Assembly (NCBI GenBank): GCA_007644065.1
Contig: VJWN01000007.1
Coordinates: 248,001-312,000 of the forward strand
Direction of reading: 5' to 3'
DNA from: Margaritispora aquatica
Lineage: Eukaryota; Ascomycota; Leotiomycetes; Helotiales; Discinellaceae
DNA length: 64,000 nt
The notes under the pieces are model-generated. The model did not search any database. It saw only the letters and a list, made by a program, of their open reading frames with translations, and had not been told where the DNA came from. The position numbers and the translations under genes are program-made. Positions 1 to 64,000 of the stretch are shown one piece after another. Numbering within the stretch: position 1 is the stretch's first letter; each line of letters opens with the position of its first letter.

Positions 1-10
1 CTGACAATAG

Positions 11-524
<514 letters not shown>

Positions 525-3212
525 GTGGCTCTACAGGCTCAATGAAAAATTTGTACGGATTGCTGCATAAAAGGCTTTGGATGAGCGTAGTGCAGTGAGT
601 GCACTTCGGTTTGTTTTTCATGATCAGCAGATGCGGAGCCTCGTTACTCTTCCGAGGACTCTTTTTCGGATCAGTTGGGTGTTGTCGACAAACCGTGGTT
701 GTCTGGATTGGAACATATGGAAACGAGGGAACGCAGGGTATGGTTGCATTGTTGTCGATGGGTTTTTCTGTACAGGTGCGATACATGATTTTCACGGAGC
801 AACGAAAGAAAGCATGGCAGGCCGTTTCTAGGTTTCTTCAAAGACACGCAACTTTTCTCTACACCCTGTATTGTAATTGATACCACGCACCTAGCACCCA
901 GCACCTAGCGTCTATGATAAGATGAACTGGATTAGAATGAGCTGTGTAGGTACCTACCAATGAAATAGACGATTCAATGCACTTTGGTTTTGTGATGTGT
1001 GGCATGTGGTGTGAACAAAGACTGTCAATTGACATTCTACGTACCTAACGAGAAGAACAACTCATAGGCGTATTGTTCACAATCCATCTGTTTGGTATGA
1101 CGAGCGAGCTGAATTGTTCAACCAGATCAGGTTGATGGTGGAATAAGTAGGTATTATTCAGCTTGTGTGTATCTAAGTAAGCTCGTATAGCTTCCTTGAA
1201 GGGACGTGGTAGGTGTGAGAGGAACCTAGAAGGAGGCGTCCAATATATAACATGTATGGATACCTACCTTAGATGACTGAATGGAATGGATAGTTGGCTA
1301 TGGTTCCTCGAGCGATTTGTCCAATACTTTCGTGATATTGGTAATACTTGGATCTATTTGTGAATGGTGCTTGGATGTCGCAGCTGAATCGCGTATGTAT
1401 GAGTGGCGAATATATGATATCTCGTGAGATCAAGGTAGACTTAAGGCAATATTGTGATGGGTGATTCGATGGGCTTATATTGAGTGAGGTAAGGCGAATC
1501 AGATGTGTAGAGTAGGAATCAATATATTGTATATTGGTTCTTGTATTGCGTATATATATATATATATCGATCGTTTCGATGAGACCAGTATCTATTTTAA
1601 TCCCTTCATGTTTGTATTGAAACACAGCAAACCACCCACCTCCACTTCACCTGATTCCCATTGATCCAGTCCAGTCCAAGGAGATGGATGGATGGAGACG
1701 AGACCAATCACGTGTCAAACCTATTTGCACTGGAATGCGAATCCATCGTGGTGAGAGGGGGGGGAATTATCCTTGTAGTATCGATCGATAGGAAGTGATT
1801 GGAGACACTCGACCCCTCGATTGGTTCAGTGGGAACTTTGTCTCGACTCGATTCGAATATCTTTTGATTCGACGGCAGCACGCGGCTTTGGCATCGGAGT
1901 ATTCTGTATTCGCTGGCCTTGCATTGCATCGCATCAATCACAGTCAAGTCAAGTTCAAGTCAAAGTCGGTCTGCTGCATCTACCCTACCTCTCCATAGGC
2001 TGAACCAACAAGTGAGCGAGCGACTGGGTTTGGGTTTTATTTTTTTTAAATCTTTTTTTTGTTGTTGATTACTGAATCGAATTGAAGCGGTCAAGAATCG
2101 AGCATTGGCTATCTATTTGCCATACTAACCTTATTGTTCGTACGGTATCCTTTTTGGGAGACGAACTGAGCGTTTATATCTCCGGATACTTACTTAGAGG
2201 GCTGAGGGTGAAGGAACATCGAAGCCGAGTACAGCACAACGTGGAGTGAAGTGAGAAACTAAGGTGACAATTGGGATCTGGTTTCCGCATACATATATAC
2301 GTACATACATACATATATACATATCGATCCATATCTTCCTATCCAGCCCAAAGGTACAAGACGAACCGAACCGAACCGCACCGCACCGCGGAGCAGAACA
2401 ACCAAACCAGACACCGGGTAGCTCCATACATAAAGAATCATATATCATATCCCCAAAGGCGGTTGCCCAGTGCCCACTACCCACTGCCCTGCCTGCTCCT
2501 CCTGCACGCCACATATTAGTAACGGACGAGACTCAGACTCGGACTCAGACTGAGACAGAGAACAGAACGCCAAAACGCAAACAGAGCGGATCTGCAGCAA
2601 GGCGACGCGAGGCAAGGCAAAGCGAAAAGCACGAAGACGTGGCGAGGCTAGAGTTGTGGATCGTTGGCCGGCATTATTATCTCTCATACTGTGCCCGGTC
2701 TATACCTACCGACTCGATTGAATTTGCTTGCTTGCAAAATACACGCATATATAAGTTACATACTTACGGGGCGCAATCGATACCGGCTTCGAGCATCACA
2801 GGCATTGGCAGTTGGTGGGGTTATTTCTGGGCGCCATATTGGATTGACTGACTGACTGACTGACTGACTGATCGGCTTGAACTTTCTGGTTTTCTGCGGA
2901 TTTGGAAAAAAGATATTGAATATTGGAGCTGGGCGCTGGAGTTGGACTCGAGATTGAGGAGGGCCTGATCACCGTTTTGCGAATTGCTTGGGCTTTTCGA
3001 TTCGATTCACTTTCGACAAGGCTGGCCTGTGGGGCGTGCAGTGATTCAATCCGACAATTCGAAATTCAGTGGTAGTGGGGTCATAATGTGTTAGAAGGAC
3101 TGGGCGACTTTTTGAAACATCACTTATTTTCTCGACCTTCAGCACAGAAATTCAATAGCATCTTCACATTGGGATCTGCGAGTAGGAAGGGACATCACGA
3201 CAAACAAGCAAG
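525..3212. other. Intergenic region between HOG1 and AVL9
   Basis: About 2.7 kb lie between the HOG1 stop and the AVL9 start. It holds the HOG1 3' region and a long AVL9 upstream region. There are TA-rich microsatellite patches near 1550-1570 and 2290-2330, and a GACT run at 2845-2871. Open frames here (for example 2264-2851) have simple-sequence composition and no recognisable domain. I see no gene. Confidence 0.6.
2845..2871. repeat. Tetranucleotide (TGAC)n microsatellite
   Basis: Nearly seven uninterrupted copies of TGAC are visible, about 340 bp upstream of the AVL9 start codon. The length probably varies between strains, which is inference. Confidence 0.9.
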
Positions 3213-5745
3213 ATGGAGACCATAGATCTGCAAGCGCCGGTGGTGAAGCTTGCGCCGACGAGCAATGGCAATGAGAGCGCGAGGAATGGGAGCGGTGTGG
3301 TGGGGAATGGCTTCGTGCCGCTGGTGACGGTGGTGGGGTTCCATCATGCTAGGTGAGTTGCCCTGCGGTTGTACGGGTATGGCGAATTGGGGACTGAGAG
3401 GCAGAGCTGATTGTGGTGTTTAGGGGCCCTGAGGTTGAGAATTGGTTTGGTGCGGAGGAGGGGACGGATCCTGCTGCTGATAATGAGTGGCCTCTTTTGC
3501 CGTTCATGGCTCTCAGTGATGGCGCGCATGCGTAGGTCATTCTCTGCCCGATTGGAATAAGGAAATAGTAAGGTTTTGATGCTAACTACTTCCTCAACAG
3601 AAGCACAGAAGACTTCTCATACTTCACCCTCCTCCGCCCCGCGCGCGATAATCTGCCTGCGACCTCCCTCTTTGGCATCTCTTGCACACGACAACTAAAC
3701 TCTACTGAGCTCCTTAACCGACCTGCAGACGTGACCCGCTCGACGGTCCAGAAAGCAGTAGTGGTGATCGCAGACTCACCGCAGTTCTTCGGCATGCTAA
3801 GGGAGCGATTGAGCGTAGTGACCACGGCGTGGTTTGCACAGAAAGAGTTCACGGACACGGAGATTCTGAGGCGGTTCCAGGAGAGTCTGCAAGAGGAGAA
3901 GGAGAGGGGCGAGGGTCAGGCTGAGGAGGATAGGGAGGAGTATTTGGGCATGAGTTTGAGGGAATTGGTCAGGGAGTTTAAGAGCCAGACTTTGGTTCTG
4001 TTTAAATGCTGTCTTTTGCAGCCGAAGGTTGGTTGGGTGCTTGGGATGTGGTGGATGTTTGGCTGACAGGTGTAGATGCTTTTCTTTGGCTCGAGGTGCG
4101 AGAGGTTGTGCATGATGCAATTCTCGCTCATCTCACTCATCCCGGGCTTGATTCGCAATTTGCAGGATTGTGCTGATCCGGAATTGGATCAGTATGAGCG
4201 ACATTTGACGAAACCTACGAGCTTGAAGACAAGTGATAGGAGCTCGTTACTTCTGTACATGGGCTTACCTTTGCAGATCTTCGGAAAGGTGAGCAGCACT
4301 TTACTCGCTTGATTAGCTTATGTTGCAGCATAGACCCAATTACTGACTTCACGCAGGGTAGCTTGTTTGGTCCATATACTCCCCTTCAGCAATTGGATAT
4401 CCTAGCCGACTACGGTACAAAGTCATATATCGTGGGCTCAACCAATTCTCTACTATTACAGCAAAAAGACCGATATAGCGATATCCTAATCAACTTAGAC
4501 AGCACGACCATTAATATCACCTCTAGCTCCCTCAGATCAGCACTCACACTTTCCGTTGCTGATAGGCGGTGGATCGACTTCATTACACAATCCGTAAACG
4601 ATACCTGGGATGAGTCGAATCCAGGTCGACCTAGCACTATGGGATATGTCGGCTCAGAAGAGTTCATCCGACTTCAATTCGAAGAATACCTCCTCTCACT
4701 CATCTCAGCAGTAAAATGCCATAACTACATGAAGCACCATGCAAATAACCCACGCATAATGTTACCACAAGTCGAAGGCGACCCATCGAATGATTTTGGT
4801 GTCGAATGGATAGAAGCCTGGACGCGCTCAGAAAACTACCGAATTTGGGACCGCAACACAGATAGCCATCTCTTCGATATTGTGGAGCCTAAGCACCCGT
4901 GTGCGGGCGGTCTGACAGTTGACGACGTGCAGAGACGAGTCATGGAACAGGTCAAGGAATTCCACCTCGATGAGCGGTTTGCAACCGGAAAGGAAGTCCT
5001 AGGCCGGAATCTGCAGGCGGGCAAGGAGAAAGCGAGCACAGTATTCAACAAGCTCTATGCGGATATGGAAGCGCTCCGGGAAGCCCAACGGCGGAAACAC
5101 GAAGAAGCCAAGCGAGAAGCAGAGAAGAACGGCACCGCTATGCCAGGAAGTCCTGGTCATGCACCAGACCTGAGCGGTGCGAAGCAGACTGTTCAGAGCG
5201 TAGGCAGTAAAGCAGGAGCATACATCGGCAGTTGGGGCAGCTGGATGGGTGAGAAGCGCAAAGCGGGCTGGGGGCGAAGCGCGCCGCAAGCTCAAGTTCC
5301 ACCACCTCAACCACCACGACCGAAGGAGAACGTGATACCCAGGCGCGAAGTGCCAAAGTCGAGCTCAGAGTCAAGACCCATGAGCCAGGAGAGCTACACG
5401 GAAAGCATGTTCGATGCCGACTCGCTGCATTCGCCACAGCCGCATTCGCGGTCGCTGTCTGGGTCGACGGAACTGAAACCCGTGGATGTCACGAAAAGGG
5501 CGAGGGGGAACTCGGTGTCGGTGCCACATCCGAGTATTTTTAAAGAGGAGATCGATGATGGACCTAGTAAGCCGCCTGTTTTGCCACTGGATGGTGGTAG
5601 CGTGGCAGTAGTGGATGAGAGTGCGAGGCAATGGGGTGAAGTTGCTGGGCCTGACAAAGGGGAGGTGGATAGGATAGCGAGGGAGAGGTCGAGTGCTGTT
5701 GCTGAGGCGGTGGAAGCTGCTGCGAGGACGCCGATTTCACCATAG
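3213..5745 (+). CDS. AVL9: AVL9-like DENN-domain protein of the late secretory pathway
   Basis: Five exons, 3213-3352, 3424-3531, 3601-4027, 4076-4288 and 4357-5745, give a 758-residue protein. Residues 40-56 read VVGFHHARGPEVENWFG, the hallmark start of the AVL9/DENND6-like fold. A second conserved block MLFFGSRCERLCMMQFSLIS is encoded by exon 4, followed by SLFGPYTPLQQLDILADYGT in exon 5. The last third is a charged, Ser/Pro-rich tail without clear domains. Yeast AVL9 acts in exocytic transport from the Golgi, and DENN proteins usually act on Rab or Arf GTPases; the role here is inferred from that family. The fourth exon opens at a TAG acceptor (4073-4075) because the upstream CAG would bring a stop into frame. 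Confidence 0.9.
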
Positions 5746-7553
5746 GATTGAAAGGCATTTGGCACCGTGGCCGTATCTACATGACCTGATGCCAGCCGAT
5801 GGGGAATTATCGAAGAAATGTATAGAACACCTCTATTTGCGAGTTAAGCTGGGAGGACACACTCGTATGCCTGACTTGAGTGAGTGAGAAGGAAGGGAAC
5901 TTAAGAGAGTGCTGGACATGGACATGGAGACATGGATGGGGGTTTGTGTCGTCGATTGCAGGTTTCAGCGAAGCATATAGTACCTTAATTGCATGGGACT
6001 TGGGGATTTGATGGGGGTTTTTTTTTACTGTACTTACTCGTTGGCGTTTGTGGTGTTTAGTTTGTCTACTCTACTACAGTTCCTGACAGACTGGATACTT
6101 GGGTACCTAAGGTATAGATGGATGGATTGATGGCTGTGAAAGTGAAAGTTGAAGTTGAAGTGTTGCAATGAACGAACGAATGGATGAATGAATAAATGAA
6201 TGGATTCAAATACAGCTTTAGCTGCTTATGTTGATAAGTGCCTTCAAATTGTGTTTCAAACATGAGTAAGTAAGTGGTGTCTTCCGACCCCTTCAGGCAG
6301 TGGTTTTAATATGGATTGCACCAGACACGTGACGAGCTAACCGAAAGTATGACCAAAAATGGTCAAAAAATGCAAAAAAAATACATACAACAGTAGGTAT
6401 TCGCTGGTGGTCACCCACCCAACTACTAATCTACCGATCTGAGGCTTGTGTATGGCAGAGCGGACGGGATGCCCAATTCTCCTCAGTCTATGGTCGTATG
6501 TGACAACAAACCTGTTGTGTAGATACATATATCTCGGGGCTGAGAACTGAGATCCAGTCATTGGTTCTTTGGATCTCAGCTGAGGCAATGAGTGCGTGGG
6601 CATGGCTGTGGCTCTTTGCGACCTGCAGAATGAGTCACACTAGAGTATCAGCGCTTCGCTCGAAGGCACAATTACCTTGGCAGGTACGAGAACGAACATT
6701 CTGCCGCAATAATTCCCCAAACCAAATATCGCCGACATTACCGACTAGGATTCAATGATCCCTTTCTCTTTCAGCAAGTTGCTTCATGCCTTTTTTGGAG
6801 CAGTGCCTCCTTCCTACCTGCTAATACGCAAGTTCCTCCCTTCCACGCAAACGTACGTAATATCAGCACCAATTCCACGCGAAAGAAAAAATCGGTTTGC
6901 TTGCAAGCCTCGCCAGCAAAGTCGTTAGGCGAGAGTAAAGATTGAAGAATTAGGAATCCAGAGCTTCTGGTATTCTGGTTCAACTGACCTACGACAGTTT
7001 CAACGCAAAAATAATAGAACTACTATTCCAAACACACTAATCACGTATCTAACCGTTTCTGTTTCTGGTCTATAGTCTCTCTACAAGAGCCTTTGTGAGG
7101 ACGCTTTCATCATGCGACGACAATATAGCTTCTCTATCATAACTTCATTTCACTACACATTTTCTTTGCCTTGACGATATTCTTTTGATTTGAAACTTAA
7201 GAAGATTTAACAATAGTTGATAAATATACTTTGCAGGTACCTTTAAAAAGTACGAATTGAAAGGCGGAGCCATTTCATGGAAGACAGCCTCATGGGCTCA
7301 GAACGCCAGAAATTTGCCCAGCTTTGGTTGGTATCGACGCAACTGCGCCCCCCACCCTCTCCTACAGGAAGTGCGCGACCATGCTGCCTGGTGGCTCTTA
7401 AACAGTCTCTGCCAGCCTTAATTTTTTTGTCTTTTTTTTCATCTTCGCATTGCTCTACATTCAGTATGAGTAGCATACTGCAAGCCTAGTTGACTGGCTT
7501 CGTTTCACTTCTTCATTTTTGACGGATTCCTCGCAGAGTTTCATTTACCCAAG
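5746..7553. other. Intergenic region containing the left copy of a 34-bp direct repeat
   Basis: About 1.8 kb without a supported gene. It holds the AVL9 3' region with degenerate GAAT-type repeats near 6170-6205. It also holds the left copy of an exact 34-bp repeat (6471-6504), and a moderately AT-rich stretch up to the next start codon with pyrimidine-rich runs at 7420-7530. Short open frames here show no domain. Confidence 0.6.
6471..6504 (+). repeat. 34-bp direct repeat, left copy
   Basis: This copy is identical over 34 bases to 9515-9548, in the same orientation. Flanking bases on both sides differ, so the identity stops sharply. The two copies bound about 3.04 kb that contains one gene. 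Confidence 0.9.
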
Positions 7554-9285
7554 ATGTATACTTGCCCTGTCAGACCGAACTGTACGATTCCCAATGATGG
7601 AATCATCCCATTTGATGCAGATCCTGATATCGATGGCATCGGGGTGAGTACCCTTCGCGATATTATGTGTCCTGAGTATATCTAACAGAAGTAAAGTTTA
7701 TTGCCGCCATCTCCACCACGGCATGGCTAACTGTTGTTGTCCTTACCGCCATCTATTTCACTTCTGATCCTGGTACATTCGATAATTTTGGATTCTGCAG
7801 ACTTGATAAATCAATTGTTGGTGCCTTTCAGACACATAGCAGGAAAATTGCTATACGATTCACCAGTAGAACAAAAGAAAAATTCTACAAATCTCTACAA
7901 AAGGCTATATTGATCTTGAGCGACCAGCAGCTCCTCGCCGGCACGGGAATGGCAATAGTGGGACTCATAAAACACTGTGAGATTACACAGTACCACTTCA
8001 ATACTGTGATAAATCTTGTTCTGGTAGCTTCGATCGCCCATGCCATGACATTCAGTTTTGTAGAGGACTATATTCACCAGAATAGCTTCTTCCGGATTTG
8101 GAGGGCGCTTGCCATGTTGTTGCTTGGGGCATTTTGCTTTGGCATACTGATTGTCACTGGAAATATAAACTGGCTTTCGGTATATGGGCTCCCAGCACAA
8201 TGTGGTTACGATAACCTCAAAGATGGATTTGGCCCACCGGCAACAACATCGTTGGGACTGTTGTACTGGTTCATCATTCGAGGATATGCATATAGCTTTA
8301 CAGTACTTATTCCTGCTTCTGAGAGACTCAAGAAACTTAGTGCTGCCTTGAGCTCAAGCTTTTGGCTGGCACAGATTTGCAAATATCTATCTATTGTGTC
8401 CTATTATTTAGATTTACACTTGGAGAAGTGCCGGAAGACAACGCCTCTGAAGTCAGAACTACCGGCTGTCTCATCGAAACATCCGTATCTTCAAAGAAGG
8501 ATGTATCAGATAAGGCATACAGCATGGTACTTTGCCTCGCTCGTTATCAAACTGCTACATGCATTGGTGTATGGCATTGGACAAGTCTGGTCTTCCTATG
8601 GCTTCGCCCTCTACTGGACTTGCGCCACTTTCCTAGCAAGTGCTAGCACTGTCGCATCATATCGGAACGAAGCAGCTGGGAACGGAATGCAAGGAAGTGA
8701 GAACAAGTGGGGGTACGGTCAATTGTTGAGTGTCTTGATGCTGGCTCAACCAATCGCTGCACTTATTGAAACCTTTTTTGGTAATCTTCAAATGACTCAT
8801 ACTTTAAAAATTCTAGCTAATAATATCCAGATAGTCCAGCCCCAGAAGATTCCGATGAAGCTTCTGTTACTTCTTCGCAAGAAACTGAGGAACCGAGCAG
8901 CACTCCTGGAAATGACACTGATGGAAACTCCATTGAAGTCAGAGACCGACATAGGATTGGAAATTCAGACCTAGCGACGCTGAATAAAGAGGACACCGTT
9001 GACTCAGAGCAGCCAATTCACAACAGTAGTCGGCAGCAGAATGAAGTTACTCGTCTCGTTTCTCTAGCGCTATTGGAAAAAGAAAGCGATGCCACGACCA
9101 AGACGTATAACCCTCCAATACAGGGACCGCTATCGAGACATTCGACTGCAAGCTTAAAGGAAAAACAACATTTATTATATACACAAGAAATGGAGAAGAA
9201 GTTATGGGCTAGTCACGTTTTTGGATTTTATCTCGTGGTTATCTTGGGATTACTTAGCGCGGTTATTATTTTGTATGGTATTTAG
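7554..9285 (+). CDS. Polytopic membrane protein, unknown function
   Basis: Three exons, 7554-7643, 7697-8780 and 8831-9285, give 542 residues. The N-terminus reads MYTCPVRPNCTIPNDGII, with a short cysteine motif ahead of the first membrane segment (IAAISTTAWLTVVVLTAIYF). Several further hydrophobic spans follow between about residues 125 and 390. A long polar region rich in Ser, Thr and acidic residues comes next, and a final membrane segment (FYLVVILGLLSAVIILYG) ends the protein. I recall similar lineage-expanded membrane proteins in filamentous ascomycetes but cannot name a family or function. The second intron (8781-8830) is needed: reading through it gives an unrelated tail, whereas splicing joins to an open frame ending in a membrane helix. 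The gene sits alone between two 34-bp direct repeats. Confidence 0.75.
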
Positions 9286-9514
9286 AACTAGTATTATATA
9301 TTACAACTATTCTTATACTAGTGTACTATTATATAGGCTGCTTTAATTCATTATTAATAGGACAGATATTGAAGTATAAGGGCCGATAACCCGGATTTAG
9401 ATTCTCGGATCTAGGAGCTCGGGAAAATATAATATCGTGGCTCGCAGTAAAGGTTTGACTTAGATCATTAATGATAACGATCTAATGCTAGAGTAACCCG
9501 AGATTGTTGAAATA

Positions 9515-9548
9515 GCCCAATTCTCCTCAGTCTATGGTCGTATGTGAC
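9515..9548 (+). repeat. 34-bp direct repeat, right copy
   Basis: Exact match to 6471-6504, as described there. It lies about 230 bp after the stop of the membrane-protein gene. Confidence 0.9.
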
Positions 9549-10225
9549 TGCTTTGTTGTTTTTCAGAAATATGAAGCATGTGGAATTTTGGGGGTGGGGG
9601 GGAGTTCTCGCTTAGGTGACCCTCCTGGCTTTGGTTGGATGTCTGGTGGGAGGATGGGAGATGAGGTGAGATGGGAGAGGAGGTGAGGTATATCCACGCT
9701 CTGAAGACTGTGGAGAAGTGTGGTAATAAAAGGAGAAGTTAGGTTTGGGGGCTTACTCGTGTGTCGTGTCTGTATATGTTGGTGGTGGCTTGAAGTGAGA
9801 TGTAGTCTTACAAGCGAGGCCGGCCAAATTCATCTTCGACAATTGCTAAAAAATACCTCTTTCGGGTATTCCATTGGCGCATTTATTCGATGTGTATGAC
9901 AATTGAGTACACTCCAAGGCGTTATGTCCCAGGTTATATTTAGGTATTTCCGACTTCGTCGATGTGGATATTTTGGCTGCCTCTAACTAGGGAGAGAGGT
10001 ACTCAATCACTCACTAACTAGCTCATCTGGGTTGGATGAACTTCGATACCGGATTTTCGGTTGGATGGGAAGTAAAAGCAAGAGCAGAGGGAAAGGTCAA
10101 GCAAAGGATGGTAGATCTGTCGAGAAGCTGAAGTTTCAGGCAAGTACCACCAGCTTTAGTTACAAGTACGCATGTTTAGCTGTAACACGTTCATTTGGGT
10201 ATTTCAGTAAAGTGCCTCGCGGATG

Positions 10226-10283
10226 TTATTATACATTGTGTCCAAGGATATTTGGACCAAAAAGACATAGTATTTGAGTTGAA
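10226..10283. repeat. 3' flank shared with secreted-family copy C
   Basis: By eye this stretch matches 61131-61189 at roughly four bases in five, with a shared core of AAAAGACATAG. It lies 87 bases downstream of the copy A stop, on the gene's 3' side. The matching stretch lies 66 bases downstream of the family-frame stop of copy C. This suggests that 3' untranslated sequence was duplicated with the gene. Confidence 0.6.
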
Positions 10284-10370
10284 GCAAAGCTGATCCATCC
10301 AAATTCGCACGATCAAATACAATCGAGTTATCACCTCTTCTCTTCCATCGCTTCATCTCTGAGTCAACTC

Positions 10371-11045
10371 TCAATCATAACAACCGCAAGTCATCATTAT
10401 CGATCTCCCTCCAATCGCAGACAGACAGGAGGGAAAGGAAGTAAGATAGAGACCATTGATACTAGGGGTCGAACAATTGTCGTCGGGAAAGCTGGTGATA
10501 TAACAGTCTGAGAGGTCATCATCTCCCGTGCCGCCTCGGCACTGCGTCCCCGGCGTGAAATCACCGAGAGATAGGCCGTCAAAGGCTACACTCAAGCAGG
10601 TATCTTCGATAGCGGTGACTTCGGGGCTAGACACTCCGCACCGATCGTCGTTAAAGGGTCGTACCATGAGCCTGGCCGGTCTGATAGCAGGCAGTGGAGG
10701 AGGGGCGGCTGATGTGGTGGGGATGGCGGATGTGGTGGCGATGGCTGATGTAGTAGCGATGGCTGATGTGGTGGCGATGGTGGGTTCAGAGCAGCTTGGG
10801 GCGATGGTGATACTGCGTAGGAGGTGGAGATTGTTAGCTAGGAATACTCGAGAGAGATTGAAGTGGTAGATAGATATCGAGAGCGCTTACGTGGATGCAG
10901 TGGCTGTTTCGGTGATCGTCACAACTGATGTAGATATAGACACAGAGGCTGTGGTGAAGATTGTCACCACCGAAATCGAAACACTCGCCGAGCAAGCGTA
11001 GGTAGTAGCCACAAGAAGGAAAGAGGGGAGGATTGAAATTTTCAT
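10371..11045 (-). CDS. Small secreted Thr/Ser-rich protein, family copy A
   Basis: On the minus strand, exons 11045-10891 and 10812-10371 join through a 78-nt intron to an intact 198-residue frame. Residues 1 to about 17 (MKISILPSFLLVATTYA) form a signal peptide. A Val/Ser/Thr-rich stretch follows (SISVVTIFTTASVSISTSVV), then a short tandem TTSAIA-type repeat. The C-terminal domain has cysteines at DRC, DTC, TQC, SDC, DNC, PSC and TCGC. Copies B (58029-58871) and C (61256-62210) share the signal peptide, the Ser/Thr stretch, the intron position and the C-terminal block. Unlike them, copy A lacks the N-terminal cysteine-rich domain. Function is unknown; an apoplastic or cell-surface role is inference. 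It is the only copy of the three with an uninterrupted frame. Confidence 0.78.
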
Positions 11046-12228
11046 CCTGAAGGAGTGGATTAAGAGATAATACAAGATAGGTGTGCAGTGATGAGATGGT
11101 AACAGAAATGACACTGTTCTTTTGGTAGAGACAATAGGAATCGAAAAGAAAAGAAACATCGAATTTGGTTTTTGAGACCGTGAAGAGCGATTGATGTCTC
11201 AGATAAGATCTATACATTCCATGATGGAAATTGATATGATCCATTATTTACGAGCAGGTATTCGTATCTTGTCATATGTCTCTTGTCCGAACCAAGCTCC
11301 CGCTTTACTGCGACCGTTAGTGGGCCAGGGGTCAAATTTCGGACTTCAGACCTGTGAGCTGGAATGCATATAATGAAAGGGTTTGTGAGAGTAAAGCAAA
11401 CAAGGCAGAGAAATGATAGGGGTTTGATGGACTAAGCACTTGCTCAGTGGTCATCCAAGCTTGTTAAAGGTCGACTTGAACTATCACTAGATGTGTTTGC
11501 AAGTATGTTGATGCTAATACGTCGATGAGTTAAGCTACCAGAGTTGGAAAATAAAAGAAGAGAAGAGAGGGAGACAGAGATTGAGACAGCTAAGTTATAT
11601 GTTTCAGCAGCATACCCAACCTTAAAGGTAGCGATAATCACATGATCTGCCCAGCTAGGGGTTCCGGCCAAACTTAAGGTAAAAACAAAAGAATGGCCCG
11701 TCGGACCTCTTTGTAAGTCTCTGGTTTTAACGAGACGACTGTGGTACACAATCATTACCGGTACAAGATCCTTTCTTTTTCCAAGGTCTCGGGTTAAAGG
11801 GAATTTCCACTAGGGCCTGCCAATAGCGACTCGTTCATCCCTTGAGACATGCTCCAGTGATCTCTCCGTATACTGGAGACTCACTCTCTTGCAACTCGCC
11901 AACAAATCATTTCATAAGACAGTGTTGTGATTGTTGTCTTCAAGAAAGCACCTGTCATTTCCGACCTTATATGAGACAAGTTTGTGGATGAGCCCTTTGG
12001 TCGCCAAGCCCTCGTACCTTTGTACCTTTGGTTGTCCATCACATGACTTGAGACAATAAGGTACCTCCCTTCTTACAATGACATTCAGAACACTAACTTC
12101 TCACAAGCAGGATTCGAAAGGCTAAAAGTGAGAAATCGTGTTCTTTCACTAGAATAGATTGAAATACCATATCCTTTGCAGTCTCCGCGTGATACTCCAA
12201 TCAAAAGTATAAATATAACTTGCTAATC
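11046..12228. other. Intergenic region upstream of copy A
   Basis: It holds the promoter side of copy A. A conserved leader (CTCAATCCACTCCTTAAAAATG-like on the minus strand) matches the leader of copy B. The rest has no credible gene. Scattered weak similarity to the upstream flank of copy C (around 62440-62560) suggests the duplication extended here, but it is too diverged for firm limits. Confidence 0.45.
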
Positions 12229-13209
12229 TCAGAATCGAATATCTCTCAAGGGTGGAAATGCTTCTTCTAAAGCATTCCTGCGGGACGAGACCTCGTCCTG
12301 GGCTCTCTGTTCCAAGACGATGGAGCCACATGCTGTGCTACATACAGCAAATAACCCTATGCCAAATGTCGCTATAAAAAAGCCTATAGAACCTCCTATG
12401 TAGCCAATACCCCTGACACCTTGAAAGTCATCCCTGGATTGGCTTAATCTGAAAAGGAGCAGTTGGAGCGCTGGTGCTGCTTCGGGTCGTGAGTCGCTTC
12501 GCAGAATTAGGTATGCAAGTCGGACAGAGAATTGTTGACTGTTCCACACTAGAGGATAGTACTTTCCCCAGAGACTATTGAGTGCATTACCTGGTAAGGG
12601 GTGGTTAGTATTTATTTCCCACTGGGATATACAAGTGTACTCACTGAGTTGGTGAATATCACCATTGTGAAACTTAGTTACGCCGAGCTCCTGCACTGCT
12701 TCGATCATCTCGATGATGTTACGAGGCAGTCGCTCCGTCATGTTATTGCTACCACTTAGTTGTGTCCGAGTCAGTGGCTTCTGGGGGCAGTCGAAGAAGT
12801 CCGCGTTCAGAAACTCGGACTTGCTAGGCCACTCGTTGTCGTTACCCTTGTCGTCTATGATGCAAACAAGCCAATACCGAAATATGTGAATGTTGTCTTT
12901 CAGTAGTGGCCAAGGACCTTCTGCCTTGCCGTTCTGCATTATAGAAGGGCTACAGAACACGGAGCTAAGGTATTCTTGGAAAGGGATAGCAACTAAGAAG
13001 ACTCTCCGTCTGAGATCATCTGCTGGCTCGCGGTCAGCTTGCGTCTGGTGATTATTCTCGTTACCCGCTCTTTTTGACTTGGGTTTGACGAAATATCGCT
13101 TTGTTTTCTCCGAGGTTTCTTTGACCCTGATTCGGCCATTATAAGAGAAACCCAGTGGGTTTGGGGTGGTTAAGCGGACGTCGGATTCCCTAGTTTTTGG
13201 ATTGGTCAT
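12229..13209 (-). CDS. Uncharacterised protein with possible degenerate papain-like (PPPDE/NlpC-like) fold and C-terminal membrane segment
   Basis: A single uninterrupted frame of 326 residues on the minus strand starts at the first ATG (13209). The N-terminus is basic. The middle contains NIHIFRYWLVCIID, and later GKYYPLVWNSQQFSVRLAYL. In fungal relatives of this layout I would expect an HWG-type histidine and a Y-x-L-x-x-N-C-Q-x-F block carrying the catalytic cysteine. Here the expected cysteine is Ser and the histidine site looks replaced. A hydrophobic stretch near residues 270-300 (GYIGGSIGFFIATFGIGLFA) should cross a membrane. The family assignment rests on this motif pattern alone. If it is right, the protein is probably catalytically dead. 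The coding frame itself is well supported by length. Confidence 0.6.
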   Translation of the reverse strand: MTNPKTRESDVRLTTPNPLGFSYNGRIRVKETSEKTKRYFVKPKSKRAGNENNHQTQADREPADDLRRRVFLVAIPFQEYLSSVFCSPSIMQNGKAEGPWPLLKDNIHIFRYWLVCIIDDKGNDNEWPSKSEFLNADFFDCPQKPLTRTQLSGSNNMTERLPRNIIEMIEAVQELGVTKFHNGDIHQLSEYTCISQWEINTNHPLPGNALNSLWGKYYPLVWNSQQFSVRLAYLILRSDSRPEAAPALQLLLFRLSQSRDDFQGVRGIGYIGGSIGFFIATFGIGLFAVCSTACGSIVLEQRAQDEVSSRRNALEEAFPPLRDIRF

Positions 13210-15842
13210 TTGGTTGATGAGAGGCAAAAGAACTGTCTCGAAAATGCAGGTTTCAAGATGTCAAGAAAGGGAGCCTTCGATTGATAAGATGCATTAGATA
13301 GTAGGTGAGCACACACACCTAAACACTGTCAATCAGGTGCATAGATATAAATCATATCATTTGAGGATCATACTTCCAATGGTTTTCAGCTCTACCGTTA
13401 CACAGCGCTTTTGATTGCTCAACTGGACATGTCTCACTGTCATTGGTACATTCTAAGGCCCCTCGACCACCCTCAAGGAGAATTATTACCAACTTTATTC
13501 TCCAGATGAATATAACAAGGAGCGGTGAACCTCCTGTTAACCTCACCTTCTCCATATGAGCAGGGCGTACGCAAGTAATTGGGCATCAACTGTGCTGCAA
13601 CTCTTGACCACTCAGGTAATCATGTGGTACGGGCTGCATCTAGCCATCAGCCTTTTGCTCACGAGCTCCTGGAGTATTCATCCTATAGGCCCAGGAGGCA
13701 AATAGATCAGGAATATTGGATGTTGCGTCTGGGATTCAAGAGATAAGCGATGGTGGCATGTGACAGGTCTTGAAGGTGAACTGTGAACTGAGAAACGGAT
13801 TTCGAGATGCCGCTTGTTGATTTTGATGCGTATATGCTATTGGCAGACAGATCTTCCAATTATACATAGTCTAGGATCGCGTGTAACAGCAGATATGGCT
13901 ATGTGAATTATATTCTCTGTGCTGCGATATATTTCGTAAATTCCGAGATATTTCTACGAAGGTGAATACACACATTTTGAGCGTCAAAAGTTGAGACAAA
14001 TATTGAACATATTGATTTCGAGTGCCAAATTTGCGGTGCTTTAGTCCTTGTTTTAGTTTGAATGAAATGATCTTGTGTGGGGTTTTTATGTACAAAAGCT
14101 CGGCTTTGGGTTTTTGAAACTGGAAGAATAAGTTATAGTTTCAGCTCACTTGTTTGTTTATTGCTGTCATTCTAATTTTACTCACTAAGGCATAAAAGAA
14201 AATTCAATTCCTATTATAGATACAGTCAAGCAAGAATAATTCGTGCAATTTTCTCAAACAAAAATGTTCCAAGTTAGAAATTGCAAAAAATACCAGCAGG
14301 ATCTTCTGTCCGATTGGGAGAAATGTCACATGCTTGTTGCTTGTTTTGAGGGAAGACATTTTGTACCGGTTATTAAATTTTGATTGGTAACTTCGAAGAC
14401 AAAAATCATAAGGTTTTTGGATAGGTGTGTTGAATTTGAATGAAAATAACATCCTCGGCTATAAGTTTGGATACAGAATCTCGCGACATTGAAAATGAAT
14501 AGTAGTCAGGATTTCGATACTTTAACTTGCACCGTAGTGGATTTGTTGGGATGATATTTTGGTCTTCACTGCTTAGAATGCCTAGATTCTACACTGGTAG
14601 CTTGTATTCTAGGGAATGCATCCATATCCTGGCCCATCGCAACAGTTGCCAATTCGCTTAACACGCTTCGTCGAGGCCGGCTTGGCAATCGCGGCTCAAT
14701 TATTCGTACAACAGGAAGACAAACTGAAGACAACAACTTTGCCACTTGATTAATGATGAATCCTAAGCTAGGTTTCCTGGATTCTTCCCTTGGCGACATC
14801 CACATATCATTCGAATCACAAGACACAAATATCGAAGAACGCGTCTGTGTCTCGGAGTATCACCTCACTTGTGGAGCACAAAGTCAACGTTACGCTACCC
14901 CTCCTTTTGCCAAACTTGTTGGTGATAAGCCCGGATCACTCTGTTGCTGAGGCACAGCACTATCATCAGATAGTGTTGTATGGGGACTGGAGAAGTGGTC
15001 TTGAATTGAACCTTCATACTAAAAATTAGCAGATCAAAATTCATTCGTTCATCCATCAGCGAAGGAAGCCGATGCCCATCAGAATCGTATGGGAATCGAG
15101 CTACAGAGTAGCAAATACAGGAATCAAAACAATGCCATCTCATTTATGAATGGGGGAAATACATGGTTACTCCTTGAATTCCATAAGTGGGATGAAAGAT
15201 AGATAATATGTCAATGCGGGGTATATTAGGTCCACTTTCAATATATCCCCAGGGAATAGAGACAAGTCGGTTTGCTAGGCCGAAAAATTGTACAGATCTT
15301 CTAACACTTGTGCAGAAAATTGGCTTAAGGGGCACATCAAAGTAAAAGACCAAGAAGAATCCCCAGGTTTTTGTATGCCATGTTCAAATTGATTTCAATT
15401 AAGAAGGCGACTGTTATGAGACAAATCTACTTTTGTGAGCAGATAATCACCAACGGGCCTATTCAACGCAAGCCAAGCACTGGTAATGCCCTAGATTTCC
15501 ATTTTAGAGGCTCCAAGATAGAGCCTCCTTCTGCCAAGAGTCGAATCAACGTGGTACTGAAAGTGGTTCCCAATTATGCATATACATAGATTAGATACCA
15601 ATTACCCCAGGTACAACCTCAGGGATTCGAGATAATGCATGGTAGTGGCAATGGCAGGTTCGTGGATGGTAACTTTAACCCGTCTTGAATTTTGTCTGGG
15701 CAACGTCAGTGAACATAAGAGGCTGCACTTCTCTGCTAACCATCAGCGGAACATCGCAGACTGAAGTCTCGAACTAACATGAGACTATTCTAAGTGTCTG
15801 CTTTCATCATTACCACTCGTCTCCCCACCTCCCGTTACCACG
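13210..15842. other. Long intergenic region, no gene seen
   Basis: About 2.6 kb. The part from 13850 to 14470 is AT-rich. Open frames are short, on both strands, and without hydrophobic, domain or codon patterns I can recognise. The final 150 bases before 15843 are pyrimidine-rich, as expected for the leader of the transporter gene. Confidence 0.5.
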
Positions 15843-18800
15843 ATGGACGAGAAGAAACACCCAGTCGACGACTTCAACATCTCTGGCTCTGATGATGTTG
15901 AAATCTCAGATAGCGATATCAAGGGCGACACAAAAGGCGTCGCCGTAAGCGAGAAGAGACTTGATGGCACGCAATCTCCCGACAGCAAATGGGTGGCTCC
16001 CAGCGAATGGCTTCAACGTCTCATGGACGAATATGGAGGCGAACAAGTTGGGCAACATGACAAAACAAGCGAAACTCTGCCTCCAGGGGCCGATCCTCAT
16101 CGCGTCGCCGAAGCCGTATTTACCTTGAACGCGGAAGAGTCCGTTGAGATTCTTAAGGCTCTTGTTGAAGGCTGCTCGAACGACTACACTATCGACCAGA
16201 AATTGGTAGCTCGTTGCAAGGAGTTGATACAAGGTCACTCGGTGAGTGGCATGGAGTATGGGGAATGGGCTTATGTCATTTGCAAAACAGCAGGTTTGGT
16301 TAATAATTGGAGTCCTTATGCTGAAGTGAGAGCTGTCACGCTGCCATACGATGATCCAGATGAGCCTTGCGAGAGTGTTCGGGCTTATGTTGTTGGATTT
16401 TTCTGGGTTGGATGCGCATCAGCCATCAACACATGTAAGTCTCACTCAGAGGTTCTCAACTAGAATGTCTCGCTAACGACTGGTAGTCTTCAGTCCTCGT
16501 CAGCCTGGTATCTCAGTCCCCGGGTCTGTTATCCAACTTCTCATCGTACCTATGGGCCGTGCTATGGCTCTCGCGCTCCCTGACTGGGGCTTCAGTTTTC
16601 GAGGCAAGCGATACACACTCAATCCAGGTCCGTGGTCATCGAAGGAACAGCTCTTCGCCACTATTCTCTCTCAATCAAATACCATTGGTAACTTCACTGG
16701 ACTGCTGGTCATGCGTCTTCCCATCTTCTTCAATCAGCGATGGGCTAAATTCGGCTTCAATATCCTTCTCGCTCTTGCAAATCAGATCTTTGGTCTGGGT
16801 ATGGCTGGTATCCTGCGTCGTCTCGCTGTCTATCCCCAAGAAGCTGTATGGCCTTCTGTGCTGCCAACTCTCGCGTTGAACCGAGCCCTCATCAACAGTG
16901 ACAGTAAACGCGAAATCATCAGTGGCTGGAAGGTATGTTTCGCTGATAAGAAGCTCACGAGAACCAAGCTGATGGAGTCACTTACTAGATCACTCGCTAT
17001 AAATGTTTCGTGGCTGCGAGCGCTATTTTCCTCGTCTACTACTGGATTCCGAATCAGTTCTTCAACAGCATCCGCTTGTTCAATTGGATGACATGGATCT
17101 CACCAGTAAGTGCATATATTTTTTCTCTATGAACGTGAACTATGGGGGTGATAAATGAAACTATTTGGATCCTGGCTGATTATTGTCCGTCAAAATAGAA
17201 CAACAAGAATTTAGCAATCGTCACTGGCTCCTATGGAGGTATGGGTTTCAATCCATTCTCCACCTTCGACCCCAACGTATCAGGGAGTACCGCGATGAAC
17301 TCGCCATTCTTTGCCCAGCTCCAACAATACGTCATGCGCGCCATCGCTGGAGTGATAATTCTCATCATGTACTACAGCAACGCATTCTGGTCTGCATATA
17401 TGCCTATCAATTCTAACGGAGCTTTTGACAACGAAATGAAGGCATATAATGTTACAAGGGTGCTCACGGCAGACAACAGGGTGAATCTGGACGCATACAA
17501 GGAGTACGGACCCCCGTACTATGCTGTGGCGAATTTGTTCGTAACAGGCTGCAACTTCGTGTACTACACTTTCTCGGTCGTCTATGTTTTCGTCAAGTAT
17601 TGGGGTCCTCTCAAGAAGACATTTGTTGGGATGGTTGTCAACACCATCAAACGACGATCAGTAAGTAGTTCAATGCCCCTGGATTGGAGTTTGGCGGTTT
17701 TGCCGCACGTGGCGGGCACACAAAGTTTCTTGTGTTGTGCAAATGAACCCTGCTAATCTGATTACAGATCTACACTGGATTTGAAGATGGTAGTGCCAGA
17801 ATGATGAGGAAATACAAAGAAGTGCCGGAGTGGTGGGTAAGTAGCTCCCCTGGTCTCCCACCTCGCTTATTTCATTCATTGATGTGCTGTGCGATTATTG
17901 GTTTCTGTTACTGGATTAACACTTTCCTGACAGTATTCCATCGTCTTTGGTTTTGGATTTGCCATATCCATCATCTCCATGACCGCTTGGCCCACCCAAA
18001 CACCATGGTGGTCGATCCTCGTCATTGTCGGCGTCGGTTTCGTCCTCACAATCCCCTGGGTCATCATCGAGTCCATCGCTTCCACTGGAATCCAACTCAG
18101 CGTCATCTGGCAAGTCCTACCTGGTGTCATCTGGCCAGGCCAACCTCTTCCTCAGCTTGTTATGCTCATGCTTGGAGGAGCGTTCGAGCAAATGGCTGGT
18201 GGTTTCGCAGGCGACTTGAAATATGCGCATTATGCTAGGCTGCCACCTCGTGCCGTGTTCAGGGGACATATCGCTGCTAATATTTTCAACTGCTTTATCT
18301 ATTGTATTATTCTTGAGGTTATGGTCATCTATTTCAACACAGATAATACCTTGTGTCAGGTAAGAAGAGATCTGAATGTGCGCTTCGGCAACAAGGTACT
18401 GATCATAGTAGTGGAACAATGCTCAATACATGGTGTGTGCCTACGGAAACTCGGTATTCAGTTCAGTTATTGTAAGTGATTCTTTCCCTTCAATGTGTCT
18501 ATATACAACAACCCCGGCGAAATTTGCTTCCTCCTTTCAGTGAGCACGACGTCACCCTCCCAGCACATCTCGAAAAATTTGTAAAACCTTGGGTCCGGAA
18601 TCATGCTAATAGACTACGTTTAGTTCTTCGGTGCCTTCGGAACCAACAACATGTTCAAGCTCTACCCCGTCCTCCCATGGTGTTTCCTCCTCGGTGCAAT
18701 CCTCGGCGCCTTCTGGATCTTCGGCGAGAAGTTAGCACCCTACATCCATCGCCGAGCCCACGGTGCATTGAACGAGCAGCGATTCTCCTCCTTTGAGCGT

Positions 18801-19385
18801 TATTTCTGGAACCCAGCCTCGAGTCTCTTCTCGGTCCTCAATCCGGCTGTGGCGCTTTCAGGTGCTCTTAGTTGGGTAAGTGGCCCTTAGGATATTTCGA
18901 CGGGTTTATGGTCTGGTGTGCTGACTTGTGCTCCAATAGGCGGGTAACACGAACTTGACTTATGGTACTTTGGGACTTTATATTGCTTGGTTCTTCCAAT
19001 ACTACTTGAAGCGCAGATATACTGCATGGTGGGGCAAGGTAAGCTCTCTTTCTAGACCTCATCCGCCCCTACCTTTTCCAGACTTCTTGTCCAGTTCAAA
19101 TAGTACCACACAAAATTTGGACCAGCAGCTGACAGTTTTTCAAACAAATAGTACTCCTACATGATCTTCGCAGGTCTCAACGTCGGTGTGGCTATCTCGG
19201 GTCTCATCGTGACCCTAGTCTTCAGTTTCGGCGCCGGAAAGAACGTTTCCTTCAAATGGTGGGGAAATACCGTTGCTCAGAAAGGTTTCGATTATCAGCT
19301 CTACAACAATAACGCGAGTTTGTTGCCTTTGCCAGATACGGGGTACTTTGGTCTTGCACCAGAAGACTATCCTTCTAATTGGTAG
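15843..19385 (+). CDS. OPT-family oligopeptide transporter
   Basis: Ten exons (15843-16434, 16487-16932, 16989-17105, 17199-17660, 17768-17836, 17934-18359, 18412-18471, 18624-18875, 18940-19038, 19152-19385) give a 918-residue membrane protein. Residues 243-247 are NPGPW, followed by SSKEQ, the OPT family signature (NPGPFxxKEH). Further family blocks are GSYGGMGFNPFSTFDPN, PWWSILVIVGVGFVLTIPW, GGFAGDLKYAHYARLPPRAV and the C-terminal KWWGNTVAQKGFDY. The 110-residue cytosolic N-terminus is acidic. OPT proteins import tetra- and pentapeptides, glutathione or metal-siderophore complexes by proton symport; the substrate here cannot be read from sequence. Every splice junction keeps frame and joins family-conserved residues. 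Confidence 0.92.
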
Positions 19386-19898
19386 ATGATATCTGGAGAG
19401 GTATTGGGAGGTATTTCGGTGCTGTTGACTTTTGCGAGGTGGAATGAATTGGTTAGTATGGTGGTGGAGTTAATGTTTTCATGAATAAAACGAGAAATCA
19501 GTACATAGCAATATTCTCTATTTACTGAAGTTTATCGTTCGAAGTCTTTCAAGTTGCTCTGTTCCTCTTGCCTCTCTCGTTTAGAATAATCCCTCTCATT
19601 GTAGCTCATTGAAGTCTTCTGGCAGTGAAAATCCCGAACAATGATTTGGCTAGAGAATTTGGCGGCGGTTTTAAGTCCAAGTAATCGTCCCAGCAGAGTT
19701 TGAAATTTTTACTTATTTGAATGCCCCATAGTTACTTTCCTGCGGTTATTTTATCATATCTCAAATCCTCTAGTAATCCAAAGACAAAGACTAAAAGTGC
19801 TTACTTCATTAACGCCTAAGTGTTCCCCTCCTCCTAACTGCCGTTTTTTTGCACCGACGTCTCCTGTAATCACAGCCAACCAAAATAATAGCATCTCT
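19386..19898. other. Intergenic, transporter 3' region
   Basis: The 3' flank of the transporter gene. I see no gene or clear structure. Confidence 0.5.
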
Positions 19899-20165
19899 CT
19901 ACTCTCCCATTCGCAAAATCCAATTTTCAGAGTGACTCCTCTCGCTGCCACTACCTCTCCCAGAAAACAGAGGTTCTTGCGCCTCAACATGCAAAGGCTC
20001 ATTCACCTGTCTATCCGACACTCTCCCTCCCCCTCCCTCGTCATTGCCCACGCTAAGACCTGCGCGAGAAAGATTGCCCAAGGCACCGTTTGGCTGTTGA
20101 GTGTAAGCACCTGGATTAGATGTGCCATTGATGCACCAGGTGCTGTCGGGTTGCTGTTGGGACAT
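19899..20165 (-). CDS. Possible small polar protein, 88 residues, unknown function
   Basis: This minus-strand frame starts MSQQQPDSTWCINGTSNPGA with a good start context (CCAAAATGTCC). It encodes a polar, Gly/Ser/Gln-rich protein of 88 residues without a signal peptide or membrane segment. The composition looks more protein-like than the longer overlapping plus-strand frame (19797-20504). I recognise no family. It could equally be an untranslated RNA segment or chance. Confidence 0.35.
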   Translation of the reverse strand: MSQQQPDSTWCINGTSNPGAYTQQPNGALGNLSRAGLSVGNDEGGGGRVSDRQVNEPLHVEAQEPLFSGRGSGSERSHSENWILRMGE

Positions 20166-20911
20166 TTTGGAGTCGGATGTTCAGAGAGTGCGTTGGTGGT
20201 TGGAAGTCAGTATTGGACAATGATGCGACGTGATATTCAAGCTGTATTGAGTATGAGGGTAGGAAATTTATTGGGATGCAGAATGAGAACGTGGTTTTAT
20301 ACCTGCTCCAACTTTCATCATCTGATCAGAGGGCCGCTTGCTGTCCAAATTTGCAACTCTAAAGTCATTTTTCGGTTTTGTAGTGACTGTCGCCACATGA
20401 ACAAATATTTGTCTCAAGGCGAGGATTTCTACTTGTTATTGTCAGTCAGTCTGCCCATTGCGGAGCCCATGATTGTCAAGCCTATAGGTTGGAGATATGA
20501 GTGATTCATCAACTTCAATATATCGTTTAGGTTTAGAATTGCATATCAAGCCCCGGCGGATCATATTACTAAAATGTGTTACTTTGGTTTTGGCTATATG
20601 TTTCAGCAGGCATTTCTTTGGTTTAGATGTTACTAAAAGCGAGTCAACGTCTTTAAGCGAGAATCTCCAGCGCAACGAATTGAATTATGGATAGCCTTTG
20701 AAATTTTGGGCGCCGAATAGCCGAGCTAGTAGTATGATCAATTTACTTACTACTATAATGTAACAATATAAGCAGTTTTATCATAAGTTGAAAGAAATGG
20801 ACTACTCTATCTGGCAGCTCTATAAGCGTTTGAATGTTTAGTCCACGAAAATCCTCTCAGCATTCCTCTCCCTCCACAGAGCCACAAGTCCACAACTTGA
20901 ATTTCGCATCC
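20166..20911. other. Intergenic, AT-rich
   Basis: About 750 bp, AT-rich from 20500 to 20830. It holds the upstream side of the small frame at 19899-20165 and the 3' side of the sulfotransferase-like gene. No gene seen. Confidence 0.5.
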
Positions 20912-21953
20912 TTAGTAACGCTTCCACATTGCACTTTCTTTCAGCATTAATCCCAATGCCACACCAAGAACACAAATCAACCCCGTAATCCAAACAATAT
21001 CCCTCCCACTCTGACTCAACATCTGCCTCTTCCTAATCCCTCTCGTCATCGCGTCCCTCTCATTCACCCTGGGAAAGCTTCCCTCAGGAATCTCCTTCCC
21101 CAAGAACCCACACAGTGGACCCCACCTCTCCTTAACATTAAACACCAGCAAATTCCCTTCCTTCACCAGCCCCTTCACCATAGCATTATGCTCCTCATAC
21201 CTCCTCTTCGCCGTCCTCGGCACATCGGAATCGAAATAATACTTGGTGATCCTCTCCGCGAGCACATGGCCCACGGATTTAAACGGATCGATGGCCCAGC
21301 CAAACCCCCACGTCCTGAACACCGACGGCTTGGTGAGCACCCAGATGGTCGCCAGAACGGAATCGACCCACGTCTGGGCGTTATCGCGGACCGTCAGTAC
21401 GACCTTGGCGTCTGGGTACGCGGCGATGAGCTCGGCGGCGAAGCAGGCGCAGGGGCTGTCGGTCACGGCCATGCAGTGCCCCAGCAGCTGGTCCCATTCG
21501 GTCTGGCCGAAGGTCCCGCGGTTCTCGTACTTGGCGTCGAAGGCGCGAAGCCACATTTCGGAATCCTTGGGGTTTTCCACCGTCGCGGAAACCATGTGGT
21601 AGACATAGTCGTAGCCGAGCTTGTAGAGAGCGCCTCGGATTGCTGCGGTTGTGTTAGTGAGGTGATGAGTGGGTTTGTGATGTGCTGTCTGATATAATGA
21701 GGTTTTTCGGTCATATCAGGAGAACACATTGTAGTGAATCAAAGATAGGTGTTTGCGTTGTGAAGGTGAAGCGTTAAGCACTGTCTAAAAGATCGGTCTG
21801 GTATAGAAATCAAAAGCTCTTACAAGAAGTCCCCGTCCTACAAAGTCCCAAAACAAGTACTTCCATAGGTACAACGCGCTCACATTTAGTACGATCGATA
21901 TTCGTGGCCTCCGCAAAATTAGACTGCATAACAACCGCATGAGGAGGCGCCAT
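20912..21953 (-). CDS. Sulfotransferase-like P-loop protein (Sulfotransfer_4 type) with C-terminal membrane anchor
   Basis: Exons 21953-21824 and 21642-20912 on the minus strand give 286 residues. The first exon ends in VLVLGLCRTGTSS (residues 32-44), the PAPS/phosphate-binding loop typical of this fungal sulfotransferase-like family. Splicing is required to join it to IRGALYKLGYDYVYHM. Conserved later blocks are YPDAKVVLTVRD, which contains the second PAPS-contact region, then RRYEEHNAMVK and LLVFNVKERWGPLCGFLGK. A hydrophobic helix close to the C-terminus (IVWITGLICVLGVALGLML) probably anchors it to a membrane. Members of the family are usually annotated only by fold. The substrate is unknown and sulfotransferase activity is inferred. 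Confidence 0.83.
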
Positions 21954-23408
21954 ATTTTGCAATTCAATTTCGTGGCTGAGAACAATGCACTTACTACCTT
22001 ATGCAAACTAATGGTAAGAACCCAAATGAACTTCAAGATTGGAGAATAAACGAGAGAGCGGGTGGAAATAACGGCTGGAACCTGACAGACTGTCAAGGCT
22101 GGGCAAGAGCTTTATTTATTCGTTGTATATGAGGAAATTGTTGGGGAAAACGAAACAAAGCAACTCTCTCTGTAGACAAGAACATTCGAAAGACGGGCAT
22201 GATGTAAGTCACCAAGTCACCGAGTCACCGACTGAGTGAGTGAGTGAGTGACTTGCATCAATCGCATTGCACTGCATCCAACATGGCGGCCATACGTTGT
22301 GGAATCGGACACTCAACCATTGGCCTGGACTCGTTTAATGTTCCAATGCTGCGGTCTCGTACCTGACAAGCAACGCTGTAACACAACATCAGCAGGCTCG
22401 GCACATCTTTTTCCGTTGTTGCAAATAAATGAAGACGGCAAATACTTCGTGTTTCTCGGATTCCGAAACTTGGGAAATGTGAATTAGACTTGAGCTCTAT
22501 TTCACCTTTATGGTCCATCCCTCACCATCAGCCTCGCTTGTCATACTTCTTCCGCTTCAATAACCACTTTTACAGAAGGACGAGAAGAAGAAGGAAACAA
22601 AAAGCCACAATCAATTCAGACGACAGGGTACTGTACATATGCAGGACATAAACGGATACTTCCGCCCTGCACTCGCTCACTAGCAAGTGGGGTGCACCAA
22701 CCAGCCTACCATCCGATGTGCGTGAGAGAGAGCATATACATTGCATATAAAATCATCTGAAAAGCGAGCTCTCCGAGATAGTGAAGGAGAGGTGGGAACA
22801 CAATCGTTCCGCCAATACACACACCACAACGGGGCTGACATGGGATGCCGAGCTGCGCTGCACTCCTTAATCGTACCATGATATATCATGAGCCTCAAAC
22901 AAAACAAGAATGCAGAATCGGCAGTCGGGGCAAAATCTCTCACCTAAGTTTTGAAACAGTTGACAACTTGCCTTACTTTCAAGCTAGAATTCCTGGATAT
23001 GTGAGATGTCCACATCACGTACGATTCCATGGTTTCAATTTCGTACCACATAGATCCGCGAAGACAGAGAAAGAGAGAGAATGGTCAAACTCAAATAAAA
23101 ACACAGCAACGAACTCTCTTTGCCCTGCTCTTGAATTTCGAGCTAACAACCCATCTTTTCACTCACAATTGGATTTGCATTTGCACTCGTAAGAGTAACG
23201 AAAAACAGACAAGCAAAATCAACACACAATCATCATACGACGAACGCCGGTCTAGACCCCCACCAAATCCAAAACTATAACCTCGCTTAACCAAATCGAC
23301 TCTCTCTAGATCTCCAAAACCCACCTCTCATCTGAGATCTCATCTCACCACTGAAATACAGCACATCCGCATCCACAACCCCCCCCCCCTCCCCCCTCCA
23401 TTATCCCA
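21954..23408. other. Intergenic region between sulfotransferase-like and Zn2Cys6 genes
   Basis: It holds the upstream region of the sulfotransferase-like gene, including a GAGT run near 22230-22252, and the 3' side of the transcription-factor gene with a poly-C run near 23380-23400. Short frames such as 22845-23192 have no support. Confidence 0.5.
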
Positions 23409-26400
23409 TCATCCCCATCTCCCATCCCCTCCCAACCCATGTCCACCACTCGCAAACCCATTCCCCAACCCCTGCCCCAAATCCTGACCGAGATCGATCC
23501 ACGGGCCCCTAGACCAATCGACATTCATCAACCAGTCGAAATTCTCGACCTCTCCTTCCATCCCCCCTACTCCATTGGCACCACCAAATCCACCGCTTAT
23601 TGTCGGCGCTGATGTTGTGGTAGTTGGGTAGGTGTACCCGTAGCCTCCTGCTGGGGTCCCGCTGGAGTCGTGGTGTTGCTGGAAGAGAGCGGGATCGTAT
23701 TGTCCTCCGCTCATTTGTGCATCCCCGGCACTGCTGCTGTGAACCTGCTCAACGCCCATCTCACCGACTAAGCCCTCCGAACTTGACCCATTTCCTGTAC
23801 TAACACTCACATGCGAATCCCGCTCATCAACACCAACAGGCAGCTCCCTAACCGCGGACTCTGGCGCACTCACACCCATACCACTTCCACCACCACCACC
23901 ACTTGAAACACTCGCGGGATTCAAAATCTGATCCAAGATCCTCTTAATAATAACCCTCATCCTCAAACACAGCTGATAATTCCCCGCCGCAGGCTTAATC
24001 CAATCGAGGAACCCAATGAGCAGACTGAGATTCTGCACTATTTCGCTTCTGGGCAACCTCAACCTCCTCTCTTCACCTCCCCCTCTTCCGTCTCTTACCC
24101 CGCTGCTGTTGATACTGTTGTTGCCGCGCTCTTTAATCTCCTTCAACAACTCCACACACAAAACCCCACTACTCGGCACCCCCCAACACATGAGCATCCA
24201 ATCATAATCGCAGTGACACTCCTCGAAGCGATCGCGTTGGACCCAGAGGAGAACAGTGAGCTCGAGCATTTCGCGCGCGCAGTCGACCATGCTCTGTCCT
24301 GGGGCATTTCCGCTTGTTTTTATCCCTTTCCTGCCTCCCTCCTCAATCACCAGACCGTGTTTATGCGCCAATCGCTCCAGGAGCAGCCGATGTTCGAGTG
24401 TTTGCAGGCGGTGCGTGAGACGCTTGAGAAAGGAGATGTCGGGGATGCGAGAGAGGTCACTGAGGTGGAAGTGTAGATAGGTGGGGAGAGAAGCGTAGGT
24501 ATGTGTTATACGGGCCATGAGGTCGCTTAGGGAGAGAATGTTCGTTAGATGTTGTTATGTAGAAAAATTGGTAACCGAGAGAAAAGGGGAAGCGAAAAAA
24601 AATAGAAACCACATACCCAATCCTCTCACTCGTGCAATCCTCCTTCTCGCCCAAATACAAATCCAAAATCTCATTCAAGGTCTTCGACATTAACCCTTTA
24701 GCCCTCATCATCGTAGCAACCTTCAAGTCCTCTCCCCCCTCTCCCTCTCTCGCCCACCCATTCTCATCAAGTCTCTCGATCGCCTCTGCAATCTGCTCCC
24801 CGCCCTGCATGAGGGCCTCGTCACTAATCGCATGCGGAAGCTGGAATCTTGTGGATCGATGGGAGAGTGCCGGAGGTCGACCCATTAGCAGTGAGGAGAC
24901 GAGGTTGAAGTGCAGAACGGCGGTGATCATGCGGCGCTTCATTTCCGTGAGGAAGGTTGGACGGCCAGACGTGTCGAGAGGTTGACGGTGCAGACCTAGC
25001 GCTGTGGCGGCGGAGACGAGATCGCCTAGTTGGCGCCAGACGACTAGACCTAGAGCATTTCACATTAATACAATACTCACTCGCTCGCTCGGCTAAAGAG
25101 TCGAGAGAACACAGAGAGTAACTCACAAGCATCACCACTAATAACAGTCTGCAGCACCAAATTCTTCACCAACAGCGCCACCATGGGGAGATTAATCAAA
25201 TCGACAAAATTACTCAGCGTCACGCATGCCTGGACACACTCCTTCATCTCGACGGCAAACCTTCTCCGATCCCTCCTCTCGCCCTCCTGGGTCCCGAAAA
25301 ACGGATCCCGCTCCCCTAGCGAGAGCACACTACTCGCAAACGCAGCGTACACCTGTCCCACGACCTCCCACCTGAGATTACGTCCCGTGACGCTCGCGAG
25401 CCAAGGGGCATAGTCCTCTTTCTCCTCGAGGGCCTTCTCGGCATTCGCGCATAGCGCTGTGGACGCTGCATCGAGATCGGACGCCCGCCGCGGGAAGCGC
25501 ATCGCGCATGGGAAAGTGGCCCATAGTGACGAGGCAGTGGCGACGATGCTTTCTTTGGGAAAGACGGACACGGAGGTGCAGTTTGTGGCTGTGAAGCGGT
25601 CGAGGAGGAACTGGCAGGTAGCGCGGTTGGGGAAGGCGTGGAGAACGTTGGCGCCGAGGGCGATGCGGGGTGAGACGCGCTGGGAGGAGCTCTTGCAGGC
25701 GGAGAGCATGAGGAAGGTTTGGGGTTGCAGGGACTCGTAGGAGGGGACGTAGGATTCTGAGGGGTTGGTGGAGATTTGGAGGGGCTCATTGTCGGGGCCG
25801 AGATTGTGTTGGTTTTCGAGGAAGACGGCGGAGAAGTTTGTGGGTCCTGAGGGTGTTAGTTTGGTGCGTTTGGAGCGCATGGTAGGATTCGGGGAAGATG
25901 GATGTGTTGTGCTGGAATAGTAACATGAGGTTGATTATGAGAGAAGATGTTGACAATAGTACATAGTATAAGCTCTTCATAAACAACAGCTACGACTTAG
26001 TGATTCCAGAAGTGGAAGTTATCCCACAAGATTTTCAATGAAAGAGACAACTATGATGTAGCGCTCGCTAATATCCCCCTTTCGTATGCAACGGCATTAG
26101 ACTCTCTACACGAACTCCGAATTCACCTCCGCGAACCACGTCAGAAATCCGAAAGCGAAGAACCGCAAATAGGCGAGTGACATATAAAGTATGAGAAGCG
26201 AGAAACTCACCAAAGAATCCTCCGGATTTTATAAATGGTCCACTTTCAGGATTCGGCTGGCCATATTCCCCCTCGTTTCTGTCCTCGTTGGGAGGAGCCC
26301 TCCTTTCCTCAACAGAGCTACCATTCCTGTTCCTGTTCCTGTTCCTGTTCCCACTACCATTTACTCTTCCGTTTCCATCCCACACACCGGGATAAGGATA

Positions 26401-27066
26401 CATACCCGTCCTCGCTACGTCTTTGTCTCTCGCAGCGTCCCTCCTCTCATTGTCATTTATTCCTCTCCTCGCTTCGTCTCCTCTATCTTCATCCCCTTCA
26501 ACACCAAAATTACTATTTACCCTCCTCTTCTTACCTATAGGTTCAACACCTCCACCACTCCTCATCCCACTCATACCCCTGCCCGCTCCCACACCCACCT
26601 CTCTACTTCCCTTCCTCTCGCCATCGGCCTCTTCTCCTTCCCTCTCGCCATCCACACCGACACCTGCAACCCTCGTCATAGGCGCATCAACATAGACGCA
26701 CTTCCCCTCGACCCTCCTCTTCCGACAACGCTCACACACCGGCAAAGCATGATCACACGCGATCTTCGCCTTGCGACACGGCTCACACGCTTGCTGCTTC
26801 CCGTTTCGCCGTCGCGGGAGACCGTTTGCGCCGAGTTTGCGGGGTGTAGAGGCTGAGATTGAATGGATGAGCGATGGGTTGTTGAGAGAGGAGATGCTGG
26901 TCCGATTTCGAGGAGCGCTGTGTCCAGAGCCAGAGCCAGAGCCGGAGACAGAGATAGAGACAGATGCAGGGCCGGAAACGACGCCGGGAAAGGTGGTGCT
27001 TATGCTGCTTTCTCTGCTTGCGTCGCCATTGCTGTTGCCGTTGGCATTGATATTACTCCCCTCCAT
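23409..27066 (-). CDS. Zn2Cys6 fungal transcription factor
   Basis: Minus-strand exons 27066-26211, 25846-25127, 25049-24617 and 24525-23409 give 1041 residues. Residues 94-123 hold the binuclear zinc cluster C94-x2-C97-x6-C104-x6-C111-x2-C114-x8-C123 (ACEPCRKAKIACDH...). It is preceded by a basic RRRNGKQQ. A low-complexity region with Arg/Asn repeats follows. From exon 2 the fungal transcription-factor middle homology region begins (GPTNFSAVFLENQ). It includes LVVWRQLGDLVSAATALGLH and TFLTEMKRRMITAVLHFNLV, both typical of this domain. The start is the first ATG in the exon. Intron 1 is unusually long here (364 nt) and contains an in-frame ATG at 25880, so a form lacking the zinc cluster is conceivable. 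The last intron uses an AAG acceptor. Targets are unknown. Confidence 0.87.
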
Positions 27067-28802
27067 TTCTCTCCTGCCTTCACATAGGATACCAAGTCGT
27101 AAGCGTGCTTCCAAATCCAGACTGCCTCCCAAGCAAACAAACGAGATCCGATGCGATCCGAATTCCGAGCCAAATCAAACCTCAACCACCCATACAGTAC
27201 AGTAGGTACCTACCTACCTACCTACCTACAGTACAGTACAGTACAGTACTGAAAACGCAAAGATCGGTAACGCCACTTGTGATGGAAGTCAACCCAACGA
27301 GGGGAACAACAGCAACGACGTCTTAAGGACGGAATTCAAAATCAAATAGTTAATTAGCCCAAGAGAGAAAAAACCCCTCCCAACTAAAACTAAAAAAAAA
27401 AAAAAAGGGGATTCGTAAAGTACCTTTCCCTAAACGTAACAAAAACTTGTTAAAAAAACCCCCCCGGCTTGCTTGCTTACCTTAGCCCCAAAAACTAACC
27501 AGATGTGCGGGGCTCGGCGTTCGGATTACAAAGTTCTACCCATTCATCCATCCATCTATCGCTTATCCACCTTCCTCTTTGTCTCTTTGCTACGACAGTA
27601 CTGTGCTGTACGTTACTGTACTGTAGAAAGCCCACTGTAAGTAAAGACTGTTACTTACCAATCATATAATCATAGGTAAGATGCCAACCAGAAACAATCG
27701 AATGGATAGCAAGTAGCCAGAGCCGATCGGGTCTAACTTCAAAGCTCGGGATTCCGGCTCGGGATAACTAATTTACTTACGCTACCTTGTCCTTGTTTGT
27801 ATGTATGTATACACTGGACTTGTATTCTCCTTTTCTATAGTATGTAAGTATTTCAGTTCAGGAACGGAACTCACCAGCCAGCACTTGCTGTGAGATCTTT
27901 ATAGATAGATAGAAACATATATGTATATATATCATATAGAAACTTAATCACTCCTGTGTGGCATCAGTAGTGAGTGGTAGTGCAATCGATCCATCATAGA
28001 AGTTCTCATGGAAGGTACCTAGGTAAGAATGGAAACTTTTGTATTGATGTGTTTGCTAGCATGGGTATCATATCTCGCTTTCATGTCTTTCTTTCTTGCT
28101 CCATCCATTTGCATTTATCTGCATTTGCCTGTCCCCCCAAAAAACCATATCCCTCCCTTCAACTTCACAACCTTCCTCCCATCATAATGACCACTAAACC
28201 CCACCATCACCACCGCCATCATCATCACCACCACACCAAAACCGAACAAGAGTGAAGAGTCCCTCCCCAAAACATATAAGTAGCACACACAGACGACACA
28301 CACACACACACATCCCACGAAACACACACACAAAATGAGAAAACAACTGTGATTATTTCCTCCCTCCTTTCACGCCGCCCAGCCGAACTACCACGCCACA
28401 AAAGGTATCAAAGCAAATTGGTATTCTCTCCTTCCTTTCCCCTCCCTCCATTCCAATTCCAATCAGACAGACGTAAAATAACGCTTTACTTGCTTCCCTC
28501 TATGTTGTATATCTCATTCGCGATGCATGCATGCTTTTCCTCCCTCTCTTCCACGCCAAAGAAGTCGCCCACAAGCAACCACCACCATCATCGATGAAAC
28601 CAGCCGGCCAAAACGAGAAAGTCATGATAAAAAAAAAAGCGTCGAAAACAAAAACAAAAAATCAAAAACAATCAACACCTGATAAAAGCACGATTTGGTA
28701 TTTGGGGTATTTGCGCGCCAAAGGGGTATGGGTATATCCAGCCAGTGTACTGCACACAATGGACTCTAGGAAATAACGAGGAGAGAGAAAACATTGGTCA
28801 TT
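27067..28802. other. Intergenic region rich in microsatellites
   Basis: This is the upstream region of the Zn2Cys6 gene and the 3' side of the KH gene. It contains CCTA and AGTAC runs at 27191-27250, long A and C runs at 27370-27470, GTAT and TAGA repeats at 27800-27930, and CAC/CAT-rich sequence at 28200-28330. Frames in it encode only His- or Ser-rich simple sequence. No gene. Confidence 0.6.
27191..27250. repeat. Compound microsatellite (CCTA)n-(AGTAC)n
   Basis: About five CCTA copies are followed directly by four to five AGTAC copies, some 130-180 bp upstream of the Zn2Cys6 start codon on the promoter side. Confidence 0.85.
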
Positions 28803-31800
28803 TTAAGAACGAGGTGGCCCGATGGGTCCTGGGTATCCTGAGGTTGAATGAGATGTTGAGGGGCGTCCACTATCGGTGGACCCTCTCATGGTGTGGCGAG
28901 GTGTGACATCGCCTGGATGTTGGAGTTGAGAAGGCTTATACTCATTGCTGCTTCCACTACCATTTCCAAAATGACGGGTGGGCCATGGGGTGGTATCATC
29001 GTCCGGCAAGTTGACACCACTGTCGTTCCATGGGTTACGGTCAGCATTGAAGCTTCGTGTTGATTCGATAGAAATCAATGATGTCTTGGAGACATTGTTG
29101 GAGCCATTCTTGAAGAATCCTCCGGGTGATTGAGCGCTGTTCTTGCGGCGATCAAGGAATGATGAGATAGACGACATGCTACCTGGCTTGCGAAGCTTAT
29201 CAAAGATAGTGCTTCGTTCACGAGTCTCTTCGAAAGAGGTCTTGGTAGGAGAGTCCGTAGACATAGGAGCTGGTGCATGTTGAAGTAGCTTCGAGTCAAA
29301 ATACTGAAGAGACTCTTCGAAAGAATCGGACTTGGGTCGAGGGATGGCTCCCTTCACAGTAACCGTCTCGATGCCTTCGGCGGCAAGATGAGAATTGAGA
29401 AAGTCAATAGCATCTCGAACACCTCCAGCATTGTTGCGAGTGAAACCCCAAACCAAGGTAATGGTAGGCTTTCCTTCCTCAGTGAGTTCATTTTCGTCCT
29501 CCTTGACATGAACATCGACGACATATTGAGACTTGAGCTTGCCGACAAGATCAGTACGAAACTTCTTGGCCGCCAAGAAAGTCTTGAGCTCGTCAGTTGA
29601 AGCCAGGATCAGCTCATGGTTATCCGGGACCATGCCAAGGAATTCATCCACACAGTGAGGAACCTGCCACTCTGGTCCAGTGATGGTAACATCATCACTG
29701 GCAGTCTCCGTGCTTGGGAAGATGATCTTGCAATTCCACTTCTTCTCCAACTCATCGAGCTGTCCGAGACGGGCAATAAGCTGTCGGTGATACAAGCGAT
29801 CAACATTGACAGTTTGGCTAGTGAATTCGGAATCAACGCGATCAACCATGTCGAGAATCTCCGACTTGACAAGCTCCAAGTTCTGGGCATTGCGAGCTGG
29901 TGTTCGACAGATGACATTGTCGACCTTGATATCATCATCCTCACGGCCAACACCTCCACGGTCCATCGCATTGGAAAACTTCACAAACACCGAGTGCTTC
30001 TTCATGATTCGTTGAATGTGTTGTCCACCAATGCCAATGATACGCTTGTGATACTGGTCGGGAACATGGAACGAGATCGAAGCCGGCATCTCTTGTTCGA
30101 CAAGTGACAATCCAGTCTTCATGGCATCGTAATTGCCCGCACATACATCGATGTTGAAGTTGTACTCGTTGAATCCGTCAAAAATGATCTGAACACTGCT
30201 CTGGCCCATGATCTTGTTGATTTTGCCATTCTTCTTGCCACTGACAAATTCCTTGTGCTCATTCGCAAGTTCAATCTTCACACGGATCTGATATTGAGAC
30301 CGAGTGACGAATCGAATGTCCGAGATGACCATTAGAGCGGCTTTGACCGAGTCATCCGAGCCTGTAATCTGGAAAGTGAGCTTTTCGAAGGCTACGTCAG
30401 CATCGGAATTGGCACAAATATCCGAGAGCATTGTTCGAATGTCTGCTGGAGAAGGAAGACGCATGGCATCAGCTTGTTGAATCCACCATGAGGCACTGTA
30501 GAATTGTCCTGTCTGCCATAATTTTAGCTGATGTTAAGATATAAAACTGTACCAAGCTCACCAATGACATGACATCCCTAACCGTCCGCTCGACGTGAAG
30601 GCCTTCCACACCTTGAATTCGGATCATTCCACCTCGAGAAGCAAGTGGAGGAAATTGGATGAACGTCCCATTGGTCTCCATGATCTTTCGAATCTTGTCC
30701 AATCTGCCCAGCAAGATATTGTCGATCTTTGGTGCCGCAACGTGTGCATCTTTCAAGAACAGTCTTGTTCTGCCAACCAGTTCGTGAATCTTCTGCTTGG
30801 CTTGAGCAATGGCCATTGGGGTTTCTCCCGTGATGAAAATTTCCTCTGGGTTTCTCCTTTGTGCTCCAGCGGGACAGTATCTGTAGACTTGCGAGAATGG
30901 GGGTGGAAAATAGATGGCCGTGTTTGTGGTGGACTCGATGAGCTTGATGTTCTTTCGTGATCGTCCGCATACGATTGTGTGTAGGGAGAGTTCGAGACTA
31001 GTTCCATCGACGATACGTCCCAGCTATATTGCAATTAGATTAAAAACTATTAGGTAGTCTCTCCCGATGTAGATATACTCACCAATCTGTCAATGAAAAT
31101 CAAGACTCGAGTCTTGGCATGCTCAGCCGATTCCATGTCTCCATAGATGGCAATTCTCCATCGCTCATCTCTGCCTGCACCTCCATTCTGTCCTTCGACG
31201 GTAGACACAAACTTAGGCCCGAGTAAGAAGACATCCACTCCACAGAAGGAGGAGATGCTGTCGAGGTGCTCTACGACATGAGACTTGAGAGCCGCCTGCG
31301 CGTCATCGACCACCAATTCCCCTTCCACATCGACAATGGCACATCTCTAATGAAAAAAACGTCAGCACATCAATCCCTCTGCCATCTGCCATGCGTGCCA
31401 TACCAATGCCAGTGGAGTATCATTCAAGATGGTCGCTCTGCTGTTGTGCACCAGCTCCGGGCTACCCGAAAGACAGACGTTTGTGACCTGGCCTTTGACA
31501 GACTTGGGTTCCGAGCTCTTGACGTGAGCCTCTATTGCCAGCGGACTGATTGTCAACTCCTTGCAGAGCTGCCGTAGATTCGTGACGTTCTGAGCATGTA
31601 CCGGCAATTCATGCACCGGCATGTCTGGCGCGTCTACGGGATGCGTCCATCGTTCAAAGGCTCCCTTGGTCGCGTATAACACTGTATCGAGATTGGGACC
31701 CTCGAGATCTGAGGCGAAAGGTACGTTGAAGGAGTAATGGATTATTGATTCCCCCGTCGTGGATGAGAGGATGGGTGTGGGACCATGGGAGACCTGCTGC

Positions 31801-31922
31801 TTGTGCTGTTGTTGCTGTTGCTGCTGAGGGGGAATGGATGACATGTTCATGTTTGGCCGGGACATGCTAAAGTTGGGATTCATCCTCTCGGACCAATGCC
31901 GCATGTTTGCTAATTTGTTCAT
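28803..31922 (-). CDS. Multi-KH-domain RNA-binding protein
   Basis: Minus-strand exons 31922-31404, 31346-31083, 31023-30562 and 30512-28803 give 984 residues. A Gln-rich N-terminus (PPQQQQQQQHKQQ) is followed by a series of KH-like modules. The clearest are IVCGRSRKNIKLIESTTNTA (near residue 280), ILLGRLDKIRKIMETNGTFI (near 350), KKNGKINKIMGQSSVQIIF (near 510) and RIIGIGGQHIQRIMKKHSVF (near 575, intact GxxG loop). Two more diverged modules follow. The last 170 residues are Ser/Pro-rich and likely disordered. The layout resembles vigilin or Bicaudal-C type proteins, which bind mRNA, but it is shorter than Scp160. I cannot fix the orthologue. Start chosen at the first in-frame ATG. Confidence 0.83.
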
Positions 31923-34516
31923 GTTGAGGTTGTGTGATCGTCTTGGTTCAGGAGACGTTGTTGATGCAAGCAGCGGTCGTAGCAAATGGAAGTGGGCTTC
32001 CAGCAAGCAGCAGCAAGAAGCAGCTCAGCAAGTAGTAAGTAGCGTAGCGTAGCAGCCGCAGCAGCGAGCGAGCGAGTGAGATCTCAAGTCTCGTGCCTTG
32101 AGAAAGGTGCGGGAGATCGAACTGGACTGGGGGGTGGTTTATGGTTTTGGGTGGATTGGGTAGTTTGTGGTTTGGGGCCTTGGGGTTGTGCCAGTTGTGG
32201 TGGTGGCCGCCTTGGACAAGTGGGCTGGCTTTCTTGATGGGGGGCGTGAGCGTGAGCGTGAGCGTGAGGATCAGCGTGGGCGTGGGTGGTCGTGATGTGT
32301 GTATGGATGGTAGGGTGTTTTTGATAAGTAAGCCGAATGTCTGAAAGTCGGTGGAGTTCGATTTGTTGAAGGGCTGGGCTGAGCTGAGATGAGATGAGAT
32401 GAGCTGAGCTGTGCTGTGCTGTGCTGTCGGCGGAATGCTATGGAAAATGAATTGATACCTACCAAGGTACTTGGTTGTAAGTAAGATCTTACTCTGTATG
32501 AGCTGGTGCGACCAAGTGAAGTATGTGTAATCGATCGATATGAAAGATAGGATAAGGTACCTTAGGATAGGATCGGATCGGATAGAAGAGAATAGAATAG
32601 CTTTGATTGTAATTGTAGTTAGGTAAGATAGTTAGTTTTCCTAGGGTCGCTATCCTGATGTATTTTCTCACTCAAGATCTAAAGACTTCACTTCAAGCTA
32701 TCCCTACTGTACGTGAGGTATCACCTCCATCCATTCTGCATGGACCTTGAATTTCTTCAGGTTACCACCTTACCTCATGGATGGCTTGATGTCTTGTGTG
32801 ACGCTGATACCTCAAGGTACTCTATCCTAGTCTGGTCTTGTCTTGTCTCTTGTCTCTGGTCTCTCTTGTCTGACACTGGAACTTTCCCTCCGGGTATCGC
32901 TTTTTTTTTTGTTTACACTGCCACGATTCTAGACCCAACCAAGCATGATCAATGGTAAATGGGGGGCAAGAGAGAAGCGAAGGAAAAACCAAGGTTTGAG
33001 TCTGTTCGCTAACCTACGGTGATGATGATGATGCTGATCTTGGATACCACGAGCAAAAAAGAACATTCAAAAAGAAAGATATAACTTGGATGTTTGTTAC
33101 GTGACCATGAGCGTGGAACAAATCTCAAGAGCCTCAACTGAACTCGTAAAAGTGAAGACAAGTGAAATGAAAATAAATTAAAAACTACGATATAATGATA
33201 TAATGTTTTGATATAGTCTATATTAATAATTAGTTGTCGGCGGAATAGACGAGACCGACATCATCGGTCGAGTGAGTGAAATATAAATATACACACACAC
33301 ACACATATATAAGTAATATAATCCCTCTGGAAGTAAGGTAGGCATTACCACAGATCACCCTCGTCGTCTTGAGCTTCAGCTTTAAATGTTCATCTTTATT
33401 CATTCTCTTTGCCTTGGATCAGCACAGTACCATGGAAACACTTGAGCACCCAAAGAAACTCAAAACCAAATATCAAACATCAAACATCAAACATCAAACA
33501 TCAAACCAAACTCACCCTGCCCAAGTATCTCTCTGCACCAAACACAACGACCGTCAAAAGTTCAAAGTTCAAAGTCAAAGCCCATTTCACTCTTCCCTTC
33601 CCTTCATCCCAGTCCTTTCCATTTTCTTCTGCTTCCAACATTCCAACTCCCCACTCCAACTCCACGTATCCACCTCAAAAGAAACCACTATACTATACTA
33701 ACTATACTATACTACACTTCACGACGCTACAATATACTACGTACCCAAGAAAGAAAGAAAGAAAAAAAACAATAACCGAATATCAATAGCCCTACCTCCC
33801 GTGCCTCCCTTCAAAATCGATGACTTCATCCCGAGAGTCCCGCCGCCGCCGCCGCCCTCCTCACGTCCCATTTCTCCTCACATCTCCTCACGCCTCACTC
33901 CCCATTCTCCACAATCCATCCATCCATCCATTCACTACATGACATAATCTTCGGACCCCGTTATGGTCTGCTCGTACCTACCTACCTACCTACCTCCCAC
34001 ATACTGCACATAGCCTACCCTAGATATCCAATACCTGTACCTGTATCCGTGCCTGAAGATTTCTGATTTTGTGAACGACAAATTCCCTTCCCTTTCAGCT
34101 CCTTCACAACATTCCATAAGAGGGAGATATCACTGTACTTTGAGCATCGAGCTTGGGCTGCCTTCCGCTCCGCTTTAGGAAATGATAGCTCTTCCAAGCG
34201 GGAAGTGTCAAAAAGTCACCTCACTCGCTTTGCTCATGTGAGACAATCAGAATGACGGGGAAGGACTGGTGGTAGTTCAATACAACGCTGATGTTTCATT
34301 AAACAACAGTAATGTACAATACAGCTCCTACAGCTCGGTTCGATCAATGCTTCCATCCGTCCTGTGAGGTCCTATCTCAACTGAAAATACACGTTCGCTA
34401 TGCACCAAATCCCATTTTCGCTTCCCAATACGCCCTCCCTAAAGCAGTCCAGAAGATCCAACTATACAATTCATACAATGTGTACCAAGTGACAAAATAG
34501 CCCATTCCATCTTCAT
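31923..34516. other. Intergenic region upstream of the KH gene
   Basis: About 2.6 kb of simple-sequence-rich DNA. It contains GAGC and GAGAT runs near 32060 and 32385-32430, the tandem 7-mer at 33472-33506, and CCTA runs near 33975-33995. I find no coding frame with domain or family features. Confidence 0.55.
33472..33506. repeat. Tandem 7-bp repeat (ATCAAAC)5
   Basis: Five perfect adjacent copies of ATCAAAC in non-coding DNA. Confidence 0.9.
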
Positions 34517-37320
34517 CTATCTGTACTCCCTCCTTCCATCATCAGCATACACAACCACCGAAGCTTCCCGTGCTCGAGGTCGCTCCCTGTATGTTACTTC
34601 AGCAGGTCTCCTAATGGGAGCTTCTTCATAATAACGATCATCATCAGCGATGACGATGTGTTCTCGGCGAGGGAGGACTTCTGGTCGAACACTGTATTCT
34701 CGTTGTGGCCGGGAAATAACTTCTCGGCGAATACCTTCTGGAAGGACGCTAGATGCATACTCCCTTGGTGGTCCTTCTGTACGAACACTGGCCGGATATT
34801 CTCTCAATGGAGCCTCGGATCGTCCACTGGGTGCATACTCTCGTGGCAACGGTTCCGGTCGTACACTGGAAGTGTATTCTCTTGGTAGTGCTTCTGGCCG
34901 AACACTTGAGGCGTACTCTCTTGGTTGTAATTCTGGCCGAACGCTCGGAGCCCTTCCAACATACTCTCGAGGAATCTCGTATCTAACAGCTTCAGGCCGG
35001 ACGCTTGGTGCTCTTTGAATGTATTCCCGTGGTGGCTCTTCGAAAACACTTATCTGCCGTTGTTGTGTAGGACCTCTGATCTGAATATACTCAGCTCCGG
35101 GTGGAGCCATTGCTGTGGGACGAACAGAGTATTCTCGCTCTCGGTATGAGCGATAGTCAGGCTGAGCTGGAAGGGCATATTCGGGCTGTGTCACGACACG
35201 GCGTGGGGCTGATATGGCAGGTGATGCTCTCCGGTAAAGAACACCATCCTCCTCGTATGTATCTGCAGGAATTCGACTGGAAACAGACCTTACCGGTGCT
35301 CTTTCATATATGACTTCAGGATCGCGATAACGAATAGGAGGTGCAACAGATTGACGCATGGACGAAGCTGGCACTGCCTCGTAATACTTTCGGCCGTACT
35401 CATCCATCATTAGGCGCATGGCTTGACGAGGAGGTCCCATGGGTGATCTTCGTTCGCGAATAGGTGACCTAGACCGTTCACGATCTGCATCAGGTCGAAC
35501 ACTGGCACGAATCACAGGCTCTCTGTAATAACGAGGTTCCTCGAGCGGTCGAGAATCAACGATGGCATGAGAGACAGCTCTTACTGCACGACCCTCACCT
35601 GGAGGATATGGAACAGCAAAGACAGCTGGAGATTCTGGTCTTGTCGCATAACGCACCTCATTGACACGGCGATACTGATCATCATCTCTCTCAACACGTC
35701 GGTAAATAGGCTCCGGTCTGCGAATCTCAGGCTCATATCGTTCTTCCACGCGTTCATATGATCTTGCTGGTCGGACCTCTGAGTAGGGCTCAGGTATAGC
35801 TCGTGTCTCTATAATCTCAATGTCCCGGTTGATCCTTGGCTCTTCATAATCCAGTTGGGCAGCGAAATTGGTTGATTGTCTTTGTCGTTTCTGTGGGCGT
35901 GGTAGAGGAGCAGCATTGTATGGGGATGGTGAGCGTGGTTCTGGCTTGATATACGGGGAATCCGGAGCGTCAGCAAGTTCTTTGCCCTTACGCTTGTTCT
36001 TCTTATTCTTCTTTTCCCTTTTCTTCTCTACAGCACTGGTACCTTTCGGGGAGCTATCTGTACTAGATGCACCAGGTTGAGTACGGAGGGCAGATACTTG
36101 GGCAGGTTGGGCTTCTTGGATGGAACTTGCATTGTCCCTAGTGATTGGATTTTCTCTCGCAGTAACTAAAGGAGAGACTCGAGCAGGTTGAGGAGCAAAT
36201 GGAGATAGATTGTGAGCTCGAACAATATTGGGTTGAGCAATTATAGTTTCTAGAGCTTGCCTTGATTGTACATTGTCGTTCTTCTGATAGAAAACTTAAT
36301 TAGCAACTGTTTGCTGCAAAGCACCAAAGCATGGCTGAGCGTGGGGTAGGGATAGATACTTACCTTATGTAAACTTGCGTTGTCCCCAGAGGAAGGGGTT
36401 GAAACTGCTGGTAGATTGTTACCAGAGTCATAGCTATTCGCAGTTGTTGGTTGGTCAGGTATGCTTTTATTCGACTGCCACGGTAAGTGCTGAGCCTGTG
36501 AATGTGCTTGCCCTGCTAGATCATTATCTTTGGATAGCGAAGTGCCAGCCATGACCACATCTCGGTCTTTTACTTGAGCTTTGGCTGGAGTATCGGTAGC
36601 AATCTCACCGTCAGACAATGCAGCAAGCTCTCTCTGACTTCTTGACGAAGTAGAACCCTCAGGCGTATCATGCTGACTAGAATAAAATGTGTTCTCATCA
36701 AAGGAATCACTGGCAGTTGAGGGATGAGCAGAAACTGCAGCAGGCGTCTCAGGATCCACCATAACAGTAGGATGCACGATAGCAAGAGCTTTTGACAAAA
36801 CTTCAGAAATATCAAAATTAGGAAGAGATTCAGAGGTCTGCAACAACGCCTTGGCAGCAATTCGCTGCTGCTCGATCTGTTCCCTCAAAGTCCTCTCAAT
36901 TCTCTGTCTCTGCAGCTGTATTTCAGCTCTGATCAGATCATCCGACTTCTCCAACAATATAGGATTGATTTCCGACTTGGAAGACATTGGTATATGCGAG
37001 CCGTTCACCCCACGTTGATTACTAGGAGAAGAATTGTAGTAAGACGAAGCAGATTCGAGATGTGGTGGGCGAGGTGGAAGGGCTGCTGCCGTGGTATTTC
37101 TTGGTGGTGTGGGCAGATTTGGAGACGAAGTATTTCGTGTCGCGTTCGTATACTTTGCGAGTAGATGGGGTGCTATCTTTACACGAGGATGTGTGCCTGC
37201 CAGGACAGAGTCCTTGAACTGCACAAGTCTCTCGTATTCCAATATCTCACGAAGGTCTTCTGCCGTCAATGACGCGCCATTCGTTGCGATGGGCGCAGTA
37301 GCCAACGCTACTTGGGCCAT
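34517..37320 (-). CDS. Uncharacterised low-complexity protein with tandem Arg-Glu-Tyr repeats
   Basis: Exons 37320-36364 and 36283-34517 on the minus strand give 907 residues. The N-terminus has a short conserved-looking helical block (LTAEDLREILEYERLVQFKD). A coiled-coil-like stretch follows (RAEIQLQRQRIERTLREQIE), then Ser/Thr-rich linkers. Exon 2 begins with polar sequence and a strongly basic block (EKKREKKNKKNKRKGK) that could be a nuclear signal. The last 400 residues are rich in Arg, Glu, Tyr and Pro. They include a run of about 15-20-residue units of the form PREYxSSVRPEx encoded at roughly 34670-35030. Nothing resembles a catalytic domain. A nuclear or RNA-associated scaffold is only a guess from composition. 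Confidence 0.7.
34670..35030 (-). repeat. Protein-coding tandem repeat, PREYxSSVRPE units
   Basis: Eight to nine imperfect units, each with a REY motif followed by S-V-R-P-E or a close variant, lie in direct succession inside exon 2 of the gene at 34517-37320. The DNA copies differ by substitutions and small length changes. Confidence 0.75.
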
Positions 37321-37825
37321 TTTGGCAGATGTTCTATAGATTAGTGTGCAATGAGAAAGGAAACAGAACACGATTCTGATACAGAGGATTAGGCGTAGCC
37401 GTACTTGAGCGATGCCAGTGTACAGTGTATTGTTTGCAGCAAAACGACGATGTTTAAGGGGGTAGAAAGTTCAATAGGAGCGATGGGGAAAGGTACGTGG
37501 AACGTGGAAGAGATGGATCATTCGAAATTTGAAGTGGCAGGAAGTGGAAGAAACGTCGAAGCACCGGCAGTTGCCGATGAGATTTGGGCCACTCAAGCTC
37601 ACTCGTCTAACCAGAATCAATAGTCACTCACTCATCCAAGTCATAAAGTCATCAAGTCATCGATCAATCTGGTAGATTGTATTGTGTTTTGTACTACTTT
37701 ACCTCAAGACAACAAATAATAGACTCACAGTATTGTCTATACTTTGTTAAAAGAACTGTTGAATTATTATCCTTATCCGTTTCTATAGATTACTTACTCA
37801 CGCCCACTCTACGATCATCCGCGAT
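37321..37825. promoter_or_regulatory. Divergent promoter between the REY-repeat gene and SDT1-like gene
   Basis: About 500 bp lie between two start codons facing away from each other, so both promoters must lie here unless a leader is longer. No specific motif is recognised. Confidence 0.45.
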
Positions 37826-38665
37826 ATGACTGACAAACGCCCAGTCTTCTTCTTTGACATTGACAACTGTGTGAGCTGAATCATTCCTTATGTTGCTAAG
37901 CTCTGACTGACAAGTAATGTGACTCCAGCTTTACCCAAAGAGTAAGCGCTCATGAACCTTTTGCGCCGAATTTGGGTGAATAAATATAGGCACAAATGTC
38001 CATGACCATATGACAAGGTTAATCGATGAGTACTTTGTCAAACATCTCGAACTAAGCCAAGAAGATGCTTTCAAACTGCACCAAGAGTACTATCAGACGT
38101 ATGGCCTTGCCATCGAAGGACTCGTTCGTCATCACAAAATCGATCCGATAGAATACAACCGCCAAGTAGACGATGCGCTGCCTTTAGACGATATCATTAT
38201 CCCAAATCCCCAACTACGAAAGCTGCTTGAGGATGTGGACAAATCCAAAGTCAAGCTCTGGCTGTTCACTAACGCACATGTCACCCATGGAAAGAGGGTG
38301 GTCAAGCTACTAGAGATAGAGGATTTGTTTGAAGGCATGACTTTCTGTGACTATGGGCAGGAGAAGATCATCTGCAAGCCATATCCTGAGATGTATGCCA
38401 AAGCCATGACCGAAGCTGGAGTTGAGGAGATGAAAGATTGTTACTTTGTTGGTAAGAAACATGAAGCTATCTTTTCCAGGGTGCAATACTGACATCACTA
38501 GACGACTCGGCGCTGAATTGTAAGAAAGCCGAGGAGATTGGTTGGAATGCTTCTCATCTTGTCGAGGAAGGGGAGAAGTTGCCAAAAAATAAGCCATGCA
38601 AGAATCAGATTCGGAATCTGGAGGAGCTTCGAACAGTGTACCCACAGTTCTTCAAGTCCCCATGA
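37826..38665 (+). CDS. SDT1: HAD-superfamily pyrimidine/lysophosphatidate phosphatase, SDT1/PHM8 family
   Basis: Exons 37826-37870, 37929-37941, 37990-38451 and 38502-38665 give 227 residues. The second exon is only 13 nt. HAD motif I is split across the first two exons (FFFDIDNC/LYP, nucleophile Asp11). Motif II is LWLFTN. The motif III lysine is in CKPYPEMYA, and motif IV is FVDDS, also assembled over an intron. Yeast SDT1 dephosphorylates UMP and CMP and its relative PHM8 acts on lysophosphatidic acid and nucleotides. Which activity applies here is not decidable. The length and motif spacing match the family. The upstream neighbour is divergently transcribed. Confidence 0.9.
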
Positions 38666-38872
38666 TCAGCTACAGTGGATAGAAGATACCCTTCCTGCTT
38701 CGGGCGCATAGACCTGCATTCCTAGAATAGACACACACCGCCCAAATGCTTTCCTATACCTCTTAGATTGGGTCCCATGACTTTTCGTGAGCATTCCAGC
38801 TTGTGCTTGCCCCAGGGTATTCCTAAACGCCAGTAAATGATTCATGATCTTCCTCGATCGTTCCATCACCTC

Positions 38873-39417
38873 TCACGGCCTCTTGACACTTCGTATGACA
38901 GCCTCCAACCGTGCAAGCACAACCTCCTTCTCCTTCACAGCCTCCTTCCTCTCCTCCTCCGAGATCTTCAATTCTTCTTCCAATTGACGGATCATCTGCT
39001 CCTGATCCCTCTCGCTATTCTCCAGTCCAGGTAACGCGGAGATCAGCATTTCAATTTCCTGCTCCTTCATGATCAGATCTTGTGCTAATTCCAGCTGGCC
39101 GGCTTTGAAGATATCTGCGGGGAGGGGCTCGACTGGAGATTATCAGCTCTAACATTTGGGCCAATTCAGCATGTAGCAGTCATGGCATACCATCTGTCTC
39201 CGAGACCTGGGCAGGATCCGCATCAGCTTTGTTCTCGACCTTGATCTGGTCGTGTGGGTGCAGCTTCTTGAGTTCGTGGTGCTTGCTGATCCAGAAGATG
39301 GATGCTATAAATTGGTTGGCCAGCTGCTTGGTATTAGCGTTTATACACACTGGATAGCCTTGAAGTAATGTATACCTGGTCAACAGCATCTTGGAGCTGC
39401 GTCAATCGATCTGCCAT
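38873..39417 (-). CDS. MED21: Mediator complex subunit 21 (Srb7)
   Basis: Minus-strand exons 39417-39376, 39323-39191 and 39132-38873 give 144 residues. The N-terminus MADRLTQLQDAVDQLANQF is the conserved MED21 start, and splicing of the first intron is needed to form it. Next come a short variable loop, LPADIFKAGQLELAQDLIMK, and a long charged coiled coil to the end (MIRQLEEELKISEEERKEA). MED21 pairs with MED7 in the Mediator middle module and is essential in yeast. It is transcribed away from the RRG7-like gene, with 305 bp between the start codons. Confidence 0.93.
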
Positions 39418-39722
39418 TTCGATAATGTAGAGTGTTGTCGGGGGACGAGGCTGAGGCTGAAAGTGATATGCAGGTCGAGGAGGTGGGTCGGGTCTAGATC
39501 GCCAATCAAGGAGGGAGGGTTTGTTGATCCTAAACGCCTCGCTTTTGTTTCAAACCTCAATTCATTTATCCAGGCATTAGATTCGAAGAAATATCCAAAC
39601 GTCAAAATCACTTGTCATTATCTTATCCAGTTCAGATTTATCTCACATGATGAACACATGATCTACCTTTCAACTTCTCCCTCAAAGGTGCTCACTTGCT
39701 CCATATTCTCACTGCCATACAC
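39418..39722. promoter_or_regulatory. Short divergent promoter, MED21 / RRG7-like
   Basis: Only 305 bp separate the two divergent start codons, so the genes probably share a promoter region. I see no defined binding site. Confidence 0.5.
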
Positions 39723-40397
39723 ATGCTCTTACGATTTACTCCTCTGCGGCTCATACGACCAGCCCAGCAGTCGTGCAGGAGCTTTACAACCGCATCTCAA
39801 GAAGAATTGACCTACCCCGAGTCTTCAAGTCCTAATCACCATGACCTCCCAAGTTTTCTAGAATACGTATCCCGGAGTGGCATGGACCGCACCTCCACCA
39901 CTTACGCGGGAACACATTATGAATACACTGTACGCACTGCTCTCGAGGGCCTGGGAATGTCACTCAAGCGCATAGGCGGGAAATCAGATTACGGCATCGA
40001 TCTCCTTGGAACATGGTCTCTCCCCTCCACATCACAGCCATTAAAAGTCCTCATCCAGTGCAAAGCACTGGCGAGGAAAGCCGACCCAGCCCAAGCCCGT
40101 GAGCTCGAAGGTGCATTTGTAGGTGCACCTACTGGCTGGAGGGGAGAAGGGGTGTTAGGACTGCTTGTGGGGAAGCATTCGGCTACTAAGGGTGTGCGAG
40201 AGGCGCTGGGTAGGAGTCGCTGGCCGATGGGCTACGTGCTCTGTAGTGCTGATGGGAAAGTCATGCAGATGTTGTGGAATAGGAGGGCGGAGGAAGACGG
40301 GCTGGAGGGTGTTGGTGTTGGTTTGAAGTACGGTGGTGGGGATGAGAAGGAGAAGGAGATTTATCTAACCTGGAAAGGCGAGCCGATGCATGGTTGA
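39723..40397 (+). CDS. RRG7: Mitochondrial RRG7-like protein (DUF2034, restriction-endonuclease-like fold)
   Basis: A single exon of 224 residues. The first 25 residues (MLLRFTPLRLIRPAQQSCRS) are basic and free of acidic residues, as in a mitochondrial presequence. The core block TYAGTHYEYTVRTALEGLGM is followed by GGKSDYGIDLLGTW and VLIQCKAL. These give the E-(D)-QxK pattern of PD-(D/E)xK nuclease folds, with Asp93, Gln112 and Lys114 as candidate active-site positions. Yeast RRG7 is required for respiratory growth and mitochondrial genome maintenance. Nuclease activity here is inferred from motifs. The start is the first ATG; nothing upstream in frame has one. Confidence 0.85.
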   Translation: MLLRFTPLRLIRPAQQSCRSFTTASQEELTYPESSSPNHHDLPSFLEYVSRSGMDRTSTTYAGTHYEYTVRTALEGLGMSLKRIGGKSDYGIDLLGTWSLPSTSQPLKVLIQCKALARKADPAQARELEGAFVGAPTGWRGEGVLGLLVGKHSATKGVREALGRSRWPMGYVLCSADGKVMQMLWNRRAEEDGLEGVGVGLKYGGGDEKEKEIYLTWKGEPMHG

Positions 40398-41453
40398 ATT
40401 GTCCTTCTGGATATCTGATTCTTTGTGGAATTAAAGTCACCAATATGTGCGAGGATTGTGTTACTTAGAGTTTGATCCTGTCACAGAGCCGATCGGAGGA
40501 CCATTGGGTCCAACTGTCCATGAAGAAAATGCTTTGAGATTCCAAGGGACACCGGAATGAGAAAATATCGGGAAATTCTATATGGTATGTATCCATAATC
40601 CTTCTAATTCTACCGATAATTGTCTAATTTTCCAAGCCCATCGGGATCGAGTTGTGCATTGAGAGGCCTTCGGCGCGAGATATGAGGGAAGATGGACACA
40701 ATCAATTTTCTTACCCTAACAAATAGGCACATTGCTCTGTCTATAATCCAGAGTCCCCTCGTTTCCTTTCTAGGAAAGTCCCAGACGAATTGCGAGACCA
40801 ATGTTCTCCCGTCGAAGGTTCCCATGAGATCAGATCAGTGGTACTGTTCTTCACCGCATATTCAGTTGGCTGTTGCGAAAAAGTTTTACAGAATTCATTC
40901 AACCTACTTCGTCCGCAAATGATCACCATGACTTTCCCTGGACTTTCTTACTGTTTCTCAACATCAAACTCTGTTTCATATTTATCCCTGTATTTACTTT
41001 TTGGGGGGTCTTACTTTGGCTTTCCCCATTGATAGTAGGATTTAAAGTTGGATCGAGGAACTGGGTAGTGCCTACGTACCAAAACTGTTGCTTTTACTGA
41101 AGGTGTTGAACTTCCCTGATGATCTTATATTTCACACAGTATCTGCGTTTAGGAGCTGACGATGGAACTTGACCTCTTAAGCACTTTTATCTCGCATCTT
41201 GTTGGTTCGCTCGCAAAAGGCTTATATGTGTCCACCAGGTGTATCACTAGCAGCCAGATGGGTGTATTTGCGAAGCATCTTGTGATACTGACTTATTGAG
41301 CGGGCTTTTATTACTTCTATCTTTTGTTCCCAAGACGTACGATATAGGCCACCACTGCTTCGATCCTGTCATATTACCCAACATATAGGTACGTGCAACA
41401 GCAGTAACAAGCGCAAGCACAATATCACGAACTTATGGAAACGCTGTTCGCCA
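40398..41453. other. Intergenic, no gene seen
   Basis: About 1 kb between convergent genes. Short frames (for example 40692-40922) lack any family signal. Confidence 0.5.
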
Positions 41454-42002
41454 TTACAAGTTCTCGATCTGTTTGGAATCCATACGTGTCAAGAATTGTT
41501 TGAACACCTCACCATCATCCAGCGCGTACGTAACAAGGTACCAATGCGTCATTTCCTTGCAAACCACACATTCGACTGTCGTAAGGAAGATTCTTTTGAT
41601 CTCCCAAACCTCCAACATCTCGCCCTCAACCTCAGCTTCAGTCCCACCCCAAGCCGGGCTCTTTTGTTTTGTGATTTTGGGTTTGCCTCGCCACTTCTCA
41701 ACATCGAACTCTTTGCGAGCCTTCTTCAAATCCGCTTTTGTGTTCGCAAGCACCTCGAGCACGAACTTCTGACCATTTTTAATGACCTGCTCGAACCGCA
41801 CTCTTTCGTGCAATACCTCGCCGTCGACCACGACGAAGCTTTGTATGACTTGGTGCGTAGTCTGGCACTTGCTGCATTTTCGAACCATTCTAGGGCGGTC
41901 CTCTTCGAAGAAGTTTTTCTCAGTGTTGACGAGGTAGTTTCGTGCCGCGTTTTCTATATCATTGCTTTTACTGAACCCGAATATCTTACGTAGGGAAGGC
42001 AT
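41454..42002 (-). CDS. Twin-CxxC family protein, member 1 (divergent)
   Basis: A single-exon frame of 182 residues starts MPSLRKIFGF, resembling the short basic-hydrophobic start of the other members. Two knuckles are visible: CSKC at residues 43-46 and CVVC at 145-148. This paired CxxC layout suits one zinc site. Between them the sequence is charged (KKARKEFDVEKWRGKPKITK). The downstream halves of both knuckles are similar to each other (VVVDGEV and ALDDGEV). It shares the overall plan of the five genes at 44136-48486 but lacks their FKxxxxxDVxxE block, so membership is inferred from layout and position. Function unknown. Confidence 0.72.
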   Translation of the reverse strand: MPSLRKIFGFSKSNDIENAARNYLVNTEKNFFEEDRPRMVRKCSKCQTTHQVIQSFVVVDGEVLHERVRFEQVIKNGQKFVLEVLANTKADLKKARKEFDVEKWRGKPKITKQKSPAWGGTEAEVEGEMLEVWEIKRIFLTTVECVVCKEMTHWYLVTYALDDGEVFKQFLTRMDSKQIENL

Positions 42003-42627
42003 GTTGATCGGGCTTTGATTTGTCAGTTTGCTGTTCTAGAATTGTGATGAGGTCAAAGACTTACATCTGTTTCCGTCGCGCTAACGTTAAGTAGAGAAAG
42101 TTGTTGTTACACCAAAGCCTGTGTTTTTTATAAGAGTTTGCTTCAATACTAACGCGGTCAAAAGGACTTATTCAAGTTTTAATTCGTTGTAGTGGTTTAC
42201 TCTGCATAGCCTCAGCCTAACCTGTCGCCATGCTAGGCTAGGATCAAGAGAAACCCCGCAAGGCAGAGGCAGAGGCAGATTAAAGCACTGGTTCGTTGCT
42301 CAAACACGTTGCTTGATATTAGTTGACTAGCTAAAGGTAGTTGTTCTAGGCGCCTCAACTGTCGAATCTTTTGGAGCCTTTTGAATTTCCATTTGAGGAA
42401 CAGGATGGACATCTAATCAATCAGATGATCAAGCGTGATGGTGTGAACCCTTGATAGATCACCGAATAGTAGTTCCTCGAATATATATATCCGAGGTCAT
42501 ATCTTGTAGGAATTAAGTCTTAAATCGATCAAATTTCCAACTACGTACCCACGAACTCACTTGATACCTACTCTTCCTGTCATTTACAAGGCTAAATATC
42601 CCTGAACTAGAACGAAGCCACTACTTC
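42003..42627. other. Intergenic, no gene seen
   Basis: Upstream side of twin-CxxC member 1 and 3' side of the SH3 gene. No structure noticed. Confidence 0.5.
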
Positions 42628-43352
42628 TTACCATTCATCATCATCATCCACAACTTTACTATACTCAGAAAACGGCAGAAGTGCAAACGGCTTCCTCTCC
42701 GGTGCATCAGATCGCCAATCCTTCTTATTCTCCTTCAAATACGTAGTAGGAACCCATCCAGATTTTCTCCGCCTGTTGTTTACCAGAGTCCATCCTATAC
42801 ATCGTCAGCTATCGGCTCCATTCATCCATATATTCCATGTCAAGAAAGACACAGAATGAACAGAGAATCGATCTCACCATTCTCCCCCTTTTGGATAACT
42901 ACAACTCCCTCCCCCTCCACCAAACTAAGCTCATGCTCTCTCTCCCCTTTGAAATCGTACAATGCTACATACTCCCCTACCCCATGCCCTTGCCCTTGAC
43001 CTTGCACGTGCACTTGTGGCTGTACGGCTGCAACCGGTCTCTGCTCACCAATCTCAAGCGAGATCTTCACGTTGCCATTGTTCTGATCGACTTCTAGACC
43101 TGTGAGTATTCGGGGCTGACTGTGGGCTTCTGCGTATGGTGCATGAATGGTGAGGGCAGCGGTGACGCTGAAATTGTGCGCGCAGCCTGGACAGGTATGC
43201 GTGCTTGCGAATGTTCTGGCTTGGCTTTGGGCAGTCGAAGTGAGATAAGGCTGGGGAGAGGCCGTGGTGGTTGTGGCGTGACTATCTGGTGAGGCTCCCC
43301 CGTTGGATTTGGCTTCGCTGAGTTCCAACTTTGGGATGGTGATTTGAGTCAT
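42628..43352 (-). CDS. SH3-domain protein, small
   Basis: Exons 43352-42878 and 42794-42628 on the minus strand give 213 residues. An SH3 domain occupies roughly residues 125-185. It starts with ALYDFKGEREHELSLVEGE, includes GWTLVNNRRRKSGWVPTTYL, and carries the expected ALYDF, W and P-x-x-Y positions. Splicing of the intron is needed to complete it (ENG/W). Before the domain lie a Thr/Ser-rich segment and a CPGC pair (residues 54-57) in a short block that might bind metal with a partner. The C-terminus ends in DDDDEW. It binds Pro-rich ligands by family. Its position inside the twin-CxxC cluster may be incidental. Confidence 0.84.
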
Positions 43353-44135
43353 TTTGACGGAGTTAGTTGTTTCGTGGAAATTTCAAGTCTCAAGTAATTT
43401 TTTACAAGTAGATTTTATTCCCTTTTATTATTGTTGTTCTTATGAGCGCTGCCTAATTATTCGTGTTGCATGTCTCGTCTCGTCACAGCCTCGATCCAGA
43501 CTCGCTTATTTTGTTGTCAGGCTTACCTTAACGCCGAAGGCTCTGATCTGTGGCTCCAAACCTCGCAGCAGTGGCTCAGTCAGTGCTATCTTTTTTTTTT
43601 GTTTTTTTTTTGAATTATCACTTCAGCAGTAGCTCCGCAAATGTCATGAATCTCATGAATGATAAGTATCGGTACCCCCACTTGCACCAAAGCGACTCAC
43701 TCGCTCTGGTTGGATGTCTAGATGGTGTTCCGAAGACGGCTGGTTGCTAATACCGGTAGACGTGGACTGACCATATGTTGTATGAGGCTACAGGAACCTA
43801 CCTACCGGTAAACAGGAGCGAGCATGCAGATCTGAAGTCTCATTTCCATGTTGCATTTGTAGGTGATAGAAAGTGTCGTAAGAAATGAGTTGAGGGGAAA
43901 CTCCCGTCCAGAAAGCAAGTCCTCATATACATCGCTCCTAATTAAGTCACATTGCCATCTTAAACACCCTAGACTATGAATTCTATGCAAGCTGAGTAAT
44001 TGGTGTGGGATTATACATTAAGCCTTCATCCATTATTTCCCCAGCCATCTTCTCATCAAGATCCAAAAGAACACTCCTGTAAAGACCACTACTACCACTC
44101 CGGCACTTCATTCCCTCAACTAACCACGCATGCAA
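43353..44135. other. Intergenic, no gene seen
   Basis: Promoter side of the SH3 gene, with long T runs near 43590-43610, and the 3' side of the next twin-CxxC gene. No coding signal. Confidence 0.5.
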
Positions 44136-44896
44136 CTACGCCGCTCTCGAGAAAGTTAAGACCTTGATAGTCGTGCCATTCATGTTCTTATAATTGCAGT
44201 CCTTATCAACCTTGAAATCCAACGCGTACATGTCCAGCACAATGACACCGCACTCGCCACACTTGACAGTAGGCTCCTTCGCCTTCTTCCATTTCCTAGA
44301 TTTCGTGGGATCTGACAAGAATTTGCCAGTCAAGGGACTATCTTTGTAATGCCTCTTAACATCGAGGCCCCTGGAGGAATGGGTGGACCAGATTGTCACG
44401 AATGGGACTTCGAAGAATACGTCCTAGTGGTTGTGGTGTCAGAATGAAAATTACAGCGGGAATTGCAAGGGAGATCATGGGTTTGTGTGGAGGTAGACTG
44501 CGGGCAAATATGTGCGTTATTCATCAAGTGGTGTGAAATTGTAATGGATCGTCAAATGTGAATGAGAAATGGTCCACATACCTCAGCATTACGCTGCTTA
44601 AAGACGAGACCGCTCGCGACCGCAACATCACGGCCATCAAAGACCTTAAAGTAGTGGACCTTGATGGCCTCCTTCTCATGGCAATTGGGACAGGCGATGG
44701 TATAGGCTACGTAGCGATCGACCTTGCGTGTGGAATCTCCAGGCAATTCCAGCTCCTTGACCGTGACGCCCAATCCCTTCTTCTCATCCATAAAAGATGA
44801 GCTCTCGGAGGCGGCACATGTGTGTTGGATGGAGAACTTTTCGTTGGTCGACTTAGATGATCGGAAGCGGTCCGTAAAGCAGCTTAAGAGACCCAT
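44136..44896 (-). CDS. Twin-CxxC family protein, member 2
   Basis: Exons 44896-44582 and 44423-44136 give 200 residues. It is the only family member in which I need an intron (158 nt). The start is MGLLSCFTDRFRSSK. The first knuckle is IACPNCHEKEAIKVHYF (Cys69 and Cys72). The central block ASGLVFKQRNAEDVFFEVP spans the splice junction and matches FKxxxxxDVxxE in its neighbours. The second knuckle is VKCGECGVIVLDMYAL (Cys160 and Cys163). Two CxxC pairs about 90 residues apart suggest a single zinc-ribbon-like site, by inference. No signal peptide or membrane helix is evident. Family and function are not known to me. Confidence 0.78.
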
Positions 44897-45205
44897 ATTG
44901 AAGGTGTGTTCGTAACAGAGGGGCGAGAGAGAAAGGTGAAGGATAGAGAATGGAAAAGGCAGCAGAGAAGATAGGTGAGTGTTAAGATTTTGATTTTCAA
45001 AGAGGGGAAGCTCATAATTAGATATGTGGGTATTGATTGTAACTGTTGACTCCAGACGATCTCGCTTAATTTGGCACGAACAACTGCTCGTCATAGTCGG
45101 AAGCTAAGCCTTATATCACCTCCCCGCTTCAAATTCCCAATAACCACTCCAATCAAATCCTATCGGCAATGAACTGGCGTCTATCCGCAGTATGCCAAGT
45201 GATAC
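44897..45205. other. Intergenic spacer in the twin-CxxC cluster
   Basis: Upstream side of member 2, with a pyrimidine-rich leader on the minus strand. No other feature. Confidence 0.5.
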
Positions 45206-45730
45206 TCATATAACCTTGCTAACACTGATAGCGGTACCGCGCGTTCCCCTCAACGCCTTGTTTTTATGGTTGTCTGGCACCAGGCAATCGATCTCCGAGA
45301 CTCGAACACCGTTCTTTCCACACTCTCCACATTTAATCTGCAGTCCGACGGGGTCCTATGTGTCGCGAATGATACCCCTGAGGTGAGAAACGACGTATTT
45401 GTTCAGGATTTTAACATCTAGACCTGGATAGTAGACGCCACATGGCTTGGAAGAAACTTCGAAATACACGTCTTTCTCTTGTTTTTGCTTGAAGAGCAAT
45501 CCGCGACTGACACTGTTTTGGTCGGCATCGACTGTTGTGTATGCGTAGACAGTGATGCAGTGCTTGTTGCGGCAGCAGGGGCAGGATATTAAGGCAGCTG
45601 ATTTGGATCTGAAGATTCGCTCGTGTCCATCTGCGGTAGTTTCGCGGGTAGAGTAGAGAGGGATGACATCTTTCTTGTTGTGACGAGAGAAGAGTTGCTT
45701 CAAGTGAATGGGAATGCAGGATAGACACAT
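45206..45730 (-). pseudogene. Twin-CxxC family protein, member 3, with in-frame TAG before the second knuckle
   Basis: The frame from ATG 45730 reads MCLSCIPIHLKQLF, then the first knuckle SCPCCRNKHCITVYAY (Cys50, Cys53) and the family block GLLFKQKQEKDVYFEVS. A TAG at 45358-45356 stops it after 124 residues. The same frame then continues for another 49 codons with IKCGECGKNGVRVSEIDC, a clear second knuckle, and stops at 45208-45206. So either a nonsense mutation has cut the gene, or a short intron ending in that TAG removes it. Candidate introns of 39-60 nt exist but have weak donors. By comparison with member 2 no intron is expected at this place. I lean to a recent pseudogene; transcript data would settle it. 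Confidence 0.65.
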
Positions 45731-46170
45731 CTTGCGTGGCGTGAGCGTTTGATCTTGAGGAAGTTGGGGCTGCCGAGAGTGGGCATCGATGTGAGGATGG
45801 GAAGGGAGGAGAAATAGCACAAAATTTTGATGAAGCAGATATTTATATGAGACCAAATTGCCGCTTGTGATGATGCGAACACTTGTGTGAGTGGGTGTGG
45901 CTAGACATCACGTTTGCGAACAGTATCAATATTCATTGTCCAAGTCTTGATTTTAGGTCCCAATATGCTAAGATGGCACTGCAACTGCCAGAGGCTAGGA
46001 AGAAGTGTGAAATGATTGAACGAAAGCTGATTTTCTTAGTTGAAATTAATCAACTAGTCGCCTGAGACCTCGTGGTCTCCATATCCGAGATCAAAAGAAT
46101 ATGATGATGAGCTTCGTATAGCATGGCCTCGCCATCCCACTTATAATAACGCCCAGACTCGAGAAGGCTA
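45731..46170. other. Intergenic spacer in the twin-CxxC cluster
   Basis: About 440 bp holding the promoter side of member 3. Nothing else seen. Confidence 0.5.
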
Positions 46171-46713
46171 TCAAACAGACTTGCGTGGCCCATAAATTCC
46201 CAAAATCTTCTGTGGTACCCCTCCCTCAGGTCGATACACCGATTCGGTGACACAGACCTCGAACTTCTCACACCCCGAGCACACAATCTTCCCAACACGT
46301 CTATAAAATTCTGGGCGTACCGTAATTGGAGGCTTCTGATATCCTGGCGCCGTCGGTGGAATAGTTATCTCCAGCGTGATGGAACATCCTTGGTTTCCGT
46401 AAAGGTGCGTTGATTTCACTTCAACGTCTTCTGCGTACTTGCGCTTGAAAATAAGACTGACAACACCGAAGTCTGCCGCCCCCTTCTCTTGCGAAAAAAC
46501 TGCTGTTCGAAACACTTCGATGGCGTTGGGGTTGTTGCAGGTTGGACATTTGATGTTGTAGACATTACGGTAGTCGACGATCGCATGTTCGGGCAGGGAA
46601 ATGTCAATTATGTTGGCCCAGACTTCCTCGATGGTTTGTTGGGGTGAAGTTTCTTTGTGAGTTGAGAGACTACGGAAAAGCTTCCGAATGTTTGGCTTTA
46701 TCTTGCACAACAT
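46171..46713 (-). CDS. Twin-CxxC family protein, member 4
   Basis: A single exon of 180 residues starting MLCKIKPNIRKLFRSL. The first knuckle is IKCPTCNNPNAIEVF (Cys56, Cys59). The central block is LIFKRKYAEDVEVKS. The second knuckle is IVCSGCEKFEVCVTESVYRP (Cys145, Cys148). The C-terminus is short and basic. It is closest to members 5 and 6, which share CxxCNN-x-x-AIEVW and CEKF. The spacing between knuckles is about 85 residues in all three. There is no recognised domain, signal peptide or membrane segment. A zinc-bound fold is inferred from the cysteines only. Confidence 0.78.
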   Translation of the reverse strand: MLCKIKPNIRKLFRSLSTHKETSPQQTIEEVWANIIDISLPEHAIVDYRNVYNIKCPTCNNPNAIEVFRTAVFSQEKGAADFGVVSLIFKRKYAEDVEVKSTHLYGNQGCSITLEITIPPTAPGYQKPPITVRPEFYRRVGKIVCSGCEKFEVCVTESVYRPEGGVPQKILGIYGPRKSV

Positions 46714-47084
46714 GGCGATTGTTTTGAAGTATATGATAGAGATAGTGGTTTAACAAATGTGGTTGTGAAGAAGTATCGTCCTTAACAAAGCCAACATCTG
46801 GATTTATATCGCTTGGAAGTAGTTACGTGAACTAGGGAGAGAGGTGGGGAAATTCCTAGCATGATATAGTGAAGTCACATTGGGAACAGAAATATGATGT
46901 CGTAAATGGGCCAAGGACGACACCACTAGAACTCTTGGCATCAGTCATATCATTCACTGATGCTCTAAGGACGACAAAGCTAAAATATGGAGACATCAGA
47001 CTTTTACACTAATATGTCAAATCCTAGACATCGTCATAATTCGGCAGTCACAAGAATATCCTGGGCTAGAGGGACGATATGTTT
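46714..47084. other. Intergenic spacer in the twin-CxxC cluster
   Basis: About 370 bp, promoter side of member 4. No other feature seen. Confidence 0.5.
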
Positions 47085-47591
47085 TTATGGCAACAAATTA
47101 ACAACATCAATCCTCAGGGCCTTTTCTAACAACCCATCCGATTCCCAGATTATCTCACGAATCCTCAACCTGAACTTCTCGCACCTCCGGCACACAATCT
47201 CCTGCCGAACTCTCCCCTCGAATCTACGTCCCTCGCACCACATAAAAGAACCCGTTATTGCTTCCCGCCGTTCTGTGATCTCCACACTATCATCTATAAA
47301 ATAACTCTCAAAGAGATAGCCAGGCTCGAATTTGATGTCCGCAGCGTATTCCTGCTTGAAGATGAGACCGAGGCGTAGCTCATCGTTGTTTTCATCGGTC
47401 ATATCCCAGACTTCAATGGCGTCGGCGTTGTTGCAGATTGTGCATTTGACGTTGAATGAGGGAGCTGTGATGATGTGGTTGCGTGACCCGGCCTTCTCGC
47501 ATGGACGGGCTTCAACATTGAGGTAGATGGGTTTGTATATCGAGCCGTGGTAGATGAGGTTCCAGACTTGTGATAAAATGTTGGTAATCAT
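47085..47591 (-). CDS. Twin-CxxC family protein, member 5
   Basis: A single exon. I start at ATG 47591 (MITNILSQVWNLIYH), 168 residues, because this matches the short hydrophobic-basic start of its neighbours; ATG 47615 is eight codons upstream and possible. The first knuckle is VKCTICNNADAIEVW (Cys50, Cys53). The central block is LGLIFKQEYAADIKFEPGY. The second knuckle is IVCRRCEKFRLRIREIIWE (Cys134, Cys137). The arrangement is the same as in members 4 and 6. The C-terminus ends in an amphipathic stretch. Function unknown. Confidence 0.76.
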   Translation of the reverse strand: MITNILSQVWNLIYHGSIYKPIYLNVEARPCEKAGSRNHIITAPSFNVKCTICNNADAIEVWDMTDENNDELRLGLIFKQEYAADIKFEPGYLFESYFIDDSVEITERREAITGSFMWCEGRRFEGRVRQEIVCRRCEKFRLRIREIIWESDGLLEKALRIDVVNLLP

Positions 47592-47943
47592 GATGGATTT
47601 TATATGACCTGACATGGATTGGTAGACAACGACAGTGTTGTGACGCGTCTGTGATGAAACGGTTGTCGCCACGAACCAACACTTGATCGAAAAATTATCG
47701 CCGAGGGGAAAGAAACAAAAGATCGCAGCCTGAATCCGACTCCATGATATGATCCGTTGCGCCAAACTGTAAATAGCAACGACGAGTATCGATGATGTCG
47801 TCGAAGGGATAAGATATTAGACCAGACTGTACCAAACTCCTACTACCACAAGTCCCGTCACCAATTCTCCGAAATAGAACTAGGCACCATACCACCACAC
47901 CAAAACAACACTGGCGAGCGTCTACAGACCAAACTTTCGATGC
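47592..47943. other. Intergenic spacer in the twin-CxxC cluster
   Basis: About 350 bp. It contains the upstream side of member 5. Open sequence continues in frame upstream of its start without a better ATG. No other feature. Confidence 0.5.
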
Positions 47944-48486
47944 CTAAAGAAGCATATCCAGCTTGGAATAGTACAATGTCCTCACCAACTCTCCACCCTC
48001 CAACCCCTCACAAACCGCCTCTCTCACCCCCACTCCAAATTTCTCGCACCCCTCACAGAGTACTTCCGCCAACATTTTACCCTCGTAAAAGTTCCCTTCT
48101 TGACTGAATGCATTACTACCACCAAGCTTATCTGTGACCTCGAGATTTTCGCTGTTATAAATCGCCTCGCACCAAAACCCCGGCTCAACTGTGATGTCCA
48201 CACTATACTTGCGCTTGAATACGATGCCGATAAAACCGGAGACGCGGAATGTGTTGAGACATGCTAGCTCCCACAGCTCTATGGCTTGAGAATTGTTGCA
48301 GATGGGGCATGCAATGTGGCAGTGGAGTGCAGTTTGGACCACGGCGTTAGGTGGAATTCTGTGTGGTTGCTGATGGGGGCTGCAAGGCGAGACTTTCTCC
48401 GTGTTAAAGTATTCGGTATCGTCTGAAGCGTTCTTGAGGAAGGGTTTGATCCCAAAGAATGCTCGTAGCCTGGACCGGAAACCCAT
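47944..48486 (-). CDS. Twin-CxxC family protein, member 6
   Basis: A single exon of 180 residues starting MGFRSRLRAFFGIKPF. The first knuckle is IACPICNNSQAIELWELACL (Cys60, Cys63). The central block is IGIVFKRKYSVDITVEPGFW. The second knuckle is VLCEGCEKFGVGVREAVCEG (Cys144, Cys147). It is similar along its length to members 4 and 5, including the CEKF motif and a C-terminal hydrophobic end. It is the last gene of the array; the next gene upstream (49041-49710) is an unrelated HIT protein. Function unknown. Confidence 0.78.
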   Translation of the reverse strand: MGFRSRLRAFFGIKPFLKNASDDTEYFNTEKVSPCSPHQQPHRIPPNAVVQTALHCHIACPICNNSQAIELWELACLNTFRVSGFIGIVFKRKYSVDITVEPGFWCEAIYNSENLEVTDKLGGSNAFSQEGNFYEGKMLAEVLCEGCEKFGVGVREAVCEGLEGGELVRTLYYSKLDMLL

Positions 48487-49040
48487 ACTGAGGTGCTTAT
48501 TTGGGATGTTGAAATAGATGTTGCGTTTGACACGTGATTTATTTATACAGAATAAGATCTGAATAATTTTCAAGTGAAAAAGCCTTGACGCACCAGTGGA
48601 ATGAGAAGATATTGAAAGAGAGCCGAGACGCTTTTATGAAGAATATACTTATGGAAATCGTCGTCATGCCTGGTGACTGACCAGACCAGCCGCATGCCCC
48701 AGAAATGATGGGCCAGAAAAAGCAAAACTCAGCAAGCGGTAAAGGAAAGCTATATGTCCTCACTGATATTAATCTCAGAAATTGAACTCGATTCAAGCCG
48801 ATAATGAAGACGCTGTCAGGAAAAGAATCGAATGGCAGGTAGTCGATCTTAAAGACAGCAACAACCCAAAACAAGTGTGTGGTAAAAATTGATACAAACT
48901 CAAATTACTTCGTAAAATTTGAGCCTCGAGCAGACTCCTGCTGACGGCTTCAATTCTAGAGGCTCTCACGCAGGGATGCCTCAAAAAAAGCCTCCTTCAA
49001 CGACCAACGCATCATGGCTTAACTACGCCAGCATATACCA
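48487..49040. other. Intergenic, no gene seen
   Basis: Promoter side of twin-CxxC member 6 and 3' side of the HIT gene. Frames such as 48539-48874 show no family signal. Confidence 0.5.
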
Positions 49041-49710
49041 TCATTCCACCAACGCCATCTGCTCCCGAAAAAGCACTGCTTGCTTGTTCATATCTTCCGG
49101 CGTCCTAGGCTTCCTATCGGCATCTTCAATCTGAGGGAATCTTCCAATCTGCTTGGGACGATGTTCCTGGTCATAGTAGCCACCGCCAACGTTCCCCTCC
49201 TCGCCTTGCAACTTTGCGTATATTGCATCTCCGAGCGTAGCGTCTTCTACTGTCCTGGGAATGATATGAACGTGGACGTGTGGTACTGTCTGACCTGCTT
49301 CTTTCCCATCCTGTAGAGCAACGTTGAAGCTAGCCAGTGTCAGTTGAGGGAGGCAAGTAGGGGACAAAGTGAGATTGCATACCTGCCCGTCTCAACTTCA
49401 CCTGCACCTTTCCCATCGATATCCTTGAAGTACTGCTTTGCTAGCATCTTTTGGACCTTCTGAACAGTGGTGAACATATCAGTGACCTCTTCTATTGTGA
49501 GATCTATGAGACGTTCCACTTTGCGATATGGAATAACGAGCACGTGACCAGGCAAGATTGGTTTGATATTGATGAGGCCATAGCAATATTTGGTGTTGTA
49601 GAAGACCTGTTATATATCAGACTAGAGCACAAGCTGAAAGCACAGAGACGAACCTGATCCGTAACTTCAAATGGCCCAAAATGTATGAGGTTCGAGGTGG
49701 TAGAATTCAT
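49041..49710 (-). CDS. HNT2: FHIT-type HIT-family hydrolase, bis(5'-adenosyl)-triphosphatase
   Basis: Minus-strand exons 49710-49654, 49606-49383 and 49329-49041 give 189 residues. The start HFGPFEVTDQVFYNTKYCYG is followed by LPGHVLVIPYRKVERLIDLT and SFNVALQDGKEAGQTVPHVH. The HIT triad is HVHVH at residues 111-115. This is the Fhit branch (HNT2 in budding yeast, Aph1 in fission yeast), which splits Ap3A and related dinucleoside polyphosphates to AMP plus nucleotide. The C-terminal part after the triad carries a variable insertion, as in other Fhit proteins. Splice joins fall at family-conserved positions (DQ/VFY and TG/SFN), supporting the model. Confidence 0.92.
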
Positions 49711-50673
49711 CCTGAAATGCTGGTGAGAAGGTAGTCGACGTGAGATTTGGACCAGCCGTAAGAGCATATCCCTATGTGAGTTTCTAATCATGCAGCTTCC
49801 CCAGTACTTGAAGACGAAAACCGAGAACTCAAAGTCTTGATGTTCAGGGGTCAAGAGCGTCAGCGTGGGCGGTTTTTGTACAGCTAGGACAGATTGTAAT
49901 GTATTTATCGGGTACGTATCGGCCTGATGATTAGAAACAGATGAAGTGATACTTAAAAGTTAGGCCATTAAGTGATATACTGAATTAGATGATCGAGGTC
50001 GTATTCCACAAACGATTCTACCTCTGCTGGCGGAGCAATGTTTTCCCGGTCTTGCCAAGATTATTCCACCAAAAGCGGGACTTCGCCTAACGCCTTCATA
50101 ATACTTCAAATGTTTATCTTAGTCTTGATGCTTCATTCAACCCTATCAATAAATTATGGCAATCCCAAATCCTACTGAATCCTTGTCGCCGCCGTTCTAC
50201 TTTGCAGAAATCCGCCATGATGATGGGGAAGATGTTGTGCCTTAACGCCAAGGCAGAACAATTCAGGGGTCTCCATATTTGATTTGTTTGAAACAAACCA
50301 GCCTCACCCCTCCACTCTATTTCATCTATTCGAAAAACATCCCCTTAATAAGCGAGCATTTTTACTAATAACCGCCAAATTGGATGACCTTGAAACATTC
50401 AATCCAGAACCTAAAGATCTACTTGACACCTTTAAGCCCTGTCATCCGATCTCCGAGAAATGGCGGAGAGATCCATTTCATCTCCATGCATAGAAGGGTC
50501 ATTTATATAGTAGCTCATTGACCCTTCTTATCGAGTCTCTCTTTTCGCCGTTTATCAAGTCACTCTCTTTTTCAAAAGTCCTTTTTCTCAAGCTCTATTT
50601 TCAGCTCAAAGCGCAAGTTCGCTTTTCATTCTTTTAAGCAGCAAGCTGCTATTTTACCAACCAAATCTTCATC
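49711..50673. other. Intergenic, divergent promoter of HIT and GH131 genes
   Basis: About 960 bp between divergent starts. The last 140 bp before 50674 are strongly pyrimidine-rich (CTTTTT and TCTCTTTT runs), typical of a fungal leader for an expressed secreted protein. The small frame 50284-50493 has no support. Confidence 0.5.
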
Positions 50674-51919
50674 ATGTTCAGCTCCCTCTTACTGCTCAAC
50701 AGCATTGGTCTTGCCCTTGGTGGCACCATTTTATGGGATGGAAGATTCAATGATATGACTTCCAGCGCCGCACTTGAGGACTGGTCGTGGAGCGACCAGA
50801 CCGGTCCTTACCAATACTATATCGTCAGTCACTTTCCTCCTATATCACAAGCACGATACTAACAGCAGCTTCAGCACGGAGCCTCCAATGTCTCCTCATA
50901 CGTCAACTTGGACAGTACATTCAAGAACCCAGCCGACACAGGCAGCACCCAAGGCGTGAAAATCACCCTCGATTCAACAGCCTACTGGAACGGCCAAACC
51001 ATGCGACGCACTGAATTGATTCCCCAAACTAGCGCAGCCATCGGCGCCGGCCAGGTCTTCTACCATTTCAGCATGATGCGCTCGGCTGTCAACCCACCAA
51101 GCGAGTTTCGAGAGCACCAGATCGCCTTTTTCGAGAGCCACTTCACGGAGATGAAGTCGGGCTGGCAGAGCGGAGCTTCAGGAACGAGCGATCCCCTGTT
51201 GCGATGGGCCGTGACCGGGTCTACGGAGTGGAATGTCACCTGGGAGGCTGGTGTGTGGCACAATGTTGCATATGGAATTGATTTCTCTGCTGGCACTGTA
51301 GCGTTCTATCACTCGACTGGCGCGGACGATTTGGTGCTTACGGTGCCAGCGGTGCCATGTACTGCTTCTTCAAACGGTGCAGATTGGCACTTGGGTGTTC
51401 TTGAGTTGCCAAGGGATGGATATGCTGATGCTGATGAGGAGTGAGTTCCCTCTACTTCCCCTGGCATTGTACCCTACTAACCACGATTCCAGCATTTACT
51501 TCTCAGGTGTCTATGTCGAGAGCGGCGACATCACTACCAGTATCTCTGGACCAGGTGGAGCTTCATCTGGCACCACTCCCGTTGTTTCATCTGCAGCTGT
51601 TGTAGCCACACCAATCGCATCATCTGTTCCAGCATCGACTCAGGCTGCAGTCGTCGCTACATCTTCAGCAGTAGCCAGCCCAGTCATTGCCTCCTCTTCG
51701 AGTATTGTCTCGGAGGTCGCAGTTCCAACTTCGATTCCAGTATCATCAGCAGAGCCAACCTCCGTCGCAGCAATCACATCCGAGGCACCAGTCCCCACCA
51801 GCTCAGCTGCTGTTGTCGAAACTGTTGTTCCAACCACAACATCTTTGACCTCAGCTCCTGTCGAGACCGCCGATCCATCTGCTGACGATGGAGAGGAAGA
51901 CGATGAGGATTGCGAATGA
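50674..51919 (+). CDS. GH131-family beta-glucanase, secreted, with Ser/Thr-rich C-terminal tail
   Basis: Exons 50674-50823, 50875-51440 and 51493-51919 give 380 residues. Residues 1-16 (MFSSLLLLNSIGLALG) are a signal peptide. The mature part begins GTILWDGRFNDMTSSAALED, continues with WSWSDQTGPYQYYIHG, and includes TAYWNGQTMRRTELIPQT, YYHFSMMRS-like and HQIAFFESHFTEMKSGW blocks. These are the GH131 catalytic domain as I know it. GH131 enzymes cleave beta-1,3-, 1,4- and 1,6-glucans. No CBM1 module is present. Instead the last 130 residues are Ser/Thr/Val/Ala-rich and end in an acidic DDGEEDDEDCE, likely glycosylated. The third exon joins at ADADED/IYFSGVYVES. Role in plant or fungal wall degradation is inferred. 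Confidence 0.88.
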
Positions 51920-52501
51920 AGCTATTTACATTTAGTGGCTTACGGGGTAGGACGATGGTAGAGGAGCGGGAGGAGTTGAGAATTTCACTGTACATATAAA
52001 GCTGCGCGTATACATACACATCAATACATAGACACATATACTTCACGTCTTCAAAGTTTACCACTCACTGGTCCATTCTATGCTGCAGCTTTCTAACAAT
52101 GCTGGCCACCCGCCTATGTATAGATTTCCATTCGCAAGTCGCGACACTCGTGGTCGCCCTCCCGTCTACCATAAACAAACTACCACTCCGCCATTACCTT
52201 CGAAGGATGATTGTTTTGTCGCTTGTTTGAATCATATATCTATATTTGGTCGCATGTTTTATTTGAATGTCCAGACTCAACCCAGCTTGCTTTTATACTG
52301 CCCTAGACATGTCTTACCAGCCCATTGATCATCTATGGCATTTGATTTACTCCAATATTAATTCTTGTCGAGGGAAGGCCAGTCACACAAGTTGGCATTT
52401 AAGACTATTATAGGATATTGGCAATTACGTCAATCAATATTATCTTTTCAATTCATGATCATAACATCCATCCTCTCATCACTCAATCCGCAAGAAGCAC
52501 C
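51920..52501. other. Intergenic between convergent genes
   Basis: 3' regions of GH131 and CTF18. A CATA/TACA microsatellite-like stretch lies near 52000-52030. No gene. Confidence 0.55.
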
Positions 52502-55500
52502 TTACAGTCCCCTCATCAACTCTTCAACCGTAATCGGCTTTCTTACCGCATTCGAAAAACCCTCATGATAGCTAACCCAAACCTTATTGTCCTCCTTTCT
52601 GTTCCCACCACCCTTCTTCCTCGTCTCTCCACCATCATTACGATTCCCATCTCCCTCGCCCAGAACCACGGCCTCAGCCACGACTCTTCCAAAGAAATCT
52701 CTTTTCGCACCTAGCACTGCTGGCGGCGCATGAAGTTTCTTGTCTCCTTTGCTTCCACTTCCGATCTCGAACTCCACATCGTCGAGGGGATTGCCGGCTT
52801 TGTAGCGCGCTTGTCGCAAGGCATTCTCCCGCACGATGATGTTCTTTTGGTATTCCTGGTCAAGCACTTGCCGCACGGCATAACGTACCGGGGCTGAGGC
52901 GCCGGATGCGAGAGTCGCAGTCTCGAATGTGACGAGTGGATCAAGTGGTCTGGTTTTGTTAGCTTGGAGAAATAGAGAGATAATAAAGACATACGGCTCC
53001 ATCCGGTAGACCCATTGCACAGCTCTGCTGCCGAAATCACCCTCGAGTTTACCGCGTTCGAAGATCACTCCCACTGAGCTCATAACATCCACTGCTCGCT
53101 TCACCATTGCCTTCTCAGACTCTTTCCTGACGCTCGCAATACCCTTGGAGTCACCGGTACCTCCTACGATAATGGGCTTGATTTCAGGCGTAAGCATTCG
53201 CACAAGATACGGTAGGAGGTCTGTCGCTATGTCTTCCGGACTCCTGAAACTTCTGAGTAGAGTCGCAGTGAGACTGGCCTGTAAAGCGAGGATAGTAGCA
53301 CGATTCGCTTTCTCGGCTTCGTGAGCAGAATAGTCTGCTCGAGGGCCAGTAAAAGGAAGTGGCTCTTCTTCCACTTCCTCTTCACCCCATTTCTTGGTCT
53401 CTTTTGCTGCAAAGTAGTGCCGTGCCGGGGATGCAAATAAATGATGGCATGCCAACACAGGCTGGCTGAGATAGGGTGCTAGTTCAAAGGCTTGTTCGGT
53501 GAAGACCCGCGTCGAGCAAGTATCATGAAAGTGCAACCATTCATAAGCTGCGTCTGGCTTGGACAGTATGTTGTCATCATTGAAGGGTTGGCTGGGATAT
53601 TCTGAGAATATATCGGTGACAATCCTGTCAATATCCCCACTTGTGTCAACCATCTCTCTCAGCCTCTCCATACCAGCTCTCTTCGCCAATTCAGCCACGC
53701 CGAGCTGCGCCTTTGGCTGCTCACCTGCAGTATCTGGGGCAGGTGCAACGTATGCCATCTTTGGAAAACCAGCTCCCTCAAGGAACACTCGACTTGATAC
53801 CTCTTTTGCGCCTCCACGGCCGACTCCACGTGCTCCTCCACCGCCATGAGATAGACTTGACATCATGTTATCCTCCACCCATTTCCTTGTGAGCCGTGCC
53901 ATTCCATCCTTGGTCGAAGCTTTCAATTTTCCAGCTGCCCACTCACCAACAACCATAATTCCTCTTAGATCTCCTTCACCAGTACCTTCTTTCCCTTTGC
54001 GCGACTCTTGTGCGTTTACTCCCCAAGTGGCTTCGCATAATCTCCGGACGGCATCACTATCGCATGCAACTCCTTCTTTCTCGAACACAGATTTCATACG
54101 CGTCACGACTGCATCCAGCGGCGGTTTTCGAACGTGGATGATTTCTGCGAAGTTTGATTGTCTTAGAGGTCTGAGAGATGGATGATAAACGTCGTTGCAA
54201 ATCAGAACCAATGGCCGTAGTAATTTGAAGTCGTCTCCTTTCCTCTTTTTCTTGCTTACACCAGCCGTGGATGAAGTTGCACCACTATTCTTCTGATCGA
54301 GCAAGATGAGGTCGATCAAAGCTTTCACGAAGCCTCCCTCTCCGGATCCCCCAGAACCACCAACCACACCATCAACTTCATCAATGACTACACACAATGG
54401 ATGGACAGATTTCTGCACATGGCCCGCTTTCGATGTGACCGTTGAACCTGTCTTCACACTCTCTGTTCCAACGCTCGTCCTTATCCTTCCCTTGACCACA
54501 TTGCTACTTCGTTCATCACTCGCATTGATTTCCATGACCTCATATCCTGCTTGCCTAGCACAAACATGTGCCAAGGTAGTTTTCCCAAGGCCTGGAGGTC
54601 CAGTAAGAAGGAGGATCTTCTTGTGTTGCTTCTCCTCTTCTCCTTCGACTCCGGGCCTCTTTGATACAGCCGCCTTTGGCTTGCCTGATTTTGGAAACAC
54701 AATCGGATCCCAAGCTTTCAGCCACCGTAAAACTTGTCTATGTGTCCGGTCGTCACCACAGAGCTCCATGAAATTCCTCGCCCGATACTTCTCTGTCCAC
54801 ATCAATGATTTTCTCGACTTGGGCTTTGGACCGACATGCTCCACTGAAGGAATCAACTCTTCAGCAATAGCTTTTGCCTCCGCATCTTTGGCAGCGTGCT
54901 CGGCTTTTGTTTGCACATCTGCCTCCTCAATCAAGCCGTGGATGTCGATCCCGTAGAAACTCTTCTTAGCGCGTCCTGCTTTAACAGTAGATCTAGCAGA
55001 AACAAGCTCTTCAAAGGTAACTGGCTTGGACTTCTTTCGTTGCTGAATCGTGATAGACTTCCCCGAGCAGGTTAACATTTCTGTCTTTTTTGCTGGTATT
55101 TCATCAAAAAAAGAAGGAACATCCAAGCCCTCGTATATATCTTTGTCCCCGGCTAGTGAGTTGGAGAACGAGGTTGCTGTAGTATCTGGTCCGGGAAGGG
55201 TGTCGTCTTCTGATGTTTCGTCGTCATCTACAAGAAAGCCTCCAACACGCCTTGCTACAACTGGCAGCCTCAGTTCCTTTTCTATTATGGAATCGGCCTC
55301 AACCGCAGATATTTGATTCGGGCTAGGTGATCGAGTGTTCTCGAGCATTCGCCTCTTCGGTGCGGGTTCCTCAATGGCAAAATCATCTTCGGAATCATCA
55401 TCCACCAGGAATCCGCCAATGGTTTTCGGTTTTATTCGAGTGTCTGACTCTGCAGGCCTCGTTCTTTTTACCACCGGAGGACTATCTGGATATGCCACTG

Positions 55501-55519
55501 GGGACGAGGCTGATGGCAT
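52502..55519 (-). CDS. CTF18: CTF18, large subunit of the alternative clamp loader (RFC-like complex)
   Basis: Exons 55519-52995 and 52949-52502 give 990 residues. The 45-nt intron (52994-52950) is open in frame but must be removed to give RMEPPLDPLVTFET. The conserved entry block is LMWTEKYRARNFMELCGDDR (residues 239-258). Walker A is GPPGLGKTT (307-315), followed by EINASDERS. Walker B is LCVVIDEVDGV (375-385). The long C-terminal region is CTF18-type. The complex with DCC1, CTF8 and RFC2-5 loads PCNA and supports sister-chromatid cohesion and checkpoint signalling. The disordered N-terminus has two copies of GGFLVDDD (35-42 and 93-100), each followed by SEDD or a near match. The start is the first ATG in frame. 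Confidence 0.93.
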   Translation of the reverse strand: MPSASSPVAYPDSPPVVKRTRPAESDTRIKPKTIGGFLVDDDSEDDFAIEEPAPKRRMLENTRSPSPNQISAVEADSIIEKELRLPVVARRVGGFLVDDDETSEDDTLPGPDTTATSFSNSLAGDKDIYEGLDVPSFFDEIPAKKTEMLTCSGKSITIQQRKKSKPVTFEELVSARSTVKAGRAKKSFYGIDIHGLIEEADVQTKAEHAAKDAEAKAIAEELIPSVEHVGPKPKSRKSLMWTEKYRARNFMELCGDDRTHRQVLRWLKAWDPIVFPKSGKPKAAVSKRPGVEGEEEKQHKKILLLTGPPGLGKTTLAHVCARQAGYEVMEINASDERSSNVVKGRIRTSVGTESVKTGSTVTSKAGHVQKSVHPLCVVIDEVDGVVGGSGGSGEGGFVKALIDLILLDQKNSGATSSTAGVSKKKRKGDDFKLLRPLVLICNDVYHPSLRPLRQSNFAEIIHVRKPPLDAVVTRMKSVFEKEGVACDSDAVRRLCEATWGVNAQESRKGKEGTGEGDLRGIMVVGEWAAGKLKASTKDGMARLTRKWVEDNMMSSLSHGGGGARGVGRGGAKEVSSRVFLEGAGFPKMAYVAPAPDTAGEQPKAQLGVAELAKRAGMERLREMVDTSGDIDRIVTDIFSEYPSQPFNDDNILSKPDAAYEWLHFHDTCSTRVFTEQAFELAPYLSQPVLACHHLFASPARHYFAAKETKKWGEEEVEEEPLPFTGPRADYSAHEAEKANRATILALQASLTATLLRSFRSPEDIATDLLPYLVRMLTPEIKPIIVGGTGDSKGIASVRKESEKAMVKRAVDVMSSVGVIFERGKLEGDFGSRAVQWVYRMEPYVFIISLFLQANKTRPLDPLVTFETATLASGASAPVRYAVRQVLDQEYQKNIIVRENALRQARYKAGNPLDDVEFEIGSGSKGDKKLHAPPAVLGAKRDFFGRVVAEAVVLGEGDGNRNDGGETRKKGGGNRKEDNKVWVSYHEGFSNAVRKPITVEELMRGL

Positions 55520-56327
55520 GCTGGGAGCTGGTAAGACGAGCGTGAAGGGAGTTTCGTTCCAGTTTCTGCGTTCGAATCGTAATTTTGTCACTACCAAACT
55601 TCACAGCTTCGTCATAGTCCCGCAGATCGTAATATACCATCAACACAGTTTGTTTCCCTCAACGAAATCTCCTATGTCCACAAGATTCGATGTCGGATGA
55701 CTTCACGGGTCCGATTCCGTACGACAGCAATCTGGTTAAGGACAAGGCGAATGGCTTCGAGATCTTTCCAACAATGGTTGTTCTGGCTTTTACTCGCGAG
55801 TGGTCGACGGTATAAATAGCCCAGAAGCTGCAAACCAGAGGTAATCCCGATGGTTGAAGATGCTGTTTCAATAAAGTGCTTTACGTCTAAACGCGTCAAA
55901 ACTCGACGCGTCGATTCGTGTTTGTTTAACCGAGCCCCTGAAGCTTACTAGCACCACCCCTCGCTAGTGCTGTCAATACCCCACATAGCTCGAGGGCATA
56001 TCTCGTCATCGAGTTCTCCAAAATCGGTTTCTTCTCCCGTGTCGTCATCACAATCCCATCTTTTAGCGAGAAAGCTCGAGAAGTCCTCCATAAAAATAAA
56101 AAAATGTAACTGGCCTATGATAGATACATAAGTTTCACGAATTGGGCATCATTTAAGAAGTAGTGATGCGCTCCTAGATCCGGAGCAAAGCTCCGTAAAT
56201 GACTCCCGATCGACGTTATACCTATAACTAACATTTTTGGTGGCAACGGTCCTCTTTATTACTTAGAGTTTGCTACTTTCACTCAAATATCAATACATTT
56301 TCATTAGCATTTGTAATCATCACTGAC
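55520..56327. other. Divergent promoter region between CTF18 and the SDR gene
   Basis: About 800 bp. It contains two ACGCGT boxes (55891-55896 and 55906-55911) and no credible coding sequence. A small stem-like stretch near 56170-56200 (GGAGCAAAGCTCC) is a short palindrome of unknown meaning. Confidence 0.5.
55891..55911. promoter_or_regulatory. Two MCB-type boxes (ACGCGT) upstream of CTF18
   Basis: Perfect ACGCGT hexamers lie at 55891-55896 and 55906-55911, spaced 15 bp centre to centre and about 370-390 bp upstream of the CTF18 start codon. ACGCGT is the site of MBF (Mbp1/Swi6), which drives G1/S replication genes, so control of CTF18 is a natural inference. The divergent SDR gene starts about 420 bp away on the other side. 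Confidence 0.6.
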
Positions 56328-57433
56328 ATGCACAATCTGCTTCATTTTGGGGCACGCGGTAGTCTACATCTGAAGAGTTTGACGTCACCAAGGCTTTTGC
56401 TTCTTGCTGCTTCTTATCCTCTGTCTTCATTTGCATATATCCCATCTATTTCGAGGTTTCCAAGTCACTATTGCAATTCCAACCGAGCCTTCTCAAAAAC
56501 GATATCCAAAATGTCTGATACAAACAAGCACTTTCTGCTCACTGAGGTATTCAGTGTCAAGGGCAGAGTAAGTTTGAGGCGAATTTGCGGGGCTTCAACT
56601 AATTTTAGTAGGTTGCTCTTGTCACTGGAGGAGGATCTGGAATCGGTCTTATGGCTACTCAAGCTCTTGCTGTGAATGGAGCAAGAGTATACATCACTGG
56701 AAGATCTGCCGACAAGCTCAAGACAGTGGTCGAGAAGCATGGCAAAGATATTGCTGGAGAGATTATCCCAATCACCGCAGATATCACGAAAAAGTCAGAC
56801 ATTGCCATGCTAGTCAAAGAGATCGAATCCAAGGAGAAATGCCTATGTATCCTCATTAATAATGCCGGCATTGCTGGGAACACACAAAAAACCGAGGCGA
56901 AAACTGCAGAGGAGATGAAGAAGAACCTGTTTGATAATGAGAGTTCGACAATCGAGGATTGGGTGAACACATATCAGACCAATGTGCCACAACTGTTCTT
57001 CATGACTATGGCTTTCCTTCCATTGCTGCAAAAGGCATCTGAGATGCATCACGGTTACTCCGGAACTGTTATCAACACTTCTTCTATCTCTGGCATTGTG
57101 CAATCCTCGCAACATCACTTCGGCTACAACTCTAGCAAGGCTGCTGCTATCCACCTTACAAAGATGCTTGCGTCGGAAATTGCAGAGAATGGATTGAAGA
57201 TCAGAGTCAACAGCATTGCACCTGGTGTTTTCCCAAGCGAGATGACAGCTGGCGAGAGTGGAGAGGATCAGAAGAGCCATATCGAGAAGGACAAATACGC
57301 CAAGGTGCCTGCTAGACGCCCTGGCAAAGATGAGGATATGGCTGGAGCCGTGTTGTTCTGTGCTACCAACCAGTACTTGAATGGGGTCACTGTTCCTGTT
57401 GATGGTGGTTACATCTTACATGCTGGTGCTTGA
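56328..57433 (+). CDS. Short-chain dehydrogenase/reductase with probable mitochondrial presequence
   Basis: Exons 56328-56567 and 56612-57433 give 353 residues from the first ATG. A second ATG at 56511 would give 292 residues. The Rossmann NAD(P) motif is VALVTGGGSGIGL, followed by ILINNAGIAG. The catalytic Ser is in NTSSISG, and the YxxxK is FGYNSSKAAAIHL. The proline/glycine after it (SIAPGVFPSEM) and the terminal VPVDGGYI are typical of classical SDRs. The first 61 residues contain many Arg, Ser and Leu and no acidic residue up to KMSD, which fits a mitochondrial targeting peptide. Two starts would allow a mitochondrial and a cytosolic form. The substrate is unknown. Confidence 0.85.
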
Positions 57434-58028
57434 GGGTAGGGTGTGTCCAAACTGAAGCTTGTGGTGCAAGCGAGATTAAAGATAAGACTACAATCCTACA
57501 AAGCCTGCCCTGTTAGCTGTGACTGCCTATGATAAGAGATATGATCAGTGGTGTTGTCCTCTCACGATTGTGTGCAAACATAAAAGCGAATACCATGATC
57601 ATACCACACCGCATTTAGATAGAAATGACGGGTTATCTTCTGTAAAGATGTTGGTATAGCACGGCAGCCGTCAAATTTTGCTACAAAATTTTAATTTCAA
57701 ACATGGATTGTATTCTCAATCCACTAAAAGCGCCATTCTTCTCATTTACAAAGGTAGATGGTAAAGGTATTTACATATCACTAGAAGACAAGAACTCGAC
57801 ATTCCCATAGCACTTAGATCAACTATTTTTGTTGACCGAGGTTTTAGACATGTAGAGAATCGACCCTATACACTCGCAAGCTGGTATTCAGGTAATAGAG
57901 ATATTTTCCAGCTCACTCTCTATTATATTGAATTCAAAAACATTGACCCCTAGGGCAGAGAAAATCACCTAAATCAATCTAGAGCCAATATATCCAACCA
58001 ACGTCTCCATCCATTCTCAGTCAATTCA
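57434..58028. other. Intergenic, AT-rich, no gene seen
   Basis: About 600 bp of AT-rich DNA between convergent genes. Confidence 0.5.
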
Positions 58029-58871
58029 TTACCCTGGCAATGGCAGTGCGCAATTGCAGGTCATCATTGCGTATTGCGCTACAACCGCAACTTGACAATT
58101 ACCAGTATAGACAGTTGGAGTACCACCGATACGATGACTGGTCGAGCAAACCATATCGGTATATAAATATACATAACATCCTGTAGATTGACCACTTCCT
58201 GGGCACTTATTCCCCGCTGTAAACTGGCCCATGACGATGGAATTAGGTGAGAAAAAAGGCTGACAGACGTCTTCTACAAGAGCTACTGAGTGACCGCCGG
58301 CAGCATCTATTGAGCACCCAATGTCGGCGTAGGTTTCTATCACGACCATCGCTGGTATTGGCGTGGGAGAAGGAGTGACTGTTGAGGAGGTGGTGGAAGT
58401 ACAGGCGTCGGTTACAGTAATGCTGCGTAAGCAAGATTTTTCAGTTAGCAGTACTTCGCTGGATATTGACAAGTGGGAGTACTTACGTTGAAGCAGTAGC
58501 TGATTCAGTAACCGAGATGATTGAGATTGCCACAAATGGGACAACAGTAATATATGTCGTTACTACTGAAATTGATACACTAATCGAACAAGTCGCAGTA
58601 GCCATAGGAGGAGCAGTTGTAACTCCTAAGCAGCTGCACATCGAGGATAGACTAGATGTGGGAAGTCTCCATTCTTTTTGGTAACGCAAGCAAAGCTCTC
58701 GGCGACCGGACCGGGAGTAGGGCCTGCAACGAATGATGAACAAAAAGAGTTAGCTTGGTCGGTTGATTGATAGAAGCATCTTTCGAGGTTATTGCCGTTC
58801 TTCTTACAAACAGCGAGGACAGGCTGTAAGTAGGCAATGGCCATAAAGAGGACGGACAGTGAGGTTTTCAT
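58029..58871 (-). pseudogene. Small secreted cysteine-rich protein, family copy B, frameshifted
   Basis: From ATG 58871 the minus-strand frame has a signal peptide (MKTSLSVLFMAIAYLQPVLA), then CKKNGNNLERCFYQSTDQAN, an FCSSFVA block and FACVTKKNGDF. It then runs into a stop after about 80 residues near 58626. One frame over, the family sequence continues at once (SSLSSMCSCLGVTTAPPMAT), reaches the shared donor at 58486, and joins exon 2 (58422-58029). Exon 2 carries ITVTDACTSTTSS and AMVVIETYADIGCSIDAAGG. Compared with copy C the segment between CVTK and SS is one base short of a whole number of codons, so a single-base loss explains it. A sequencing error is possible. An 80-residue truncated product could still be made. 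Intron position and leader match copies A and C. Confidence 0.68.
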
Positions 58872-59559
58872 TTTTAAGGAGTGGATTGAGAGATGGTGAA
58901 GAATAAAGAGTAGAGAGTAGATAGCATACAGTACGGTATAAATATTCGATACAAACGGTAACATCTGGAAAAGGAGAAACCCCGATTCTGGTCAAGCCAT
59001 GTCTTGATAGAAATTGAAATGACACATTGGTGATCGCTTCTTAAGTTTGAACCCCAGTCAGCCACACGGGCCTTTTGGTAAAGACGTTGGAGATCAGACA
59101 TTTTGAAATGGACGTTGAGTAACAACGAAAGCTTTCATAGACTGAGCAGTTGCTAAGCAATTATAAGCTTTATCAAGGACTTCAACTATTAAAGAAATTA
59201 CAGATATTGGTATTCATAGGCAGATAATTTTTCGCGAAAGAAGGAGAAAGCTTAAAAGGTGAGAGATTGTATTCCGCACCGAATAAGACACGGCGCTCAT
59301 ATAATCAATATGTCTTGAATCTCGGTTGCCAAGGTGTGAAACAACTCCAACATGAACGAAAAGACAGAGTGACACATTTGTTTGTCTCCCCCAACATCTA
59401 ATCTATCATAAAACGAAATTCTTTCTTTTTCTGAAATGTCGGGGCAAAGGTGCTTGAGTTCACCATGCAACACCCCGCTTGGGTAGCACCCGTTTAATAG
59501 TTTCCCAACTAGATCGGCCTGGGTCGATCCAGAGGGAATGTCGGCCCTACGGAAGCAGG

Positions 59560-60250
59560 TTCGTTATAATATATAGAAATATCACTATTACGATCGTTGT
59601 AAAAAACAACGGGAATTTTAACGATTTATAACGGCGTTTACTATTAGTTATAACGAAATTCGACTTTTTTTACAGCTACTTTTCGGACTTCGTTATAACC
59701 CCTAGTTTTATTTTATAACGGTATTGCTATTAAAAATAACGACTCTTACTATAAGTTTAGAACCCTAGGAATCTACGAATTTATCTACGAATTTATCTAC
59801 GAATCTATATACTGCCCTTGGATCTGCTAGATCTACTGGATCTGCTCCCTACCTTTGGATCTACTACTAACCCTACCTTTGGATCTACTGTCTGTAAAAG
59901 TCTGTAAGAGAACGAATTCGAAGGAGAATAAAGAAAAAGAATAAGGGGAATAAGGGGAATAAGGTATTTACAGTGGTAAAATATCCGGGCACGGTCTATT
60001 TTATATTATATAAAGGATTCGGATACGATATATCTATATATATGTCTATATATATAGATCTATATAACGAGGCCGTTATAAAGTATAGTAAGATATATTA
60101 TAAGACTAGTAGTATAGTGATTCTTACTATTAATTACAACGAAGTAAAAATCCACTTACAAACCTTCGTCATACTCGAAAGTTCAGGATCCGAAATTCTA
60201 CTATTTACCAAACTCTTTCTCAATACTACCCTAATATAGATAGAATATAT
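59560..60250. mobile_element. Possible decayed dispersed repeat, AT-rich
   Basis: The sequence is dense in TATAACG, TTATAACGA and ATATA words, unlike neighbouring non-coding DNA. It contains three 12-bp copies of TCTACGAATTTA at 59772-59807 (the last varies by one base) and an exact 19-bp direct repeat (59847-59865 and 59871-59889). CpG steps survive in places but TpA is very common, as in repeats hit by repeat-induced point mutation. I could not find terminal repeats or a transposase frame, so class and limits are unknown. Confidence 0.35.
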
Positions 60251-61130
60251 AGTAGAAAAGTGGAGCCGACCATGGTGCTTATATTTCTAAGTCGATAAGC
60301 CCAACAGGAAGGAATTGTGATGGCCTAAATAGATATTTATCTCGTCTTCAGAAGTTTGATAAGCGAGCTCACGTTGGTGGGGATGGTGGATTCGAGGAGA
60401 CGGCTGGTCTTGCTAGAGTAGTGGTTCCTTTTGATAGACCACGTTCATTTCTAGATTTTATGCAGGTTAGGTTTAAGATATTTAGAAACAAAAACTTTGA
60501 CCACACTACTAACAGCGGACTACAGATATGGAACAAACGATGACAAATGCAGACCTGATAGGCGGCCAAGCTGGTGTCCACTTTGAAAAGACTGGCTGTA
60601 ATAAGGAGCCTGAAGGCAAAGACATAAGCATAAGGTCTATACTTAGCTTTCAGCAGTTCTTCAGATGGGGTATTCTAGCGTCGACACACAGGGAGAAACA
60701 GAAAATAGTAATTATGCACCTGAAGCGCGTGGCTTTCAGCAAAAACAACTCGTTTTGAAAAGGCCCAGTGGGCAAAATTAGAATGAAAATATATACAAAT
60801 CTATCTTTGGAACATTTCTAAACCCCATTGCGATTTCCAAATCTCCGAAAATTTGAGTCCAAACCTTGGAAATCCCAGTAGACGGAATTATACAAAAAAA
60901 GAAAAACATGCGCAAATCTATCTCAAAGGCATTCCTAACTCGATTTTAACCTTTGAACTCCGTTTTAATCTTATGTGTTTCGACATTAGTACAAGCGATG
61001 AAAGCTTAAACGAAAATTGACAAATGCAGTTCAAATTACCGACGGAGTTGCAGATGTAGTCAGCATTGCAAATATATCTGAAGCTTAAATTCGCAAGCTT
61101 AAATCCATAAAAAAAACACCTACAAACTAT

Positions 61131-61189
61131 TCATTATATATTGTGTTCAAAGAAATCTTGACCCTAAAAGACATAGAATTTGATTTGAA
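61131..61189. repeat. 3' flank shared with secreted-family copy A
   Basis: Matches 10226-10283 as described there. It lies 66 bases beyond the family-frame stop of copy C. Confidence 0.6.
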
Positions 61190-61255
61190 CTAAATTTTAT
61201 TCACGCCCTCGCTTTATTGCTTGATCGTATACGTGCGATCAAGCCCGTCTCTTCT

Positions 61256-62210
61256 CTACCTGGTTCTCACAGGGCAAAAAAATTGTACGGATTGCGACAT
61301 ATTGGCATTCTGACATATACCAATATTCGTGGCACGGACTTGATACTTAGCATTTGCAAGCGCACAATCCACACCGGTAAAGATAACTATCTCGCAGTTC
61401 CCTGACGAACCATCAATCGCGCTTAGAGTTCCCGGTGTGAAGGCGCTGACAATGAAGCCATTGGCCGGAATAGGAAAGCATAGATTCTCAATAAGAGTTA
61501 TCGAATGCCCGTTGGCAGCATCCGTTGAACATGTTTCGTCTGCGTAGGTTTCTAGAAGGAGCCTCGCTGGCTTGAGAATCGGGGGAGGGGAACTGGTAGT
61601 TGCAGTAGCGATGGTAGAGGAAGAGGAAGAGGAAGAGGAAGAGGAAGAGGAAGAGGAAGAGGAAGAGGAAGAGGAAGAGGAAGAGGAAGATGAAGAGGAA
61701 GTGGAAGTCGAGGTGAGATGGTAATAGAGGAGGCGCAGTTGGCGGCAACAGTAATACTATATAGACAAGGTCGTTAGCTAGTTACTTGACTGAACTTTCA
61801 AGAATAGGGAGTGCTTACGTAGAGGTAGTGGCTGATTCAGTAACTGAAACGGTTGAAACCAACACAAACGGCATGGCGGTAATATAAATTGTTACCACCG
61901 ACATCGAAACACTGGAGCACGTCGCAGTAGCTACTGGAGGGGCAGATGTAGCCGTGGCTCCTATGCAGCCGCATATCGAGGCGATACTAGACGAAGCATA
62001 CAAATTTCCATTCTTCGTAACGCAAGAAAATCCGCCTACGAGTGGAGTAGGAGCTGCGACGAAGGAGGAACAGAAAGAGCTAGCTCCTTCTATAGAGTTA
62101 TAGAAGCACCTTTCGAGGTTGTTGCCGTTATTATTACAGTTAGTGGTGAAGGCGGGATGTAAGTAAGTTATAGCCACTAAAAGGATGGAGGTAAGGATTG
62201 AAGTCCTCAT
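61256..62210 (-). pseudogene. Small secreted cysteine-rich protein, family copy C, frameshifted at a Ser-coding repeat
   Basis: Exon 1 (62210-61819) is intact. It has a signal peptide (MRTSILTSILLVAITYLHPA), then CNNNGNNLERCFYNSIEGAS, FCSSFVAAPTP, FSCVTKNGN, SICGCIGAT and SVSMSVVTIYITAM. After a 62-nt intron with a CTAAC branch site, exon 2 opens with ITVAANCASSITIS. The frame then meets a hexanucleotide run and reads Leu-Pro repeats to a TAG at 61554-61552. Shifting by one base just before the run gives poly-Ser, then ILKPARLLLETYADETCSTD, ANGHSITLIENLC and NIGICQNANMSQSVQFFC, clearly the family C-terminus, ending at 61256. One lost base near 61712 explains both. Sequencing error at the repeat is possible but the shift lies outside the run itself. 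Confidence 0.7.
61616..61690. repeat. Hexanucleotide microsatellite (GAAGAG)n within copy C exon 2
   Basis: About twelve nearly perfect copies over 75 bp. On the coding (minus) strand this is TCTTCC, giving poly-Ser in the family frame and Leu-Pro in the shifted frame. Confidence 0.92.
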
Positions 62211-62950
62211 CTTAGTGAAGGTGTGGTGGATTGAGAGATGGTGAACAACAAGTATCAAGAGATAGAATAACTCGAAGCATAAGGTTTTTCTTGTATCCAT
62301 CAAGAAGCTTAAAAAGCAAAGAATGTTGATGTCATTCATGTCTTGGTGGAAATTGATCTGACACATTTCCGATTCCCCTTTTCGGAAGTCTGATATCTGA
62401 ACACTAACTCGTCAACAATCAGAGCCTCACAGCAAAAGGAACTGTGGTTCAGCCCTCAGACTTTTGACTTGTGAAATGCAGCGGGGTAATAACGTCTTCC
62501 TAACCTCAAATATCGAGTTTCAGCGATACTTCGATCGATAGTCTACGCTCTTGTAAATCGCCAACAATTCCGATCGACGTCGCTAGTACCTTTCGCTTAT
62601 ATCCACACTGGCACACCACACCTCCAAGGTAGAGATGTATTATCATGAAGTCACTTGAGTCGCCCAAAGCACTCGAAGCATTTGCACCACTTCACTTCAA
62701 CGAGAGCTTGGCTGTTATTACCTCTTTTCTTCACTCATACTCGAACCGAATCTGAGCTTGAGGAAACGTACACACGAGAAACTTGGTCTCCAAGGTAAGG
62801 TTGCGACGAACGTAGTGGCATAAACACATCGATTGCTTTAGACGAGTCTGTAGACCAAGCTAGACAGGATATGCCGCACAATTCCTAACTTTAAGATACA
62901 CCCATATTCTACACCTATCTACCTACAAACACTCTTGTCTTGAGCATGTA
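62211..62950. other. Intergenic, upstream of copy C
   Basis: About 740 bp. The leader before copy C resembles those of A and B. The rest, including the 3' region of the CAP gene, shows no gene. Weak similarity to the flank of copy A around 62440-62560. Confidence 0.5.
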
Positions 62951-63971
62951 TTAGCCAGCATGCTCGACGATCTCGCTAACGACCTTGCCACCCTCAATAT
63001 ACGTCCTGATCTGCTCAGGTAGCGGACACTCCTTATAATCCTCATCCTCGGCACCAGTGGATTCAGGAATGTTGAGGTTGATGCCAGAGCATTTACTGGA
63101 AAAGACCTCAGTGCCAAGGGAGTCCTTGCCAAGATATATCGTGGCGCCATCCACGGAGTCGAGGAGGATGGTGGGTAGGTTGCCCATCACTTGAAGGGCG
63201 AAATTAGAGGATTTAATGACGTCGATAGAAGAGACGAGGGAGTCGATGATAAGTGACAGGCGAGGGGAGTTGTCAATGGAGATGGCGTTTGCTTTACCCT
63301 TGACGATGATGGTAGTCTTATTGCAACGACTGATTAGGATTGACTGTGAGATAGTGGCCTCGATTGTGATTGGAGTACTATCGCCATCATAGTTTTCCTA
63401 GCCTGTTAGCTTGCTTAAATTTGATTAGAGACTGAAACTTACGATCATCCATTTATTGCAATCCAGCTTCTTAACTGGTGGCTTCTTTGTCCTCATTCCT
63501 TCAGGCTTTGGCTTCTTTCCTGGAGGTGCAGGACTCTTCCCACGAGTAGAATTGACACTAGACTGACTCTCACTTCGAGTTGGGACAGTAGCACCTGCTC
63601 GTAGCGATGGGTTCTTGTGCGTCATCTGGTCGGCAGTAACTTTCTTGAGGCCCTTTGTGACTGCTTCGCCCTTGTTCAATTCGCTAAACACAGCTCCGAT
63701 TCCACCTGCATCTGCCACTGGAGCTTTTGGTGCATCATCAAATCGCATTGGTGGTGGAGGAGGTCCTGGTGGGGGAGGCGGTGGTGGAGGTCCTCCGGCC
63801 GCCGGCGCAGGTGCTGAAGGTGAAGCTGAATCCAAAGCTTTCAGTGCATCTTCTGCGTTCATACCTTTGGGATTCCATGGAATTCCCTGTGGAAAGGTTG
63901 ATCGCACGTACTCAGTCAGCTCCTTGAATACCTGGTAATATGATCGTACCCATTCGACTTGCTTAGGATCC
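62951..63971 (-). CDS. SRV2: Cyclase-associated protein (CAP/Srv2), C-terminal part, 5' end outside window
   Basis: Minus-strand exons 63971-63443 and 63397-62951 encode the last 325 residues or so. In order these are the end of the helical folded domain (VEWVRSYYQVFKELTEYVRS, IPWNPKG), a Pro-rich stretch (GGPPPPPPPPGPPPPP), a WH2-like region (GGIGAVFSELNKGEAVTKGL, LKKVTADQMTHKN), and the beta-helix CARP domain. The CARP domain runs from KKLDCNKWMIENYDGD through ISRCNKTTIIVKGKANAISI to EVFSSKCSGINLNIPE, ending EIVEHAG. CAP recycles actin monomers from cofilin and, in fungi, links Ras to adenylyl cyclase through its N-terminus, which lies outside. An acceptor near 63972 marks the upstream intron. 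Confidence 0.92.
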
Positions 63972-64000
63972 CTTTACTAAGTCAGCAAGAGTCTTCTGAA

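What the first reader, a model, noticed from the sequence alone, without database searches (positions are those of the whole stretch)
41454..48486. Tandem array of six paralogous twin-CxxC proteins of unknown family
Six minus-strand genes share one plan: a short basic-hydrophobic start, a CxxC knuckle followed by an AI(E/K)V-type strand, a central FKxxxxxDVxxE block (absent in member 1), and a second CxxC knuckle. The two knuckles lie about 85-105 residues apart. Only member 2 needs an intron. The array has one unrelated SH3 gene inside. Sequences have diverged strongly, pointing to repeated tandem duplication under relaxed or diversifying selection. I cannot match the family to a named domain. 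A zinc-ribbon fold built from both knuckles is inferred.
Basis: partly seen in the sequence, partly recalled or inferred. Interest (0 to 1): 0.75.

Follow-up and report, generated by a model that had tools for sequence, protein, structure and literature searches.

The report
Fungal tandem array of zinc-knuckle proteins
A helotialean fungus carries a row of small, strongly diverged sister genes whose proteins probably fold around a metal ion held by two pairs of cysteines; the searches made here found no relatives elsewhere, and what they do is unknown.

Summary
The array is real, with corrections. M2 to M6 are true paralogs: each scores 41 to 75 bits against a profile of the other four, reached by 0 of 2,000 shuffles. 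M1 (41454-42002) is not significant by sequence, but shares the twin-CxxC spacing and an N-terminal motif, each seen in only four ORFs of the window: a probable divergent member. M3 does not fit the plan as it stands: an in-frame TAG ends it before a second CxxC. No Pfam family reaches its cut-off for any member. Two searches of 5.8 billion proteins found no relative; a neighbouring gene found 1,197. No convincing further copy was found in the genome. AlphaFold on the M5 core (pLDDT 79, pTM 0.75) gives eight strands, each CxxC between two long strands; fold searches gave nothing confident. Best reading: an undescribed-looking, lineage-restricted, probably intracellular Zn(Cys)4 all-beta domain, duplicated so long ago, or diverging so fast, that third codon positions are near saturation. 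'Relaxed or diversifying selection' could not be tested. Function remains inference.

The parts
41454..42002 (-). M1, 182 aa; twin CxxC (first Cys at residues 43 and 145); its only four cysteines are these; N-terminal LRKIF; probable divergent member
   Evidence: sequence similarity to the others not significant
42628..43352 (-). Unrelated SH3-domain gene inside the array; intron 42795-42877
   Evidence: Pfam PF00018 25.6 bits against cut-off 22.9; splice model from sequence; no second copy in the genome search
44136..44896 (-). M2, 200 aa after splicing; exons 44582-44896 and 44136-44423, intron 44424-44581 (GTATGT...CACTAG)
45356..45730 (-). M3, 124 aa; first family CxxC and FK...D block present; ends at TAG before the expected second CxxC
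45209..45355 (-). Stretch downstream of the M3 stop, same frame, 49 codons, resembles the C-terminal part of M2 (holds a CxxC)
   Evidence: searched as a separate piece in 70, 71 and 83
46171..46713 (-). M4, 180 aa, intronless, twin CxxC at 56 and 145
47085..47615 (-). M5, 176 aa, intronless, twin CxxC at 58 and 142; residues 47-176 modelled
47944..48486 (-). M6, 180 aa, intronless, twin CxxC at 60 and 144

Best explanation
A tandem array of an undescribed-looking, apparently lineage-restricted family of about 20-kDa proteins in a helotialean fungus. Shown: five homologous members, one of them interrupted, plus one probable member; a conserved two-CxxC core; no recognised relatives in the searches made. 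Predicted: an all-beta domain with each CxxC between two long strands. Inferred: the two knuckles bind one zinc ion as Zn(Cys)4, which staples a small beta domain that works as a binding module, not as an enzyme. Also inferred: the proteins are intracellular, the basic, acid-poor N-terminal leader places them at a membrane or in mitochondria, and the copies persist because their binding surfaces diverged while the metal core was kept.
For: Leave-one-out profiles and pairwise shuffles for M2 to M6. No other convincing copy in the 42.4-Mb genome. No relatives: alignment A3, 934 candidates, none at E<=0.01; M6 core, 11 candidates, none at E<=10; control RRG7 gene, 1,197 relatives. The first CxxC and the I, G and FK positions after it are invariant in the five-member alignments. 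M1 has only four cysteines, all in the two CxxC, which suits a metal site better than disulphides (inference). M1, M4, M5 and M6 keep open frames of 176-182 codons, and M2 is open after splicing, although third codon positions are near saturation, so something kept the frames open (inference). M5-core model: pLDDT 79.2, pTM 0.75, strands 2-10/CxxC 12-15/21-28 and 84-95/CxxC 96-99/103-113. N-termini: acid-free stretches sum to 117 residues, reached by 37 of 20,000 shuffles; hydrophobicity below that of a signal peptide (my judgement; no signal-peptide program was run).
Against: The full-length M6 model is poor (pLDDT 59.9). The M5 model rests on five sequences, two of them partial. No coordinates were available, so the distance between the knuckles was not measured. 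M3 lacks its second CxxC in the open frame. The protein search needs shared five-residue words and could miss orthologs as diverged as the paralogs; the genome search is limited too (M4 as query found M5 and M6 but not M2 or M3). Second codon positions being better conserved than third is no evidence of constraint: 40 of 40 alignments of members to unrelated genes show it too. Localisation and binding are inference only.
Confidence: 0.5

Rival explanations
1. [quoted passage not shown]
For: The beta-tent is described as two four-stranded antiparallel sheets joined by a zinc ion, with two CxxC in the CULT domain, internal pseudosymmetry and an inserted hairpin (PMC4287342, passages). The M5-core model also has eight strands, with the CxxC between strands 1 and 2 and between strands 6 and 7.
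Against: By my reading of the passages a beta-tent should have three strands after the second knuckle; the model has two. No profile hit by sequence. An internal repeat is not supported between profiles (hhalign E 0.03, probability 1.7%).
Confidence: 0.15
2. M1 is an unrelated neighbour that merely has two CxxC; the family is M2 to M6 only.
For: No significant sequence similarity by profile or pairwise shuffles. Its best match to M2 (BLASTP E 0.011 against M2 exon 1) is out of register: second CxxC of M1 on first CxxC of M2.
Against: It has the twin spacing seen in 4 of 85 ORFs (M1, M4, M5, M6) and the N-terminal motif seen in 4 of 59 ORFs (M1, M3, M4, M6; motif chosen after seeing the sequences). 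It is the best-scoring frame outside the family among 1,607 frames, at an insignificant E of 0.56. Same strand and similar length.
Confidence: 0.3
3. The copies are fast-evolving proteins directed at a host or competitor and exported without a classical signal peptide.
For: No relatives found, multicopy, strongly diverged.
Against: No signal-peptide-like N-terminus (my judgement). Third codon positions near saturation, so a rate excess cannot be shown. No expression data.
Confidence: 0.1
4. The array is decaying: surplus duplicates under relaxed selection, M3 already broken.
For: TAG inside M3. Codon positions give no sign of protein constraint beyond what alignment alone produces.
Against: M1, M4, M5 and M6 are uninterrupted ORFs of 176-182 codons and M2 is open after splicing, despite near-saturated third positions. 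The four cysteines are kept in M1, M2, M4, M5 and M6. Codon use leans towards that of neighbouring genes. Odds raised from 0.10 to 0.12 after the control.
Confidence: 0.12
5. The CxxC pairs are redox-active (thioredoxin- or chaperone-like) and not a structural metal site.
For: CxxC alone does not tell metal from redox.
Against: Two pairs, each between two beta strands, and no helix of four or more residues in the M5-core model; no family hit.
Confidence: 0.07

Closest known systems
Zinc ribbon / zinc-knuckle domains (general class, recalled)
   Same: Two CxxC, each predicted between two beta strands
   Different: Knuckles 84-102 residues apart with a large all-beta insert between them; no sequence-profile match
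Beta-tent fold (MsrB, Mss4, yippee, Mis18, CULT; PMC4287342)
   Same: Eight strands and two CxxC
   Different: No sequence-profile match; strand number after the second knuckle differs by one, by my reading; sheet order unknown
Tandem arrays of lineage-specific (orphan) genes in fungi (recalled)
   Same: Same strand, gaps of 328-783 bases from M6 to the SH3 gene, no relatives found in public proteins
   Different: Third codon positions near saturation, so not a recent burst; shared core looks like a metal site; no signal peptide apparent

Membership tests
Twin-CxxC family (M2 to M6) as defined here, for M1 | Two CxxC 80-108 residues apart | tested here: met
   4 of 85 stop-to-stop frames of 120 aa or more (M1, M4, M5, M6)
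Twin-CxxC family (M2 to M6) as defined here, for M1 | Significant profile or pairwise similarity | tested here: inconclusive
   6.5 bits, 7 of 2,000 shuffles, 85 of 2,000 with cysteines kept; pairwise not significant
Twin-CxxC family (M2 to M6) as defined here, for M1 | N-terminal [LIVMF][KR]x[LIVMF]F within 20 residues | tested here: met
   4 of 59 ATG ORFs of 100 aa or more (M1, M3, M4, M6); M2 and M5 lack it; 335 of 20,000 shuffles of M1 have it; motif chosen after seeing the sequences
Twin-CxxC family (M2 to M6) as defined here, for M3 | Second CxxC at family spacing within the open reading frame | tested here: not met
   TAG at 45356-45358; matching stretch lies downstream
Zinc ribbon | Each CxxC in the turn between two beta strands | tested here: met
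   Predicted model of the M5 core; prediction only
Zinc ribbon | Four cysteines bind one zinc | not testable with these tools
   No coordinates and no metal data
Zinc ribbon | Recognisable match to a known zinc-ribbon family or structure | tested here: inconclusive
   No sequence-profile match; fold searches weak
Beta-tent fold | Two four-stranded sheets joined by zinc, with a hairpin inserted between strands 2 and 3 | tested here: inconclusive
   Eight strands in the model, sheet order unknown; fold searches weak
SH3 domain (the gene inside the array) | Pfam SH3_1 above cut-off | tested here: met
   25.6 bits against 22.9
Lineage-restricted family | No relatives outside the lineage | tested here: inconclusive
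   Searches find none; the protein search needs shared five-residue words and could miss diverged orthologs; no fungal genome other than this one could be searched

The most novel reading that the evidence does not exclude
The array encodes a new zinc-stapled all-beta fold that arose or diverged beyond recognition within one lineage of Helotiales. It is kept as a multi-copy set of intracellular binding proteins whose metal core is fixed while the surface changes, as in self/non-self recognition or a conflict with an intracellular parasite or selfish element.
Probability: 0.2. Interest if true: 0.6.

Novelty: new member of a known kind. Interest (0 to 1): 0.38.

Why it matters
If right, this is a compact, testable protein family with no name and no recognised fold, kept as a multi-copy array in one fungal lineage. 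It is a clean case for asking how orphan families arise and stay. Solving one member, for example M5 residues 47-176, would tell whether the fold is new or a hidden beta-tent or zinc ribbon.

Tried and rejected
Families: Pfam, NCBIfam and PHROGs gave only weak, mutually inconsistent hits (for example Med27, Rua1_C, DUF7385), rejected as chance. In some searches M2 was given by its first exon only; M1 was not in 67 or 69; one search adds M2 exon 2, spliced M2 and the M3 downstream piece against Pfam. PDB by sequence: best eL40 at E 0.034, rejected. Rfam at gathering threshold over 38000-50500: nothing.

Yippee-Mis18 (PF03226) finds two places in this genome, on C1 and C30, neither in the array.

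Internal repeat: M1's two CxxC segments look alike (7 of 1,000 cysteine-kept shuffles), but this is one of 25 half-to-half comparisons, of which three fall under 50 of 1,000; not claimed.

Other copies: a weak hit on contig C21 (E 0.035) falls, by my reading, in a 63-residue frame without a CxxC close to a long frame that looks like an oligopeptidase; rejected.

Constraint from codon positions: second positions exceed third in all 10 pairs among M2 to M6, but also in 40 of 40 control alignments to unrelated genes, so I dropped this argument.

M3 rescue by an intron: one search lists 52 frame-keeping GT..AG stretches (my count). None convinced me by its splice sites. An intron is not excluded.

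Papers: searches gave no title or abstract start that describes such a family (listings only seen). For PMC4287342 I saw passages (found through search 65). This is no proof that the family is not in print.

Weaknesses in my own work: the RFC1 row was out of frame and is not used; one search repeats it in frame. The DNA pattern was arbitrary and served to get the genome handle; its six matches are not used.
Full report
Origin. The window is C47:248001-312000 of a 42.4-Mb genome in 49 contigs. The neighbouring RRG7 gene (39723-40397) has named relatives in Leptodontidium sp. (76% identity), Cadophora gregata (74%) and Cudoniella acicularis (72%) among the 120 rows shown of 1,197; all three are Helotiales. 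The species is not identified; the top row is 77% identical over the full length, and some partial rows reach 80% over three quarters.

What is there. On the minus strand, from high to low coordinate: M6 47944-48486, M5 47085-47615, M4 46171-46713, M3 45356-45730, M2 44136-44896 with an intron at 44424-44581, the SH3 gene 42628-43352 with an intron, and M1 41454-42002. Gaps from M6 down to the SH3 gene are 328 to 783 bases. In every member GC content is highest at the third codon position and lowest at the second; the four neighbour genes used for comparison are also lowest at the second but highest at the first. Codon use leans towards that of those neighbours (random synonymous versions reach the score in 0 to 32 of 500), which modestly favours real genes.

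Are they paralogs? M2 to M6, yes. Each was scored against a profile of the other four: 43.4, 41.4, 57.8, 69.5 and 75.1 bits, where no shuffle exceeded 11.3 and 0 of 2,000 plain and 0 of 2,000 cysteine-kept shuffles reached the value. For all 10 pairs among them 0 of 1,000 shuffles reach the score. M1 is different: 6.5 bits, reached by 7 of 2,000 and 85 of 2,000, and pairwise (against M2, M3, M4, M5, M6) 98, 282, 752, 69 and 263 of 1,000. In a scan of 1,607 frames of the window M1 is the best frame outside the family, but at E 0.56. Two features of plan favour it: the CxxC spacing (4 of 85 ORFs in the window: M1, M4, M5, M6) and the N-terminal motif (4 of 59: M1, M3, M4, M6; post hoc). I put its membership at about 0.7.

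M3. Its frame stops at TAG (45356-45358) after the FK...D block. The next 49 codons in the same frame hold a CxxC and resemble the tail of M2 (score 52, 0 of 1,000 cysteine-kept shuffles; less clear against M4 210, M5 11 and M6 54 of 1,000; profile E 7e-4). Whether M3 is decayed, truncated but used, spliced in an unusual way, or affected by a base error cannot be told from one sequence.

Relatives. Single-protein searches of the whole genome with the six members (M3 up to its stop, M2 by its first exon) found only the array itself, plus one rejected hit. The tool calls its counts lower bounds, and M4 as query did not find M2 or M3, so a distant copy elsewhere is not excluded. In 5.8 billion public proteins, an alignment of five members drew 934 candidates, none at E<=0.01, and the M6 core drew 11, none at E<=10. 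The RRG7 control drew 1,197 relatives, with many Helotiales among the named rows, so fungal proteins of this order are in the database. Prokaryote genomes and viral contigs, searched with M4, M5 and M6, gave 53 and 95 pattern matches, none confirmed. The protein search needs exact shared five-residue words; orthologs as far apart as the paralogs (about 20-30% identity over the aligned codons) could be missed.

Age and selection. Among M2 to M6, codon positions 1, 2 and 3 are identical in 33-47%, 45-56% and 27-44%. Aligned to unrelated neighbour genes, members show 23-39% at third positions (40 alignments, mean 30%, against 33% for the ten family pairs). Third positions are therefore near saturation: the duplications are old, or the genes change very fast, and dN/dS has no meaning here. 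M4-M5 and M5-M6 (41-44%) are a little above that, and short blocks of M4, M5 and M6 keep 67-86% DNA identity. Second positions exceed third ones in all 10 pairs, but also in 40 of 40 unrelated alignments, so this is no proof of constraint. What does suggest constraint is that M1, M2 (spliced), M4, M5 and M6 still have open frames and all four cysteines.

N-termini. Five of six have an acid-free start of 14 to 34 residues (M2: 8); the summed length of 117 is reached by 37 of 20,000 shuffles. Hydrophobicity is too low for a classical signal peptide (my judgement; no dedicated program was run). A mitochondrial leader or a basic membrane-touching helix are both possible.

Mechanism, marked. Shown: homology of five members, interruption of M3, conserved first CxxC and FK...D block, lack of recognised relatives in the named searches. 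Predicted: all-beta core with a knuckle between strands twice. Inferred: one Zn(Cys)4 site, a binding-module role, intracellular location, persistence through surface divergence.

Verdict. A real, undescribed-looking family of ordinary evolutionary kind (a tandem array of orphan genes) with a possibly unusual fold. It is interesting as a structural target; there is no evidence yet for any particular function.

Noticed in passing
58029-58559, 61256-61756 and 10371-10886, minus strand: A second small paralogous set in the window: cysteine-rich domains behind Ser/Thr/Pro-rich stretches (BLASTP 2e-18 between the first two, 1e-11 between the first and third), with no Pfam family at E<=0.01.
   Followed up: partly
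47592-47615: M5 has a second in-frame ATG eight codons after the first, so its true start is uncertain.
   Followed up: no
upstream of M1, M3, M4 and M6: An exact TATAAA lies 61 to 130 bases before the start codon of four of the six members, and in none of M2, M5 and the SH3 gene within 200 bases; no chance estimate made.
   Followed up: partly
39723-40397, plus strand: RRG7 homolog that also matches the Mrr-type restriction endonuclease domain, with 1,197 relatives; used as the control.
   Followed up: partly
52502-55600, minus strand: Large AAA ATPase that looks like replication factor C subunit 1 (AAA, E 1.9e-12; the name is recalled).
   Followed up: no
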